NCBI GenBank assembly: GCA_017429695.1
Contig: JAFROK010000033.1
Location: 1 to 64,000, forward strand
Source of the DNA: Clostridia bacterium
GTDB taxonomy: Bacteria; Bacillota; Clostridia; Christensenellales; Aristaeellaceae
DNA: 64,000 nucleotides
Direction: 5' to 3'
Below are positions 1 to 64,000 of this stretch, in pieces. The translations under genes and the position numbers were made by a program. Position 1 is the stretch's first letter. Each line of letters starts with the position of its first letter. Under the pieces are notes generated by a model. It saw only the letters and a program-made list of their open reading frames with translations. It ran no database searches and was not told the origin of the DNA.

Positions 1-183
1 GAAAACTGAATCTATATCAGGAAATCGCTTCAAGATTTGCCCCGTCCTGATTAATGCTTTGCTGACTCTGTGTGCTTATTTGATATGCTCTATGGCTTGG
101 GCATATCATTTTTCTTGTCCGCCCATTCCGTGAACAGTAACGAAATGTCCAATCTGGCCCGTTGCCGTGACAATTATTCCGTC

Positions 184-212
184 TTGAGAAAAAACGCTTC
201 CAATGCTAAAAT
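184..212 (+). promoter_or_regulatory. Sigma-A-like promoter of purC
   Basis: TTGAGA (184-189) and TAAAAT (207-212) are separated by exactly 17 bp, with the purC Shine-Dalgarno about 23 bases further on. This implies a short leader with no room for a riboswitch. The first 180 bases of the window hold no other feature I can support. Confidence 0.7.
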
Positions 213-248
213 AATAAAGGTAAATCTTTATTTCGGAGGGTGCACGGA

Positions 249-965
249 ATGCCGGAAATCGGGACGGTTTTGCGGGAAGGAAAAGGCAAGAAAATCTACG
301 CAACGGATGACCCGGACCAGGCGATCGTTTTCTTTAAAGACGAGGCCATGTCTTTTCACGGCCTGAAACGTGGCCGGATCCTCGGCAAGGGCGAAGTAAA
401 CAACCAGATTTGTGAGCATCTGTTTTCCCTTCTGGCGGAAAACGGAATCGAAAGCCATTTCATCCGCCGGATCGATGCCCGCCACAGCCTGATCAAGCGC
501 TGCGAAATGCTTCCCTTCTCTGTCAGGATCCGTAATCGGGTGGCTGGGCAGCTTTCCATCCGTACCGGGCTGCCGGTCGGAATGAAACTGGAGCAGCCTG
601 TGGTGGAATATGTCATGCGCGATACCGAAATGGATGTGGATCCCGTGATCAACCACACCCACATTTATGCCATGAAAGCCGCCACACCGGAAGAGATGGA
701 CGAGATCGACCGTCTCAGTCTGAAAATCAACGATCTGCTGAAAGCATACCTGAAGGACATCAACATCGAGCTCATCGATTTCAAGCTTCAGTTCGGCCGG
801 TTCCACGGACGGATCATCGTCGCGGACGAAATCACCCCGGATACCGCCCGTTTCTGGGACAGCAACACCCACGAACCGCTCGATAAAGACCGGTTCAGGA
901 GAGACATGGATAATGTAGCCGAAGCATATCAGGAAGTGCTTCATCGTATGCTGGGCGCGGGCTGA
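249..965 (+). CDS. purC: Phosphoribosylaminoimidazole-succinocarboxamide synthase
   Basis: SAICAR synthetase of de novo purine synthesis: it joins CAIR and aspartate with ATP in the cytosol. The 238-residue product has the usual length of the family. It begins with the GKGKKIY segment that binds ATP and contains SLIKRCEMLPFSVRIRNR and the aspartate-site region DFKLQFGR. I chose the ATG because GGAGG at 235-239 lies 9 bases upstream. An in-frame GTG at 240 would overlap that Shine-Dalgarno. The gene stands alone: an intrinsic terminator overlaps its stop codon, and no other pur gene is present, although the next gene carries a purine-nucleoside-receptor-like domain. Confidence 0.97.
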   Translation: MPEIGTVLREGKGKKIYATDDPDQAIVFFKDEAMSFHGLKRGRILGKGEVNNQICEHLFSLLAENGIESHFIRRIDARHSLIKRCEMLPFSVRIRNRVAGQLSIRTGLPVGMKLEQPVVEYVMRDTEMDVDPVINHTHIYAMKAATPEEMDEIDRLSLKINDLLKAYLKDINIELIDFKLQFGRFHGRIIVADEITPDTARFWDSNTHEPLDKDRFRRDMDNVAEAYQEVLHRMLGAG

Positions 966-978
966 AACCCGCTTTTTT
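957..978 (+). terminator. Intrinsic terminator of purC
   Basis: GCGGG pairs with CCCGC across a 6-base loop that contains the purC stop codon, followed by six T. It indicates that purC is monocistronic. Confidence 0.75.
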
Positions 979-987
979 CATGCGCTT

Positions 988-1015
988 TATCACTGACCAC
1001 TAATCACTGACCACT
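988..1015 (+). repeat. CACTGACCAC/CACTAATCAC short intergenic repeat
   Basis: Tandem degenerate 8-10-mers of the form CACTGACC and CACTAAT fill the spacer between purC and the next gene. A longer array of the same kind lies at 19781-19832 at the end of hisC. Confidence 0.6.
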
Positions 1016-1030
1016 CGCAACGGAGGAATC

Positions 1031-2956
1031 ATGGATCATTACGGAAAAGCCCGGCGCGAAGGCCTCCGCCTTTATACCGCCGCCATTCAGTCAAACAGTG
1101 ACCCCTATCTCCCGGTGCTGGAGAAGAAGGTCCCGAATCTTTCCCAGTTAAGCCGCCTGTCCCTCGGAATCATTTCGATCCCGCTGGATCGGGTGATCGG
1201 TTCGGTTTCCCAGGGGCGTTCTTTTGCCTTCACGGAGAATTTCCTGCCCATTCTGGAAGGCGGCAGCGAGTTCGCCACCAAATGGGACCGCTTATATGAA
1301 AGCGTCGAAGCGGAAGGCGTCAATCAGCCGGTCACCGCCCTGGAGTATATGGGATACTACTATATCATCGAAGGAAACAAGCGCGTTTCCGTGATGAAAG
1401 CAATGGAAGCTGAAGATATCGAGGCGGATGTGACCCGTGTCTATCCGGAACGTACGGATGATCCGGAGAACATTGCCTATTACGAATACTGCGACTTCGC
1501 AAAAGAAACAAAGCTGTACAGTATTCTTTTCACCCGTCCCGGATCCGTTCAGAAGCTGCTTTCCCTGCCCGGAATGTGTGCCGGTGAAAAGTGGACGGAT
1601 GACGAAATCATGTCGCTCCGGAAACTGTACCACTATTTCCATACGTCCTACATCGCTGTCATGAAGGACCGCCCCGCCATTCAGTGCGGGGATGCCTTCC
1701 TGGCCTATCTGACCGCTTTCGGCTATGAAACTGTCCGGGACGATGATCTCGCGAAAACAAAGGACCGTGTCCGCCTGATGTCCCGGGAATTTGAGTCTCT
1801 GGACGGCAAGGTTCGCCTGGTTATGAATTCAGAATCCTCCGCCCCGGTTATCCCGATCCTGAACACTATTTTCCGCCCCTCAAAGATCCGGGCCGCATTC
1901 CTTTTCAACCGTACTATCGATGACTCTGCCTGGAATTACTGGCATAACCTGGGGCGTCTGGAAGTGGAGGAAAAGCTGAAGGGCAAAGTGGAAACCACCG
2001 CCAGGATCATTCCCTCCCGCGCGGATTTCGCCGCTGAAATTGACAAGCTCATCAGTGACGGCTATACCGCCATATTTGCGACTTCTCCGGTGATGCTCAA
2101 CAGCTCTGTCCAGCCTGCCCTGGAGCATCCGGATGTTCATTTCCTCTGCTGCTCCCTACTTTCGAATTACAAAAACATCCGCACCTATTATATTCGTTTC
2201 TACGAAGCGAAATTTCTCCTCGGCCTGGCGGCAGGCATCCTGTCGGAAAACGGAAAAATCGGATACATTGCAGATTTTCCGATCCACGGTACGCCTTCCG
2301 CGGCCAACGCCTTCGCGTTAGGCGCCCGCATGGTGAACCCGAAGGCGAAAATTTATCTCAACTGGTTTTCCGCCTCATGGTTCGATGCAAAGAATCCCTT
2401 TGAGGATCCTGAAATCCGCGTCATCTGCAACCGCGATATCACCGCCCCGAATCATACCGCCCGGGATTACGGCCTGTACCTGCGGGACGGCGATGAAATC
2501 ACCAATATGGCCACCCTGATTCCGCATTGGGGCCTCTTCTACCAGACGATCATTGAAATGCTCCAGAACGGCACCTTTAATCCTTCTGAAAACCGGCAGA
2601 CCGTTACCAATTATTGGTGGGGCCTGGGATCCCGGATTATCGATGTCGCGTTTTCTACCCGTTTTGATCCGTATGCGACCCGCATTATCAATCATTTCCG
2701 CCAGGAACTGAAAGAAGGTTCTTTCTCCCCCTTTGAAGGCGAAATCCGGGATCAGAGCGGTACACTCCGCTGTGAAGCTGACCGCCGGCTGACCCCGGCC
2801 GAAATTCTCTGTATGAATTACCTGGTGGACAACATTGTCGGCTCTTTCCCTGCTGAGTCGGAGCTGATTGAATCCGCCCGTCCGCTGGTTCGCCTGCAGG
2901 GAATTCGCGGCGAACTGACGCCTGAACTGTCCTCCTTCAGCTGGAACAGAAAGTGA
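1031..2956 (+). CDS. Cytosolic ParB-like / BMP-family (PnrA/Med-type) fusion protein
   Basis: 641 residues with no signal peptide. Residues ~45-140 resemble a ParB/Srx-type domain: a short strand PLDRVIGS, then QPVTALEYMGYYYIIEGNKRVSVMKAM, in which EGNKR matches the G-[HN]-[RK]-R box of ParB-like folds. Residues ~285-580 resemble the BMP/PnrA/Med periplasmic-binding fold that in lipoproteins binds purine nucleosides, for example AKFLLGLAAGILSENGKIGYIADFP. Lacking a signal peptide or lipobox, it should act inside the cell, perhaps as a nucleoside-responsive sensor rather than as a transporter subunit (inference). GGAGG at 1022-1026 supports the start. The phosphoesterase gene begins 10 bases after its stop, so the two are probably cotranscribed. 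Similar fusions are often labelled BMP-family substrate-binding proteins; that label should be treated with caution here. Confidence 0.8.
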   Translation: MDHYGKARREGLRLYTAAIQSNSDPYLPVLEKKVPNLSQLSRLSLGIISIPLDRVIGSVSQGRSFAFTENFLPILEGGSEFATKWDRLYESVEAEGVNQPVTALEYMGYYYIIEGNKRVSVMKAMEAEDIEADVTRVYPERTDDPENIAYYEYCDFAKETKLYSILFTRPGSVQKLLSLPGMCAGEKWTDDEIMSLRKLYHYFHTSYIAVMKDRPAIQCGDAFLAYLTAFGYETVRDDDLAKTKDRVRLMSREFESLDGKVRLVMNSESSAPVIPILNTIFRPSKIRAAFLFNRTIDDSAWNYWHNLGRLEVEEKLKGKVETTARIIPSRADFAAEIDKLISDGYTAIFATSPVMLNSSVQPALEHPDVHFLCCSLLSNYKNIRTYYIRFYEAKFLLGLAAGILSENGKIGYIADFPIHGTPSAANAFALGARMVNPKAKIYLNWFSASWFDAKNPFEDPEIRVICNRDITAPNHTARDYGLYLRDGDEITNMATLIPHWGLFYQTIIEMLQNGTFNPSENRQTVTNYWWGLGSRIIDVAFSTRFDPYATRIINHFRQELKEGSFSPFEGEIRDQSGTLRCEADRRLTPAEILCMNYLVDNIVGSFPAESELIESARPLVRLQGIRGELTPELSSFSWNRK

Positions 2957-2966
2957 GCCAAATGAT

Positions 2967-3632
2967 ATGCGAATTCTGGCCATAGCAGATGAACCGTCCG
3001 AAAAGCTCTGGAGTGAACGGTGCAGGGACGCTCTCCGCGGAATTGACCTGGTTCTCTCCGCCGGGGATCTGCCCGCCTCATATCTGTCTTTCCTCACATG
3101 CTTTACGAGCGCGCCGATCATTTTTGTCCATGGCAACCATGATGATCACTATGCCCAGAAGCCGCCGGAAGGCTGCCTGAGTGCAGACGGTAAAATTCTT
3201 CAGATCAAAGGTGTCCGTATTCTCGGCCTTGGCGGAAGCTATCGCTATCGGCCGGACGGTGTGCATATGTATTCAGAGTCGGAAATGGCTTCCAGAATCG
3301 CATCCATGCGGAGAAAGCTCCGGGCCACCGGCGGCTTCGATATCCTGCTGACCCATGCGCCGATACGCGGAGTCGGAGATCAGGACAACCAGACCCACCG
3401 CGGTTTCGAATGCTTCGGTCCCCTGCTGGACCGGTATCATCCTGCGGTCATGATTCACGGACACAATCACCAGTCCTACTCTGCCTTCTTCCAGCGCACC
3501 CGGGATTATCACGGAATCCCGGTCATCAACGCTTCCTCCTCATGGGAATTCGACCTTCCGGAAACCCCAAACCGAAAAGAACCCTCCCGCCACGGGATCC
3601 GCATCATGGAAAAAGCCAGCCGCTTCGATTGA
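2967..3632 (+). CDS. Calcineurin-like metallophosphoesterase
   Basis: 221-residue binuclear-metal phosphoesterase. Visible family motifs in order: AGDLP (GD-x), GNHDD (GNH[DE]), a THAP histidine and GHNHQ (GH-x-H). The first motif, normally D-x-H, reads ADEPSE at residues ~7-12, so the usual metal-binding histidine is absent. The active site may therefore be altered or the family divergent. No good Shine-Dalgarno precedes it; with only 10 bases from the preceding stop, translation is probably coupled to the ParB-BMP gene. The substrate cannot be told from sequence; nucleotides or a phosphodiester are the general possibilities. It ends in a terminator, so the pair forms a two-gene unit. Confidence 0.88.
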   Translation: MRILAIADEPSEKLWSERCRDALRGIDLVLSAGDLPASYLSFLTCFTSAPIIFVHGNHDDHYAQKPPEGCLSADGKILQIKGVRILGLGGSYRYRPDGVHMYSESEMASRIASMRRKLRATGGFDILLTHAPIRGVGDQDNQTHRGFECFGPLLDRYHPAVMIHGHNHQSYSAFFQRTRDYHGIPVINASSSWEFDLPETPNRKEPSRHGIRIMEKASRFD

Positions 3633-3648
3633 AGCCGCCGGCTTTTTT
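3615..3648 (+). terminator. Intrinsic terminator of the phosphoesterase gene
   Basis: A 12-bp stem with two mismatches (GCCAGCCGCTTC with GAAGCCGCCGGC) encloses the stop codon and is followed by TTTTTT. Confidence 0.75.
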
Positions 3649-3710
3649 GAAATTTCCCTGGCCAGTAACACTTCGGTTTAAAAACTCATCTGCCTGAAAA
3701 CAGGTATTAT

Positions 3711-3748
3711 CCCGAAGGGGTCCAGGGGGCGATCGGAAAGCCCTCTGG
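3711..3748 (-). repeat. Stop-adjacent structured repeat, short copy 1
   Basis: Read on the minus strand this starts directly after the GGDEF/EAL gene stop. CCAGAGGGC pairs with GCCCCCTGG around TTTCCGATC (one mismatch), followed by a CC-TTCG-GG tetraloop hairpin. A near-identical copy follows infB (34197-34234), and longer relatives follow hisIE and truB. It may act as a 3'-end or terminator element, although no long U tract follows. Confidence 0.75.
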
Positions 3749-6562
3749 TCAGCAATACTTCTGCTCAAACTCCTCTGCCTTAAGCGGTTTATCAAAATAA
3801 TACCCCTGCATCAGCACAGTCCCGTACTCATTCAGATAATCCCTCATCTGCTCCGTCTCAATCCCTTCGAAGCATACATCCATCTGATTCCGTTCGGCAA
3901 TCCTGCAAAGCACCTTTGCAAACATCTCGTTGTTTTCATTGGCAGTCAGCTCATTGGTAAACGTCATATCCAGCTTGATCTCGTTCACCGGCAGGTGCAG
4001 CAGTAGATCCAGCGTGGAAAATCCGGTTCCCATGTCGTCCAGCGCCACCAGGATCCCGGTCTTCTTCAGGTCATCCACGCGTTCCCGCAGATAGTCGAAT
4101 TCCATTTCCTTACAGCGTTCAGTCAGTTCCAGAATCAGATGCTGCGGCGGAAAATGTTCTTCATCCAGGATGCGGACAACATTGGAAATGAAATCTTCCG
4201 CATACAGCTGCATGGCTGTGATATTCACGTTAATCCTGAATTCCGGCAGGTGCTCCCGGATTCTTACGGCTTCCCGTACCGCATTCCGGATAATATCATA
4301 GCCCAACATCGTATAAGCCGGATCGTTCTCGAGGAAAGATATAAACCTTCCCGGCGCCACCTCGCCGTGTTCCGGCGACTGCCAGCGCAGCAAAGCCTCC
4401 GCCCCTGCCACTTCGCCGGTTCCGGAATGGATGATCGGCTGGAAGCGAAGGAAGAAGCCGGAACGCTCCGCAAGGCAGTCCTTGTGGATAATCCGCAGCA
4501 GGCTCATTTCCTCGTCCTGCGCGTTTTCCTTTTCCTTGTGATAGAAAAGGATCATATCCTGTGGAGAAGCCCATGCTTCCTCCGCTGCAAACATCGCCGC
4601 GCCGCGGATTTCGTCTGTGCTTGTCAACAGCTTGTTCGGCAGCTCAACCGCACCGGCGGAAACACTGACCGGGATAACCGTCTCGCCCACTGTAATCCCG
4701 GCACTGCACTGTTCCCGAATCTTCTGATAGGCCTGATTGGCCTCTTCCCGGGTAAATCCCGGCATGTAGAAGAAGAAGTATCCGCCGTTGCGGCTGAACA
4801 CCTCGCCCCTGCCCTGCAGTGCTTTTCTGGAAATATCCGCCAGGCTCCGGCTCACCATTCCGACAGCAGCGCCGCCGTAGAGCATACGGATCCGGCTGGT
4901 ATTCATTGTATCCAGCTTCATGAAGATTGCTTCGCAGCCGGTGCTCAGCGCTTCACCCAGCCGTTCGTTCATCACGGTATGGTTTTTCAGTCCGGTTACG
5001 GAGTCAATCACCTCCGGCAGTCCGTGGTTCACGATATACCCACAGAATATATCCGGTTCGCCGTCACGGCCATGATACAGGCCGCCGCGGCAGGTAACTT
5101 CGACATAATTGTCTTCTTTATCCCTTACGCGGTAACGGCTGTAATGGTATTCCCGGGCACCCTTGATTGCCTGGTGAAGGTCCAGGATATAGGCATCCAG
5201 GTCATCCGGATGAATCCTTGCATTCCAGATATCCTCAAAGCCGATAATGAATTCATCGTCCAGTCCAAAGAATTCAACCATAGCTGGAGAAACCCGGGTA
5301 ACGCCGGTTTCCATATTCATAATATACGGATAATACCGGTCGCTGGTCAGGCACATCGCGTCATACACCCGGTCTGTCAGTCCGGAAAGGTTCAGTCGCG
5401 TCCCCGTCTCATGCATAATGCCCGCTGCAGCCGCCTGTTTCAGGTCTGCCTTGTTGCGGTACATCATATAGTCCGCCACCCGCAGCACATCCCGCAGGTT
5501 GTTGTATTTTTCATCCGAAACCGCATATCCGATCGCCAGTTCCGGCGCGTAGCTCTTTTTCAGCCCTTCGAGCCGGCAGGCATCATGAACCCGCTTAACA
5601 TCTTTAACAACCGTCCTCTCGTCCGTTCTCCGGTAAACCGCCAGGAACTCATCGCCGCCCATCCGGTAGATTCTCGCAGCGTTTTTCAGGTTGTTCATCA
5701 GCAGCACGGCTATGTCACTGATGTAGGAGTCTCCTTCCTGATGGCCGTACAGGCCGTTCACGGAGCGCAGGTTATTGATGTCAATGAACATGAGGGTGAA
5801 CGGAACGGACTTGTCTCTTTCAAACTCCTTTTCATATTCAACCATGTCCCGTTCATAGCCGGACCGGGTACCCAGCCCGCTGATCACATCCATCATGACC
5901 TTGCGTTCCAGAACAGCTGCCGGATTCTCCAGTGTAAAGAAAAATGCCACCGTCACCACAGTGATCGCTCCGCCGGTAAACAGGAACTCTTTTTTAGCAA
6001 CCTGGATAGCCTCAGCCAGGATCAGGATCATCAGCACCGGCAGCAGGATGGCATGAAAATGCCGGCCCACCTTTTTCCAGTTGGCCAGAATCAGGATAAC
6101 GGCTGTAATAAAGAAAACAAAGCAGATCACAAATCCGACTGTCGGACCGGCTCCTTCGGACAGCCATGTCCCATCGTGTTCATTGTATGATGTTTTCAGA
6201 ATTCCGGTAATCAGCAGAAGCAGGTAGATCCCCGCCGGCGCCAGAAGTGTATAGTGCCATTCTTTTTTCAGGCCGGGATAGCATGCATTCAGCACATAGC
6301 GGAACATTTCCGTGCTGAAAAGAATGGCGGAAATGAAGAACAGCCAGTGGGCAATGTCATTGACCAGCGGACTGACGGATTCCATGTGGTTCACTGTCCA
6401 GATCGTCAGTCCGTCCATCACCACATGGACCACAGCAAATGTCAGGATCAGATTAAATATCCGCCCGTCTTTTCCCATCCGGTAGGTGCGTGAAATCAGT
6501 GCCAGGAAAACCAGTATCACCAGGCAGACGATTTCCTCCCGGAGAATCAGCAGTGGAAACAT
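3749..6562 (-). CDS. Membrane c-di-GMP protein: 7TM-GGDEF-PAS-GGDEF(degenerate)-EAL
   Basis: 937 residues. The first ~212 form seven hydrophobic segments resembling a 7TM sensor region. Residues ~225-380 are a diguanylate cyclase domain with intact GGDEF at 302-306 and no RxxD inhibitory site before it. A PAS-like segment (~400-520, FFGLDDEFIIGFEDIWNARI) follows. Next is a second GGDEF-like domain (~525-650) whose signature is degraded to RNGGYFFFY. The last ~245 residues are an EAL phosphodiesterase with EALLRW, NINITAMQL, ELTER, DDMGTGFS, KLD and FEGIE, so the catalytic residues look complete. The protein could both make and degrade c-di-GMP. AAAGGAT at 6571-6577 supports the start. It lies 70 bases behind the PHP gene and is probably cotranscribed with it. 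Confidence 0.95.
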   Translation of the reverse strand: MFPLLILREEIVCLVILVFLALISRTYRMGKDGRIFNLILTFAVVHVVMDGLTIWTVNHMESVSPLVNDIAHWLFFISAILFSTEMFRYVLNACYPGLKKEWHYTLLAPAGIYLLLLITGILKTSYNEHDGTWLSEGAGPTVGFVICFVFFITAVILILANWKKVGRHFHAILLPVLMILILAEAIQVAKKEFLFTGGAITVVTVAFFFTLENPAAVLERKVMMDVISGLGTRSGYERDMVEYEKEFERDKSVPFTLMFIDINNLRSVNGLYGHQEGDSYISDIAVLLMNNLKNAARIYRMGGDEFLAVYRRTDERTVVKDVKRVHDACRLEGLKKSYAPELAIGYAVSDEKYNNLRDVLRVADYMMYRNKADLKQAAAAGIMHETGTRLNLSGLTDRVYDAMCLTSDRYYPYIMNMETGVTRVSPAMVEFFGLDDEFIIGFEDIWNARIHPDDLDAYILDLHQAIKGAREYHYSRYRVRDKEDNYVEVTCRGGLYHGRDGEPDIFCGYIVNHGLPEVIDSVTGLKNHTVMNERLGEALSTGCEAIFMKLDTMNTSRIRMLYGGAAVGMVSRSLADISRKALQGRGEVFSRNGGYFFFYMPGFTREEANQAYQKIREQCSAGITVGETVIPVSVSAGAVELPNKLLTSTDEIRGAAMFAAEEAWASPQDMILFYHKEKENAQDEEMSLLRIIHKDCLAERSGFFLRFQPIIHSGTGEVAGAEALLRWQSPEHGEVAPGRFISFLENDPAYTMLGYDIIRNAVREAVRIREHLPEFRINVNITAMQLYAEDFISNVVRILDEEHFPPQHLILELTERCKEMEFDYLRERVDDLKKTGILVALDDMGTGFSTLDLLLHLPVNEIKLDMTFTNELTANENNEMFAKVLCRIAERNQMDVCFEGIETEQMRDYLNEYGTVLMQGYYFDKPLKAEEFEQKYC

Positions 6563-6632
6563 CGCCGTTCATCCTTTCGCGGCATTAGTACGGTATCATA
6601 CATACCTGTTCAGATATGCAGCAATCCGCAAT

Positions 6633-7418
6633 CTATTCAACCCATTCTTTATCTGTGAGCACATCCTGCTCATTTTCATCCAGCATCCAGGCCAGATGTC
6701 TTTCATCCATCACAGCATCTTCCGGCACTGCAAACCGTTCTTCCGGTACATGCAGCCCGATCGGACCCTTATTCAGAATAATTTTGACATAATCCGCTAT
6801 GCTTGTCAATCTTTTTTCCAGTGCCACGCCGTATATGGGAGATTCCGGTCTCGACCAGTGGTTGTCCGATCCGGCGGTCATCACCAGGCCGTATTCCCTG
6901 CCGAGCCGGATCGCCCGGGCGTCATCCAGCTGTTCATTTCCTGCGTTGGCCACTTCAATGCCGTCACAGAACCGCAGCCCCAGGCGAATTTTTTCCATAT
7001 ATCCACGGATCCGGAAAGGATGCGCCTGAATCACGCATCCGCCGGCTTTATGTACTTCCTCCAGCTGCTGGCGGCGGGTCCAGTGCTCCATTTCAGGATG
7101 GGCCTTCATGTATTCCTTGCTCAGGCCGTATACCAGGTATTCATCCCCGTGAAAGTGCTGTTCCAGGCCAAAGAAAACGTCCAGTCCGATCCGGTCGCCT
7201 TCTTCCTTTGCATCCTCATATCCGCGCCAGAACAGTTCAATTCGCTCCTTCCACGGCAGTTCACGGTCCACCGCCGTGTTTCCGCCGAAGAAGTGGTCTG
7301 TCATAATAATCCCTGTAAAGCCGATGGATTTATAATACTGTGCATGCTCCTTGCCGGTGCTCCTGCCGCACTTGCTGGCCAGGCATGTATGCATGTGCGT
7401 TTCATATAAGAAAGACAT
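6633..7418 (-). CDS. PHP-domain metal-dependent phosphoesterase
   Basis: 261 residues of the PHP (polymerase and histidinol phosphatase) superfamily. The metal ligands are visible in order: HMH at 8-10, TDHFF, the glutamate in FFGLEQ, QAHPFR and GSDNHW. The fold suits hydrolysis of a small phosphomonoester or a nucleotide. Histidinol phosphatase (HisJ-like) activity is possible and would fill the one step missing from the his operon, but the flanking sequence is not that of classic HisJ, so the assignment stays open. AAAGGAGC at 7425-7432 supports the start. A promoter lies 33 bases upstream, and the gene probably forms an operon with the downstream c-di-GMP gene. Confidence 0.9.
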   Translation of the reverse strand: MSFLYETHMHTCLASKCGRSTGKEHAQYYKSIGFTGIIMTDHFFGGNTAVDRELPWKERIELFWRGYEDAKEEGDRIGLDVFFGLEQHFHGDEYLVYGLSKEYMKAHPEMEHWTRRQQLEEVHKAGGCVIQAHPFRIRGYMEKIRLGLRFCDGIEVANAGNEQLDDARAIRLGREYGLVMTAGSDNHWSRPESPIYGVALEKRLTSIADYVKIILNKGPIGLHVPEERFAVPEDAVMDERHLAWMLDENEQDVLTDKEWVE

Positions 7419-7450
7419 TCCCGGGCTCCTTTCCGATCTCTGACCCGCTT

Positions 7451-7479
7451 ATTCTACTCCAAACCGGTTTTTTCCACAA
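7451..7479 (-). promoter_or_regulatory. Promoter of the PHP/c-di-GMP unit
   Basis: On the minus strand TTGTGG (7474-7479) and TAGAAT (7451-7456) are spaced by 17 bp, a short distance before the PHP ribosome-binding site. Confidence 0.55.
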
Positions 7480-7514
7480 TACAAAAAGCACAGGCGAATC
7501 ATCTGTCCAAAGAA

Positions 7515-7540
7515 GCCGGCGGAGCATTCGCCCCGCCGGC
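7515..7540 (-). terminator. Terminator of the Gly-Asp repeat protein gene
   Basis: On the minus strand GCCGGCGG pairs perfectly with CCGCCGGC across a 10-base loop, followed by TTCTTT. It lies 30 bases beyond the stop codon. Confidence 0.75.
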
Positions 7541-7570
7541 CGCTTTGGTCTCCTGGTTTATCTTCAGTTT

Positions 7571-10500
7571 TTACTTTTTCGGCATAACCGGCAGGTATGC
7601 GCCATAGCCGGCATATACCACCTTCGCGTATCCGGGCTGGTCTTCCGTCGCGGCAATCCATTCAGTCTCCGCTTCGGTGGCGTTCCCCGCCGCGTCGATA
7701 TACATGATCTTCATGCCTTCCTGGTATTCAACCTGGATCTTCAGGGTGACCTTGGCGTTCGGAACTTCCGTCTCGTTGCCGTCCGCATCCTTCAGCACGA
7801 TCTTGATCACGTCGATTCCGCCATCCACAACGTCGTATTTCTCGGCTGCGTCGGCCGGCATTTCGGGGGCCGTGTCCTCTTTCATGTCAATGATCAGTTC
7901 GGAGCCGGGGGCCTTGTCCAGGGCAGCTTTCAGTTCCTTCACGGAGATATCCGCCTGGGTGGTGCCTTCCGCGTTCTCCATCCGGATCGTGGACGCACCG
8001 TTCTCCAGCAGCTTGTTCACAGCCTTTTTGTCCAGCGTCAGTTCCGCTTCCTTCGCGCCTTCTTCCGGCTTGACTTCAACGATGTACTTCTTCGTCTCGG
8101 GATCCTTCTCGATCTCAATGGAAACAGAGGCATTCTCGCCAGCAGCCTTTTCCACTGCGTCGGTAATATCCTGCTTCTTGGCCTTCTCGGTCTTGTACAT
8201 CGTCACGGACAGCATCACCGCGCCGCCCTTCGGAACCACCAGGAAGTACTCGCCCTTTTCATTCTTTTCCAGGGTAACCTTGGTGTCCGTTCCGTTGAAC
8301 GCGCCGTCGAGTACATATCCCGCGGGAACGTTGACCTTCAGCACAACGGTATCGCCCTCATGGGCCACGTCGTATCCTTCGTAATCAGTGGTGCCTTCGG
8401 TTGACACATTCTGATCCATGCGGATGATGTACTGGATCTTCTTCTCCGTTTCCCTGTCAGCCTCGTAGGTGCCGTCCTCATTCAGCCGTTCAACGAGATT
8501 GCCGTCTTCGTTCGGAACAACTTCCCAAACAGTCAGGGTCAGGTTGTCGGTCACGGTCTGCTCGCTCAGCACGATGGCATGTTCACCGCTCAGGGTACCG
8601 TCCACCAGCAGATCCATCGAGGCAGCGTCGTTTTCCAGCGTAATGGAGGCCGCTGTATCAGCAGCGATCACATCGCCAATAACGGTCACTTCGGTCAGGT
8701 TGGTCTCAGATTCTGAAAGCTGGTATCCCTGGGCGTTCATATCCAGGCCGATACCGTCGGAAACCACATCGCCGTCCACAATCACGGAAACCAGGCCGCC
8801 GTCGTTGTAGGTGTAAACACCGGTGGTGTTCTCCTCGGAGCCGATCGCGTACACATCGCCGCCGACATACACCGAAGTTAGGCCGTCGTCATAGCTTTCC
8901 GCATAGATGCCGGTCGTACCATAATCCTCGGAAACAGCCGTCACGCCTCCGTCAACCCATACATTGGCGGAACCTTCATAGCCGCTCCAGGCAGAAATGC
9001 CGGTCGCATATTCATCAGCAGTGGCCACTATGTCTCCGGAAATATCTACGTTGGTAATAGCTTCATCATAAGCAGAAGCTGTCACGCCAACCGCGTAATA
9101 ATCGGCAGTCGCAGCCACGTCTCCGCCGACAGACGCATAGGCAATCGCTCCGTCTCCACTGGAATACATCACAACGCCATAAGCTTCTTCACCGCCTGCC
9201 ACCATCATGTCGCCGTCTGTCTGGATGTACAGGCTCGCCTCGTTGTCGCTCGCTTCCTCTTCATAGGAATCGGTATAGGCGCATCCGTAAATGCCTTGTG
9301 CTCTGTCGTCTTCGCCGCCGCTCACAACCACATCGCCGCCGATTGTCACAGTGCCGTCGGAGTTTCCAGAATCCGCTGATACGCCGAATGCACTGCCTTC
9401 CAGACTGGTCACCGTCAAATCGCCGTCAACGTTCGCGGTAACGGTCGCGTTATCATACATATCAAGGTCGATACCAAATGTGTATTCGTCTTCTGTTTCA
9501 ATGGTCACGTTTCCGCCAACATTGATCGTTGCTTCCGCGTTCTCCACATCGGCATAAATGGCACGACCGCCGTCCTCGCCGCCGAAAAGCGTAATGTCCC
9601 CGCCAACCGACGCGATTGCGCTGCCTTCTTCCGCGATGTCTTCCAGCTGAATGCCCTGGACATAACCTTCCGGAGCGGAAACGGTCAGGTCGCCGCCGAC
9701 AACTGCAGTTACATCAGCATTGACCGCTTCTTGGAAGTATACGCCGGTAGCACTGCCATACTCGTTGGTGGAAGTAACATCGCCATACACCGCAGCGTAT
9801 GTGAAGGCTTCGCCAGTCGAATCCACGCACATCGCAGTCGCATATTCACTGTCTTCGTTGCTGATGCTCAGGTCGCCGATGACGGCCACGGAAGTTTCCG
9901 ATCCCTGTCCGTCCGACTCGGCATAAATGCCGGTAGTTGTGTTGGCCACAACAGATCCCTCAATAACGGTTACAGACTGGCCGCCTTCTTTGGCATGGGC
10001 TTCAATCGCGTCCTCCCAGACATCACCAGCTTCGTTGTCCAGCGTTGCATTGCCGCCCACAGTCACTTCTGAGCTGCCGTCGGTGCTGGTTGCATACGAA
10101 TAGAGAAGCTGGGAAGCATTCTCACCTTCCACATTCAGGTCTCCGCCGACCTTCACCACGACGGATCCGCCCTGCGGATTGATCCATGAATAGGAATAAT
10201 AACTTGTACCTTCATCTTCCGGATATTCATAAACGTAGTAGTCATTACCTGCCTTGTCCTGGTACCAGTAGGTTATCTGGACTAATTTCCCTTCTTCATC
10301 ATAGTAGGGCCACTGATCAATCAGAACAAGGTCATCCAGGACCGCTTTGAATTCTTCCTCAGTAATTGGCTGTTCGGTTCCTTCAGAGGATGCGTATATG
10401 CCCTGCCCACCAGCATTAACGTCTCCCTCGGCCTCTGCTTCAGTCTGACCGCCGATAGCAGCTCCGGCGTATATTCCTTGTTCTTTCGCATTGATATCCC

Positions 10501-11056
10501 CGGTGATGGTGGTCTGGGCGATACCTTGCTCGCTGGAATAGGTACTTAGACCGTTATCAGCGCTCAGGCTTTCCGCGCCAAATCCGGTGACGGAATCTTC
10601 GCCATGCGCGTATACCGCAGCAGCGGTTCCGTTGTACATTTCGCCTTCAGCTTCCACTTTTCCGGCCACAGCAATCGCGGTGCCACCGTCGTAGGAACTG
10701 ACATAGACACCTGTCGCACTTATGTCGGATGTTGCGGATACATCACCTGTCGTGACTTCTGTTTTACCTTCGCCCTGAGCGGTAGCGTCAACACCGCTGG
10801 CCGAGCCATTTTCCTTTTCGATAGTAATTTTGCCGGTTACCGAGGCGTTTGTTTCATCGCCTTCCCAGGAATAAGCGCTCAGAGCCACATACTCATCCTC
10901 ATCTGCCGGCACAATAGTAATGTTGTCATCGATCGTTTTTGTTTCATCGTTTACATAAACCGTGTTTGTCACATCCGCGTAGGCGGAAATGCCTGCGGAT
11001 ACGGTCATGGCCAAAGTAAGTACAATGGCCACCAGTTTCCTGATCTTCTGATTCAC
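7571..11056 (-). CDS. Secreted Gly-Asp repeat (beta-helix-like) surface protein
   Basis: 1161 residues. A signal peptide (LVAIVLTLAMTVSAG, cleavage near AYA-D) is followed from residue ~45 to ~780 by roughly 35-residue repeats of the form V-x-V-x-G-D-V, then A-x-G-I-Y-A. The regular Gly-Asp and Gly-Ile spacing suggests stacked beta strands, as in right-handed beta-helix adhesins (inference). The C-terminal ~350 residues are non-repetitive, with alternating charged beta segments, and end in GAYLPVMPKK. There is no LPXTG motif, terminal hydrophobic helix or SH3/LysM anchor, so the protein may be released or held non-covalently. The start is a GTG: AAGGAGG at 11067-11073 lies 10 bases before it and overlaps the in-frame TTG further upstream. 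The specific function is unknown. Confidence 0.88.
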   Translation of the reverse strand: MNQKIRKLVAIVLTLAMTVSAGISAYADVTNTVYVNDETKTIDDNITIVPADEDEYVALSAYSWEGDETNASVTGKITIEKENGSASGVDATAQGEGKTEVTTGDVSATSDISATGVYVSSYDGGTAIAVAGKVEAEGEMYNGTAAAVYAHGEDSVTGFGAESLSADNGLSTYSSEQGIAQTTITGDINAKEQGIYAGAAIGGQTEAEAEGDVNAGGQGIYASSEGTEQPITEEEFKAVLDDLVLIDQWPYYDEEGKLVQITYWYQDKAGNDYYVYEYPEDEGTSYYSYSWINPQGGSVVVKVGGDLNVEGENASQLLYSYATSTDGSSEVTVGGNATLDNEAGDVWEDAIEAHAKEGGQSVTVIEGSVVANTTTGIYAESDGQGSETSVAVIGDLSISNEDSEYATAMCVDSTGEAFTYAAVYGDVTSTNEYGSATGVYFQEAVNADVTAVVGGDLTVSAPEGYVQGIQLEDIAEEGSAIASVGGDITLFGGEDGGRAIYADVENAEATINVGGNVTIETEDEYTFGIDLDMYDNATVTANVDGDLTVTSLEGSAFGVSADSGNSDGTVTIGGDVVVSGGEDDRAQGIYGCAYTDSYEEEASDNEASLYIQTDGDMMVAGGEEAYGVVMYSSGDGAIAYASVGGDVAATADYYAVGVTASAYDEAITNVDISGDIVATADEYATGISAWSGYEGSANVWVDGGVTAVSEDYGTTGIYAESYDDGLTSVYVGGDVYAIGSEENTTGVYTYNDGGLVSVIVDGDVVSDGIGLDMNAQGYQLSESETNLTEVTVIGDVIAADTAASITLENDAASMDLLVDGTLSGEHAIVLSEQTVTDNLTLTVWEVVPNEDGNLVERLNEDGTYEADRETEKKIQYIIRMDQNVSTEGTTDYEGYDVAHEGDTVVLKVNVPAGYVLDGAFNGTDTKVTLEKNEKGEYFLVVPKGGAVMLSVTMYKTEKAKKQDITDAVEKAAGENASVSIEIEKDPETKKYIVEVKPEEGAKEAELTLDKKAVNKLLENGASTIRMENAEGTTQADISVKELKAALDKAPGSELIIDMKEDTAPEMPADAAEKYDVVDGGIDVIKIVLKDADGNETEVPNAKVTLKIQVEYQEGMKIMYIDAAGNATEAETEWIAATEDQPGYAKVVYAGYGAYLPVMPKK

Positions 11057-11116
11057 GATAAAAAGACCTCCTTGCAATAAATATAAGGTTACATGAGAAA
11101 TACCACCTGTGAGTAT

Positions 11117-11145
11117 AGTATAACTCGCAAAGACGCACAGGTCAA
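11117..11145 (-). promoter_or_regulatory. Promoter of the Gly-Asp repeat protein gene, inside an inverted repeat
   Basis: On the minus strand TTGACC (11140-11145) and TATACT (11117-11122) are spaced by 17 bp. ACCTGTG (11105-11111) and CACAGGT (11136-11142) form a perfect 7-bp inverted repeat that brackets the -10 region and could be an operator. Confidence 0.65.
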
Positions 11146-11223
11146 TTTGCAGATATTACAATTTTGTTAAATCTTTTGGCTTTCAGCCATACAATATGCA
11201 GCATCTTCAGCCTGTTTCCAGAT

Positions 11224-11247
11224 TGTCATCCTGAACGTATGATCTCC
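11224..11247 (+). repeat. Degenerate TGTCATCCTGA-type dispersed repeat
   Basis: TGTCATCCTGAACG followed shortly by GATCTCC. This is a shortened member of the family also seen at 23825, 30735, 32794 and 39519, in the same orientation. Confidence 0.55.
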
Positions 11248-11248
11248 A

Positions 11249-11359
11249 TTCGAGTGTTCGAGTGTTCGAGTGTTTGAGTGTTTTGCATCTCCGGTAAACC
11301 GAGACCCGGAAAATGGACACTTTTTAGTGTGCATTTAGTGTTTAGTGTTTTAGTGTTTT
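11249..11359 (+). repeat. Octamer tandem repeats TTCGAGTG and related TTTAGTGT
   Basis: Four consecutive octamers (three TTCGAGTG, one TTTGAGTG) occupy 11249-11280. A second cluster of TTTAGTGT-like units occupies 11321-11359. Both lie in the ~640-base spacer between the divergently transcribed repeat-protein and Ig-like genes. The remainder of that spacer holds no gene I can support apart from the regulatory signals listed separately. Confidence 0.7.
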
Positions 11360-11500
11360 GCCAAATTGATTATTTCATACTTCTATACCATTCGTTTCCA
11401 CAGTTTAACATTATCACGTTTCTGGGCCGCCATCAACCCGGCAAAACCGGACATTCCCGGACATTTCCGGCATTTTTTGATTCTCGCCGCTCACACCACG

Positions 11501-11529
11501 AAAAAGGCTCCTGCATTTCCGCAGGAGCC
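11501..11529 (-). terminator. Orphan minus-strand terminator
   Basis: GGCTCCTGC and GCAGGAGCC form a perfect 9-bp stem, and only the minus-strand reading has the downstream T run (TTTTTC). No minus-strand coding gene ends here. A minus-strand promoter lies about 50 bases upstream, so it may end a very short transcript. Confidence 0.6.
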
Positions 11530-11555
11530 CTGTCCCATTCGTTTCCGGCAGTATA

Positions 11556-11584
11556 ATAATATCACATGATTGACATGTCATCAA
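11556..11584 (-). promoter_or_regulatory. Orphan minus-strand promoter candidate
   Basis: On the minus strand TTGATG (11579-11584) and TATTAT (11556-11561) are 17 bp apart. They would direct a transcript of about 50 bases ending at the terminator at 11501-11529. Confidence 0.4.
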
Positions 11585-11615
11585 GGTGACAAATAGTGAC
11601 AAATGGTGACAAACA
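11570..11615 (+). promoter_or_regulatory. Promoter region and 10-bp triplicate direct repeat before the Ig-like gene
   Basis: Consensus TTGACA (11570-11575) is followed after 16 bp by AATAGT (11592-11597). Three head-to-tail 10-mers, GTGACAAATA, GTGACAAATG and GTGACAAACA (11586-11615), overlap the -10 and start region. Helically phased direct repeats of this kind suit binding of a regulator. The leader to the ATG is about 90 bases. Confidence 0.5.
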
Positions 11616-11697
11616 CTGCCAACTTTCAGTAAATCTTCTTGCTTTCTTCTTTCTTTTCTTCTATGATAATCCCGAAATCGAATTGGAGGAATTCCAT

Positions 11698-14070
11698 ATG
11701 AAAATGCGTTTTTTCCGACTGCTTTTGTTCCTGATCCTTACGCTGTGCCTGATCCTGGGCGCTGCCTCTGCGGCGGATCAGAAAAAATCCGGCGAGCTTT
11801 ACGGGGACCTGGACGGCCTGTTTTCCTGGTTCTATGCTGCCGACAGCCTGCCGGCCGGCGCGTCCCTGCGTGAAAGCGGCACCCATCTCACCGCGCTGTA
11901 CAGCAAAAGCAGTACGGCCGCTTCCCCCGTCATGGAAAACATCACAGCCTGCAGCCTGGATTTCCTTTCCGGAGATGAGGCGCTGAAAAATGCTGTAGTG
12001 CTTGCCGTTGAGCATAAAGGCACCATCAATCCTGTTACATTGGCGGATGAGCGGTATCTGTCCGTGGATATCCGGATCAACAATGCCGCCCTTGTGTCTC
12101 CCGGCACTGCTGTGTTCCGCCTTACGCTGGAGAGTTCCTCCTTCCGCTGTGTCAAAGACTGCACCCTGCGGGTTTTCTCTGCTGATGAAGTACCTTCGGT
12201 CACTCCTGTCGGCGGCACGCCGCAGTTCCACCTCCGTCCCGGCCAGTCGCTGGCTGTCAGTGACCTGGTTTCCTCTCTCCTCTCAGAAGATTTCAAGGCG
12301 TACAGTCTCAGCAATAGCCTGCCCGTTCCTTACTTCGGCGCCTTCGTTTCCGCCGTGCCGGAAGGCATGTCCTCCAGTGCCGGCCAGGGAACCGTATCGG
12401 TATTGGATTTTGGCCTGTACCCTCTGGAACTGCATTACTATGTGTCCAATCTGGAATGGGTTCTCCCCTTTGAAGTTGAAGCCCTGTCCTATTCCGTTTC
12501 CGGGCCGTCCTTCCTGCTGCCCGGCGCTTCCGCCCGTTACCGGATCATTGATGAAGATGCCGGCGCTTCCCGCCGCTTCACCTGGGCCGTTTCCGGCAAC
12601 GAAGCGGAGATTGATCCGCAGACCGGTGAACTGCAGGTTTCATCCTCCGCTGTTCCGGGCCGGCCACTGGCACTGACCATCACCCCGGAATCCGATCCGC
12701 CTCTGACAACAGCCGTCGTGATTCCCGCAGGTGCCGTCGGAGACATGCCTGAACTGCAGATTGAATCGGAAAAAGGATTCCAGATCCCCGTTCCCACCAG
12801 CCAGACCTGGGAAGGCGTCATTTCCTCCACGCGGGAAGGCGGTTGGGTCGCCCGTTGCCGTACATTCGGATTTGAAAATGCCCTGGTCTATGTGGATTCC
12901 AACGTAGCAAAAATCCCTGCCGGATTCCGGGAAGACCCGGACGCCGCCCGGTCCTACTATGACCAGACTTCCTTCAGCAACAATGTCACCAACCTGCAGC
13001 AGCGGGATCTGGAGATCGACGGCCATCCTGCCCGGATGATCACCTATACGTTGCTGGGCGACGGCCAACCTACGCATTTTGGTGAAATCCACTATGTGCG
13101 CAACGATTACCGCCTGAGTTTTCGGATCTATACCAGCAAAGCGGATACCCCGGCGGACCGGGTTGTTCCCGTCAGTTTCAACGACCTGGAACGCTTTGCC
13201 GCGGAAATCCACTATAACGAGGAATCCGCGCCAATCCGCCAGGCCGACACTGCCCTGAGCATTGCAGTGAAAGACGATATCTCTGATCTCGTTGCAGGAG
13301 AAACCTACCAGTTTTCCGCCGCCTTCGCCAATCCGGATTCCGTCCGTGCCGATGGTCATAGTCAGATCACCTGGTCCGTCATGGATACCGTCACCGGAAC
13401 GGCGCCTGAAAATGTAACGATCAGCAATACCGGTCTCGTAACCGTGCGGCGGGCCCTGGAAGCGCCGGCAGAAGTGGAAATCACCGCATCCTCGGAAGCC
13501 TACGGAACTTCAGCCTCACTGCGCGTGACCGCCGTTCCTTCAGCCAAGCAGATTTCCATCGATCCGGCGAACGACCTGATCTACCTGAATGATTCCCCTG
13601 TCACCTACCGGGCACTGACCAACCCGGATACCATTCCCGCAAACCTGATCTCCTGGACGCTAAGCGGTACCGCGGCCGAAATGACCGTCACAGAGGACGG
13701 CGCTGCCGTGTTGACCCCTGTTCAGCAGGGAAAGGGGACCCTAACTGCCATCGCTCCCGGCGGACGTCGGGCGGAGCTGAAAATTTCCGTCCTGGTTCCC
13801 GTGGAGTCCGTCACCCTCTCCCGGGATAAGGAAGCGTTCCCGGGCGGCAAAGTCAGTTACAGTGCCTCCGTTGAACCGAATGAAGCCGGGAACAAGAAAC
13901 TCACATGGTCCCTGGATGTTCCCTCCGATATCGCGGTCATTTCAAAAGACGGAAAGCTGACCATACAAAAAAGCACGCCGGTCGGAACGCAGATCACCGT
14001 GACCTGCACCGCCCCCGGCGCGCCGGAACCCGTTGTCGCAACCGATGTCCTGACTGTCGTCAGCAAATAG
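11698..14070 (+). CDS. Secreted protein with C-terminal bacterial Ig-like (BIG2-type) domains
   Basis: 790 residues. The signal peptide (FRLLLFLILTLCLILGAASAA) is followed by a ~330-residue N-terminal region I do not recognise, rich in beta-type sequence. A middle region (~355-515) contains DLEIDGHPARMITYTLLGD. Three Ig-like modules follow (~519-610, 612-695, 696-790) with BIG2-type strands such as SISVA, ITWSV, LTWSLDV and VTLSRDKEAF. GGAGG at 11685-11689 lies 8 bases before the chosen ATG; the reading frame extends 34 codons further upstream but without a comparable site. No LPXTG or membrane anchor is visible. It is likely a cell-surface or secreted protein of unknown ligand. It faces the VWA gene convergently. 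Confidence 0.88.
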   Translation: MKMRFFRLLLFLILTLCLILGAASAADQKKSGELYGDLDGLFSWFYAADSLPAGASLRESGTHLTALYSKSSTAASPVMENITACSLDFLSGDEALKNAVVLAVEHKGTINPVTLADERYLSVDIRINNAALVSPGTAVFRLTLESSSFRCVKDCTLRVFSADEVPSVTPVGGTPQFHLRPGQSLAVSDLVSSLLSEDFKAYSLSNSLPVPYFGAFVSAVPEGMSSSAGQGTVSVLDFGLYPLELHYYVSNLEWVLPFEVEALSYSVSGPSFLLPGASARYRIIDEDAGASRRFTWAVSGNEAEIDPQTGELQVSSSAVPGRPLALTITPESDPPLTTAVVIPAGAVGDMPELQIESEKGFQIPVPTSQTWEGVISSTREGGWVARCRTFGFENALVYVDSNVAKIPAGFREDPDAARSYYDQTSFSNNVTNLQQRDLEIDGHPARMITYTLLGDGQPTHFGEIHYVRNDYRLSFRIYTSKADTPADRVVPVSFNDLERFAAEIHYNEESAPIRQADTALSIAVKDDISDLVAGETYQFSAAFANPDSVRADGHSQITWSVMDTVTGTAPENVTISNTGLVTVRRALEAPAEVEITASSEAYGTSASLRVTAVPSAKQISIDPANDLIYLNDSPVTYRALTNPDTIPANLISWTLSGTAAEMTVTEDGAAVLTPVQQGKGTLTAIAPGGRRAELKISVLVPVESVTLSRDKEAFPGGKVSYSASVEPNEAGNKKLTWSLDVPSDIAVISKDGKLTIQKSTPVGTQITVTCTAPGAPEPVVATDVLTVVSK

Positions 14071-14100
14071 TTTCTCAACACATATTGGTTTGTTCAAAAG

Positions 14101-14138
14101 CGCTGCGCGTCCCTTGAGCAGGACGCGCAGTGTTTTTT
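14101..14138 (+). terminator. Terminator of the Ig-like protein gene
   Basis: CGCTGCGCGTCC pairs with GGACGCGCAGTG (one G-T pair) across an 8-base loop and is followed by TTTTTT. It separates this gene from the convergent VWA gene. Confidence 0.85.
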
Positions 14139-14139
14139 C

Positions 14140-15993
14140 TTAATTGCCCCGGTTGAGCTGGTTCACCAGGTATACGAATTCTTCTTTATATACATCCCCG
14201 TTCAGGTCGCTGCAGCTCCGCAGCAGATCCAGCGCGGTGTCATAGGTCGCGGTTCCCTTCCATTCGCTGTCCCGCAGGATCATCCCGACTTCCGCCACTG
14301 CGGCCGCGAACTTCATATTATCGCTCAGGTTTTCCGCGTAGATTTCCGTGCTCATGGGATATTCATACAGCTTGCTCACATCGCCATCCGGTTCCTTGGC
14401 CCGGATGCTGACCGTCAGCATTTCGCCGCCTTCCGCTTTTTCCGCTGCATCCATAGCGGTATAACGGCTTTCAGCATCGCCAAATTCAAAGTCAGAATCG
14501 ATCGGAACAATTTCATACAGTGCCGTCATCCGGTGTCCGCTGCCGATCTCGCCGCCATCCTTGGTGTCATCCGCAAAGTCTTCTGCGGCCAGCAGCCTGT
14601 CTTCATAACCGATCAGCCGGTATCCCTTTACCAGGGCCGGGTTGAAGTCCACCTGGATTTTGACATCCTTGGCCACTGTGATGAAAGTGCCGCCGCCTTC
14701 GGTCACCAGGGCTTTCCGGGCTTCATGAATCGTGTCAATGTACCAGCAGTTGCCGTTGCCATAATCCGCCAGGGCTTCCATCTTGTTGTCCTTGTAGTTG
14801 CCCATGCCGAACCCCATGCAGGTCAGGCAGATGCCGCTCTTCCGCTTTTCTTCCACCATGCGGGCCAGCTCACCTTCGCTGGTTACGCCCACGTTCAGGT
14901 CGCCGTCCGTCGCCAGCAGGATCCGGTTCACGCCGCCGTCCTTGTAGTACTTCGAGGCAACTTCATAAGCCCGCAGGATACCTGCCGTCCCGTTGGTCGC
15001 ACCGTGCGCCTCCAGTTCGGAAATCGCTTCCATGATCAGTGTCTTGTCTCCGGCCCGCACGCCTTCGATCACAACACGGTCCTGGCTGGCATAAGCCACA
15101 ATGGATACCGTATCTTCCGGATCCAGTTCTTCCAGCAGCATCAGGAAAGCGCGCTTCACCAGGTCCAGCCGGTCTTCGCCGTCCATACTTCCGGAGGTAT
15201 CAATCAGGAATACCAGGTTATGGGCCGGCCGCTCGTCAGCCGTTACCGTCTTCGCCTGGATGCCGATCTGAAGCAGCTTCGTTTTTGCGTTCCATGGGCA
15301 GTCCGCGTATTCCACCGTTACGCCGAAGGGATCGTCGCCGGTCGGCTGTTTATAATCATACTTGAAATAGTTCATCAGTTCTTCAATCCGGATGCTGTCC
15401 GCGGGAATCGCCTGCTTATCCAGCACCTTCCGCCGGAACTGGGCATAGGAAGATGTATCCACATCCGCCGCAAAGGTGGACAGCGGAGAATTCTTTACGC
15501 TCAGGAACCGGTTGCTCTCAATCCGAGTATATTCGTTGGTATTGAACTCCGGCATTTCCCATGTGTTCGCATAGCTTTTTGCACTGGCGCCGTAGCCGGT
15601 CACATATCCAGGGGCCATTGTACCCAGCGGCATCGGCGCGTATGCTGCGTCATAGTAAACTTCTGTTTCTGTCGCCCACTCCTCATCGTATAGCGGATAA
15701 GCTGTCCTTTTCTCGGCAGTGGCCAGTTCCGCCATGGTCAGTCCGTCCGCCATGCCGGTTACCAGCAGGCTGTGTTCCCGCTGGAACCACATCAGCGCAG
15801 CTTCTGTCGCGTCATCAAATGTGCCGCTGGCTTCGCCTTCCATGTATCCCAGTTCAATCAGCCGCTTCTGGATCCAGGTCACTTTTTCCCCGGAATCGCC
15901 TTTCCGCCAGATGGTGTTTTCCTCTCCGAACGCCGCCACGGCGCTGATCATGACAAGCATTGCTGCCAGCAGAATCGCTGTAATCCTCTTCAT
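14140..15993 (-). CDS. Exported von Willebrand A protein (YfbK-like) with N-terminal peptidoglycan-binding domain
   Basis: 617 residues. A signal peptide (1-22) is followed by a PG_binding_1-type domain (~28-95: KGDSGEKVTWIQKRLIELGY, then GTFDDATEAALMWFQ). A linker leads to a YfbK-type N-terminal module (~160-250). A VWA domain (~257-430) follows with an intact MIDAS: DTSGS at 265-269, the later threonine in HGATNGT, and the aspartate in LATDGD. The C-terminal ~180 residues resemble the DUF3520 region of YfbK proteins. The combination suggests a metal-dependent adhesion or assembly protein tethered to the wall by its own peptidoglycan-binding domain. AAAGGAGC precedes the ATG. Confidence 0.92.
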   Translation of the reverse strand: MKRITAILLAAMLVMISAVAAFGEENTIWRKGDSGEKVTWIQKRLIELGYMEGEASGTFDDATEAALMWFQREHSLLVTGMADGLTMAELATAEKRTAYPLYDEEWATETEVYYDAAYAPMPLGTMAPGYVTGYGASAKSYANTWEMPEFNTNEYTRIESNRFLSVKNSPLSTFAADVDTSSYAQFRRKVLDKQAIPADSIRIEELMNYFKYDYKQPTGDDPFGVTVEYADCPWNAKTKLLQIGIQAKTVTADERPAHNLVFLIDTSGSMDGEDRLDLVKRAFLMLLEELDPEDTVSIVAYASQDRVVIEGVRAGDKTLIMEAISELEAHGATNGTAGILRAYEVASKYYKDGGVNRILLATDGDLNVGVTSEGELARMVEEKRKSGICLTCMGFGMGNYKDNKMEALADYGNGNCWYIDTIHEARKALVTEGGGTFITVAKDVKIQVDFNPALVKGYRLIGYEDRLLAAEDFADDTKDGGEIGSGHRMTALYEIVPIDSDFEFGDAESRYTAMDAAEKAEGGEMLTVSIRAKEPDGDVSKLYEYPMSTEIYAENLSDNMKFAAAVAEVGMILRDSEWKGTATYDTALDLLRSCSDLNGDVYKEEFVYLVNQLNRGN

Positions 15994-16055
15994 GGTACCT
16001 TGCTCCTTTCATCATGCCGGTTTTCCCGGTCTCATCCTGTCAGACGCAGGGCATA

Positions 16056-16089
16056 AAAAAAAGTTCCCGCATCGGCGAAAACTTTTTTT
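16056..16089. terminator. Bidirectional terminator-like hairpin after hisIE
   Basis: AAAAAAAGTT pairs with AACTTTTTTT, with an inner CGC-ATCG-GCG hairpin. On the minus strand it would end the his operon before the VWA gene. A possible minus-strand promoter (TTGATA 16131-16136, GAAAAT 16108-16113) lies upstream of it, so it could instead sit in the VWA leader. Confidence 0.65.
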
Positions 16090-16136
16090 CTTTCATGTTT
16101 CAAAGTCATTTTCTTTTGCTTAAGCGCATTTATCAA

Positions 16137-16341
16137 CCGAAGGTCCAGGGCGATCGGATGATGAACCGTCCGGAACTTGTTCCGGTTAACGGTTCACATG
16201 CACCGCTAAGCCTTGGTCCTGCCGTGCGCGGTGCGCGAGCTGCACATAACGGCCGCCGCCAGTGGCGGATGAAGGCCGATTGTGTGTTGGATTCACCGGC
16301 CGCGGTGCGCGCGCGATTCCTTGGCCGCAGCAGCGAAATCC
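16137..16341 (-). repeat. Stop-adjacent structured repeat, long copy 2 with internal palindrome
   Basis: Begins 3 bases after the hisIE stop on the minus strand. It shares its GC-rich segment (GCGCGCACCGCGGCCGG and CGCGCACCGC) and the CCAAGGC/GCCCTGG core with the copy after truB. It carries an extra nested palindrome (GAACCGT, CCGGAAC and their complements, around 16165-16200) in the hairpin loop. No gene is present in this 205-base stretch. Confidence 0.75.
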
Positions 16342-16344
16342 CCG

Positions 16345-16995
16345 TTACGAAGTCATCTTCTCCTGCTTGACCTTTTTATCAATCACATGCCTTGATGCCA
16401 GTTCCTTATGAATATCATCCAGGGAGATCCCTGCCTCAATCATCAGTACCATCACATGGTATGTCAGGTCTGCAATCTCATAGATGGTTTCCTTCTTATC
16501 CTTGTCTTTTGCGGCAATGATGACCTCCGTCGATTCCTCGCCGACCTTCTTCAGAATCTTGTCCAGGCCTTTTTCAAACAGGTAGGTGGTGTATGATCCT
16601 TCCTTCTTTTCCGTTTTACGTCCGGCAATCAGGTTCATCAGGCCTTCGTAGGTAAACTCATGCCGTTCATCGCTTTCCCATACTTCATCGTTGAAGCAGG
16701 TCTCCGTGCCGGTATGGCATGCCGGGCCGTCCTTCTCCACCTTGATCAGCAGCGTATCCCGGTCACAGTCGGCTGTGATCGACACAATATGCTGATAGTT
16801 GCCGCTGGTTTCACCCTTCAGCCACAGTTCCTGCCGGCTCCGGCTCCAGAAGCAGGTCAGTCCTTTCTCCATGGAAATTTTCAGGCTTTCCCGGTTCATA
16901 TAAGCCAGCATCAGCACCTTTCCATTCTCTGCATCCACCACGATTGCAGGAATAAGGCCCTTCTCGTCAAATTTCAGTTCATCCACGTTCACCAT
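16345..16995 (-). CDS. hisI: Bifunctional phosphoribosyl-AMP cyclohydrolase / phosphoribosyl-ATP pyrophosphatase
   Basis: HisIE fusion of 216 residues catalysing steps 2 and 3 of histidine synthesis. The HisI half (~1-115) shows [17 protein letters not shown], the metal-binding [11 protein letters not shown] and [10 protein letters not shown]. The HisE half (~120-210) shows [29 protein letters not shown] and [12 protein letters not shown] took the ATG beginning MVNVDELKF, preceded by AAAGGA 11 bases upstream; the longer in-frame version would start inside hisF. This is the last gene of the operon, 55 bases after hisF, and is followed by the long structured repeat and a terminator-like hairpin. 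Confidence 0.96.
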
Positions 16996-17050
16996 ATGTT
17001 CTTCCATCCTTTCATCATGTTTTCTGTTTCCGGTAATTCCGTTCCGCCGG

Positions 17051-17824
17051 TTATTCAGCCCTGTCCACAATTCTCGCGCTGATTCCGTTCCGCCGCATTT
17101 CCTCCTTCAGGGCAGATATTTCCACTTCCCCGAAATGAAAAATTGACGCAGCCAGTCCGGCATCCACGCCGGGCAGTGTTTTGAACAGGGTAATAAAATC
17201 TTCAATCTTTCCGGCGCCGCCGGAAGCAATTACGGGCACTTTGACCACATCGCACACTTTTTCCAGAAGTTCCAGGTCAAATCCCTGCTTCACACCGTCG
17301 GTGTCCATGGAGTTAACCACCACTTCTCCCGCGCCTTCTCCGACGCACCGGCGGATCCATTCAATGGCTTCCATCCCGGTGTTTTCCCGGCCACCTTTTG
17401 CAAAGATCCGGAACACACCGTCCACACGCTTCACATCCACGCTCAGCACCACGCACTGATCGCCGTACAGCCGTGCGGCCTTCCCCACCAGTGACGGATC
17501 CCGGATGGCCCCGGAGTTGACAGACACCTTGTCCGCACCGCATTTCAGCACGCGGTCAAAATCCGCCGTCGTGTTAATCCCGCCGCCGACCGTCAGCGGA
17601 ATAAACACTGTTCGCGCCGTCTCTGTCAGGATATCCGTAAACAGTCCCCGGCCTTCCGCAGATGCGGTAATATCATAAAACACCAGTTCATCCGCGCCGT
17701 GATCGCTGTAGTACTTCGCCAGCTCGACCGGCGAGGCCACATCTCCCAGGTTCAGGAAATTGACGCCTTTCACCACGCGCCCGTTCTTGACATCAAGACA
17801 GGGAATAATCCGCTTCGTAATCAC
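17051..17824 (-). CDS. hisF: Imidazole glycerol phosphate synthase cyclase subunit
   Basis: 257-residue TIM barrel that with HisH converts PRFAR and glutamine-derived ammonia to imidazole glycerol phosphate and AICAR. The catalytic aspartates appear in [12 protein letters not shown] (residue ~11) and [11 protein letters not shown] (~130). Phosphate-binding loops are TVGGGI and ASGGAGK. The start is a GTG that overlaps the hisA stop by 4 bases (GTGA), implying translational coupling. Confidence 0.97.
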
Positions 17825-18534
17825 TTACATACCTCGATTGCTTTCTTCAGGTCGATATCGTCCGTATAGTATGCCTTGCCGATAATCGCTCCGTACAGGT
17901 TCATTTCCCGCAGGCTCTCAATATCCTCCATCGACGAAACGCCGCCGGATGCCGTAATCTGCAGTCCCAGCCTTTTGGACAGTTCCCGGTACATCTCCCG
18001 GTTTGTTCCGCGCATCGCTCCGTCCCGGGAGATATCCGTGCAGATCAGGGTCCGGACGCCAATGCGCTCCATTTTTTCACAGAAGTCCATCAGTCCGACG
18101 GCTGATTTCTCCGTCCATCCCTTCACGGCGATGAAGCCATCCCGTACATCCGCGCCTACGGCAATCTTTGCGCCGTACTTCTCCACAGCTTTCCGCAGGA
18201 ACGCTTCATCCTCCACGGCTGCGGTGCCCAGGATCACCCGGTCCAATCCTGCGTTCAGATACCGTTCCACCACGTCCATGTTCCGTATACCACCGCCAAT
18301 CTCACAGAACAGTCCGGAGGCTTCCCGGAGTTTCAGCACGGTATCAAGATTCGGCGTCTCCCCGCTTCTCGCGCCTTCCAGATCCACCAGGTGAACGTGT
18401 GTTGCCCCGCAGGCGGCAAAATCCCTGGCGATCTCTTCCGGATGGTCGCTGTATACGGTCATCTGCGCATAATCGCCCTTAAAGAGCCGGACGGCTTTGC
18501 CTTCATACAGGTCAATGGCCGGAAACAGGATCAT
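17821..18534 (-). CDS. hisA: ProFAR isomerase
   Basis: 237-residue TIM barrel performing the Amadori-type isomerisation of ProFAR to PRFAR. The N-terminal FPAIDLYEGKAVRL carries the catalytic aspartate. The second lies in CTDISRDGAMRG, and GGGIRN and ASGGVSS bind phosphate. The ATG overlaps the hisH stop (ATGA). Its position between hisH and hisF is the usual one. Confidence 0.97.
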   Translation of the reverse strand: MILFPAIDLYEGKAVRLFKGDYAQMTVYSDHPEEIARDFAACGATHVHLVDLEGARSGETPNLDTVLKLREASGLFCEIGGGIRNMDVVERYLNAGLDRVILGTAAVEDEAFLRKAVEKYGAKIAVGADVRDGFIAVKGWTEKSAVGLMDFCEKMERIGVRTLICTDISRDGAMRGTNREMYRELSKRLGLQITASGGVSSMEDIESLREMNLYGAIIGKAYYTDDIDLKKAIEVCK

Positions 18535-19163
18535 ACCGCTCCCTCCGTTTCACCGCCGGCTTCACAGAAAGCCTTCAGAATCTTCAGCCCGACGCTGCCG
18601 CTCTTTTCCGGATGAAACTGGCAACCGAACACATTGCCAAGACCAACGCAAGCCGTCAGGTCCGCTCCGTATTCTACGGTGGCCAGCAGGCTTTCATCGC
18701 AGTTCACGGCGCTGTAGGAATGAACAAAATAGACATATTCCCCTTCCTGGGTATATTTCAGGATCGGTGACTGCCGCCTGATTTTCAGCGCATTCCATCC
18801 CATCTGGGGAATCTTGAGTCCTTCGCCGATCCTTTCGGCAATCGGACGGATCTCGCCTTTCAGCAGTCCCAGTCCCTCATGGACCCCATACTCATAGCTT
18901 CGTTCAAACAGCATCTGCATACCAAGGCAGATCCCCATCAGCGGTTTCCCGTCCGCAGCCTCCGCCCTGACAACCCGGTCCAGTCCGGTTTCGCGCAGTT
19001 TACGTGCGGCGTCTTCAAACGCGCCGACTCCGGGCAGGATCACTCGATCCGCTTTATGAATGGTTTCCGGATCAGCAGTCACCGCCGCTTCAACGCCGAT
19101 GGCGGCAAAGGATGAGCGCAGGGAAAACAGGTTACCTACCCCGTAGTCGATAATTGCGACCAT
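18531..19163 (-). CDS. hisH: Imidazole glycerol phosphate synthase glutaminase subunit
   Basis: 210-residue class I glutamine amidotransferase delivering ammonia to HisF. The nucleophile cysteine is in GICLGMQMLF, and the catalytic histidine and glutamate are in QFHPEKSG. The N-terminal IIDYGVGNLFS strand is typical. Start and stop overlap both neighbours (TGATG with hisB, ATGA with hisA). Confidence 0.97.
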   Translation of the reverse strand: MVAIIDYGVGNLFSLRSSFAAIGVEAAVTADPETIHKADRVILPGVGAFEDAARKLRETGLDRVVRAEAADGKPLMGICLGMQMLFERSYEYGVHEGLGLLKGEIRPIAERIGEGLKIPQMGWNALKIRRQSPILKYTQEGEYVYFVHSYSAVNCDESLLATVEYGADLTACVGLGNVFGCQFHPEKSGSVGLKILKAFCEAGGETEGAV

Positions 19164-19750
19164 CAGAGAACTCCTTTCGTGGAGGGAACTTCATTTGCCG
19201 CCTCCGCGTCAATTTTCACCGCGGCCCGCAAACTGCGTGCCAGGCTCTTGAACGCCGCCTCGATAATGTGATGGCTGTTCTTTCCGGCTATCTGCCGGAT
19301 ATGAAGCGTACAGCGGGCATTGGTGGCAAAAGCCCGGAAGAACTCTTCCGTCAGTTCGGTATCGAATGTGCCGACCTTTTCCGTGGGAATGGCCAGCTCA
19401 TAAGCCAGGAATCCACGGCCGGAAAGATCCACGGCGCTCAGCACCAGGCTCTCATCCATCGGCAGCAGCATGCTGCCGTAGCGGATAATTCCCTTTTTGT
19501 CGCCCAGTGCCTTGTCAAAAGCCTGGCCCAGGGCAATCCCGATATCTTCCGTCGAGTGATGATCATCCACCCGTGTATCCCCTTTGCACTGAACCTTCAG
19601 GTCAAACCGCCCGTGACGGGCAAACAACTCCATCATATGGTCCAGGAATCCGACGCCTGTATCAATCTCATATTTTCCGGTTCCATCCAGCGCCAGTTCC
19701 ACCCGGATGTCCGTCTCTCCCGTCTTCCGCTCCACCAAACTCTCCCTCAT
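19163..19750 (-). CDS. hisB: Imidazoleglycerol-phosphate dehydratase
   Basis: 195-residue monofunctional enzyme of the manganese-dependent IGPD family. Signatures: GVGFLDHMMELFARHG, DDHHSTEDIG and KNSHHIIEAAFKSLARSLR. Unlike the enterobacterial fusion it has no N-terminal histidinol phosphatase domain. I used the internal ATG because GGAGGG lies 7 bases before it; the 16 codons upstream run into the CACTAA repeat spacer. Confidence 0.96.
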   Translation of the reverse strand: MRESLVERKTGETDIRVELALDGTGKYEIDTGVGFLDHMMELFARHGRFDLKVQCKGDTRVDDHHSTEDIGIALGQAFDKALGDKKGIIRYGSMLLPMDESLVLSAVDLSGRGFLAYELAIPTEKVGTFDTELTEEFFRAFATNARCTLHIRQIAGKNSHHIIEAAFKSLARSLRAAVKIDAEAANEVPSTKGVL

Positions 19751-19780
19751 ATCAGTTCCCTCCAGCAAACGATAAACACA

Positions 19781-19832
19781 CAACTGATAACTAATCACTA
19801 ACCACTAATCACTTATCACTAGCCACTAACTC
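19781..19832 (-). repeat. CACTAATCAC/CACTAACCAC tandem repeat overlapping the hisC 3' end
   Basis: About six degenerate 7-9-base units (CACTAAC, CACTAAT, CACTTAT, CACTAGC) span the hisC-hisB spacer. They run into hisC, whose last codons LVASDK and stop are made of the repeat. It is related to the array at 988-1015. Confidence 0.7.
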
Positions 19833-20873
19833 CCCGATTACCCTGACCACCGTTTCCATATCCTCCTGGGAGCCGATCGTAATCCGGTTGTAGTCCTTGA
19901 TCCGCTCCACGCTGAAATGGCGGATCAGGATACCGCGTTCTTTCAGCTTCAGGTATAGTTCCTCACCGGAAATATCCGGATGCCGGGCAAACAGGAAGTT
20001 TGTCTTCGAGGGAGTCACCTCAAATCCAAGCTTCTCCAGCGCATCCCGTGTCCGTTCCCGGGTCGTCATGATCGTCCGGCAGTTCTCCATGTTATATTCG
20101 TCATTCTGCAGGCATGCGATTCCGGTCGCCATGGTCATCCGGTCGATATTATACGGATTCGTGGAATACTGGATCGTCTTCAGGTCCCGGATAATCTCCG
20201 GGTTGGCAACGCCAAATCCCAGCCGTGCGCCTGCCATGCTGCGCGATTTGGAGAATGTCTGTGTCACCAGCAGGTTGTCGTATTCCCGGATCAGCGGCAC
20301 ACAGCTTTCCGCGCCGAAGTCCACATATGCTTCATCAACGACCACAACATTATAGGGATTTTGCTGCAGGATTTCCGCAATTTCATCCCGCCGCAAAGCA
20401 ATACCGGTCGGAGCGTTCGGATTGGCAATAAAGATGGTTCCGGCCGACTGGAAATAATCTTTGATCCGGATTGTCAGATCCTCCTGCAGCGGGATCTCCC
20501 GGTATGGTACCAGGTTGATCTGCCCGTATACTGGATAGAATCCGTAGGTAATGTCTGCAAACACCGCCGGGATATGCCTGTCGCAGAAAGCCATAAATGC
20601 AAAATTCAGGATCTCATCCGAACCGTTTGTCATAATCAGTTCGTCCGGTGAAACGCCCAGCCGTCCGGCCAGCGTTTCCCGCAGCTCCGTGCATTCCGGT
20701 TCCGGATACAGTTCCAGCTTTCCGGCCGCTTCCCTGGCTGCCTTCACAACAGCCGGATGCGGCGGAAAAGGATTCTCATTGGTATTCAGCTTGATATACT
20801 GCTGCTTCTTCGGCTGTTCACCGGGCACATATGCCTTCAGCTCCGCATACTTATCTGAAAAAAACCGGCTCAT
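19809..20873 (-). CDS. hisC: Histidinol-phosphate aminotransferase
   Basis: 354-residue fold-type I PLP enzyme converting imidazole acetol phosphate to histidinol phosphate. Typical features are LNTNENPFPPHP near the start, MTNGSDE, NPNAPTG and the PLP lysine in TFSKSRSMAGARLGFG. GAGGAG overlaps the hisD stop just upstream, a 12-base gap. The extreme C-terminus (LVASDK) is encoded by a tandem CACTAA-type repeat, which may have replaced or extended the original end. Confidence 0.96.
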   Translation of the reverse strand: MSRFFSDKYAELKAYVPGEQPKKQQYIKLNTNENPFPPHPAVVKAAREAAGKLELYPEPECTELRETLAGRLGVSPDELIMTNGSDEILNFAFMAFCDRHIPAVFADITYGFYPVYGQINLVPYREIPLQEDLTIRIKDYFQSAGTIFIANPNAPTGIALRRDEIAEILQQNPYNVVVVDEAYVDFGAESCVPLIREYDNLLVTQTFSKSRSMAGARLGFGVANPEIIRDLKTIQYSTNPYNIDRMTMATGIACLQNDEYNMENCRTIMTTRERTRDALEKLGFEVTPSKTNFLFARHPDISGEELYLKLKERGILIRHFSVERIKDYNRITIGSQEDMETVVRVIGELVASDK

Positions 20874-20885
20874 CTTCTGCTCCTC

Positions 20886-22160
20886 TTACTTCCTTGTCCG
20901 GATCACCGCGCTCCTGGCATGTCCCGTAAGGCCTTCCTTTTCGGCAAACATGGCCACATCCTCTGCGACCCGCGCCAGCGCGTCCTTCGTAAAATAAGTA
21001 TACTGCGTTTTCTTCACAAAGTCATCCACTGAAAGCGGACTGGAAAATTTGGCTGTTCCCTGGGTCGGCAGCGTGTGATTCGGCCCGGCCAGGTAATCTC
21101 CCAGCGCTTCCGGGCAGTTCCGGCCCATAAACACCGATCCGGCATGCCGGATGCTGTCCAGGTAATCAAACGGGTTGTCCACGCACAGCTCCAGGTGCTC
21201 CGGCGCAATCTCATTGGCAATTTCGATTGCCTTTTTCAGGTCATCGGCCACAATAATCTTTCCGTTCCGGTCAATCGATTCCCGGGCAATTTCATACCGT
21301 TCCAGTTCCGGCAGCTGCTTTTCAATTTCTGCGCTGACCGCCTCTGCCAGTTCCGCGCTGTCTGTCACCAGTACTGCGCTGGCCACTTTGTCGTGTTCCG
21401 CCTGGCTCAGCAGATCCGCCGCCAGGTGTGCCGGATTGCTCTTCCCGTCCGCCACGGCAAGAATCTCGCTCGGCCCGGCAATCATATCAATCGACACAAT
21501 GCCGTATACCTGCCGCTTGGCTTCAGCCACAAACGCGTTTCCGGGGCCGACAATCTTATCCACCTTCGGTACGGATTCCGTACCATATGCCAGCGCTGCA
21601 ATCGCCTGTGCCCCGCCGGCTTTCACAATCCGGTCCGCACCGGCCACCTTCGCAGCGGCAATAATCACAGGGTTAATCTTTCCGTTCCGTCCGGGAGGCG
21701 TTGTCAGGATGACTTCCTTCACGCCGGCAATCTTCGCCGGGATCACATCCATCAGCACCGTGGAAGGATATGTCGCCGTTCCGCCCGGCACATAGAGCCC
21801 GGCCCGGTCCACAGGAATCACCTTCTGGCCCATCACGATGCCGTCTTCATCATTAATAATGAAAGAATTCCGAACTTGCCGGCTGTGGAATTTCCGGATA
21901 TTAGCGGCTGCCTTTTCCAGCACCACCATAAACGTCGGCTCCACCTGCTTCAGTGCTTCCGCTGCCTCCGCCTCCGTCACTGTCAGGCTTTCCACTGTCG
22001 CGTGATCAAATTTTTCCGTATATTCCCGCAGCGCCGCGTCGCCCCGTTCCCGCACATTCCGGATGATATCCGCCACGGTATCCGTAACATTCATGGTCGG
22101 CATGTTGCGGGCAAAGAGTTCTGAATTCGGCACGTCGCCATATTTCATAATCCGGATCAT
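20886..22160 (-). CDS. hisD: Histidinol dehydrogenase
   Basis: 424-residue zinc enzyme catalysing the last two oxidations from histidinol to histidine. The family signature GPSEILAVADG, with AADLLSQAEHD, is present, as are IVGPGNAFVAEAKRQV and the C-terminal GPNHTLPTQGTAKF. The ATG overlaps the hisG stop by ATGA. Confidence 0.97.
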   Translation of the reverse strand: MIRIMKYGDVPNSELFARNMPTMNVTDTVADIIRNVRERGDAALREYTEKFDHATVESLTVTEAEAAEALKQVEPTFMVVLEKAAANIRKFHSRQVRNSFIINDEDGIVMGQKVIPVDRAGLYVPGGTATYPSTVLMDVIPAKIAGVKEVILTTPPGRNGKINPVIIAAAKVAGADRIVKAGGAQAIAALAYGTESVPKVDKIVGPGNAFVAEAKRQVYGIVSIDMIAGPSEILAVADGKSNPAHLAADLLSQAEHDKVASAVLVTDSAELAEAVSAEIEKQLPELERYEIARESIDRNGKIIVADDLKKAIEIANEIAPEHLELCVDNPFDYLDSIRHAGSVFMGRNCPEALGDYLAGPNHTLPTQGTAKFSSPLSVDDFVKKTQYTYFTKDALARVAEDVAMFAEKEGLTGHARSAVIRTRK

Positions 22161-22783
22161 TTTGCCTCAACTTCCTTTCTGATTTCCCGAACCAGCCGTT
22201 CAATCGGTTCGGTCTTGAATTTGAATCCCGCCTTATTGGCAATCAGCCGTGCGGAGATCGGAACAATCGTTTCCATCACGGCCAGGTGGTTTTCTCGCAG
22301 GGTTGTTCCGGTTTCCACAATATCCACAATCACATCGCTCAGTCCCAGGATCGGTGCAATTTCAATTGAACCGTTCAGATGGATGATATCGATATCCCGT
22401 CCCATGGCACTGTAATAATCCCGGGCAATCCGGCTGAATTTCGTTGCCACCCGCAGCGTCCGGTCCGCATTGTCCCGGAAGCCTTCCGGCGCGGCAACGC
22501 ACATCCGGCATTTTCCGACGTTCAAGTCCAGCAGTTCATAAACATCCGGGCGGTACTCAAGCAGGATATCTTTCCCGGCCACACCGACATCCGCGGCACC
22601 CCGTGCCACATAAATGGCCACATCGGATGGTTTGACCCAGAAATACCGCACACCGGCTTCGGGATTGTCAAATATCAGCTTCCGGCTGTTTTCCAGCAAT
22701 TCGGGGCACTCGAATCCCGCGCCGGCAAACATGGCGTATACTTTTTCGCCCAGTCTTCCCTTGGGCAGCGCGATATTAAGCAT
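22157..22783 (-). CDS. hisG: ATP phosphoribosyltransferase, short form
   Basis: 208-residue catalytic subunit of the first, feedback-regulated step. It lacks the C-terminal regulatory domain of long HisG, so it should need HisZ, encoded directly upstream. Motifs: IALPKGRLGEK at the start, GKDILLE, and the PRPP-binding VDIVETGTTLREN. It overlaps hisZ by 8 bases. Confidence 0.96.
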   Translation of the reverse strand: MLNIALPKGRLGEKVYAMFAGAGFECPELLENSRKLIFDNPEAGVRYFWVKPSDVAIYVARGAADVGVAGKDILLEYRPDVYELLDLNVGKCRMCVAAPEGFRDNADRTLRVATKFSRIARDYYSAMGRDIDIIHLNGSIEIAPILGLSDVIVDIVETGTTLRENHLAVMETIVPISARLIANKAGFKFKTEPIERLVREIRKEVEAK

Positions 22784-23723
22784 TGATCCCCGCCTCCTCT
22801 GTCAGCCGTTCCATCATATTCAGGAATACAGCAAATCCAATGGCCCGGTCCCGCCGGCCCATCCGGCGCATCAGGTGATCATACTGGCCTCCGGACAGCA
22901 CACTGCCCGGTATCCCGCTGATGAATCCCTTGAAAGCAATGCCGTTGTAATACTTCATATCGCTTGTCGCGGAAAAATCAATCTGAATCCGGTTTTCCAT
23001 GTCTGTTCCGGTAAATCCGGCCAGTGCCCGGCTCAGGTCCGTCGCGGCATCCGCCACCCCGTTTTCCTCCGCCAGCGCCCGAATCTTCGGTAGCACTGCT
23101 TTCGGTGCGCCATACAGGCTCAGCAGTTCAATCAGCGGTTCCTCTGCGCCTTCGGCCAGTCCGTTTTCCCGGCAGATCTGCCGGATTCCGTGGGTATTCT
23201 TCTCCCCCGCGCATTCCAGGATCTGTGCCCGTACACGGTCATCCGGTGCAATCCGGTCTACCAAAGCGCTCAGGATATCCAGATGGCTGACTTCCAGTAC
23301 AAAGTCTTCCGCGCAAAGTTTCAGGCTTTCCGCTGCCAGCTTCAGCACTTCCGCCACACATGCGCCTTCCACGCTGCCCATGCATTCCACGCCTACCTGG
23401 GTCTGCTCCCGGAAACCGTCTTCCGCGCTGGAAACCCGGTAGACGTTTTCGTGATAGTAAACCTTGCGCACCTGCCCGGGCGTATCCCGCCCGTTCTTCA
23501 CGATGGACAGCGTCACATCCGGTTTCAGGGCCATCAGGCGCCCATTTGTATCCGTAAAGGTAATAACGCCTTCCGAAAACAGGAAATCCTTGTTCCGGCT
23601 GTATAGATCGTATTCCTCGAATTTACTCATCCGGTAACGGTTGTATCCGCAGCTGCTGTACAGTGCGCGCAGCCGGAATCCGATCCGCTCCTGTGCGTCC
23701 ATTACCCGGTCTTCAATCATCAT
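22776..23723 (-). CDS. hisZ: ATP phosphoribosyltransferase regulatory subunit
   Basis: 315-residue paralogue of histidyl-tRNA synthetase that forms the octameric enzyme with short HisG. Class II synthetase-like motifs: FEEYDLYSR, ALKPDVTLSIVKN, and the C-terminal SGGQYDHLMRRMGRRDRAIGF. It lacks the anticodon-binding domain of a true HisRS. An AGGGGGT site lies 8 bases before the chosen ATG; the TTG further upstream would overlap that site. This is the first gene of the operon. Confidence 0.95.
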   Translation of the reverse strand: MMIEDRVMDAQERIGFRLRALYSSCGYNRYRMSKFEEYDLYSRNKDFLFSEGVITFTDTNGRLMALKPDVTLSIVKNGRDTPGQVRKVYYHENVYRVSSAEDGFREQTQVGVECMGSVEGACVAEVLKLAAESLKLCAEDFVLEVSHLDILSALVDRIAPDDRVRAQILECAGEKNTHGIRQICRENGLAEGAEEPLIELLSLYGAPKAVLPKIRALAEENGVADAATDLSRALAGFTGTDMENRIQIDFSATSDMKYYNGIAFKGFISGIPGSVLSGGQYDHLMRRMGRRDRAIGFAVFLNMMERLTEEAGINA

Positions 23724-23755
23724 CGTCGTGTACCCCCTGACCAAAATCAGCTCAT

Positions 23756-23784
23756 ATCTTACCCGATATTCTGATAATCTTCAA
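23756..23784 (-). promoter_or_regulatory. Promoter of the histidine operon
   Basis: On the minus strand TTGAAG (23779-23784) and TAAGAT (23756-23761) are exactly 17 bp apart. The predicted leader is only ~25 bases, too short for a His-specific T-box or attenuator. Confidence 0.65.
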
Positions 23785-23824
23785 TATCAGTGCATGCTCA
23801 AATGTCATTCCAACCAACCTTAAG

Positions 23825-23853
23825 TGTCATTCTGAGCGAAGCGAAGAATCTCC
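23825..23853 (+). repeat. TGTCATTCTGAGCGAAGCGAAGA-type dispersed repeat
   Basis: Member of a widely dispersed intergenic family, followed at 23858-23882 by the direct-repeat-like string ACCTGATACC, then TGAGAACTGAGACC. It lies between hisZ and the SH3 gene, upstream of the his promoter. Confidence 0.75.
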
Positions 23854-24006
23854 TTGCACCTGATACCTGAGAACTGAGACCTCCCCTTTGGATTACTTCA
23901 GCATGGTAGCACTTTACCACAATGAAGTCAACTGTTTTTCAATGTTTTTGTCCTGTTTTGCATCAAAACTGTTCGAGAATTGTAATAAAGCCGTCTGAAA
24001 TCAGGG

Positions 24007-24070
24007 TTTTCAAACCCGCCTTCTTTGGCTATAATATATGTTGGCTTGAAATCCCCCGGTATTATCGGGG
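24007..24070 (+). promoter_or_regulatory. Promoter and leader hairpin of the five-SH3 protein gene
   Basis: TTTTCA (24007-24012) and a perfect TATAAT (24030-24035) are 17 bp apart. In the predicted leader CCCCG (24054-24058) pairs with CGGGG (24066-24070) before the AGGAGG site. Confidence 0.6.
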
Positions 24071-24095
24071 CGTGGATAGACAGGAGGTATATCTT

Positions 24096-25304
24096 ATGAA
24101 GAAACGGATTACTGCCTTGTTGCTGGCACTGGCGCTGGTGCTGTCGGTCGCCGCGGCTTCCGCTGCTACCTACTATCGCGTCAACACTTCCCATCTGAAG
24201 GTCCATCAGTTTGACGATGAAAAATCCCAGGTCGTCGCTTCCCGTGAAAAGGATTTTGCCATGACCGTGGTCAAAAAAGTCGGCAACTGGTGGTATGTCA
24301 AATTCACCAACGGAAATGAAGGCTACGTCCAGAAAAAATACGTCACCAGCAATTCCAGCTATTCTGCCTGGGTGGATGCAGACGGCACCAACCTCCGCAA
24401 GGGTCCCGGATACGACTACGCCAATGTCGGCACCCTGGCCAAAGGCGCGAAAGTCACCGTGCTCACCAGCGGCAGCACCTACTGCTACGTCAAGAGCTCC
24501 ATCGGGTACGGCTATGTGCATAAGGGATACCTGAGCAGGAAAAAGGTTAAGGCTTCCGGCAACGCCTCCACACCTGCCTTTGTGCCCGCCTCCAACTACA
24601 CCGCCTATATTTCCAACGGAACCAGGTCAGTCAACCTCCGTTCCGCTGCCAGCACGAATGCGCCTATCGTCCAGGAGTATCCGACCGGAACCCAGGTCAC
24701 CGTCATTAACCATGGGGAAACCTGGGATGAAGTCCAGATCGGCTCCAGCTACGGCTATATGATGACGAATTTCCTGACCACAACCGCGCCCGCGCCGGTT
24801 CCGGTCACGCCCTCTGTCACGCCGGAAACATACACCCCCTATACGGCGTATGTCACCAGTGACAATAAAAAAGGCGTCAACGTCCGCAACGGCGCCGGCA
24901 CCGGATATACCTATCAGTTCACAGTTCCTTATGGCGCTTCGGTAACTGTCGTCGAACACGGAAAGGATTGGGATAAGATTACCTGGGGCAGCCGTGGCGG
25001 CTATATGATGAACAAATTCCTGACCCTGAATAAGCCGGAAGATGTTGTCAATCCGCCGGATCCGCCTACCCCCGTTGTCGTCACTTATCCCTACGACGCC
25101 GTAACCACCTGCACAGAAGGCGAAAAGGTCAACTTCCGGAGCAAGCCCTGGAAGACTGCCACCGCCGTTTTCCGCCTGGATCCCGGCACGACCGTGAAGG
25201 TAGTCGGCGTTGCCAAGATTAATGGCAAAACCTATGGCGGCTGGGTGAAGGTCGAATATAACGGCGCAACCGGTTATATGATGGAGGCATTCCTGCAGAA
25301 ATGA
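24096..25304 (+). CDS. Secreted protein with five bacterial SH3 domains
   Basis: 402 residues. The signal peptide ends near ASAA at residue ~22. Five SH3b-type domains follow (~24-85, 92-150, 168-228, 250-310, 335-400). Several carry the NLR-x-G or NVRNGAGTG pattern and end GYV or GYMM followed by a hydrophobic residue. Linkers are Pro/Thr-rich (TTAPAPVPVTPSVTPE and NPPDPPTP). SH3b arrays usually bind peptidoglycan or wall peptides, so this is probably a wall-associated protein without its own enzymatic domain. AGGAGG (24082-24087) lies 8 bases before the ATG. The stop overlaps the start of the next gene (ATGA). Confidence 0.93.
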   Translation: MKKRITALLLALALVLSVAAASAATYYRVNTSHLKVHQFDDEKSQVVASREKDFAMTVVKKVGNWWYVKFTNGNEGYVQKKYVTSNSSYSAWVDADGTNLRKGPGYDYANVGTLAKGAKVTVLTSGSTYCYVKSSIGYGYVHKGYLSRKKVKASGNASTPAFVPASNYTAYISNGTRSVNLRSAASTNAPIVQEYPTGTQVTVINHGETWDEVQIGSSYGYMMTNFLTTTAPAPVPVTPSVTPETYTPYTAYVTSDNKKGVNVRNGAGTGYTYQFTVPYGASVTVVEHGKDWDKITWGSRGGYMMNKFLTLNKPEDVVNPPDPPTPVVVTYPYDAVTTCTEGEKVNFRSKPWKTATAVFRLDPGTTVKVVGVAKINGKTYGGWVKVEYNGATGYMMEAFLQK

Positions 25305-25567
25305 AGCCTTCAAGATCGACTTCAGCCCGCACAACCAGCGCCGTCTCGATCTTTGTTGGTGCGCTGCTGATTGTGATTTTCGCGGTAGGACTGATTGCTT
25401 CCGACAGGCCGGATTCGTTCTATCAGAAGAATTATTACGATTTTTCATTAATCCAGTTTGTCAGCTTCTGCCGGAACTGGTGGCTTCCCGCCGGAATTAT
25501 CGGATTCCCTGTTTTCCTGTTCTCGCTGATCCGCAGCCTGATCCAGGAGTCCCGGGAAAAGAAGTAA
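25301..25567 (+). CDS. Small two-helix membrane protein
   Basis: 88 residues with hydrophobic segments at ~13-32 (VSIFVGALLIVIFAVGLI) and ~60-78 (WWLPAGIIGFPVFLFSLI) and a short charged tail. The family is not recognised. Evidence that it is a real gene: the ATG overlaps the SH3-protein stop (ATGA), the two hydrophobic helices are well formed, and a terminator follows 15 bases after the stop. It may serve the SH3 protein, but that is inference from coupling only. Confidence 0.7.
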   Translation: MKPSRSTSARTTSAVSIFVGALLIVIFAVGLIASDRPDSFYQKNYYDFSLIQFVSFCRNWWLPAGIIGFPVFLFSLIRSLIQESREKK

Positions 25568-25582
25568 ACTTCATGAAAATCA

Positions 25583-25613
25583 AAAGAGCGGTATGATCAT
25601 CATGCCGCTCTTT
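25583..25613 (+). terminator. Terminator-like hairpin directly before the thioesterase ribosome site
   Basis: AAAGAGCGG pairs with CCGCTCTTT, with an inner ATG/CAT pairing, and is followed by CTTT. The thioesterase Shine-Dalgarno starts 4 bases later, so the hairpin could end the SH3 transcript or sit in the thioesterase leader. Confidence 0.75.
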
Positions 25614-25632
25614 CTTTAGGAGATGTTTGAAT

Positions 25633-26076
25633 ATGCCGGATAAAACAACAACCGTCCAGATCGTCATGCCGCAGCACTGCAACGGCTATGCAAAGCCCCG
25701 CCTCTTCGGCGGCCAGATCATGGCCTGGATCGATGTGATCGGCGCAGTTGCGGCCCGCCGGTATACCCAGCGGGCCGTCACCACCGTATGTATCGATAAC
25801 CTGACTTTCCTGAAACCGGCTTACCTGAACGATACCGTTGTGCAGGAAGCCGTCGTCACCTGGACCGGCCGCACATCCCTGGAAGTCCGTGTGGACAGTA
25901 TGGTGGAGCGCCTGGACGGCACCCGGGAACTCATCAACCGGGCCTACGCGGTTTTTGTCGCACTGGATGATGAGGACCGGCCGACCGCTATCCCGATGCT
26001 GGAGCCTGAAACAGACGAGGAAAAGCAAGAGTTCCGGGCTGCCGAACAGCGCCGACAGATTCGCCTGAGCCGGTAA
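25633..26076 (+). CDS. Hotdog-fold acyl-CoA thioesterase
   Basis: 147 residues resembling the YciA/cytosolic acyl-CoA hydrolase family. The helix motif is GGQIMAWIDVIGAVAARRY, which carries the candidate catalytic aspartate. It is followed by VTTVCIDNLTFLKPAYLNDTV and the central strand GRTSLEVRVDSMVE. The C-terminus is charged and probably helical. It would hydrolyse acyl-CoA thioesters in the cytosol; chain-length preference is unknown. The ATG is preferred over an in-frame TTG at 25627 because AGGAGA lies 9 bases before the ATG but only 3 before the TTG. Confidence 0.92.
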   Translation: MPDKTTTVQIVMPQHCNGYAKPRLFGGQIMAWIDVIGAVAARRYTQRAVTTVCIDNLTFLKPAYLNDTVVQEAVVTWTGRTSLEVRVDSMVERLDGTRELINRAYAVFVALDDEDRPTAIPMLEPETDEEKQEFRAAEQRRQIRLSR

Positions 26077-26082
26077 TTATTC

Positions 26083-26790
26083 TTATTTTTTCCCGATCAG
26101 TCCGCCCAGCAGGTTGCCAAGCGTTTCCCCGATCTGATCGCCGACGTTTGCCGTGGGATTGCCGCCGACAACGTTCAGGATGCTCGTAACGGTATCGCCG
26201 TATTCGCCCTTCAGCACCTTCAGGCTGATCTTCTTCAGATCGGAAGAAGCACTCCGGTAGGCTTCCACCAGCTTTTTCTCGCTGGCCGTCACCTTCATGG
26301 AGACGTTCGCGCCGGCCGGAACAGTATTTTTCTTTGCTTCCGTTTTCTTGGCAGTGGTTGTCTTTTTTGCGGCAGTGGTTTTCTTCGCTGCCGTTGTTTT
26401 CTTTTCAGCGGTCTTCTTAGCGGTTGTCGCAGCCGGTTTCTTAGCTGCAGCCGTCTTGGCCGCGGTTGTCTTCTTTGCAGTCTCTGTCTTTTTTGCGGTG
26501 GATGTCTTTGCAGCCGCCGTCTTCTTCGCAGTTTCGGCCTTCTTTTCTGCAGCGGCTTTCTTTGCAGCGGAAGCGGACAGGTTCTTCGGCGCGTTCACCA
26601 GCGAACTCTGCGTTACGCCGCATGCAACGGCAATCTTCTTCAGCTGGACCGCAGTCAGGTCGATCTCGCCCCGTTCACATTTGCCGATATCCCCGGCCGG
26701 AATTCCGGTCGCCTGTCCCAGCTTCTCCTGCGTCAGTTTGGCGCCTGCCCGGGCTTCCTTGACGTATGCTCCGACTTTTTTCGTGGCCAT
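26083..26790 (-). CDS. Xre-type HTH protein with histone-H1-like Ala/Lys/Thr tail
   Basis: 235 residues. Residues 1-65 form an HTH_3 (Xre/Cro) domain (AKLTQEKLGQATGIPAGDIGKCERGEIDL). Residues ~70-155 are almost only Ala, Lys and Thr in AAKKT-type repeats resembling histone H1 or bacterial HU tails. A C-terminal region (~160-235) has a helix (ASEKKLVEAYRSASSDLKK) and ends GNLLGGLIGKK. The tail suggests non-specific DNA binding in addition to the HTH, perhaps nucleoid-associated (inference). AGGAGG lies 11 bases before the ATG. It is transcribed divergently from the 78-residue gene and convergently with the thioesterase, 6 bases away. Confidence 0.88.
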   Translation of the reverse strand: MATKKVGAYVKEARAGAKLTQEKLGQATGIPAGDIGKCERGEIDLTAVQLKKIAVACGVTQSSLVNAPKNLSASAAKKAAAEKKAETAKKTAAAKTSTAKKTETAKKTTAAKTAAAKKPAATTAKKTAEKKTTAAKKTTAAKKTTTAKKTEAKKNTVPAGANVSMKVTASEKKLVEAYRSASSDLKKISLKVLKGEYGDTVTSILNVVGGNPTANVGDQIGETLGNLLGGLIGKK

Positions 26791-26928
26791 ATTGGCTTTG
26801 TCCTCCTGTTTGATGATTCATTCCTGTGTTTATCGTTATTTTACCCCGCTGCTTTGCCTGTTGCAATCCCCTTTTTCATCAAAAAGTCACCGGATACTAT
26901 ATAAACCGGTCGTTTTTTCATTTTTCTC

Positions 26929-26957
26929 TTGTCAGTTTTGTTCCATATTTGTATAAT
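26929..26957 (+). promoter_or_regulatory. Strong promoter of the 78-residue protein gene
   Basis: TTGTCA (26929-26934) and TATAAT (26952-26957) with 17-bp spacing, among the best promoter matches in the window. Two CCGG half-sites flank TATATAA at 26889-26910, close upstream in the divergent spacer. Confidence 0.75.
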
Positions 26958-27014
26958 GCTCTTGAACAAAGCGGATTCCTCCGTTTTGGCTGATTTTGTG
27001 AGGAGGGTTTTGTC

Positions 27015-27251
27015 ATGGATATTCAGAAGATTATCTCGGACCTTGTGGGAAAACTGGCCGGCAACAGTGACCTGATTTCCAAGTTCAGCTCCAAGCCCTT
27101 GGAGGTCATCAAAGACCTGTTGGGTATTGATCTGGATCCCAGCATGCTGAACGAAGTGGTGCAGGGCGTCACTTCCAAGCTGGGCGGCGAAGCAGTGAAA
27201 GAAGGCAAAGGCTTCATCGATAAGATCAAGTCTGTTTTCGGCAAAAAGTAA
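27015..27251 (+). CDS. Small conserved-looking helical protein of unknown function
   Basis: 78 residues, beginning MDIQKIISDLVGKLAG and ending DKIKSVFGKK. Predicted as three or four short amphipathic helices with a dP-x-x-x-I-K-x-L-L-G-I-D-L turn, which faintly recalls Nif11-like or NHLP leader peptides. No modification enzyme is nearby, so this is only a resemblance. A strong promoter, a GAGGAGGG ribosome-binding site and a dedicated terminator argue for a real, well-expressed gene. Its lysine/glycine-rich end resembles that of the divergent Xre protein. Confidence 0.75.
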   Translation: MDIQKIISDLVGKLAGNSDLISKFSSKPLEVIKDLLGIDLDPSMLNEVVQGVTSKLGGEAVKEGKGFIDKIKSVFGKK

Positions 27252-27263
27252 TCCGCTGTGCAT

Positions 27264-27297
27264 AAACCCCGGACTGCATTCAGGCAGCCCGGGGTTT
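27264..27297 (+). terminator. Terminator of the 78-residue protein gene
   Basis: AAACCCCGG and CCGGGGTTT pair, with an inner CTGC/GCAG stem. There is no long T run beyond the TTT of the stem. The SH3-like gene starts 29 bases later. Confidence 0.7.
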
Positions 27298-27325
27298 CAT
27301 TAATACAACAGGGAGGATATCCGTC

Positions 27326-28078
27326 ATGAAAAAGCGCCTTTTCATTATTCTTGTTGCCATTGTTCTGCTGCTTCTATTCGTCCCCGCTATGGCTGATACA
27401 TACGCTCCCTCATACTGGGACGATGCCAGCCAGTCCTATCTGTACTACGAACCGCATTACGGTATCGTAATCTGCCGGCAGATGTCTGTTCGTGACCGCC
27501 CGGCTACCAACGGTTCCTCATACGGCAATATCACAACCGGCCAGCCTGTCAAAATCCTTGGCCGGTCCGCAGACGGAAATTTTTATGCGGTGGATCTCGT
27601 CTCCTGTGGTTTCCAGAATACAGGCACTGCTACTATCGGCTACGCGAAAAGCAGTCTGATTAAAATTGACCCGGAGTGCCTCATCGCTAAAAACCTGACC
27701 AACGTCTATGCGACACCCTGGTCCACCTCGCTCAAGAATGGTGAACGTCCCGCCGGTTATGTCTGGCTCATCATTGAACAGCAATACAACTGGTACGCAG
27801 TCCAGGCAATGTCCTCGGAAAAATCGATCGGAACAGGGTTTGTCCTCGCCAGCGACGTCGGAAATTACAGCGGTTATCAGCAAAAATACATCGTTACATG
27901 GGATGCCGCTTTGCTGGATGAGTATTCCTGGACACAGGCGCAGACAGTTAAACGGTGGACTGTTGGGACGATCTATTCTGACACCGGCGATTATGTACTG
28001 CTGGCCTTCAACGAAGGGGAGCCCTCGGAAATCCGCGGCTGGGTTTCCAAACAGTTCGTCGCCCCGATTATTAACTGA
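27326..28078 (+). CDS. Secreted SH3-like protein
   Basis: 250 residues. The signal peptide (RLFIILVAIVLLLLFVPAMA) is followed by an SH3b-like domain at ~50-115 (MSVRDRPATNGSSYGNITTGQPVKIL, ending IGYAKSSLI). At least one more divergent SH3-like segment lies at ~120-185 (NVYATPWSTSLKNGERPAGYVWLI). A C-terminal domain ends IRGWVSKQF. It is probably wall-associated like the five-SH3 protein 2 kb away. GGGAGG lies 9 bases before the ATG. Confidence 0.87.
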   Translation: MKKRLFIILVAIVLLLLFVPAMADTYAPSYWDDASQSYLYYEPHYGIVICRQMSVRDRPATNGSSYGNITTGQPVKILGRSADGNFYAVDLVSCGFQNTGTATIGYAKSSLIKIDPECLIAKNLTNVYATPWSTSLKNGERPAGYVWLIIEQQYNWYAVQAMSSEKSIGTGFVLASDVGNYSGYQQKYIVTWDAALLDEYSWTQAQTVKRWTVGTIYSDTGDYVLLAFNEGEPSEIRGWVSKQFVAPIIN

Positions 28079-28095
28079 CCTCTTTTCCCCGACAT

Positions 28096-28129
28096 AGAAG
28101 GCACTCTGCCGCCCGGCAGAGTGCCTTCT
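28096..28129. terminator. Perfect 15-bp inverted repeat between convergent genes
   Basis: AGAAGGCACTCTGCC and its exact complement surround a GCCC loop. No strong T run follows on either strand, but its position between two 3' ends suggests a shared bidirectional terminator. Confidence 0.75.
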
Positions 28130-28152
28130 ATAATTCGTCAATGATCCGCTGA

Positions 28153-30618
28153 TTACTTCTTTTTCTTCTGTCCCATGGGCGTCAGATGCCAGATCGTATC
28201 ATTATACTCCTTGATCGTCCGGTCAGAGGAGAAAATGCCGGACATGGCGGTATTGATAACAGCCATCTTCTGCCACTTCTCCTGGTTCGCATAGTCCGCA
28301 TTCAGGCGCTTCTGGGCCATCGTATAGGAGCCGAAATCCTTCAGGACGAAGAAGTTGTCCCCCATGCTGCCCCAGTTGCCCAGCAGCAGGCTGTGGTACA
28401 GATCCTGCAAAGCCGCCGGATTGTTGGGCATCAGCGTACCGTCAATCATCTGGGTCATGGCCTCACGGATCTCGTGGTTCGTCTCATAGATATTCATCGG
28501 GTTATATGTATGCTCCCGGTACATATCCCGTACGGTGTTGCTCCGCATACCGAAGATGTAGATATTGTCCATGCCGACCTGTTCGCTGATTTCCACGTTC
28601 GCACCGTCCATGGTGCCGATGGTCACCGCGCCGTTCATCATGAACTTCATGTTGCCGGTGCCGCTGGCTTCCTTGCTGGCGGTCGACAGCTGCTCAGAAA
28701 CTTCCGCCGCGGGAATCAGCACTTCTGCACTGCTCACATCGTAGTTCTCCAGGAACACAACCTTCAGCATTGTGCGGGCCCGGGGATGTTTTTCAATCAG
28801 ATCACTCAGCGCGCAGATCATGCGGATAATCTGCTTGGCCCGGTAGTACCCGGGGCTGGCCTTCGCGCCGAAGATAAACACCCGGGGCTCCATGGTGAAG
28901 TTGTCGTCATTCACAATCCGGTTATACAGCACCAGGATATGCAGAGCATTCAGCAGCTGCCGCTTGTATTCATGCAGCCGCTTCGCCTGGACGTCAAAGA
29001 TAAAGGTCGGATCCAGCTCAGCGCCCTGGCGTTCCTTCAGCATTTTCGCCAGCCGCTCTTTATTGTGCAGCTTGATCTTCGCAAACTTTTCACGGAAAGC
29101 CGCATCGTCCGCGAAAGGCCGCAGGTCGCTCAGTTTCTCCGGTTCCCGGATCCAGTCCTTGCCGATGCTTTCACAGATCAGGTCGGTCAGTTCGGGGTTG
29201 CAGCTCATCAGCCAGCGGCGATGGGTAATACCGTTCGTAATTGCGCTGAACTTTTCAGGCATCACGATGTTGTAATCGTGGAATGTTTCTTCCTTCAGGA
29301 TCTCGCCGTGCAGTTTGCTCACGCCGTTTACGGAATAGCTCATCGCCACGCACATATTCGCCATGTGGATATTGTCGTAGCTGACGATTGCCATCCGGGC
29401 AATGCGGTCCCAGTCTCCCGGGAAATAGTTCCACAGCCGTTCACACAGGCGGCGGTTCATTTCGCAGATAATCTGGTAGCAGCGCGGCAACAGCTGCTGA
29501 ACCATATTCACCGGCCATTTTTCAAGCGCTTCCGCCATGATGGTATGGTTGGTGTAGGCAATGGTTTTCTGCACAATCGCAGAGGCTTCATCCCAGCCCA
29601 GGCCTTCCTCATCAATCAGCAGGCGCATCAGTTCAGGAATCGCCATACCGGGATGCGTATCGTTGATGTGGATCACAACCTTCTCCGGCAGCTTGGACAT
29701 ATCGTTGCCGAAGGTCTTCTTGTATTCCTTCAGGATATACTGCAGGGAAGCGCTCGTAAAGAAGTAGTGCTGCTTCAGGCGGAGCATCTTGCCTTCGTAA
29801 TGCCGGTCTTCCGGATACAGCACCCTGCTGATCGTCTCCGCCAGCTCGATCTCTTCGGAGGCTTGGATGTAACGGCCTTCGCTGAAGCTGTTCAGGTCAA
29901 TCTTTTTCGGGCTCCGGGCGGACCACATCCGCAGCGGGTTCACCGTCACCGCGTCATATCCGACCACAGGCATGTCGTACGGCACAGCTTCAACGGTGTA
30001 GCAGTCCTGGGTGATATACTTCTTGACGCCGTTCACTTCGATTTCTTCCACATGTCCGCCGAAATGGACCTCACAGGTATCCTCCATCACAGCAGTTTCC
30101 CATGCGTTGCCGTTGTCCAGCCAGCTGTCCGGCAGTTCCACCTGCTGACCGTCAACAATCTTCTGGCGGAACAGGCCGTATTCATAACGGATCGTGCATC
30201 CCATGGCCGGCAGGTTCAGGCTGCTCAGGCTGTCCAGGAAGCAAGCCGCCAGCCGTCCGAGGCCGCCATTGCCCAGGCCGGGTTCCGGTTCTTCCTTCAG
30301 GATTTCCCTCAGGTCAATGCCCAGTTCCTTCAGGGCCTGTGTATATTCTTTGGTGCTCAGCAGGTTCAGCATATTGCAGTACATGCTGCGGCCCATCAGG
30401 TATTCAACGCTCAGGTAATAAAGACGCTTGCTCTTGCTGCGTTTCCGTTCTTCCCGGGAGGTCAGCACCTTCTGCATGATCTGGTCCCGTACGGTGGACG
30501 CGAGCGCGCGGTAAATCTGTGCGTTGGACGCTTCCTTGATAGTCAGTCCGTTATACCGCTGTACTTTTCCGACGATTGTATTCTTGATGGATTCCTTGTC
30601 AAACTTTGTCGCTGGCAT
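28153..30618 (-). CDS. glgP: Glycogen/alpha-glucan phosphorylase
   Basis: 821-residue GT35 PLP enzyme releasing glucose 1-phosphate from storage glucan. Family segments: GNGGLGRLAACFLDSL, YEYGLFRQ, INDTHPGMAIPELMR, KRLHEYKRQLLN, and the PLP-lysine signature EASGTGNMKFMMNGA with TIGTMDGANVE. Length is normal for the family. The ATG follows GGAGGAGGG by 5 bases; the longer reading frame adds 28 unlikely residues. It stands alone with its own promoter, with no other glg gene in the window. Confidence 0.97.
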   Translation of the reverse strand: MPATKFDKESIKNTIVGKVQRYNGLTIKEASNAQIYRALASTVRDQIMQKVLTSREERKRSKSKRLYYLSVEYLMGRSMYCNMLNLLSTKEYTQALKELGIDLREILKEEPEPGLGNGGLGRLAACFLDSLSSLNLPAMGCTIRYEYGLFRQKIVDGQQVELPDSWLDNGNAWETAVMEDTCEVHFGGHVEEIEVNGVKKYITQDCYTVEAVPYDMPVVGYDAVTVNPLRMWSARSPKKIDLNSFSEGRYIQASEEIELAETISRVLYPEDRHYEGKMLRLKQHYFFTSASLQYILKEYKKTFGNDMSKLPEKVVIHINDTHPGMAIPELMRLLIDEEGLGWDEASAIVQKTIAYTNHTIMAEALEKWPVNMVQQLLPRCYQIICEMNRRLCERLWNYFPGDWDRIARMAIVSYDNIHMANMCVAMSYSVNGVSKLHGEILKEETFHDYNIVMPEKFSAITNGITHRRWLMSCNPELTDLICESIGKDWIREPEKLSDLRPFADDAAFREKFAKIKLHNKERLAKMLKERQGAELDPTFIFDVQAKRLHEYKRQLLNALHILVLYNRIVNDDNFTMEPRVFIFGAKASPGYYRAKQIIRMICALSDLIEKHPRARTMLKVVFLENYDVSSAEVLIPAAEVSEQLSTASKEASGTGNMKFMMNGAVTIGTMDGANVEISEQVGMDNIYIFGMRSNTVRDMYREHTYNPMNIYETNHEIREAMTQMIDGTLMPNNPAALQDLYHSLLLGNWGSMGDNFFVLKDFGSYTMAQKRLNADYANQEKWQKMAVINTAMSGIFSSDRTIKEYNDTIWHLTPMGQKKKK

Positions 30619-30664
30619 ATTGTCCCTCCTCCATCCAAAAAACCATAAGCCTTTTAACCATATA

Positions 30665-30693
30665 ATTATACCATTCATTCGGCTGCCGGACAA
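30665..30693 (-). promoter_or_regulatory. Promoter of glgP
   Basis: On the minus strand TTGTCC (30688-30693) and a perfect TATAAT (30665-30670) have 17-bp spacing, about 45 bases before the start codon. Confidence 0.65.
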
Positions 30694-30734
30694 GGCAACC
30701 AAATGTCCGATTTCTGACCATCTACACCATGTCC

Positions 30735-30766
30735 TGTCATCCTGAACGCAGTGAAGGATCTCCTCC
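30735..30766 (+). repeat. TGTCATCCTGA-type dispersed repeat after ribF
   Basis: TGTCATCCTGAACGCAGTGA followed by AGGATCTCC, lying within 6 bases of the ribF stop codon. Confidence 0.75.
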
Positions 30767-30771
30767 GTCCG

Positions 30772-31692
30772 CTATTCACCTGACATAAACCACTTGGCAG
30801 CCTTTTCCCGGTCACGCGCAATCTGGGCCCTCAGTTCATCAGGTGACGCAAACTTCCGCTCAGCCCGGATCATCTTCCCGATCGTCAGCCGTACACGCTT
30901 TCCATACAGTTCCGGTTCCCCGTCCAGTACATTGGCTTCCACCGTCACCTGCCCGGAAGGAATTGTCGGCTGCACCCCGATATTGACCACAGCCCGGTAC
31001 TGTTCCTCCGCCGTTTCCAGGAAGCACGGATATACGCCGAACGCGGGAAGCTGTTTCCGCGGATCGACAGCTACGTTCGCTGTCGGCGCTCCGATGGTAT
31101 GCCCGATATGCTTTCCGTCCCGTACCCGGCCGCTCAGCTGATACCCGTGTCCCAGCATTGCCTCCGCTTCCGGGATCCGGCCTGCAGCAATCCGTTCCCG
31201 CACTGCACTGGAAGAAAGAATCGTGCCGTCCTGCGCAGTAACCGGGGGCAGAATCACGGTTTCATATCCATGCCGCCGGCCGTCCTCCTGCAGCATTTCT
31301 GCGTCTCCCCGGCCTTTCCGGCCGAATGAATAATTCCATCCCGCAATCACTGCCCGCAGGTCTGTCATTTCCCGCAGCATTTTCAGGAAATCTTCAGGCT
31401 CCGTATCAGCCGTTTCTTTCCTGAATCGAATCAGCTGCATTTCATCCACACCGATTCTGGCCATCAGGGCAGCCTTCTCTGTGATGGTTGTCAGGATTCT
31501 CGGAGCAATCTCCGGCCGGATAATTTCCAGTGGATGCCGGTCAAAGGTGCATACCCGCAAAGGAACACCGTGCCCCCGTGCACACCGGATTCCGGTTTCC
31601 AGCAATTCCCGGTGGCCAAGGTGCACCCCGTCAAAGGTCCCCAGGGCCACCACCCGGCCCCCATCCGTTTTTCCATTCCAAATTACTTTCAT
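30772..31692 (-). CDS. ribF: Bifunctional riboflavin kinase / FAD synthetase
   Basis: 306 residues making FMN and FAD. The N-terminal nucleotidyltransferase domain (~1-180) contains GTFDGVHLGH, FDRHP, GWNYSFGRKGRGD and SSSAVRERI. The C-terminal flavokinase domain (~185-306) contains GRVRDGKHIGHTIGAPTAN and a FGVYPC strand. The chosen ATG begins MKVIWNGK; an in-frame extension upstream would run through the structured repeat after truB. The ribosome-binding site is weak (AGAAGAG), and the gene lies 148 bases after truB at the end of the operon. Confidence 0.96.
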   Translation of the reverse strand: MKVIWNGKTDGGRVVALGTFDGVHLGHRELLETGIRCARGHGVPLRVCTFDRHPLEIIRPEIAPRILTTITEKAALMARIGVDEMQLIRFRKETADTEPEDFLKMLREMTDLRAVIAGWNYSFGRKGRGDAEMLQEDGRRHGYETVILPPVTAQDGTILSSSAVRERIAAGRIPEAEAMLGHGYQLSGRVRDGKHIGHTIGAPTANVAVDPRKQLPAFGVYPCFLETAEEQYRAVVNIGVQPTIPSGQVTVEANVLDGEPELYGKRVRLTIGKMIRAERKFASPDELRAQIARDREKAAKWFMSGE

Positions 31693-31732
31693 ATGTCTGT
31701 CACTCTTCTGGTATAATCCGTTCGTATTCCAG

Positions 31733-31840
31733 CCGAAGGTCCAGGGTGATCGGAAAGCCCTGGTCCTGTCGTGCGCGGTGCGCGAGCCGGCACACCGGCC
31801 GCGGTGCGCGCGCGATTCCTTGGGCCGCAGCCGCGAAATC
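31733..31840 (-). repeat. Stop-adjacent structured repeat, long copy 3
   Basis: Begins directly at the truB stop on the minus strand. GC-rich segment with two GCGCACCGCG direct copies and a GCCGG-TGTG-CCGGC hairpin, followed by the CCAGGG/CCCTGG core hairpin with conserved loop bases TTTCCGATC and a CC-TTCG-G end. It fills most of the truB-ribF spacer. Confidence 0.8.
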
Positions 31841-32734
31841 CTATTCTTCCGGTGCAATCTGCGCCTTCCATATCAGCATACCATCCTGCTTTTGTGCAAT
31901 CCCCCAAAACGCATCGTTCAGGTATACCCGCACAATTCCGCCGTCAAGCAGTGCCTCTCCTTCCCATCCGGCAACTGGGATCTTCGCACCGTTCGCAACC
32001 ATCTTCCGGTATTTTTCCGGCACATCTGCACGGGCAATATGTCCCAGCGGTGCGTCCGGCGGAATCATTTTCCCTGCCAGTTCTCCCTGCGCCGCCAGTT
32101 CCCGTGCTTCATCCAGCGTGATCGCCGTATCGATCGTAAAGGCGCCGCTCTGTGTCCGTACAAGGCTCCGCATATGCGCGGGGCACCCGCACATCCTGCC
32201 CAGGTCATCGCAGATTGTCCGGATATAGGTTCCCTTTCCACACCGGATCCTCATCCGCACGCCGTGCTCTGGTTCTTCCCCGATGATATCAATGCTGTAT
32301 ATAACAACCGTCCGTTCCGGAACTTCCACCGTTTCCCCTTTGCGGGCCCGGGCATACAGTGGTTTCCCGCCGACCTTGATCGCACTGTACATGCTCGGCC
32401 GCTGAACAATCTCGCCGGTCATCTCCTGCGCTTTTTCACGCACAGTCTCAATATCCGGATAGTTGCTGCCCGTTTCCAGCACGGTGCCGGTCGCATCCTG
32501 CGTATCCGTGCTGCTCCCGAATGCACATACGGCCTCATATTCCTTTTCCTTGTCCACCAGGTATTCAAAAAGCCGCGCGGCCTTCCCTGTCATCACAGGC
32601 AGTACCCCCGCGGCTTCCGGATCCAGTGTACCGGCGTGTCCGACACGCTTCTCCCCCGTCAGCCGCCGCATCACCGCCACAACAGCGGCGCTGCTCATGC
32701 CCGGAGGCTTCATGATATTAAAAAACCCGTTCAT
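31841..32734 (-). CDS. truB: tRNA pseudouridine-55 synthase
   Basis: 297 residues. The catalytic motif is GHAGTLDPEAAG with its nucleophilic aspartate. KEYEAVCAFGSSTDTQDATG and the RMRIRCGKGTYIRTICDDLG region follow, and a PUA-like C-terminus (~230-297) ends in EWKAQIAPEE-like residues. It modifies U55 of the T-loop. It sits in the usual place between nrnA and ribF. Confidence 0.96.
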   Translation of the reverse strand: MNGFFNIMKPPGMSSAAVVAVMRRLTGEKRVGHAGTLDPEAAGVLPVMTGKAARLFEYLVDKEKEYEAVCAFGSSTDTQDATGTVLETGSNYPDIETVREKAQEMTGEIVQRPSMYSAIKVGGKPLYARARKGETVEVPERTVVIYSIDIIGEEPEHGVRMRIRCGKGTYIRTICDDLGRMCGCPAHMRSLVRTQSGAFTIDTAITLDEARELAAQGELAGKMIPPDAPLGHIARADVPEKYRKMVANGAKIPVAGWEGEALLDGGIVRVYLNDAFWGIAQKQDGMLIWKAQIAPEE

Positions 32735-32793
32735 GCAATCATACCCATCGTCCAGTTATCCGCCTGCTTAACCCGTTATCAGTTCCGGTTCCT

Positions 32794-32826
32794 TGTCATC
32801 CTGAGCGAATGCGAAGGATCTCCTCC
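32794..32826 (+). repeat. TGTCATCCTGAGCGAATGCG-type dispersed repeat after nrnA
   Basis: Abuts the nrnA stop codon exactly. It has the same orientation relative to the minus-strand operon as the copies after ribF and before rimP. Confidence 0.8.
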
Positions 32827-33804
32827 TCACACCGTCACCTTTTTGACCATTTCGGCAAGCACAAGCGCCACTGCCTGGTCGAGGGTCCCTTCCATCGTAA
32901 TTCCCGATGCCTGGGGATGCCCGCCACCGCCAAAAACCTGCGCTACGTCATCAATCCGCTGCGGCTCTTTGGCCCGGAGGCTGAATTTGATCTTTCCGTC
33001 CCCTGCTTCACGCGCCAGCAGTGCCATTTCAGTTCCGACTGTGTCCAGTCCGTAATTGACCACGGTATCCGCATGCTCGCTCAATGCGCCGCAGTCTTCA
33101 AAGTCTTTCCGGGTCAGCTTCATCACGGCAATCTTCCCGTTTCCGGCAAACGTCATGCTTTCCAGTGCCTTGCCCAGCAGCTTCATCTGCTCCTTGGGCT
33201 TTACGCGGAACAGGATCCTGTTCAGGTCCGCCAGCGGAAGACCGGCGCCCATCAGTTCACTCATGGCCCGGAAGCATTCTGCATTCGTTGCAGCAAAAGC
33301 AAAATTGCCCGTATCGGTACTGATCCCGGTATACAGGCATTCCGCAATTTCCTTCGTCAGCGGAACGCCCAGTATTTTCAGTTCCTCCAGTATCATCAGG
33401 CAGGCAGCCGGCGCTTCCCCGTTTACCCAGTTGATTTCCATAAATAGCGGGTTGGTCGGATGATGATCAATCTGGGCTGTCATGCGACTGGCCTTTTTCA
33501 GGGCTTCACAACCACCGAGGCGCTTCACGTCACTCACGTCCACTGAAAGCATCAGGTCGAACGAAGCTTCGTTTTCCTCCGGCCGGCGGAACATATCCGC
33601 GCCGGGCAGAAAATGCATAGTATCCGGGATTTTTCCGTCACAGAAAAGCGTAACGTCCTTGCCCAGTGCCAGCAGCACGAGCCGCATGGCGGTGGCGCAT
33701 CCGATGGTATCCCCGTCCGGATTCACATGGCTGACCACGGCAATGGTCTGCGCATTCCGGATCGCTTCCGCTACTTGTTCAGGATTCTGCTTCATCCCGT
33801 CCAT
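32827..33804 (-). CDS. nrnA: DHH-family oligoribonuclease / pAp phosphatase
   Basis: 325 residues of the NanoRNase (NrnA) type, degrading 2-5-nt RNA and 3'-phosphoadenosine 5'-phosphate. Motifs: VSHVNPDGDTIG, LSVDVSDVKR, DHHPTNP, TGISTDTGNF and the DHHA1 loop FGGGGHPQASG. GGAGG lies 9 bases before the chosen ATG (MDGMKQN). The start lies inside the end of rbfA, a 26-base overlap. Confidence 0.94.
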   Translation of the reverse strand: MDGMKQNPEQVAEAIRNAQTIAVVSHVNPDGDTIGCATAMRLVLLALGKDVTLFCDGKIPDTMHFLPGADMFRRPEENEASFDLMLSVDVSDVKRLGGCEALKKASRMTAQIDHHPTNPLFMEINWVNGEAPAACLMILEELKILGVPLTKEIAECLYTGISTDTGNFAFAATNAECFRAMSELMGAGLPLADLNRILFRVKPKEQMKLLGKALESMTFAGNGKIAVMKLTRKDFEDCGALSEHADTVVNYGLDTVGTEMALLAREAGDGKIKFSLRAKEPQRIDDVAQVFGGGGHPQASGITMEGTLDQAVALVLAEMVKKVTV

Positions 33805-34159
33805 CTTCATGATCCTCCGACTGCATGGTATCCGCAAGCACCTTGGCAATATGCACACCGTACGCAATATTCCTGTCGCTGACAAAAATCAGCTCAGGGG
33901 TATAGCGGATAATCATCCGTTTGCCCAGGGCGCGGCGGATAAAGCCTTTGGCGCTCTTCAGCGCTTCCATCAGTTCATCTCTGCGGTCATCCTCCAGCAC
34001 GCTGACATAGATCTTCGCGTACCGCAGATCGCCGGTCACTTCTGCCCGGGTAATGGAAAAGGTGCCCCCGATCCGGGGATCACCCAATTCCTCCCGGATG
34101 ATGGCGTCCACTTCCCGGCGCACCTCTTCCGATATTCTGTCAATTCTCTGATAGCTCAT
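33779..34159 (-). CDS. rbfA: Ribosome-binding factor A
   Basis: 126 residues with the KH-type fold of RbfA: RIDRISEEVRREVDAIIREEL, then DPRIGGTFSITRAEVTGDLRYAKIYVS and ALGKRMIIRYTPELIFVSD. It assists 16S 5'-end maturation and cold adaptation of the 30S subunit. It lies 80 bases after infB, behind the short structured repeat, and overlaps nrnA. Confidence 0.96.
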   Translation of the reverse strand: MSYQRIDRISEEVRREVDAIIREELGDPRIGGTFSITRAEVTGDLRYAKIYVSVLEDDRRDELMEALKSAKGFIRRALGKRMIIRYTPELIFVSDRNIAYGVHIAKVLADTMQSEDHEDGRDEAES

Positions 34160-34196
34160 AGTATCGAGGGTTCTCCTCTGTGATAAAAGTATTCGA

Positions 34197-34234
34197 CCCG
34201 AAGGGGTCCAGGGGGCGATCGGAAAGCCCTCTGG
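34197..34234 (-). repeat. Stop-adjacent structured repeat, short copy 4
   Basis: Lies 4 bases after the infB stop. It is nearly identical to copy 1: CCAGAGGGC/GCCCCCTGG hairpin, TTTCCGATC loop, and the CCCC-TTCG-GG tetraloop. It falls within an operon, so it cannot be a strong unconditional terminator here unless rbfA has its own promoter. Confidence 0.75.
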
Positions 34235-34238
34235 TTCA

Positions 34239-37124
34239 TTACCGCGGAATTTCCTCCATGATGTAGCATTCTACTACATCGCCCTCTTTAATATCATTAT
34301 GCCCTTCCAGGCTCATGCCGCATTCATACCCGGCCGCCATTTCCTTCACGTCATCCTTCAGATGCCGCAGGCTGCTCAGCTTGCCTTCATGCACAACCAC
34401 GTTGTCACGCAGCAGGCGCACGCTGGCATTCCGCTGCACCTTGCCGTCCGTCACATAGCAGCCGGCAATGATGCCCGCGCCGGTAATCTTGAATACATTG
34501 CGGACCTCCGCGTGGCCCAGCAGCACCTCGCGGTACTCCGGCTCCAGCAGGCCCTTCATGGCCATTTCCATATCCTCGATGGCCTTGTAGATAACTGTAT
34601 ACAGCCGTACATCCACCTTGGCCTTCTCGGCTGCTTCCCGTGCGGAGGCATCCGGCCGGATATTGAATCCGATAATAATCGCGTTGAACGCGGAAGCCAG
34701 GTTCACATCGTCCTTGGTGATGGCGCCGGCTGCGCTGTGCAGCACACGAATCTTTACCTCGTCGCTGGACAGCTTTTCCATGGCCTGCTTGACCGCTTCC
34801 ACGGAGCCCTGTACGTCTGCCTTGATGATCAGGTTCAGCGTGGTTACCTTGCCCGCCTCGATGGAAGCAAACAGGTTTTCCATGCTCATCTTCGCCATGG
34901 TTGCCTCGCGGCTGGCCTTCAGTTTTTCACGGCGCTCATCCGCAACCTGACGGCTCAGGTGATCGTCGCCGACGGCAATCATCTCATCACCGGCGCTCGG
35001 CACATCGTCAAAGCCCATGATTTCAACCGGCATGGAGGGACCGGCGGAATCCACCCGTTCTCCCTTGTCGTTGATCAGGGCGCGAACCTTACCGGCCGCC
35101 ATGCCCGCGATGATGTTGTCGCCGACATGCAGCGTACCGTTCTGCAGCAGCACGGTGGCCAGCGGGCCCCGGGCTTTGTCCAGCTTCGCTTCAATGATGA
35201 CGCCACGGCCCAGCCGGTTCGGGTTGGCCTGCAGCTGCAGTACGTCCGCCTGCAGCAGGATCATCTCCAGCAGTTCGTCCACGCCGTCACCGGTCTTGGC
35301 GGAAACCGGCACACAGATCGTTTCGCCGCCCCAGTCTTCGCATACCAGGCCATACTGGGTCAGGTCCTGCTTGACCTTTTCGGGATTCGCGTCCGGCTTG
35401 TCCATCTTGTTAATTGCCACAATGATCGGCACTTCAGCCGCCTTGGCATGGTTGATGGATTCAACCGTCTGCGGCATTACGGAGTCATCCGCCGCAACAA
35501 CCAGTACGGCAATATCCGTTGCCTGGGTTCCGCGGGCACGCATGGCCGTAAATGCCTCGTGGCCGGGAGTATCGAGGAAAGTAATCTGGCGTCCGTCCAC
35601 ATTCACGGTATACGCGCCGATATGCTGGGTGATACCGCCGGCTTCTCCGGCAGTCACGCGGCTCTTCCGGATATAGTCCAGCAGGCTGGTCTTGCCATGG
35701 TCGACATGGCCCATAATGGTCACAACCGGCGGGCGGGATTCCAGGTTTTCTTCCGCGTCGTCGAAATCTTCCGCAACCAGCGCTGCTTCTGCCGTCTGTT
35801 CCTGCTTCCGTTCCAGGGTGATTTCGAAATCAGAGCAGACCAGCTGTGCAGTATCAAAGTCAATTTCGCTGTTGATGGTGGCCATGTTGCCCAGCATAAA
35901 CAGCTTCTTGATAATCTCACCGGCGGGCTTGCCGATCTTTTCAGTCAGGTCGCGCACCGTGATCGTATCGCCGGCCATGTATGCCGTTTCGATTTTGATC
36001 GGCGCCATCATCTGCTGGGCACTGGGCTTCTTGGCCCGTGCCCGCTTGCCGCCGCGGATTACTTCATCGTCATATCCGTTGAAGGTATTCTTGCTCGCCT
36101 GCTTCCGGTTCCGGCTCACATGTTCCGGATCGTGCTGGCGGATATAGTTTTTCTTGTTCGGGTCGTAATTGGAAACCCGTTCCTTTTCCATGGGAACAGC
36201 AAGCTCCGGGGTCCGACTGACACGTGCGCCGCCGCGGCCCTGGCCGCTGAATCCGCCACCCTGTTGCGGCCTTCCGCCGCCCTGGGGGCCGCCTGCAGGA
36301 CGGCCGTACTGGCCCTGTTGTCCCGCCGGACGGCCATACGGGCCTTGTTGTCCCGCCGGACGACCATACTGACCCTGCTGTCCTGCCGGACGGCCATACT
36401 GACCGGGCTGTCCCGCCGGACGGCCATACGGACCCTGTTGTCCTGCCGGACGGCCGTATTGGCCGGGCTGTCCCGCCGGACGGCCATACGGGCCCTGCTG
36501 CCCTGCCGGGCGGCCGTACGGACCCTGCTGTCCTGCCGGACGCGCATTATTCTGCGGCTGGCGTACCATTTCTCCCGGCCGGCTGATAATCTGTCCGATC
36601 ACCGGTTTCTTCGGTTCTGCCGGTTTTGCCGGACGTGCGGGTGCAGCAGGCGCGGCCGGAGCGGCCGGTGCAGCAGCAACTGCAGCGGGTGTTTCCGCTG
36701 TTTCCTGCGTTTCCTTCTTCGCAGGCTCTGTTGCCGGTTCTGCCTTCGCTTCAGCGGGTTTCTCCGCTTCCTCTTGCTTTTCCGGCTTGGAGGGCTTGGC
36801 CTGTTTCTTCGGCTTTTCTTCCGCAGTTTCCGGTTGTGCCGGTGCAGCAGTATTCTGCTCCTGCATGGCAGCTTCCATCATCTGCTTCTCGTCCTCGTCC
36901 AGCATGGTGAACGCCTTGGTATGAGTGGACTGCACCTTCAGCTGCTCCTGCTGCTTCCGGCGATGTTCCTCTTCCTCCCGCTGGCGGTTCATTTCCATGT
37001 CGATCTGCCTGAGCGTGTCAAGCAGGGCATCCGCCTCCCGGCGCATCCCGTTCGCTCTTCCCAGCAGCTCAGCAGCCTCTTCCACAAGTCCTTTGGTCGC
37101 GTCTTTCAAGTTTACCTTCGCCAT
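34239..37124 (-). CDS. infB: Translation initiation factor IF-2
   Basis: 961 residues. A coiled N-terminus (~1-75) leads into a Pro/Ala/Lys/Glu-rich linker (~90-185). Residues ~194-275 are eight tandem [10 protein letters not shown]-type decapeptides. An RGG-like stretch, an IF2_N domain (~375-430), the G domain ([14 protein letters not shown] at ~471, [19 protein letters not shown]) and the C-terminal initiator-tRNA-binding domains follow. The enzyme core is complete. The uncharged Gln/Gly/Tyr decapeptide array is unusual for IF-2 and looks low-complexity and disordered. Confidence 0.97.
36300..36543 (-). repeat. 30-bp tandem repeat inside infB
   Basis: Eight head-to-tail 30-bp units encode [10 protein letters not shown] or the variants [10 protein letters not shown] and [10 protein letters not shown]. 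Third positions vary between units, so the array has been kept in frame while drifting. Confidence 0.9.
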
Positions 37125-37185
37125 TCGACGTTTGTCCCCCCGCCGTTCTCCGGCAATTTGTTTTGTCCTGACAATTAATCCTTTA

Positions 37186-37482
37186 TTACTTTAAACACTC
37201 AGTAATCTGAGCGTCAAAAGTCCCTGTCTTCACAGCCATTGCGACTCCCGGCTTCCCGGTTGCCTCAAACAGCAGTCCTGCCGGCAGCTCTGCCATCCTG
37301 ACATCGGCCGCCTGGCACCAGCTTTCATACCTTTTCCGGGTATTCATGCTCATGTCCCCGTCTGCCAGCAGAATCCCGCACTCGCCGTTTGCGATTGCCC
37401 TTCTGCAGCTGTCCTCTCCGAACACTGCCTGTCCGGCCCGCACACACAGGCCCATCAGCCCGCGCAGCCTTTTTTCATCCAA
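37186..37482 (-). CDS. ylxQ: L7Ae-family ribosome-associated protein YlxQ
   Basis: 98 residues of the L7Ae/L30e RNA-binding fold: [40 protein letters not shown], then [10 protein letters not shown] near the end. I chose a TTG start because GGGGAGGG lies 8 bases before it and the length then matches the family. It overlaps the ylxR stop by 8 bases. It probably binds kink-turn-like RNA; the exact target is unknown. Confidence 0.88.
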
Positions 37483-37765
37483 TCGCGGTGCCCTCCCCGG
37501 TGAGCGTTTCCATCTCCTGCCGCAGGGCCTCCGCGGTTTCCGGCGACAGTGCCGCATCCAGCTGGCGTTCCAGCTGCCGCTGTTTGATCGCCCGCTTCAG
37601 GCATTCAGGATCGCGGCACACATAGGCGCCCCTTCCGGACTTCTTGCCCGTGGGATCCAGGGAAACATCGCCTTCCGGGCTTCGAACCACCCGGATCAGC
37701 GATTTTTTCTCCTTCATCTCCCGGCACCCGACGCACATCCGCATCGGAATCTTCTTTGGCTTCAT
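37475..37765 (-). CDS. rnpM: RNase P modulator RnpM (YlxR)
   Basis: 96 residues of the YlxR family: [20 protein letters not shown] and [16 protein letters not shown], a conserved basic RNA-binding surface. The family is reported to bind and modulate RNase P RNA in Bacillus. AAGGAG overlaps the nusA stop 9 bases upstream, giving tight coupling. Confidence 0.93.
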
Positions 37766-37774
37766 CCGTTCTCC

Positions 37775-38962
37775 TTACATAGTATCGTCATCCCCGACGA
37801 CACTGGAATCAAAGTCCATTGTAAAACTGTCATATGTCGGAGTTTCCACCTGGATATACTCCGTCACCTGGCCGTTCTCATCCACCATGTCCGTCATCTC
37901 GGCCGCCTGGCTCTGGCTCTTGATGTCAATCTTCCATCCGGTCAGCTTCGCGGCCAGCCGTGCGTTCTGCCCTTCCTTGCCGATGGCCAGGCTCAGCTGG
38001 TTATCCGGAACGATCACGCGGAACGCTTTCTCATCCCGTGCCTGGTAAACACTCAGCACATGGGCCGGATTCAGAGCGTTCGCCACGAACTCCGCAGGAT
38101 TGCTGCTCCACTTGATGATATCGATCTTCTCGCCCTTCAGCTCGGTTACAACCCGGTCCACCCGGCCGCCCCGCTGTCCGACGCAGGCGCCGACCGGATC
38201 GATCAGCACATCTGCGCTGTGAACGGCAATCTTCGTCCGGCTGCCAGCTTCACGGGCAATCGCCTTGATCGTCACGATACCGCCGGCAATTTCAGGCACT
38301 TCCATTTCAAACAGGCGCTTCACCAGGTTCGGATGAATCCGGCTCACATATACCTGGGGGGTATATCCGGCGTTCTGGCTGGTCTTGTGAACCTCCAGGA
38401 TGTAGACCTTGATATGGTCTCCGTCATGGAACGTTTCGCCGGGAATCATCTCTTCCTTCTCGAGCACACCCTCGGTCCGGCCAAGGTCAACATAAACAAC
38501 CTTCGGCTCAATCCGTTCCACAATACCGGTCAGAATCTCGCTTTCCTTTTCCACGTACTCGTCGTAAATCTTGCCGCGCTCCGCTTCCCGGATGTGCTGG
38601 ATAATCACCTGTTTCGCCGTCTGTGCGGCCACCCGCAGGAATCCGTTCGGCGTCACATTGACTTCCGCGATATCCCCCATCTCATAAGTGGGGTTGATCT
38701 TCTGAGCTTCCTTCAGGGAAATCTGGTTCGTGGGATCTTCGATTTCCTCATCCTCCAGGATCAGTTTCCGGGCATACACGGAGATGGATCCGTTGTCCCG
38801 GTTTACTGTCACGTCCAGGTTATTCGGCGCCGTTTCTCCCTTCGGAAGGTTCTTCTTGTAGGCGGCTTTCAGGGCCTCCTCAATGGTATTGAACAGCGAT
38901 TCCTCGCTGATTTCCTTCTCTTTTGCCAGCATCCGGATGGCATCAATAACTTCCGATTTCAT
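37775..38962 (-). CDS. nusA: Transcription termination/antitermination factor NusA
   Basis: 395 residues: an N-terminal RNA-polymerase-binding domain ([19 protein letters not shown]), an S1 domain (~135-200, [22 protein letters not shown]), then KH domains ([21 protein letters not shown] and the second KH around [19 protein letters not shown]). Normal length for a clostridial NusA without acidic C-terminal repeats. Second gene of the operon. Confidence 0.97.
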
Positions 38963-39026
38963 GGTTCCTGCCTCGCTTTCAGTGTTCTTGTCCTTATTCC
39001 TGTTGCCGCGTCACAATTCATTGCCC

Positions 39027-39497
39027 TTAAAGGTCAACTTCTTCAACCCCGCTCATGTCGACGATAGGTTTTACGATCGCCGCCGCTTTCCTGGGAATTC
39101 TCTTCTCCCCGTCCGGTGTATCGATCACGATCTCCCCGTCTTCCAGCCCGGCCAGCGTTCCGGTGATCACCTTAACGCCGTCCATCGCCTTAAACAGTTT
39201 GATCTCAATCTCCGACCCGAGGTTCCGTTCAAAATCCCGGTCCTTCTTCAGCGGCCGGTCAATCCCCGGTGACGATACTTCCATGAAGTCGTAATCCACC
39301 TTGTCCGCAAGATCGCGGACCGCCTTGTGGTACGCTTCACAGTCATCCAGTGAGATGCCTTCCGGCCGGTCAATATAGAACCGCAGGTATTTGCCCGTGG
39401 GTTCCTTTTCCAGCGCAATCTCCACCAGTTCGAACCCCATGTCCGCCGCGATCTTTTCGCAGCGCGGTTCAATCGCCGTTGTTTCCGCTTTCGCCAT
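39027..39497 (-). CDS. rimP: Ribosome maturation factor RimP
   Basis: 156 residues with typical segments GFELVEIALEKEPTGKYLRFYIDRPEGISLDDCE, then DFMEVSSPGIDRPLKKDRDF and the C-terminal Sm-like part. It helps 30S assembly. First gene of the operon; AAGGAA lies 9-10 bases upstream. The next gene starts 64 bases after its stop. Confidence 0.96.
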   Translation of the reverse strand: MAKAETTAIEPRCEKIAADMGFELVEIALEKEPTGKYLRFYIDRPEGISLDDCEAYHKAVRDLADKVDYDFMEVSSPGIDRPLKKDRDFERNLGSEIEIKLFKAMDGVKVITGTLAGLEDGEIVIDTPDGEKRIPRKAAAIVKPIVDMSGVEEVDL

Positions 39498-39764
39498 TTA
39501 CCGTTTCCTTTTCTCGTACGTCATTCTGAGCGTAGCGAAGAATCTCCTCCGCCGTAATCTCCGGGCAATCAAAAAGAGCGGAAAACAGACCCTTCTTCAG
39601 CCCCCGCTTCTGCCCGGAGAGTATATACTCCTGCCGGTACTGCGGAAACCTTCAGGCCTTTTCCACTCTTTACGTTAAACCCTTCTTTCATGGCGCATTG
39701 CCGTTCAAGTTCGTATGGAAACCCATACGCACGGCAGTATATCATATTTCAACCGGTCTGGCAA
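39498..39764 (-). promoter_or_regulatory. Promoter and ~235-base leader of the rimP-infB operon
   Basis: On the minus strand TTGCCA (39759-39764) and TATACT (39736-39741) have 17-bp spacing. The leader down to rimP contains a perfect 12-bp palindrome GAGTATATACTC (39619-39630) between CCGG half-sites, and a TGTCATTCTGA-type repeat (39519-39547). A 40-codon frame inside it (39569-39691) has no ribosome-binding site. The leader is long enough for a cis-acting RNA, but I recognise no known class. Confidence 0.6.
39519..39547 (+). repeat. CGTCATTCTGAGCGTAGCGA-type dispersed repeat before rimP
   Basis: Fifth member of the family, lying in the rimP leader 22 bases upstream of the start codon. On the transcribed strand it provides a GGAGGAG string. 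Confidence 0.75.
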
Positions 39765-39851
39765 TCATTTTTTTGCCAAAACGCTTGAAAAATAACGGAA
39801 TCCGTCCCTTTTCCGCATCATTTGCCCCTGCAAGGATTCCCCCACGGAAAA

Positions 39852-39871
39852 CGGGAGCCCGAAGGCTCCCG
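39852..39871 (-). terminator. Terminator of the LRR/Cna-B giant gene
   Basis: On the minus strand CGGGAGCC-TTCG-GGCTCCCG followed by TTTT. The UUCG tetraloop and perfect 8-bp stem make it a strong terminator 21 bases past the stop. Confidence 0.9.
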
Positions 39872-39892
39872 CAATCCTTGTGTTTCCGTTGG

Positions 39893-42800
39893 TTAGTCGA
39901 AGCAGTCACCAACATGGTTAATCATCACTTCAACACCCAACGCAGTCGGATATTCATCAAATTCCGTCAGCTTCGCTTTCGGTACTTTCGGCGGCTTATG
40001 TTCCTGCGGCGTCTCCGGCACCGGAATCACACGGTTCGTGAATGTCGTCAGGTTGCCTTCAATCGTAACTTCTGTCTGCCGGTATCCGGCTACCCGCGGT
40101 TCGCTCCAGGTATACGCCACCGGTTCCCCGTTCTGATATGCCGGCAGGTCACTGATTGTCGCACTCCAGCCGTTTGCCGCATTCAGTTCAACCCGCAGGC
40201 CATTGCTCAGCGTCACGTAAATGTGTGCCGGCCTCATGCCCTGTTCATTTCTCCGGTCATCCCATACCTTCCGTACACTGACTTCGGTCGTTTCCGGAAT
40301 ATGGATGTTCGTCAGGATCGTCAGGCTGCCTTCCAGCGCAACACTCAGGGTATAACCCTCAACCTCTTCCTCTGTCCATTCATAGGCGATGATGCCACCG
40401 TCTTCACGTGCAACCGGCAGATTGTCAATTGCTACGGCCCAAGCATTTTCTTCGCTCAGCACAACCGTCTGAACCTCGGTTCCGTCCGCCATCAATCTGA
40501 CGCTGATCGTCTCCGGCCGGATGCCGTCCTGATTATCCTGGTCTTCCCAGACCTTCGCCACTTCCAGCGTTTGAACCTCAGGTTCCGGTTCCGAAGTCGG
40601 TTCGGGTGTAGGCGTCGGTTCAGGAGTGGGAGTCGGCGTAGGAGTAGGCGTCGGCCTTACTTCCGGTGTAGGAGTCGGCGTAGGTTCAGGTGTCGGCGTC
40701 ACTTCCGGCGTGGGTGTCGGAGTCGGTGCAGGCGTCGGCGTCACTTCCGATGTTGGTGTAGGTGTCGGTGTCGGTGTGGACTCCGGTGTAGGTGTCGGTG
40801 TAGGCGTCGGTGTGGGTGTTAGCGTAGGAGTCGGTGTCGGCGGAGGCATGGGAGGAGATGTCGGCTCAGGCGTATAGGCGTTTACAAATTCCGCCTTGCT
40901 CAGCGTTTCAGTAATCGTTCCCTTTTCACCTGTTGCAGTCGTTTCAAACGGTTCCTCCGGAGTTTCTTCAACCGCATAGACAGCACCTGTCGGCAGGCCA
41001 TTCGCCGTAGCCTTTTCGCCATCCTTCAGCGTAAATTCAGCTGTGCCGCGCACGAATTCCATATCGCCATACGTTCCGTTCACAGTCGTGTCGCTCAGTC
41101 TCACCGTGAAGCGGAACGCCCGTTCATGATGCTCTTTCGTTTCACTCACAACAATCTTGCTGACTTCCAGATCACCGGTCTTGCGCGTGTTCGTAAACTT
41201 TGCTTCAGCCTTTGTTTCGGAAATCCTTCCGGTCTCTCCGGTAAATGCTGTTGTAAATTTCTCATCGGCGATTTCTTCAACCGTGTATGCAACACCGGCA
41301 GGCAGACCGGTCGCAATCTTGGTTTCACCATCTTTCAATGTAAATGTTGCAATGCCATCCTTAAAGGTAATATCACCAAAGATTCTGCCTTCAGGATGAT
41401 CACTCGTTGTCCGGCCAATGGTTAAATCGCTCAGTGTCACGATGAATTCAAAAGTCTTATTGCTGAAATCTTCTGCCGTGCTGCTAACAACCGTCTTGCT
41501 GACTTCCAGTTCACCGGTTTCCTGTTTATTGATCAGTTTTGCGGATGCAATGGATGTTGTTGTAAAGGTTGACTCTTTCTCATCCAGCGTAAAGCGCGCA
41601 TAACTGTCTTCCGGCAGAACCACTTTCACTTCCTGTACAGTATACTCGATCCGTTCATAGTCATCGCCGGTTTTCTTGGTCTGGATCAGTTTTCCTTCCG
41701 TGTCTGTCCTGTATACAGGAAGCTTTGTCCACATCGCTGTCCATGCTTTTGTTTCACCATCTTCATCTGTTGTTCCGTCCAGAACAATGTCAGTCACATC
41801 AGTCCCGTCCAGATCCTTGGCGGTATTGCCGTCCGCCAGCAGATGAAGTGTCACTTTGGTCCCGTCCATGGCACTCTCACTGCCATCATAGTTCAGCCAG
41901 GTCTTATCAGCCGAAACAGTTGTCTCTTTGGAGAAGTTCTTGAAGATTGCTCTGGTTATATCAACCCTGTCACGAATACGGCGGTCATAATCTCCGAAGA
42001 AATCTCCGGCATTGAATTGCAGCTTCCCGTCATCATCAATAAGATATGTGCCTTTTTCTACATATTTTGTCCGGGCCGTATAGCATTCCTTGCCGTCTTT
42101 CACAGTCATGCCAATAAGCACATCGAAGGCAAAGTAATTCTTTGTATCGGTAATAAGCTGTTCCTGTGATTCGGTAGTTTCGAGTACAAGGTATGTGAAC
42201 GTTCTGCCCAAATCGTTCCGTGTCAGGTCATCCATCGTAATGGGAGTAAACTCAACCTTCGAGGGAATACCGTTCTTGGCATCTCTCACAATACCGGAAC
42301 CGATCTTGGTATCCGTATATGTATATTTGTAACACTCGCTTCCGAGAAGATATGTGCCGGTTCCTTCTGCGGTACTGTCTTCACGATAAACATCAAAGGT
42401 AAATGTTTCATTCTCGTGCATATCGCGATTATAAAGGATCTTGCTTACATCAGGCGTCCAAACAGCACTGCCGTTTTGCGGAACATCACCAATGATAATT
42501 GTACCGTTTGAACCAATACCTCCGCCTCTGGAGTCTGAATGATTACCGGTTATTACCACACTGCCTGTAGTTGGGGCTCCCTCACCGGGATTCGCCTTTA
42601 ACCGAACATCTCTGTCATTAATCAGGGACAGTTCTTCATCGGAAGCAGGGCGTTTTGTTTCCAGGTCAATCCAATTATAAGGTGTTCCATTCCACATGTA
42701 TGGAGATATTGATACTTTCATCGTGCCTGGAATTTTACCATAGCCTTCCCAATCCATAGTGCTGTAATACTCACAAGTAATGTCTGCATTATCGCCTGCG

Positions 42801-45800
42801 CGGTTGTTGTAGATAGCGGAACCATTTTGCAGGTAGATATATGAAGTGGATGTCAGGCAGCCAGAAATACCGCCGCCGGCAATTCCTGCGCTGTTGTCTG
42901 TAATCAGGGCTCTGGTCAGATACAGTTCGCCGTCCGCATACCCTTTATAGAACCCATGAGTACCATTAACATAGATACCGCCTCCACCATAGTTCGGAGT
43001 GTATCTGCCGCCATGGCTTGTGTTTCCGGTAATACTGCCGCCGGAAACATATCCTTTGCTCTCCATCTGGATATACAGGCCGCCGCCTTCGTACCTGGAC
43101 TCGTTGTCCGCAATACTGCCGCCTGTCATATAGAAAGTCGCAATATTACAGTCGTTACCGAAGAAGGTTGAACCGACACAAATACCGCCGCCATTGCCGC
43201 CGACCGATTTGTTTCCTCTTACAGACCCTGTATCGCTGAGATTCATCACAGCCTTACCGGTCAGCAGCACGCCACCGCCCAGTATGTGTCCTTTATCAGA
43301 GTTTCCTTTTTTCGCAGTATTATTTGATATGCTTCCGCCGGACATATCAAACCGTCCGCCGTGCATATTGACACCGCCACCACCGACAGCCGTGTTATTT
43401 GTAATCAGGCCGCCGTCCATAATAACTGTACCGTTCGATCTGATTGCGCCTCCACCGCAATACTGATTGTCTGTCCACTGTTCAACCACATTGATATTGT
43501 TGCGCAGTTCAACCCCTTCGTGTATTTCGATCGTTGATTTCTTATCACCGATAATCAGGGGTTCGCCTGCTTCCGTACTGTTGCCGTCCAGTATCACATC
43601 ATTCAGGATAAGCTTAGCACCCTTCAGGTTAACGAACGCACCGGTAAAGTGCTGATCGTTTTCCGTACCGGGGTAGCGAAGCAGGATAATAGTATTGCCA
43701 TCACCTTTATCCCACGTTTCATCTTCTTTAATTGTCAAAGTGCCCACAACATAGAATACAGAGCAATTCCTTTCATCCGAAGGAACCGGGAACCTGATTT
43801 CTTTTTCTGTATATTCAATGCCTGTTTTTTCAAAAGCATCACGAAGAACATTCGCAAGATCGGCATAGAAGTAATCCTTATTCTGCCCGTTACCGCTTCC
43901 GTTATTCAGATTAGCGTCTGCATATGCCTTTGCTTCGGCAAAAGATCTGAAGCCGTTACTTCTGCTTCCATCCGGGTTGTTGTTCTTATTTGTACCATCA
44001 ATATACAGGAATTCTTCTTCATCCAGGAACCGGAGTACTCCACCGGTTCGTTCAGGTTTTCCTTGATTGGTAAACTCATCCTGTTTATGGGCGACATAAG
44101 CAATCGCAGTATCCGGCATACCTTCGAAAATTTCACCACCAATTCCGCCAGATGTAGCGCTTGAAGTGCCCAGATAAACCCGTTCCAGATCTTCATTTTC
44201 GCCGAATACATGTGCTGATGTACTGATTGTCTTTGGGTTTGTCAGAGCAATATTCCTGAAGCAGCCAATCTTTGCAGCCAGGGATTCCTCAAATGTTTGA
44301 GTAGTATCAACGTAAGTTGTTCCTCCGGCAAATCCACCTTTTTCAGTGGCGGACAAACCGCCTTGCATCCAGAGAACGCCAACATCAGTCCCTGCAAAAG
44401 CATTCTTCTGAATGGTCGGTGCATTGCTCCCTTTGATCAGCACCTGGTCAATATTGCATTCAGCAAATGCATCGGTGGCAATCAAAACCTGGCCATTCTT
44501 GCCGTCAATCACCAGGGAGGAAATATTGGTCTTTTTGAATGCTTCTGCTTCAAGAGATGTTTTCCAACTTGTGCTGATATTCACAGTCCTGGCATTCGCA
44601 TTGCTGAAAGCATTTGCCTTGATCGTTACATTCTTTGCACGCGGAATATCAACCTTATCAAGGTTTGTACAGTTTTCAAAAGCATTGGGGCCAATACTCA
44701 TGTTTGTTACATTGTCAATCACAAGTCCGGGTAACGCGGTACATCCCTTGAATGCAGCATCTCCAACAACAATGCTCGGCGCTTTGTCATAGGCATAATA
44801 ACCATAGTAGTAACCGATCGTCAGTTCTCCCAATGACGTGCAGCTTTCAAATGCTGAATCCCCGATCTGGACTTCTCCGTCCATATCATCAATCGTCACC
44901 GTCTTCAAATTACGGCAACCCAAAAATGCCTGGTTATCAATGGATGCTTTGCCATCAACAGCGATTTCCAGGGCACCGATTAATTCATTGCCCTTGAAAG
45001 ATGCATCAATCTTCTGCGTACCACCAACCGCATGCAGCGTAAAGCCATCCATTGTATAGTTGCCTTCAGCAAATGTCAGGCCATTGGCATCCGGATCATA
45101 GCCGGCAGCTTTAAAGTACTCTCTGAAGCGTGCCGCATGATTGTAATCCTTACGGGACGCTTCCAGCGCTTTTGCAAAGCTGTTGAAAGGCGTCCCTTTG
45201 CTGCCGGTCTGATCTGCATCCTCATTAACGCTGGTATCAACGTACAGGTCAGTGGGAGCTGTATCCATAGAGTAGACCAAATCAGCAATGTTCTTTGTAT
45301 TTTTTCTCAGCCAATAGGTTTCGCTCGCCTCTTCACGGGGAATCGGCAGATCCAGGTAAATTCTGATTTTCTTTTCTTTCGGGAAAGAATCTTCAAAGAT
45401 GCCGGGATCATCATGTTTTTCAGTTCCCCGGATATAAACGTTCAGATAAGGAGCCTGAATACTATCCTCAACAAAGATAGCATCATCCGTTAAACCAGAG
45501 CAACTGTTTTTAAACACCAGGACCTTCAGCTTTTCGCCGCGAATTTCGTTCTCGTAGAATTGAGGCACAACATATCCGTCAAACACAAGCGTTTCCAGCA
45601 TGGTGGCATTCGCGCCAAAACCGCTCAGATAGTAGCTGCCCCTGCTGTCAATATTGCCGTCAATTTCAAGATATTTCAGTTTCGGGCAATATGCCAGCGC
45701 CTGTTTGCCGAATTCCATATCTGAGCCTTTCAGTTTCAGGCTGGTAAATCCGGTATTGTTCAGTGCATTATCACCAAGTCCGCGCAGGTTCCCTGTATAG

Positions 45801-48800
45801 GACAGTTCTGCCAGATTTACGCAATCCTTGAATGCTTCATTTCCGATACTGAAGTCATCCACGCCTTTGTTAACGATAAAACTCACCAGTGACACACAGC
45901 CTTCAAAAGCGCTCATGCCAACCGCACTGTTGGTGAAATCGCCGCGATCTGCATTTATCCAGCTTGAATCAAACTCTGCAGTGTCTTCAAGGCCGGAAGC
46001 GATCGTAACTGCTTTCAGTTTCTGATCGTTTTTGAATGCTTCTGCAGGGATAAAAATCGGCTTTTCAAGCTTTTCGCCCAGATTCAGGGTATACTGGCCG
46101 GAAATACCGCTGAACACATCACCAATTTTTCCATCCGATGTCTGTACAGTCAATCCGTAAGGCATTGCCACATCCACAGTTGCCGCACCGCAGCCATTGA
46201 AAGCAGACCCGGTCTTGAATTCCGCTTTGCCCTGTCCGGTAAATTCAACGCGTTCGATTGTTTCAATACCGGCAAATGCTTCGCTGCCAACAATAATCGG
46301 ATCGTTGTTGCTGAATACAACTGACGTGATCGTAATGCCTTCAGGAACAGATTTCAGTGCATTGTCAGCGACGCCAACCACCTTATAGGTTTTTCCGTCG
46401 ATTTCCTCTGTTTCATCAGGAATATTCAGTACATTGCCGGTAAAGTCCGGACCATAGCCGGTAATGGAAGCATTGCCATCGCCGTCCACCAGGTAGGTGT
46501 ATATTCCTGCTACCGTTTTTACATCAGTGGTATATGCTGCTGCATACGGGCTGAAGCCTGTAGCATCAAAAGCAAACGTCATCGTTCCTGTGGCCTGGTT
46601 CGCAGTAAAATCATCTGTAACTTTTACCACATCGTCGGCGATATGGAAGAATGCAAACTCACTCGGTGCAGTCGTATCTACACCGGTATAAGTCACTACC
46701 TTCTGTGTTATCTTAACATTTGCAGGTTTATCTACCTTTGCACCGTTCGGCGCAGTCAGAGAAAGGTCGAAATACTTGATCTTGATATCCTCATAAACGG
46801 AACCATCAAATATACCGCTCGCTTTGGCTTCCCGGATAATCTCCTTATCGAGGCTTCCGTTGGTTTCTTTGATCACTAGCGCTGTTCCGATAGGCGCTTC
46901 TGCACCCATCTCAAGCGTAATGGTACCGGCCTTACTGGAAACGATCTGTTTCGCACTGCAAACAGAATTGACTTTAGTGCCAGCAAAAGCATCTGTGCCA
47001 ATCGTCACCACCGCATCCGTGTTTTTCACTTCAACGGTTTCAAGGTTCGGGAATTTCTTCATTGCGCCATCCGGAATATTAATTTCCGTAAGGCCATCTT
47101 CAAAAACAATCGCTTTCAGATATGGATAATTACTTAAAGCATTGGAGGAATCGGATAGGTTTGCCACATAACTGCCATACATATTGGCCGGGAAATCAAC
47201 AGACGGATCTTTTGAACCGCTTCTGCCGGTCTTTCCGGGCAATACATGCAGTGTAAACCCATCAGTGACCGACTTCATTCCGCCATCGAAAATCAGATTA
47301 TACTCTGATACACCTGCCGCTTCGCACGCTGTCCGGAATGGTTCAATCTGAAGTGTCGCATTGTACAAGCAACCCATTGCGTATTTAAAACTGGTGAATG
47401 GATATCTCAGCGTACCATCATCACCATAACCGTCTACACTGATATAAATATCTGATGAATAATATTTGCTTGCATATTTGTAACCTGCTGTGCTCAGCTT
47501 GGAAGAGAAACTGCCGCCAAAGGCGCTCCATAATTCGTTAAACGTCATATTGAACCATACGATTCCTTTGCTGTTGGAACCGAAAGGCTGGCTGGAAAGC
47601 TTCGCAGCATGACCGATATAGATCATCTGGTTATCCTGGCTGAACGCTTTCTGATTGAAAGCATAGCTGTCCATTGTGCCGATATCATTGAAAATGGCAA
47701 CGCGCACAACTTCACTTGTAACAGCTCTTCCTTCCAATGTCCCTGCTTTACCGAGTACGATAACCGTATCTATCGCGGAGCAATTATCAAATGCATAGCT
47801 TTTGATTGTTCCAACATCGCCATGAACAATCACAGACTTCAGCATGGTATCCCGATTGAAGCCCTGACCGGCAATTTCACCGATAGTCTCTGCTTCAAAT
47901 GTCGTCAATTCCTTGTTGTCCATGAACGTGTTCAGACCGATTTTCTCAACATGGCCGAGCTTTACGAGAGTAAGGCCGGTACATCCGTTGAATGTCCAGC
48001 CCGCTTCAAACGTCACATGGCTGTTTTCGTTGCCTGTCACGCCTGTCAGTTTCGTGCAGTTATAGAACGCTTTCTCACCGAAGGTAACCATACCGTCCCC
48101 GTTCATTGCTACACTGTTAAGATTGCTCATGCCTTCAAACGCATTGGCCGGAACTGTAAAACTCTCTTCGTTGTTAAAAACAATCGCAGAAATTTTGGAA
48201 TTCCCCTTCATTGCATCTGCGCTGATGGATGTCACAGTAATATCATCACCGTTATCCGGTTTGCTGCTGATCATTGCGATTTGGGCTCTCTTGTTGTACA
48301 CACCGGTAATCACAGCAGTCTTTGTTCCATCATTCGCTTCTGTCACATCATAATAGAACATGCTGTCATGATATGTTGTTGCATTGATTTGATAAGCAAC
48401 CGCATAGAGACCCTGTTCTGCTGCTGACAGCGTAATCATGTTAATTTTGTTGCTGTCAGTAACTACTTTAATATTCCGGTACGCGTCGTTAACTGTTTCA
48501 CCAACAATCTGGTAGGTTTTCCATTCTGCATTATCCAGCAGATTCTCATAGCCAAAGAACGGGTATTGATATGCATTGATAGTTACGCTGCCATCATCAC
48601 ATTCACTGCCATCCGGAGACACAAGGCTGATCCGGATATAGCCGATCTCAACCTCTTCCGGTGCCAGAACACTTTGTGCAGCCTGTTCTGTAACTTCCCT
48701 AACAGAATCAGAAACAACTGCATCATCAATCATCAGCAAAGCACCCAGCGGAGTCCCCTTTTCTGACGCCGAAATGGTATAATACTGAGTGTAATCTTTC

Positions 48801-51322
48801 TCATTATAGTAAATTACTTGAGGATTCTTGATTGTTGTCTGCAGCTTGCTGCACCCATTAAACGCAAACGGGAAGACTGTAAACGTTGTATCTTCCGGAA
48901 GGTCAATCACTACCTGCTCAAGGCTGGAGCAACCATCAAATGTATAATTGTTTATGGTATCAAGCGGAGCATTGATCGTAACGGTTTTCAAGCCGGAGCA
49001 TTGCTGGAAAGCCTTGCTGCCGATGCTCTTGACCGTACCGTTTACCGTGAAGCTTTCGAGCGCATAATCGTATGAGAAGTTGTATCCTCCGATTGTCAGA
49101 TTACTGCCTGTAATATTGACCGTTTTCAGCTTTGGCATCACTTTGAATACTTCCTGTCCAATGGAAGCAATAGGACCATTACCGCCAACATCGGTCAGAT
49201 TCTGGCACCCATAGAAAGCATAATTCTCAATTTTCAGCGGTTCTGTATTGTTAAAAGTAACTGTCTTGATTTTTCCGTTCTTTTCAGGATCGCCATATTC
49301 TTTGGATCCGTCAAACGCGCTGTCGGCAATCCCGACAACCTTATATTCCGCTCCCTCTTTATCTGTATATTTATCCGGAATCACAATATTTCCGTCACCA
49401 TCATACGCATCACTCAGGCCAATAATGGTCGCTTTGTTGTCCTTGATTTCATATTCAAATATACCGTCATTGGGAATTTCCGGCGGTGCCACATTCTGAT
49501 ACAGGGAAATCCATTCTTCTCCGCTGCTGAATGTCACCCACCCTGTAGTATTATTTTCTGACCATGCAACATAAATCTGCAAACGACCGTATCCCTGGTA
49601 AGGGATCTGATCCAGGCAATTAACATCGAAGTCATAAAAATATCCCCCGTAATTACCATAATAATACTGATTCTCGCAAAGAATCTGACCGTCTTCATCT
49701 GTCAGTTTCCAATAAATGTAATACAGCCCGTAAATCGTTTTACCATATGTCTCAAGAGATTTTTCTTCATCAAAGGCATTGATGATTGTTGAAAGTTTCA
49801 GTGATGTCGCTCCGTCAATATTATAAACAAACGGACCAGGTGTTACGCTTTGTTTCTTTTCATCTGTTACTGTAATCTCCGGTTCTTCCTGATCATTGAA
49901 TTCCGTTTCGCTCGTCAGGAGGAAATCCTTCGCGCCGACTTTTGTCTCACCATTATTATAAGTAAAAGCACCGGCAACCTGCCTGACCGTAATTCCGCGT
50001 TCAGCCGGGAAAGAAACGCTCACCACATCTGCAACATTCAAAGGTTCAGAGTCGTTCTGCAGATTCAGGAGTGTAATCAGATCTGAAAGCAGCATCTGAT
50101 ACTTTCCGGCCTCAGAATAGTCTCCGCTGCTCAGATAATTCAGGGTTGTTTTTGATAAACGGGAATCGACGCTGTCCAGTCCTTCAACATTTTCCCATTT
50201 CAGACCGAAGTTTACTGTAAGATGCTCGCTGTCAGGAAATGCGTCTTCGGCAACTGTCATGGAATGATTATCGTTATCCGCAATGTTAATCTCAACTGTT
50301 CCGCCACCGTTCAAATAGCTGAAGGCATTGGATGCGATAGAGCCAGTGCCGCCTTTAACATTCACAGCAACCGAAGCGCTGCCACTGTTCTTGGAACTCC
50401 CGATTTTGGTAATCGTGTCCACGAATGTATTGAAGTTGATTGTCAATGATTTCAGGAATTTCCATTGACTCCATGCAACAATTCCCGAATCTGCAATAAT
50501 GGTCAGATCGGTAGTCTGGTTTGCCTGGGATAATCCATAATCGTTCCAGGTATAAGTGTCTTTCGATGTTGTGGTGATGCTCGCCAATCCGGAACAATCG
50601 ATAAATGAATATGCTCCGATATTATTGACTCCACCCAGGAATTCAAGGTCTCCGGATGTACTCTGGAATACATTATATTCATCATTGGCCGCCTTCACAG
50701 TCTGGCCGGAGCCAACTTTCAGCGTCAGATGATCGACAAACGCAAACGCCTTTTGCTTCAATGTAAAAGATCCGTTTGAACCGGAGTAGTTGGATTCAAC
50801 CGTAATGTTGGAAGCACGAAAGAAGGCACCTTTTCCGATTGCAACATCCTTGCCTGTAAAAACTATATGAGAATTACTGATATCCGAAAACGCACCTGTG
50901 TTGGAATCGCTGTTAGCCGAATCAGATACCCATACGCCACGCACATCAAGATTGTCTGCTGCAATCGTAATGTTCAGGCCACTTTTCCCTTTAAACGCTT
51001 TCTCCTTAATGGCTGTAACGGGATAGCTCTTTTTCTGTCCGCTGATAGTCAGCTCAACAGTTGCAGGAATAGAAATACTCTGCGAAGCCGTTTCCCCATC
51101 AGCAAATCCAACAACTATAGCATTGTCGCTTTCCAGCGCATACTCTATGCCGCCATAGATCATATTATCCGGCTGAAACGCTGAATTGAGTACGGATACA
51201 GAGTCAGAAGAATCAACCGTACCGCCGCTTGCTCCGGTAGCCAGTGATGTGAACGGTAATGTGTTAACAGCCAGGATGACTGCTGTCAGAACTGCAAACC
51301 GTCTGCGAAAACTCTTCTTCAT
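39893..51322 (-). CDS. Giant LRR / beta-helix / pilin-like / Cna-B surface protein
   Basis: 3809 residues. The signal peptide ([19 protein letters not shown]) is followed (~75-2440) by long arrays of BspA-type LRR_5 repeats (patterns such as AFxGC-x-L-x-x-V-x-I and I-x-x-x-A-F). These are interrupted by three copies of a YIDG/YVDT...PFxSFxxA segment. A right-handed beta-helix region (~2560-2960) has [21 protein letters not shown] and [10 protein letters not shown] Spy0128-like domain (~2970-3070), one Cna-B-like domain (~3130-3275), two DUF5979-like domains (~3275-3480), a Pro-Thr stalk (~3487-3587) and two Cna-B domains complete it. It ends [21 protein letters not shown] with no LPXTG or terminal hydrophobic helix. 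GAGGG lies 9 bases before the ATG. It is probably an adhesin stabilised by isopeptide bonds. Confidence 0.93.
40575..40862 (-). repeat. Pro-Thr codon repeat encoding the surface stalk
   Basis: Near-hexameric repeats on the plus strand (GTAGGAGTCGGC, GTGTCGGTGTAG) encode [10 protein letters not shown] units of a wall-spanning or extended linker between the DUF5979-like and terminal Cna-B domains. Confidence 0.85.
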
Positions 51323-51369
51323 CTTTTCTTCCCTCTTTTTTGTTCCGTATTCACTAACCATTGAAACGT

Positions 51370-51404
51370 AACCAGGGTCAGTCCTGTTTCAGGCTGACCC
51401 GGTT
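51370..51404 (-). other. Intercistronic hairpin between the acidic protein gene and the LRR giant
   Basis: AACC-GGGTCAG pairs with CTGACCC-T-GGTT across a 12-base loop, in an 86-base spacer. No T run follows, so it is more likely a stability or processing element than a terminator. Confidence 0.55.
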
Positions 51405-51408
51405 GGAA

Positions 51409-53475
51409 TTACATGTTCGTTTCTGCCCCTACAACGCGTACCTCAACGCGCCAGTAATGTTGGTAGTTGCTCTCGTCCACCACAATATCCATCTGTTCCT
51501 CGGTGGCGCCTTCAACCTCAATCCAGTTCACGTTGTCAACGCTTTCCATCCATTGCAGAGTGTATTCAAATCCTTCATACCCGCTCAGTTCGGCAGTGAA
51601 ATGTGCTGTAGATCCGAATCCAGGATTCTCATCATCCCATGTCAGCACAACGTTAACGGCTCTATCTTCCGGCAGCTCGGGAATGATCTCTTCCTCGACT
51701 TCTCCGGCAGTCTCTTCAGTGACCTCTTCAACAACCGCTTCCGTTGTCTCTTCGTTGGTCGTTTCTTCAGCAGCCTCTTCAGCCGTTTCTTCCGAATCTG
51801 TTGAAACATTCAGTTCAAACGTTTCAGACACCGTGCCATCCTGCATCACGAAGCGATATGCCCCTTCACCGGCTTCGACCATCACACTGTCGCCATAACC
51901 GATCTTTTTCCATTCGCCTTCTTCATTCAACGCCTGCCAGGTGCATACACCGGTCTGTTCTGGATCCGCGTTGGCGTTCAGCGTTACGATGCCTTCATTC
52001 TCTTCGGAAGCCGTCACCCACGCGAAGGTTGTTGTGGCTTCATCGGCCGCTTCTCCCACAGTTTCTTCGCCGGCGATTTCATCATCAGAAGTCTCTTCAG
52101 TGATCTCCTCATCAGCTGCATCTGTGGCTTCTTCTTTGATTTTTCCAGCCGTTACTTCTTCAGCAACTTCATCATCGTCCGCTTCCTTTTCAGCCGCTTC
52201 TTCGGTCGCTTCGTCAGTCACTTCTTCAGCAACTTCTTCATCGTCTGCTTTCTCTTCAACCGCTTCGTCAGCTGTTTCATCAATCGCTTCGGTTACTTCT
52301 TCAACAGTTTCTTCCGCAGCTACTTCTTCAGCAGTTTCTTCGTTGTCCACATTTTCTTCGATTACTTCTTCAACTATTTCATCGGTTGCTTCCGCTATTA
52401 CTTCTTCAGTTGCTTCTTTAACTACTTCCTCGTTTTCTTCCACAGCTGCTTCTTCAGCTGCTTCTTCGGTATCCGTTTCTGTTTCAGTCTCTTCCGCCGA
52501 CCGCTCGGTCCAGTTCATCCGGTATTCTTCGGAAATGATACCGTCTTCCAGCTGGAAGCGAATCAGGTTGTCAGCATTCTCTTCGGTGATGGTCAGCTCC
52601 AGCTTCTTGCCCTTGCCAATCTCCTGCCAGATGCCTTCTTCCCACTGCTCATCCCGGATTTCCCAGCGAACTTCACCGTTCAGTTCAGATTCAACCTTTG
52701 CCGTCAGGATAATCACATCGCCAATATAGGCTTCTTCTGTTTCTTCCCGAACGATCTTGGCCCGAACTGTTGCTGCTTCTTCAGCTTCTTCGGTTTCCGT
52801 GGTCTCTTCAGTGCTTTCGATTTCTTCAGTCTCTTCGGTTTCCTCAGCGACTTCAGTTTTTACTTTGTCTTCCTCACTGATCCTTTCAGAGGCCTCAATC
52901 AGCTCTTCAGTTACCTCAGGAATGAAACCGGCCACAACTTCCGGATCAATGTATCCGGCGTCGTCATCCAGTTCCTGATATTCTGCTTCGTCTTCTGGAA
53001 TCGTGTATCCTTCAAGCTCGTCGTATTCTTCTTCGGATTCCTCAGTTCCTTCGGTTTCAAGGCTCTCTTCAGATTCAAACGCCTGTGCATCTTCAGTCGT
53101 TTCTTCAGTTACTTCTTCAATCGCTGTTTCTGCCTGTTCTTCGGCGTTCTCATCAACTTTAGCACTGTCGGTATCTTCGGTCCCATCAGTTTCTTCGTTC
53201 GTTTCGGTTACTTCAGCAGTTTCAGTTCTTTCGGCTGTTTCTTCAACGACAACATCATCGCCGGCTGTCTCATTGGCTTCTTCAGCAATTTCGGTAGTCT
53301 CAACCGAAACTGTTTCTTCAGCCAGTTCCGTATTTTCCAAGTTCTCGGTTACGTTTGCTTCCGTATGATCTTCGAAGATTTCTTCCGCCTCTTCCGCAAA
53401 GGAAGCAAACGAAACGCAAACCAGCAGAATGCCGGCCAAGATCAGCGCGGCGATCCTCTTGATTCTCTTCGTCAT
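51409..53475 (-). CDS. Secreted, extremely acidic Glu/Thr-rich protein with three Ig-like modules
   Basis: 688 residues. The signal peptide (RIAALILAGILLVCVSFASFA) ends before EEAEE. Most of the chain is Glu/Thr/Val/Ala low complexity (ETEETEE- and EEVTEEA-like units), with a few Asp/Tyr-rich stretches. Three folded segments interrupt it: ~240-330 (VILTAKVESELNGEVRWEI), ~490-570 (TTFAWVTASEENEGIVTLNA, then CTWQALNEEGEWKKIGYGD) and ~610-688 (NVVLTWDDENPGFGSTAHF). All have Ig- or SH3-like beta patterns with paired tryptophans. GGAGG lies 8 bases before the chosen ATG. The net charge must be very negative, suiting a calcium-binding or repulsive stalk (inference). It lies between the two giant genes on the same strand and no recognised anchor is present. 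Confidence 0.85.
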   Translation of the reverse strand: MTKRIKRIAALILAGILLVCVSFASFAEEAEEIFEDHTEANVTENLENTELAEETVSVETTEIAEEANETAGDDVVVEETAERTETAEVTETNEETDGTEDTDSAKVDENAEEQAETAIEEVTEETTEDAQAFESEESLETEGTEESEEEYDELEGYTIPEDEAEYQELDDDAGYIDPEVVAGFIPEVTEELIEASERISEEDKVKTEVAEETEETEEIESTEETTETEEAEEAATVRAKIVREETEEAYIGDVIILTAKVESELNGEVRWEIRDEQWEEGIWQEIGKGKKLELTITEENADNLIRFQLEDGIISEEYRMNWTERSAEETETETDTEEAAEEAAVEENEEVVKEATEEVIAEATDEIVEEVIEENVDNEETAEEVAAEETVEEVTEAIDETADEAVEEKADDEEVAEEVTDEATEEAAEKEADDDEVAEEVTAGKIKEEATDAADEEITEETSDDEIAGEETVGEAADEATTTFAWVTASEENEGIVTLNANADPEQTGVCTWQALNEEGEWKKIGYGDSVMVEAGEGAYRFVMQDGTVSETFELNVSTDSEETAEEAAEETTNEETTEAVVEEVTEETAGEVEEEIIPELPEDRAVNVVLTWDDENPGFGSTAHFTAELSGYEGFEYTLQWMESVDNVNWIEVEGATEEQMDIVVDESNYQHYWRVEVRVVGAETNM

Positions 53476-53519
53476 TTCAGGTTCCTCCATCTTTGGTCCG
53501 GTTGTTTTTGCTCAATATT

Positions 53520-53541
53520 CGTAAAGGATTCTACCTTTACG
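53520..53541. promoter_or_regulatory. Perfect palindrome upstream of the acidic protein gene
   Basis: CGTAAAGG-ATTCTA-CCTTTACG, an exact 8-bp inverted repeat 45 bases before the start codon. On the minus strand the centre reads TAGAAT, like a -10 box. It is an operator candidate. The rest of the 365-base AT-rich spacer holds only the terminator below and no convincing -35/-10 pair. Confidence 0.55.
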
Positions 53542-53782
53542 ATAACCATTCTACTCATTCAAGGTGATGTACAAGGTTACATATACATTTATTTCGATAT
53601 TCTTACATGTTTTTGTTAAAAAACTGGTAAAAGCTATATTTTGCACACATTTTCGCTGAATGCTAGTATTTTCCATGCTTTTTGGCACTTCCGCCTTCTT
53701 TTGATTATATTGCAAAGTTACATTATTTTCTTGTTAGCAAACGTTTTCACGTGCCAGTCCCGTATTTGGTTACATCTCGTCC

Positions 53783-53820
53783 AAAAAGCAGCAGGGACCA
53801 GCTCATTACAAGCCGGTCCC
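53783..53820 (-). terminator. Terminator of the Cna-B/pilin giant gene
   Basis: On the minus strand GGGACCGGCT pairs with AGCTGGTCCC (with a G-T pair) across a 7-base loop, followed within 6 bases by TTTTT. It lies about 20 bases past the stop codon. Confidence 0.8.
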
Positions 53821-53840
53821 CAAATAATCATAAGTCTTCT

Positions 53841-56800
53841 TTAGTCAAAGCAATCTCCAACATGATTGATATACACTTCAACACCCAGTGCAGTCGGGTA
53901 TTCATCAAATATCGCATAGCTTCCGCCAGGCACCTTCGGATACTTATACCCTTCCGGAGGTTTCGGTACGCCTACCAGTTCATTCGTGAATGTGGTTACA
54001 TTCCCATTCTGCTCTTTCGTTTTCAGTTTGTAACCGATAATCTCCTGCTCCGTCCAGGTATACTCAATTTCCTGTCCGCCAGCATACTTCGGCAGTCCGG
54101 TAACCGTTGCCTGCCATCCGTTCTGTGCGCTCAGCATCACATTGGTTCCATTGCTCAACGTCATCCGGATGCTGGTCGGCCGGATATTCGCAGCATTATT
54201 GTTGTCATCCCATTCCTTCCGAACAACAACACTGGTCTCCTCCGGCTTATGAGTGTTCCGGATGGTATAGCCATTCACCTGGCTGGTATATCCGGGTACC
54301 GGATCTTCCGTCACGGAGTACCGGATCCGGTTGCCCCTGAATTCCTTCGGCAGGTCGGCAAACATATGCTGCCATCCGCCGGCTTCATTCAGCTGCACCG
54401 TTTCAATCACTTCACCGCCGGCACAGAGATGTACGGTAATGCTGCCGGGGCGGATGCCATCCTGGTTATCATTGTCGACCCAGACCTTGCGCACCTGGAT
54501 CTCAATCAGTTCAGGCTCCGTCTCCTCTTCGGGTTCCGGCTCATAGATATCGAACTTTTTCTGAATGACCAGTTTGCCACGTTCCAGCGTATTCGTAATC
54601 ACATATCCGTTTTCTGCATTACCCGAGATGGTCGCCTGGTATCCTTCCGGAATAGCAAGCTCTTCCACGGTATATGTGATTGCCTTTGCAGTGCCCGTTG
54701 TACCTGCCTTATTGATGTTCTTGTCCAGGTCTTCCCATACGTACTTCCAGCCGTTCGCCGCGTTCAGTGCAACCGGCTTTCCGACAGCCCGTCCATCGCC
54801 GTATAGCTGCACCTTAATTTCAGCCGGCCGGTCTTTACTGTTCGAATCATCCCAGGCCTTCCGCACGCTGACGCTGGTCTTTTCCGTCTTATGCTCGTTG
54901 GTGAATGTTGTCAGCGTGCCCCGGGTCACTGTTCCACTCAGCGTGTATCCGTTACCTGCCGCAGGCTCTTCCCAGGTATACACAATGTCCTTCAAGTCCT
55001 TGTCCACCATCGGCAGACCACGCAGTACGCACATCCAGCCGTGATCTGCGCTCAGGGTGACCGTTTTAACCTTTTCGCCGTTCGCCAGCAGGTTCATCCG
55101 GATACTTAGCGGACGCATGCCGTCCCGGTTATTGTCGTCCTTCCAGACCTTCTTCACCGCGACGGTTACTGTCTTTACCGCATCCCGCAGCAGAATGGTT
55201 CCATCCTCCCGGATGGCAACCGTAGATGCCGCGGTAATCCTACCTTCTTCATCAATGGAGAAGGTCGTATCCGTCGCAATGTCGTATCCATGCGGCGCTG
55301 TCACTTCATGCAGCGTATAGGTTTCCCCGGGTACCAGTCCTTCCAGTTTGTGCAGTTTGCCGCTTTCGCTGGTCCATTCGTCAAATACATTTCCGTCCTT
55401 GTCCAGGATCTGAATCTTGCATCCGTTCAGTTCGTCCCCGTTATCAATATCCACCTTCTGCACTTCGACTGAGAATGCATAGTTCGTAAACACCAGTTCT
55501 TCCGGTTCCTTATCTGCTTTCGCAATAATCGTTCCGTCGCCATTGTCCATCAGTGTCACGACAATCGTTTCGATATGTGTATCATAGACTACGGTCTTAT
55601 CTTCGCCCGTAACTTCAGAGATGGTATAGGTGAACGGGCTGTTTGCAAGGTCATCCAGCGTATACGCAATCTCACTGAATACAATCGTGCCGTCTGCTGC
55701 GTTCTTCACGGTCTGCAGCGTCTTACCATCCTCATCCTTCAGTTCGAAGCTGAATTCGTCCGCTGTCAGGTCACGTCCTTCCATAACTTTCACGGCACCA
55801 GGCACATAGTGGCCTGCGGCGGTATAAGTGTTCACGAACTCAACGATCTTTGTCTCCGGTTTCTCGAAGTTACCGGCAATCGTACCGCTCGCATTGGTAG
55901 CCTGCGTGGTATATCCGTCGTATGCTTCTTCCGTCACGGTATACCCCAGTCCGTTCGGCAGACCCAGAGCAGTCTTCTCTTCGCCGTCCTTCAGGGTAAA
56001 TTCAGCCACGCCCTTTTCAAAGGTCATTTCGCCGTATGCGCCGGTGATCGTGTTATCCGCCAACATGACCTTAAACACAAATTCCTTCGCCGGTTCAGCC
56101 ACACTCTTGGCACTCACCGTCTTCTTCACGGTCAGGTTGCCGTTGTCATACCTGTTGGTGAACTTCAGCGGTTCATTATTGGTGCTGTTGGTGATCTTCA
56201 GCTTACCGGTGCCTTCTTCCGTTACCCGCACCCGGACAACTTTGTCCGTATCGTTCTGCACATACGGAATGTTCCCGGTCTCCTTAATGGTATACACATA
56301 TTCTTTTCCGGCATGTGCCAGTTCATATTGGATCGTTCCGAAGTCCAGATCTACACTGCCACCGGATGTCGGTTTCACAGTGATGGATGTCTTTTCAGGC
56401 ATCGGTGAATCCGCAGGATCCGCTGTCACCGTAAAGGTCCATTCGTCCCTTTCCTTAAACTCACGTCCGGCGATTACCTTGGTTCCCTTCAGTGCGGTCT
56501 CACCGTCAGCGTTGTAGGTGTTCGTGAAGACCACAGGCGTTGTCACGCTGCTGTTCTCAATCTTAAGCGTGCCGTCACCATTGTCAGTGATCTTCACCGT
56601 TACTGTCTTTGCGACGTCATTCGTCACACCGTCCACTGTACCGGTTTCGGTAATGGTGTAGGTGTATGTCTTGCTAACATCCTTGTTTGTGAATTCGATC
56701 TTTCCGAAGTCAACTTCAATAGCCTTGCCACTGGCAGGTTCGATCGTCTCTGTCGTCTTCTCAGGCATCGGCGTACCATTGGCAGCTGTCACTGAGAAGG

Positions 56801-59800
56801 TCCACTTGTCTCCGGCCTTGAAATCACGTCCAGTAATGGTCTTCTGGGCCTTCAGCGGTGTGGAGTCAATCATGTAGTTGTTTGTAAACGCAGCGGTGCC
56901 AGCTCCGTCGATCTCACTTTCAAGCTTCTTGCCTGCAACAACTGTTAAAATACGGCCGTTATTGCCAACAAGTAAATCAGCCGTTTCTTCTTCTACCCAG
57001 TATATTCCGGCCTCCAATTCATCAGACAGTTCAGTCTTTGCAACATTGTCGCCAGCATTAAAAGCAATGCTAATAGTCTGCAGCGCAGGTTCAACCTTAG
57101 CACCGTTCGACATCGCATATACCTTGAAAGTATATGTATTATCCACAAGGCTTTCATTTGCAGTGGTCGGGGCAGCACCGTTCACCTGGATGGTCTTGGT
57201 AACCTTCAGCTTGCCATAGTCTGCATATGTGTTCTTTACTGTTACAGTCTGGCTGGTTACGACTGTGTTGTTAACCTTGTTGCCTAACACTGCCGTAGGC
57301 ACCGTCGTTCCGTACGATCCGTCTCCCAACTTGTATGTCGCAATAAACCCGGTCCCGCTTGTTTCGCTGACCGTGTAACTGCCCGCGGTCAGTTTGTGTA
57401 TCGTGACTGTTCCATCGCCGTTCGCTCCGTTGCTTGCGCTTACCTTGAATTTCACTCCATTAGTAACTGCCTCGAACGTTCCGTCAACTTCTCCATCTAC
57501 GTCAGCTGCCGTAATGTTCATCGCCGTCGCAGATGTTACTACGATCTCATACTCTGCACTCGCCGGTGCCATGTCGCCTTCCAGCGTCTTTACAACAACC
57601 AGGTCATATTCTTCTTTGTTGTTTGTGTACGTTGCAGCCGCCGCTCCCGTAGGCGTATTGTTCCCAGCAACAACTGTTAGCGTTACTGTGCGATTGCTGG
57701 TATTCGATGTTCCACTCTTTCCACCAGCAATATTCGTCAGGACAAATCCTGCAACAGCTTCTTCTGTTACAACATAGTCTCCTGCCTCAAGATTGGAAAC
57801 AATCGCGTCAGTGCCATTTGTGTAGCTTTCTATTGCCGCCAGGCCCGCCTTAGTGTCTGCTACTTTGTATCCGCTCGCAGTTCCGTTCGTGACCTTGATC
57901 TGCACATATTTCGTTACTTGCGTTGTTGCTGATGTCGGCCCGACTACACTAAAGATAAACTCTCCATTGACAGAACTCTTGTTCGTATCACTGCCATTCA
58001 GCGTTACGGCCTTCGTGATCTTCAGGCTGCCAGCCTGCTCTGTGTAGTTGTTTGTGAAGTCGACTGTGCCGTTCGGATTCTTACTCGACAGTTGAATTGT
58101 TGTGTTCGGTGTATCGCCTGTCTCAGTCTTTGTTCCCGCAGGTGTTGCCGTGATGGTCGTCGTCCGGGTGTATCCGCCAACGTTCGCATTCGATTCGGTG
58201 ACCGTATATATCACGCCAGGCTTTACATTGTTATCTGCCGTCGTCAGAATCCACTTGTCATCCGTCATATCCGCCCAGGTCTTGGTCAGCGTTCCCGTCA
58301 AACCAGTTCCACTTACTGCGAACGTGATCTTGTTCTTTTCAGTCGCGTCAATCGTAGCACCGGTAAAGCTCTTCGTGATCTCCAGCTGATATTTTTCGTA
58401 TGTGTTTGTAATCTCGATGGTTTTCTCTGTACTGGTTGCACTTAGTGTGGCTGTCGCGGAAGTTGCCGTTGTTCCATCCACCTTGATCGAGCTCGTATGC
58501 TCATAGTTCCCGATCGTAGTGTTTGACTCCGTCACAGTGTAATCACCAAGCGGAACATTGTTCAGCGTCAGCGTGTATACGCCGTCCGTTCCCTTCACAA
58601 ACTTCGGTTCCGTTGTGTCGTTGAGTGCCTTGTTTGTGATTGTTGTGAAGCCTGTCGGTCCGGTAATCGTGAACGTCACAGCGCCTTTCTGCGCATCCGT
58701 CAGATCGCTCGCGGCCGTTCCGTCGAACGTCTTCGTCACAACCAGCTTGCCCTTCTGCTCGTTCGTAAACTTCGCTTCGGTTTCGCCGTCTGTGTTCGTC
58801 GCCGCCGTCTTGTTCACTGCGAATCCATTCGTGTCTGTAACCGCAACTGTAAAGTAATGCTTGCTCTGGTCATACTTGATATGGTTCGAAGCGCTTACGC
58901 CGTTGCTGTCCAGATCATTCGGAATATCCGTCTCTTCAATCTTGAAGTAGAACGTCTTGCCGATGTCGTTCTGATCGAAATGGAGCGTGCTGAATGTCAC
59001 CGACCCGGCTGTTCCGGAACCTCCGGTCAGTTCCTTTGTTTCAGGCGTAGATAGTCTCACATATCCTGTCGGAATTTCTCCCGTCCCGTCCACAGAACCC
59101 ACCTGGGTCAGCTTGAATTTGAGTGTCTTGCCCGTCAGGTCACCGCCCATGAACGTCTTCGATGCGGTAAAATTCACGTCTCCCGCTCCCGCAAACGTAT
59201 TGTTTACATTCGCCGACGCGGTCTGCACCGTGCGCACCTGCGTTTCCGAATTCACCTGGTTTGCCGGGATCGTTCCGCCCAGGCCGGATGTCGCGCCCTG
59301 CGAATAGCCAGTGGGAATATTCACTTCTGTAATTGAATATCCTGTTCCCGCCGGCAGCCCTGTGATCGTCAGCGTCTCATTATGCTTGAGGTCGATTCCG
59401 GTTATCTTTGTCGTACCATCTGTCGTATTCTTTGTATAGGTAAGTGTCTTCGAAGTGGTGCCTACTGCAGCCGGATAACTGTCCGCAAGCGTGACGTTCG
59501 CCGGCGGTGTCAGTATGATCTCAAATTCAAACTCCGTCGTAGTGTCTGTCTGCGGCTTGCCGCTCGCTGTCTTCTTCAGGCTCAGGTTACCTGTATCAAT
59601 GTTGTTCGTGAACCTTGCTGTCGGCACAGTAACTGTGTCACCCCTGCTGACTGTCACCGTCGCCACATTGTTTGCTATGGTACCTGTTCCTGTCGTAAAT
59701 TCAGTCTTCAGCAGCGACGTACCGTTCGAACGTCCGGTCTCGGTGATCGTGTAAGTATCGGCTTTCAGGTTTGCAACCGTAACCGTACCGTCATTTGCAA

Positions 59801-62800
59801 TGCTTACATCCGAATCGGTTCCGTTCAGGCTTGCTGTTCCTACGTTGTTAAACACAACCTGAATCGTTTTTTCTACCTTGTCAGTCAGTGTTGTGCTCTC
59901 AATCTTGAAGGTGTATGTCCCTGCCACCAATGCCTTTTCAACATTGGTGTTCGGTGTCGTACCGTTCACGGTCACATTCTTCTTGAACTTCAGAGAACCA
60001 GTCAATATCGTGTTCGTGATCGTACCGCCACTTAATGCATACTCTATTGTCTTGCCTTCGCCGTTGTTATATGCAGGCGCTGCGTATCCTTCAACTGCAG
60101 TTTCTTCGACTCTGTATTCGTATTCAATTCCGTCCGAATTGTACTTTGGCAGATTTGAATAGGTGTACGTATTATCATTCCATGCAAACTGGATCGGAGA
60201 AGCTACTCGTACCACTTCCCAAACAGAGTCATCTGCCACTGGCTTCGCAGTCCGTTTAAGTGTTAACGTAATCTCCTGTGCATTATTGTGGACTTTATCG
60301 CCATCATTCAACCATTGTTTTGTTCCATCAACCGTCACAGTCTTGCGCTGGTTAACAAACTGAATAGCTTCTGCTGAATTTGTTGATGATATTTCAGATA
60401 AATAATTTGGATCAATCCTGTATCTATTTACCGTTTTTGTTTTTGGTATATTTGATTCTTCAAATTGTAATTTATTATCACTGTCAAGATCGTATACTGT
60501 AGCAACATACTGGGGTGATTCAGCAATAGATGAAGCATTCAAGCCTTCAGCATTTAGTTTGTAATACGTTTCAGTTTCCGTTGTTTTAGCGGTTGATCCT
60601 GTTATATTGACTCCAACAACAGTTTTTACAATATATTGTGTGGTATCAATGTCATATTCCTCAGTATTTTTGTTTTCACTCCGCCCGGTCTCATAAATGC
60701 GATAATAGTGTTCCCCCTCATCGGCAATTGTATATTGTAATTCAGGGAAAACAATCCTACCTCCGATATTTTCTGCTGTTTTTCGATCGCTTGTTTTCCA
60801 TCCACCATGTTCATTGTCCCACTCTTCCATAACAAAGGTAAACTTCTCTCTTTCAAGTGGGATTGTATTTTCTTCACTGCCAGGCAGATGCATCCGTTTT
60901 TTTGCTTCAAAGCCTATTTCTGCGCCAGTGTATGTCCAGCTTCTGTTCTGATAGTAGAAATGCCATTCTGCTCTGGAAATAAAAGTTCCGCTGGTCAAAA
61001 TTGTACCTGCGCCGTCTTGTTGAGTGACTTTACTGGCATTCGGGGCAAGAATCAAGCCCGATGCTGTGACCAAGTCTAGCGTTTGAGCCTGGTATGCATT
61101 AAACGTAATGTGACGCATAATGTCCTGATCCCAAGCTTTTGCGGCATCAGACAAACCGTTGCTGTTTGCAAATTCACTCGTTTGTGTTGATGTTGACCTC
61201 AGTTTTGAATTTGTGTTTTGAGGATCATATATATTGGCTACCATTTTCCCGATTTTTACGTTTGTGCCAGGAACATTAAACACAATGCTTTGGCCAGGCA
61301 GCTTATTAATCTCCCACCCTGTCTCCGTCATTTTATCCGCGATATTCTTGCAATCCACATAAATCGTGATTCCATCCGGAAAATCAGTAACATCCAGAGC
61401 AAGATTGCCATTATTCACCTTATCAGGTGTGACTGTCTTTTGGGCAGCGTATGCTACGGATTGGCTCTTCCCATACTCAATCAAATCATCTACGTAGTTA
61501 TTAATTGACGTCTGAGATGCGGAAACCAGATGGTAGCGGCCAGGAGCGGCATTAATTCTTGACTTCATTTCATTATGAATTTTGTTGTCAATATCTGCCT
61601 GCTGCATGAAAATGTACAGGTTGTTATTTTCCGATTCAATCCACAAAGGAGTTTCCGGATCTACGCTACCAATGAAGAATGGAATATCGCTTCCGCCAGC
61701 ACCATTCACACTATTGTTAGAATTATCGTAAAGTTGCTTAACCGCATAATTAGTTTCTGTATGACCATATTGTTCATAGCGATTTGCTATAACACCATAT
61801 TCCGCCGCTGTCCCTATTATGTCATGAGGGCCTACAGCAGTATCATAATGAGCCTCTGTCAATGTTATATAGTGTGTAATTGTTGATATATTGCCACTGA
61901 CTGCAACATTCTTGTCGAGGAAAGCACCACCTTCATCAATTAAATCTGTGTCGTAATCTACATCATAGTATTTGCTGCCAATCTTTATCGGATGCCCTTC
62001 ATTCACTATTCTGCCATTTTGAGTCAATCTCAAAGTATAAGATTCGTTGCCGGTAATGAGATTTGGATTATTTTCAACAGATGCTTTTTCATTCCAATAG
62101 AACACCGGGCTTTCCCCAGTCTGATCTTCCAGAACGTACGTAATAACTGTATTATCTCCAGTTGTCGTTACATTCGTTGTCCCATTGTTTCCGTAACTCG
62201 TTCCTGAAGAATTTGTTGATAAAACCGCATTGTTCAGTTTATCTGACACGTTACTGGCATGTTTTACTTCTTCATTCAGGTGTATACTCGTATCCTCAAT
62301 TGCTCCTGCTGAAGTCGGTATAATAACTTGCACTCGATATATTTTCTTTGTTGATTTGTATAAGCCAAGTTGTGTCTGGGTTTTAATGATCTTATTTTCA
62401 TTATCCAGTGTAGCTTGTGCATGGTACGTCCCAGCATCGGTACTTCTCCAGTTCTTGTTATACCAGAAATCAAAGCCGGGAATGCTATCTGTTCCGTTAT
62501 TCTCAGCCTCCTGAATACTCGTAGGAAATGCTGTCCCCTCTTTCAGTTTGTACATTCGAACAGAACTGGTATACACTGTAGGATCATAATGAAGCGAGCC
62601 ACCATCAATATCTATTTCATTATCATCAACAAGCTGGAAAAGATCTGTTACATTAATTGTTGTAGTGTAACTGCCGTCAGTATTTTGGGTTTCTATATTT
62701 GCAGAAACGATCTTGTAACCTACTGTTTTCCCGTTATTGATCTTCTTCAGCTTCACAAGATAATAGAGCGTTCCGCTCAGGTTGGATTCAACATGTTGCG

Positions 62801-64000
62801 GCGGATTTTCGCTGTCTGATATGTCAGTGCGTTCATTGTAGAAGTTCACCGTAATGTCGTGAGGTTTCCCGTCATCCTTTTGTTTGGTAAAAGTGGTTGT
62901 TAGGATTGTTTGTCCATCCTCGCCCGTTGATATTACGGAAGAAGTCGAATACAGATCTTTTGTTAGGTCACAATTCTGGTTCTCTGCTCCTACAGTATTC
63001 TCGTTGTAACGAACAACGCCGACCACAGGTTGCAATCCAAGCGCCTTTGCAATCGTATCCGCCCCGGTTACCACCTGCGTGGTCAATGTTTCTTCACCGG
63101 AATAGTAGTGAGGAACTGAATCAACAGAACCCGCGCCTCCGTTTTGACCTGGAGTGTACAGATAGAATGATATTGGATCTGAAACAGGAGATGGATTCGA
63201 ACTATTATCTACATTTTGCAATGCATAATATATCTGGCCGTGTGAAACCATCTTGATCAGCAGCTTATAATCGCCAGGTATATTCTCTGAAATACTAATA
63301 TTCTCTGAACTCTTGAATTCAGTCTTCAGTTTGAAATCCGGCACAGTAGTTAGCAGCAGCGTTCCCGTTCCGTTTGCTGTGGTACTAGAGAACATGTATT
63401 TGTTAATTACTTTTCCACTGCCATATCTTGTGCCGTTAATGACACTCTGGTAAGTAACAGCGCCATCACTCGGTAATGTTTTAAGCAGCACAAGTTCGTT
63501 TTCAATGGTATCGTTGGACTGATATACGGTTGTGTTGGTTTTTGCGGTCTGATTTCTGACTGTTGATGGATCACTAACCAACACACTGTTGTAATCGCTG
63601 TAATTGTAGAAAGTTGGAATCTCCTGATTCGATACATGCGTAATGGTATCTGAATTGTTAGAAAGTTCCTTGACATAATAGTATTTGGTGCCATCCGATT
63701 TTGTTAAAGCGGAAAGCAGGTACCAGTATCCCTTATACCCTTCCCCTTCTGTATCGAATGTAATATCATCACCGCTGGATGTTGAAAGACTATATTTGTA
63801 GGGTACAGACGGCGTCAAAGTATATGTGGTTTTGCCCGTAGTTTGTGTTACAGAAACAATATAGTTCTGCAGAACGCCGCCTTCCCCGATGATGGTGCCG
63901 CCTGTGATTATTCCTTTATCTATGCTATCGGTTCCGTTTTGTTCAACAGTTATATCTTTCCCAAACTTGATTTCAATGGTTTTGTCGCTTGTATATGCCT
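53841..64000 (-). CDS. Giant multidomain Cna-B / Spy0128-pilin / choice-of-anchor-like surface protein (5' end outside window)
   Basis: The reading frame is open to the right edge, so 3385 residues are visible and the true start and signal peptide lie beyond 64000. A TTG at 63816-63818 is not a credible start, because in-frame coding sequence continues upstream (for example IEIKFGKDITVEQNGTDS). Visible order: ~800 residues of unrecognised beta-rich sequence; a choice-of-anchor-like segment (LILAPNAS, then GTFISRAEWHFYY) near 61000-61350; a Spy0128/FctA-type domain near 60600-60950; and a Cna-B domain near 60130-60350. There follow many SpaA/DUF5979/Spy0128-like repeats to ~55480 and four terminal Cna-B domains ([16 protein letters not shown] and relatives). 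The end is [21 protein letters not shown]. Candidate isopeptide Lys, Glu and Asn positions recur (V-x-K-x-W, EE, TN). No LPXTG is present. Confidence 0.93.
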   Translation of the reverse strand, partial: AYTSDKTIEIKFGKDITVEQNGTDSIDKGIITGGTIIGEGGVLQNYIVSVTQTTGKTTYTLTPSVPYKYSLSTSSGDDITFDTEGEGYKGYWYLLSALTKSDGTKYYYVKELSNNSDTITHVSNQEIPTFYNYSDYNSVLVSDPSTVRNQTAKTNTTVYQSNDTIENELVLLKTLPSDGAVTYQSVINGTRYGSGKVINKYMFSSTTANGTGTLLLTTVPDFKLKTEFKSSENISISENIPGDYKLLIKMVSHGQIYYALQNVDNSSNPSPVSDPISFYLYTPGQNGGAGSVDSVPHYYSGEETLTTQVVTGADTIAKALGLQPVVGVVRYNENTVGAENQNCDLTKDLYSTSSVISTGEDGQTILTTTFTKQKDDGKPHDITVNFYNERTDISDSENPPQHVESNLSGTLYYLVKLKKINNGKTVGYKIVSANIETQNTDGSYTTTINVTDLFQLVDDNEIDIDGGSLHYDPTVYTSSVRMYKLKEGTAFPTSIQEAENNGTDSIPGFDFWYNKNWRSTDAGTYHAQATLDNENKIIKTQTQLGLYKSTKKIYRVQVIIPTSAGAIEDTSIHLNEEVKHASNVSDKLNNAVLSTNSSGTSYGNNGTTNVTTTGDNTVITYVLEDQTGESPVFYWNEKASVENNPNLITGNESYTLRLTQNGRIVNEGHPIKIGSKYYDVDYDTDLIDEGGAFLDKNVAVSGNISTITHYITLTEAHYDTAVGPHDIIGTAAEYGVIANRYEQYGHTETNYAVKQLYDNSNNSVNGAGGSDIPFFIGSVDPETPLWIESENNNLYIFMQQADIDNKIHNEMKSRINAAPGRYHLVSASQTSINNYVDDLIEYGKSQSVAYAAQKTVTPDKVNNGNLALDVTDFPDGITIYVDCKNIADKMTETGWEINKLPGQSIVFNVPGTNVKIGKMVANIYDPQNTNSKLRSTSTQTSEFANSNGLSDAAKAWDQDIMRHITFNAYQAQTLDLVTASGLILAPNASKVTQQDGAGTILTSGTFISRAEWHFYYQNRSWTYTGAEIGFEAKKRMHLPGSEENTIPLEREKFTFVMEEWDNEHGGWKTSDRKTAENIGGRIVFPELQYTIADEGEHYYRIYETGRSENKNTEEYDIDTTQYIVKTVVGVNITGSTAKTTETETYYKLNAEGLNASSIAESPQYVATVYDLDSDNKLQFEESNIPKTKTVNRYRIDPNYLSEISSTNSAEAIQFVNQRKTVTVDGTKQWLNDGDKVHNNAQEITLTLKRTAKPVADDSVWEVVRVASPIQFAWNDNTYTYSNLPKYNSDGIEYEYRVEETAVEGYAAPAYNNGEGKTIEYALSGGTITNTILTGSLKFKKNVTVNGTTPNTNVEKALVAGTYTFKIESTTLTDKVEKTIQVVFNNVGTASLNGTDSDVSIANDGTVTVANLKADTYTITETGRSNGTSLLKTEFTTGTGTIANNVATVTVSRGDTVTVPTARFTNNIDTGNLSLKKTASGKPQTDTTTEFEFEIILTPPANVTLADSYPAAVGTTSKTLTYTKNTTDGTTKITGIDLKHNETLTITGLPAGTGYSITEVNIPTGYSQGATSGLGGTIPANQVNSETQVRTVQTASANVNNTFAGAGDVNFTASKTFMGGDLTGKTLKFKLTQVGSVDGTGEIPTGYVRLSTPETKELTGGSGTAGSVTFSTLHFDQNDIGKTFYFKIEETDIPNDLDSNGVSASNHIKYDQSKHYFTVAVTDTNGFAVNKTAATNTDGETEAKFTNEQKGKLVVTKTFDGTAASDLTDAQKGAVTFTITGPTGFTTITNKALNDTTEPKFVKGTDGVYTLTLNNVPLGDYTVTESNTTIGNYEHTSSIKVDGTTATSATATLSATSTEKTIEITNTYEKYQLEITKSFTGATIDATEKNKITFAVSGTGLTGTLTKTWADMTDDKWILTTADNNVKPGVIYTVTESNANVGGYTRTTTITATPAGTKTETGDTPNTTIQLSSKNPNGTVDFTNNYTEQAGSLKITKAVTLNGSDTNKSSVNGEFIFSVVGPTSATTQVTKYVQIKVTNGTASGYKVADTKAGLAAIESYTNGTDAIVSNLEAGDYVVTEEAVAGFVLTNIAGGKSGTSNTSNRTVTLTVVAGNNTPTGAAAATYTNNKEEYDLVVVKTLEGDMAPASAEYEIVVTSATAMNITAADVDGEVDGTFEAVTNGVKFKVSASNGANGDGTVTIHKLTAGSYTVSETSGTGFIATYKLGDGSYGTTVPTAVLGNKVNNTVVTSQTVTVKNTYADYGKLKVTKTIQVNGAAPTTANESLVDNTYTFKVYAMSNGAKVEPALQTISIAFNAGDNVAKTELSDELEAGIYWVEEETADLLVGNNGRILTVVAGKKLESEIDGAGTAAFTNNYMIDSTPLKAQKTITGRDFKAGDKWTFSVTAANGTPMPEKTTETIEPASGKAIEVDFGKIEFTNKDVSKTYTYTITETGTVDGVTNDVAKTVTVKITDNGDGTLKIENSSVTTPVVFTNTYNADGETALKGTKVIAGREFKERDEWTFTVTADPADSPMPEKTSITVKPTSGGSVDLDFGTIQYELAHAGKEYVYTIKETGNIPYVQNDTDKVVRVRVTEEGTGKLKITNSTNNEPLKFTNRYDNGNLTVKKTVSAKSVAEPAKEFVFKVMLADNTITGAYGEMTFEKGVAEFTLKDGEEKTALGLPNGLGYTVTEEAYDGYTTQATNASGTIAGNFEKPETKIVEFVNTYTAAGHYVPGAVKVMEGRDLTADEFSFELKDEDGKTLQTVKNAADGTIVFSEIAYTLDDLANSPFTYTISEVTGEDKTVVYDTHIETIVVTLMDNGDGTIIAKADKEPEELVFTNYAFSVEVQKVDIDNGDELNGCKIQILDKDGNVFDEWTSESGKLHKLEGLVPGETYTLHEVTAPHGYDIATDTTFSIDEEGRITAASTVAIREDGTILLRDAVKTVTVAVKKVWKDDNNRDGMRPLSIRMNLLANGEKVKTVTLSADHGWMCVLRGLPMVDKDLKDIVYTWEEPAAGNGYTLSGTVTRGTLTTFTNEHKTEKTSVSVRKAWDDSNSKDRPAEIKVQLYGDGRAVGKPVALNAANGWKYVWEDLDKNINKAGTTGTAKAITYTVEELAIPEGYQATISGNAENGYVITNTLERGKLVIQKKFDIYEPEPEEETEPELIEIQVRKVWVDNDNQDGIRPGSITVHLCAGGEVIETVQLNEAGGWQHMFADLPKEFRGNRIRYSVTEDPVPGYTSQVNGYTIRNTHKPEETSVVVRKEWDDNNNAANIRPTSIRMTLSNGTNVMLSAQNGWQATVTGLPKYAGGQEIEYTWTEQEIIGYKLKTKEQNGNVTTFTNELVGVPKPPEGYKYPKVPGGSYAIFDEYPTALGVEVYINHVGDCFD

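Follow-up and report, generated by a model that had tools for sequence, protein, structure and literature searches.

In monoderm bacteria, surface proteins are held by sortase, by lipid anchors or by wall-binding domains. The LPXTG signal with its sortase, and likewise the PEP-CTERM-like C-terminal tags, combine a short C-terminal motif carried by varied secreted proteins with a dedicated cognate protein. Pheromone-binding proteins of the PrgZ/TraC type have the SBP_bac_5 fold specialised for one peptide and work without a permease of their own, and AppA (Bacillus subtilis) and OppA (Lactococcus lactis), both SBP_bac_5 proteins, bind long peptides. The L. lactis OppA is described as binding longer peptides with no constraint on the position of their ends (PMC10924461). 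A tethered tail would require this freedom. In the cohesin-dockerin and WxL systems, clustered genes encode secreted proteins that join through non-covalent recognition, the WxL clusters being described as groups of secreted-protein genes with non-covalent surface assembly (PMC5817068).

The tail described here, with its partner protein, has something of each of these systems. It shares the general layout of LPXTG and sortase, but its motif consists of the very last residues, with no membrane helix or basic end, and its cognate has the fold of a binding protein instead of a transpeptidase and is predicted to act non-covalently. It resembles the cohesin-dockerin and WxL systems in gene clustering and putative non-covalent joining, although the tag is a disordered tail of 9-22 residues and not a folded domain. 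The partner shares the SBP_bac_5 fold with PrgZ/TraC, but the putative ligand here ends large surface proteins and is identical across many species. Finally, the partner has the same fold and Pfam family as AppA and OppA and differs from them in that its gene lies next to a tail gene, that the vicinity showed no OppB/C homologue, and that its probable ligand would be the end of a neighbour-encoded protein and not a nutrient. Our literature searches returned nothing on such a tail when its letters were used, and no sortase-independent or SBP-based surface display that fits. We consider it fairly likely that the tail serves as a portable address tag at the C-terminus and that an oligopeptide-binding protein has been repurposed to grip it.

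Two giant genes with a common end

The window (the whole stretch of 64 kb that was analysed) contains two giant genes on the minus strand. The first (39893..51361) codes for a secreted protein of 3822 aa with a signal peptide recognised by eye, BspA-type LRR_5 repeats, DUF7601, Cna_B domains, a Pro/Thr linker and, at its end, a class-A C-terminal tail of 22 residues (codons 39896-39961, stop 39893-39895, minus strand). The second (53841..64000) codes for a secreted protein of about 3785 aa whose N-terminus lies beyond the window, its start being at about contig position 65198; it also ends in a class-A tail of 22 residues (codons 53844-53909, stop 53841-53843, minus strand). Directly upstream of the first giant, on the same strand, is the gene of a Glu-rich secreted companion protein of 693 aa (51409..53490). 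The C-terminal domain of this companion was also seen upstream of other giants and on viral contigs.

Both giants end in the same way, with a string of 12 residues, then Met or Tyr, then a string of 13 residues. The similarity is far above chance and the preceding linkers differ (PPKVPKAK versus YPKVPGGS), in agreement with the preliminary description of this DNA, which had also correctly reported that LPXTG and a terminal hydrophobic helix are absent from both ends. The tail ends contain no LPXTG-like motif, hydrophobic helix or basic tail, P0001 and P0004 have no match to the LPXTG/sortase substrate family PF00746, and since the tail ends the open reading frame no LPXTG can follow it. The first giant has a Cna_B domain as its last folded unit. 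AlphaFold models this domain with high confidence (block pLDDT 92-98) and leaves the tail disordered (46-56), which rules out that the tail is a strand of the last Cna_B fold. Two other points of the preliminary description require correction. Its sortase-free window holds for this contig, which has no sortase match, but the genome has three sortase genes, two of them directly adjoining proteins with an ordinary PKTG-type sorting signal. Nor is the tail limited to the two giants: five tail genes were counted in the genome, three ending in INHVGDCFD and two with variant ends.

Distribution of the tail

The last 8-9 residues of the tail have the consensus [IVM]N[HN]VG[DE]C[FY][DE]-COOH. When the DNA of one genome for each of 84,980 species was scanned for NHVGDCF[DE], at least 83 matches were found. 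In at least 78 of them a stop codon comes next, and all these are in Clostridia-type records; the other five, without an immediate stop, look like chance. Two of the 78 (L219 and L168, from genomes G012 and G042) have an in-frame stop and 76 have none in the stretch shown. Tail matches appear in 37/45 genomes of the window's genus at E up to 1, a count that includes at least one clear chance match inside an SBP (L063), and in 33/45 at E ≤ 1e-4, among them the two genomes with the in-frame stop. At the family level the figure is 118/300, some chance matches included (22-residue profile, E up to 0.1). The tail is thus phylogenetically restricted, and nine residues of the INHVGDCFD type are repeated across tens of MAGs and, within a genome, on several unrelated proteins. 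The carriers are giants, short pilin-like proteins, membrane sortases and virus-encoded proteins; Cna_B (PF05738) is present in P0001, P0004 and P0011, and some tail proteins are devoid of it. An NCBIfam scan covered two tail proteins other than the two giants of the window: P0004, which ends in a class-A tail, matched no model, and L060 gave a single match, below the cut-off, to the pilin-like body. The 75 distinct class-A ends are written in 50 different 27-base spellings, of which only the third-position freedom is informative because the selecting pattern fixes most residues. The data support a genuine C-terminal signal that is restricted to this lineage and carried by secreted stalk proteins.

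Tail-bearing proteins are also encoded on eleven IMG/VR viral contigs, which show no partner gene. This suggests that the tail probably acts in trans, but viral records may be fragments, so that a missing partner counts for little there. We rejected the idea that the tail arises merely from coupled translation with the partner gene: it is kept in partner-unlinked giants and on the viral contigs, and the third-position freedom of the class-A spellings points the same way.

A partner gene paired with the tail

A secreted SBP_bac_5 (OppA-like) protein is encoded directly downstream of 69/95 distinct tail genes, most of these loci having been fetched by tail matches. The remaining 26 have no partner within 400 bp, 25 of them belonging to the genus of the window. 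At L106 (G135) and L145 the lack is only apparent, since the ORF called for the partner runs into the tail gene. In the reverse direction, all 29 partner genes found by partner score follow a gene ending in the tail, with the limit that the profile was built from partners of tail genes and its best-scoring matches are therefore near relatives of known pairs. Among loci picked for weak or silent tail detection, 17/19 partners follow a tail gene.

Under a fixed rule, the tail was found upstream of 105/115 partner genes with room upstream. Two exceptions (L312 and L320) have, by eye, a variant tail ...NIDDC[IL][DE], and in two more (L309 and L135) the tail is hidden by an overlapping ORF start, L309 having been re-read as L367 and the tail gene at L135 ending just inside the partner ORF. 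L217 and L221, which the tail pattern had retrieved, lie at the edge of their loci. This leaves L346, L317, L322 and L339, the last a distant SBP without a tail and with a permease-like gene downstream. On re-reading, three partners (G033:C8, G298 and G023) have no tail gene directly upstream. In all three, a companion gene was observed downstream. Genome G028 (97% complete) has two class-A tail genes and no close class-A partner. Small clients, of 144 to about 350 aa, also bear the tail and have their own partner.

The pairing of tail and partner genes is thus a reciprocal association. A search for a co-occurring family had been proposed with the preliminary description, and such a family, dedicated to the tail, is present in the SBP_bac_5 partner. 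Tail classes track partner clades (Mantel r 0.74), a result that, like those of the contrasts, is partly expected from linkage since neighbouring genes co-diverge even without contact. The change at Arg656 of the partner (P0005) appears by eye to be close to one event on the tree.

Fold of the partner and transport

The partner P0005 scores 81.6 bits against SBP_bac_5 (PF00496; cut-off 32.4) and all three partners of the window's genome are above the cut-off. The predicted fold is that of cluster C (OppA-like) binding proteins. Its best structural match is AppA holding a nonapeptide, and the pheromone receptor PrgZ (4faj) is also among the matches; identity to the solved relatives is 12-19% in the structural alignments shown. 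The confidence of the model is modest (pLDDT 71.5), and low in several regions that hold covarying columns.

When the ORFs of at least 150 aa in L004, L005, L046-L085, L109-L148 and L259-L273 were compared by phmmer with permeases of the same genome (E up to 1e-4), no tail locus gave a match and only the transporter loci L267 and L268 did, although a remote or diverged permease might escape such a search. By eye, distant partner-like SBPs outside the order (L356 and L357) are followed by a permease-like gene and are not preceded by a tail gene. A lipoprotein anchor is expected for the binding protein of an oligopeptide ABC importer in monoderm bacteria, and a lipobox, tested permissively, was recognised in only 14/119 partners. 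This scarcity counts against retention of the proposed complex on the cell. In the same genome the transport SBPs are likewise without a lipobox, so its absence is no argument against transport and we dropped it as such. A diderm envelope as the reason for soluble SBPs was discarded as well, no Omp85 having been found in the genome. The partner probably no longer serves a peptide importer.

Possible roles of the pair

We propose that tag-bearing proteins would leave the cell by the Sec route and that their last 8-9 residues, on a disordered arm, would sit as a tethered peptide ligand in the cleft between the partner's lobes. By this contact the partner would link different tag proteins (Cna_B giants, short pilin-like proteins and membrane sortases that bear the tail) in a single surface assembly, several of them sharing one partner in trans, and phages might use the host partner by placing the same tag on their own secreted proteins. 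In its full form, the proposal is that an import receptor has turned into a receptor of C-terminal tags, giving a non-covalent address system with several mutually distinct tag-receptor pairs per genome that serves giant adhesins, pilin-like proteins and membrane sortases, and that large phages hijack by equipping secreted adhesin-like proteins of their own with the tag of the host; we lean slightly towards it. If true, surface-protein handling would have one more principle, in which a peptide receptor put to a new use reads a short tail, and this would explain how LPXTG-less giant proteins are handled in rumen and gut bacteria. It would also supply a set of naturally distinct tag-receptor pairs, and phages would be directing cargo to the host surface with a copied tag. 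The preliminary description had seen in the tail a possible signal for a different surface-retention or cross-linking machinery; a lineage-restricted signal with a dedicated partner family was supported, but not an invariant cysteine or cross-linking.

The partner could instead act outside the cytoplasm as a chaperone or checkpoint, gripping the C-terminus only while very long stalk proteins are being exported or folded, and have no lasting anchoring role. This is unlikely in our opinion, even if its binding step is common to the address tag and it fits the gene pairing, the extreme C-terminal position, the partner-unlinked tail genes and the length of many clients. The small clients with their own partner speak against it and the membrane sortases as clients suggest a lasting complex, neither point being decisive.

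We find it improbable that a sortase-like transpeptidase recognises the tail as its substrate signal, cutting at the Cys or else within or close to T-[AP]-L-G and joining the protein to wall or pilus. In one tail class, HVGVC[FY]E, the tail gene is directly behind a class C-like sortase, near LPSTG pilins, and some tail proteins are themselves membrane sortases with stalk and tail (L120, L124, L128 and L141). Nevertheless, no hydrophobic helix or basic end comes after the motif and several of the same loci hold separate, ordinary LPSTG proteins. Tail and partner genes are also present in 6/9 genus genomes without a sortase match (G005, G022, G024, G036, G040 and G044), although these genomes are 54-85% complete. 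Moreover, the T-[AP]-L-G half is missing from some paired tails and the Cys from 13/105, so that neither cut site is constant.

There is a similarly small chance that a protease frees the last residues of the tail as a secreted signalling peptide, with the SBP_bac_5 protein as its receptor, like the pheromone receptors that borrow a shared oligopeptide permease. The oligopeptide-binding fold, the structural match to PrgZ and the likeness of the gene pair to a ligand-receptor pair agree with it. However, pheromones usually diversify, and here the same nine residues are found in tens of MAGs and on several unrelated proteins per genome. No permease turned up in the tail loci searched, and the scarcity of lipoboxes among the partners also counts against it, although weakly given the transport SBPs without one.

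The cysteine of the tail

The cysteine at position -3, described as invariant in the preliminary description, is present in 27/27 tails of the first alignment and in 92/105 partner-paired tails; in the remaining 13 the position is taken by Thr, Ser, Ala or Leu, and two of the three partner-linked tails of the window's genome belong here, so the Cys is not essential to the wider tail family. A disulfide or thioester cross-link through this residue, in line with the cross-linking idea of the same description, is very improbable because those 13 paired tails lack it, and the partner has a peptide-binding fold and not that of a known cross-linking enzyme. Covariation of cysteines between tail and partner was considered and not seen: in 59 aligned pairs, with only three tails lacking the Cys, no partner cysteine column goes with it. 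The commonest partner cysteine is kept by the three partners of Thr tails and is missing from five partners of Cys tails.

The C-terminal tail and its distribution

The two giant genes of the window, both on the minus strand (39893..51361 and 53841..64000, the N-terminus of the second lying beyond the window), encode proteins with the C-terminus [MY]INHVGDCFD directly followed by a stop codon, as read from the sequence, so that the identical ending first proposed for them is real. A third copy of INHVGDCFD was found on a different contig of the same genome (G000, 3.03 Mb in 60 contigs), at the end of P0004, a 631-aa secreted Cna_B protein. A search of related Clostridia, as had been proposed in the preliminary description, detected at least one tail match at E <= 1e-4 in 33 of the 45 genomes sampled for the genus (37 at E up to 1). 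Throughout the first set of loci the ends shared INHVGDCF[DE] while the preceding linker varied freely, in agreement with the claim that conservation is stronger in the tail than in the linker.

The DNA pattern for NHVGDCF[DE], run on the genome_contigs collection without requiring a stop after the motif, gave at least 83 matches in at least 80 stretches. Among the 83 matches listed, 78 were immediately followed by a stop codon, all of them in records titled Clostridia, Clostridiales, Christensenella(ceae), Oscillospiraceae or Firmicutes, many ruminant-derived; the reading frame before the tail was broken in two of these (L168 and L219, in genomes G042 and G012). The remaining five occur within reading frames of unrelated taxa and are about what would be expected by chance. 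At the order level (396 genomes) the only match of the tail profile outside the family was an 8-residue fragment.

The preliminary description had suggested an invariant tail ending in Cys-Phe-Asp, and this did not hold. Weak matches of the first search already indicated a family wider than INHVGDCFD (class A from here on). Variants in other genera end in ...INVGDCLE or ...LNAGECFE, pilin-like proteins within sortase loci end in ...DDYETPLGLGEIQIHVGVCYE, and G000 itself has other tail/partner pairs ending in ...MATGESYE and ...GSGELAE. In the 105 tails that have a linked partner, the five terminal positions hold, in order, G (104 of 105), D/E/V/I/H, C (92), a hydrophobic amino acid that is usually F/Y, and D/E (104).

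AlphaFold speaks against the possibility that the tail is just a strand of the last Cna_B fold. With the C-terminal 192 residues of giant 1 and 41 aligned ends as input, the last Cna_B domain was confidently folded (block pLDDT 92-98) and the tail was modelled without secondary structure (pLDDT 46-56). Better conserved than any other part of the protein and yet predicted to be unstructured, the tail has the appearance typical of a linear motif.

A dedicated partner protein

Directly downstream of the P0004 gene lies that of P0005, a secreted SBP_bac_5 (OppA-like) protein. A relative of P0005 was found on the same strand and within 400 bp downstream for 69 of 95 distinct tail genes, providing the co-occurring protein family that had been proposed as something to look for. 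Among the 26 tail genes with no partner within this distance, 25 belong to the genus of the window and represent, for the most part, additional giants or tandemly repeated genes. The pairing is supported more strongly by the converse test. With a partner profile (A2, itself derived from the partners of tail genes), 300 family genomes were searched irrespective of tails and the upstream gene was then read, counting distinct full-length loci with room upstream. A tail was present upstream in all 29 loci returned by score, and in 16 of 19 loci chosen by hand for weak or silent tail detection, plus one more after resolving an overlapping start. At the order level 20 of 22 partner loci had the tail upstream, many of the 22 being genes encountered before. 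This search reached two genomes of another family, where the paired genes end in ...GNQVGECFE and ...GNQTGECFE, and therefore the wider system is not limited to one family.

Within the genus the partner was detected (E up to 1e-120) in 40 of the 45 genomes, and none of the five without it (G010, G012, G013, G034 and G042) has an intact tail. Two of these five, G012 and G042, which have no partner gene, retain the tail-coding DNA with an in-frame stop (L353 and L354). Judging by eye from coordinates, 30 of the 31 genus genomes with intact class-A tails have a partner directly behind one tail; the sole exception, G028 (97% complete), carries two tandem class-A giants (L067) and no close class-A partner.

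The last 30 residues of many partners, P0005 included, are acidic with aromatics (...DDEGFFD, ...GEEFFEE, ...GEELFDD), and perhaps constitute a second docking element. The transport SBPs of G000 (L267:3984-5933 and L268:4523-6394) have, by eye, signal peptidase I-type ends and no lipobox. Omp85 was looked for in G000 and not found.

Co-divergence of tail and partner

In a tree of the 105 partners the tail classes sort into partner clades although several classes coexist in one genome; G000 alone contains class A, GESYE and GELAE pairs. Partner distance correlated with the divergence of the final nine residues of the tail (Mantel r = 0.74, the maximum of 300 permutations being 0.15), and over 49 non-overlapping contrasts the correlation was 0.73. 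Part of this co-divergence would be expected from gene linkage alone. Tails with Asp at -4 had a partner carrying Arg at the site equivalent to P0005 Arg656 in 73 of 73 cases, those with Val or Ile had Glu or Ala there in 13 of 13, and those with Glu had Arg in 11 of 18. Because it amounts, by eye, to little more than one change on the tree, this notable chemical match is a pointer rather than proof.

The C-terminal tag and its dedicated SBP_bac_5 protein, next to which no permease gene was found in the tail loci searched, are a two-part module in this lineage, and the literature searches made found no published description of it. In the simplest mechanism, the partner would hold the tag as a tethered peptide. 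This would most likely serve to retain or assemble the tail proteins at the surface, or, less probably, the partner may act as a chaperone.

Relationship with sortases

At four loci (L120, L124, L128 and L141) the tail protein is itself a membrane protein that combines a sortase domain with a stalk (Cna_B or MBG) and ends in the tail; the partner gene comes next. Two more (L360 and L363) look similar, their sortase domains being among the matches of the sortase search and a partner gene coming after the tail. In another tail class the tail gene is located between sortase and partner, with LPSTG pilins near. Given both arrangements, the tag system operates beside sortases and not as a replacement for them.

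Viral tail proteins and companion proteins

The same DNA pattern was found in 11 IMG/VR contigs of 10 to 193 kb (L369-L379), virus records by IMG/VR's own classing. All 11 matches terminate an ORF with a class-A tail, mostly of about 600-1281 aa and with a signal peptide by eye. Seven of these viral proteins were scanned, and six matched adhesin-type Pfam families (Cna_B, SpaA, pAdhesive_15, VWA) with E no higher than 0.001; in one of the six, the match fell short of the curated cut-off. A phage origin of the 193-kb record is supported by its virion structural protein, DnaB-like helicase, Sak4-like annealing protein and topoisomerase II. The single protein scanned in the 133-kb record was a topoisomerase II, and one neighbour each in L369, L375 and L379 matched a family known from phages (RNA ligase, phosphoesterase, PAPS reductase); four further neighbour genes of viral tail ORFs gave no match. 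Since no partner gene was found in the 11 records, which are possibly fragments, the viral proteins would probably depend on a host partner. Many giants likewise have no partner nearby in the tail-locus survey, and the tag probably acts in trans.

Companion proteins that are secreted, frequently rich in Glu and related by a shared C-terminal domain are encoded directly upstream of host giants and of viral tail genes. Host members are located at 51409-53490 of the window (minus strand, directly upstream of giant 1), L004:5196-7508 and L005:13868-16252. Immediately before four of the viral tail genes lies a gene for a small secreted companion (L372:10427-10810, L373:13543-14283, L374:1291-1674 and L376:10477-10929), each a homologue of the C-terminal domain carried by the Glu-rich proteins that are encoded ahead of the window's giants. 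A Pfam scan of three companions (P0002, P0006 and that of L374) gave no match; with a profile built only from host companions, the viral members are recovered at E values from 4e-18 to 1.5e-7. At one locus (L158:7610-7632) the tail itself is borne by a Glu-rich protein, which differs from the stalk proteins that usually carry it.
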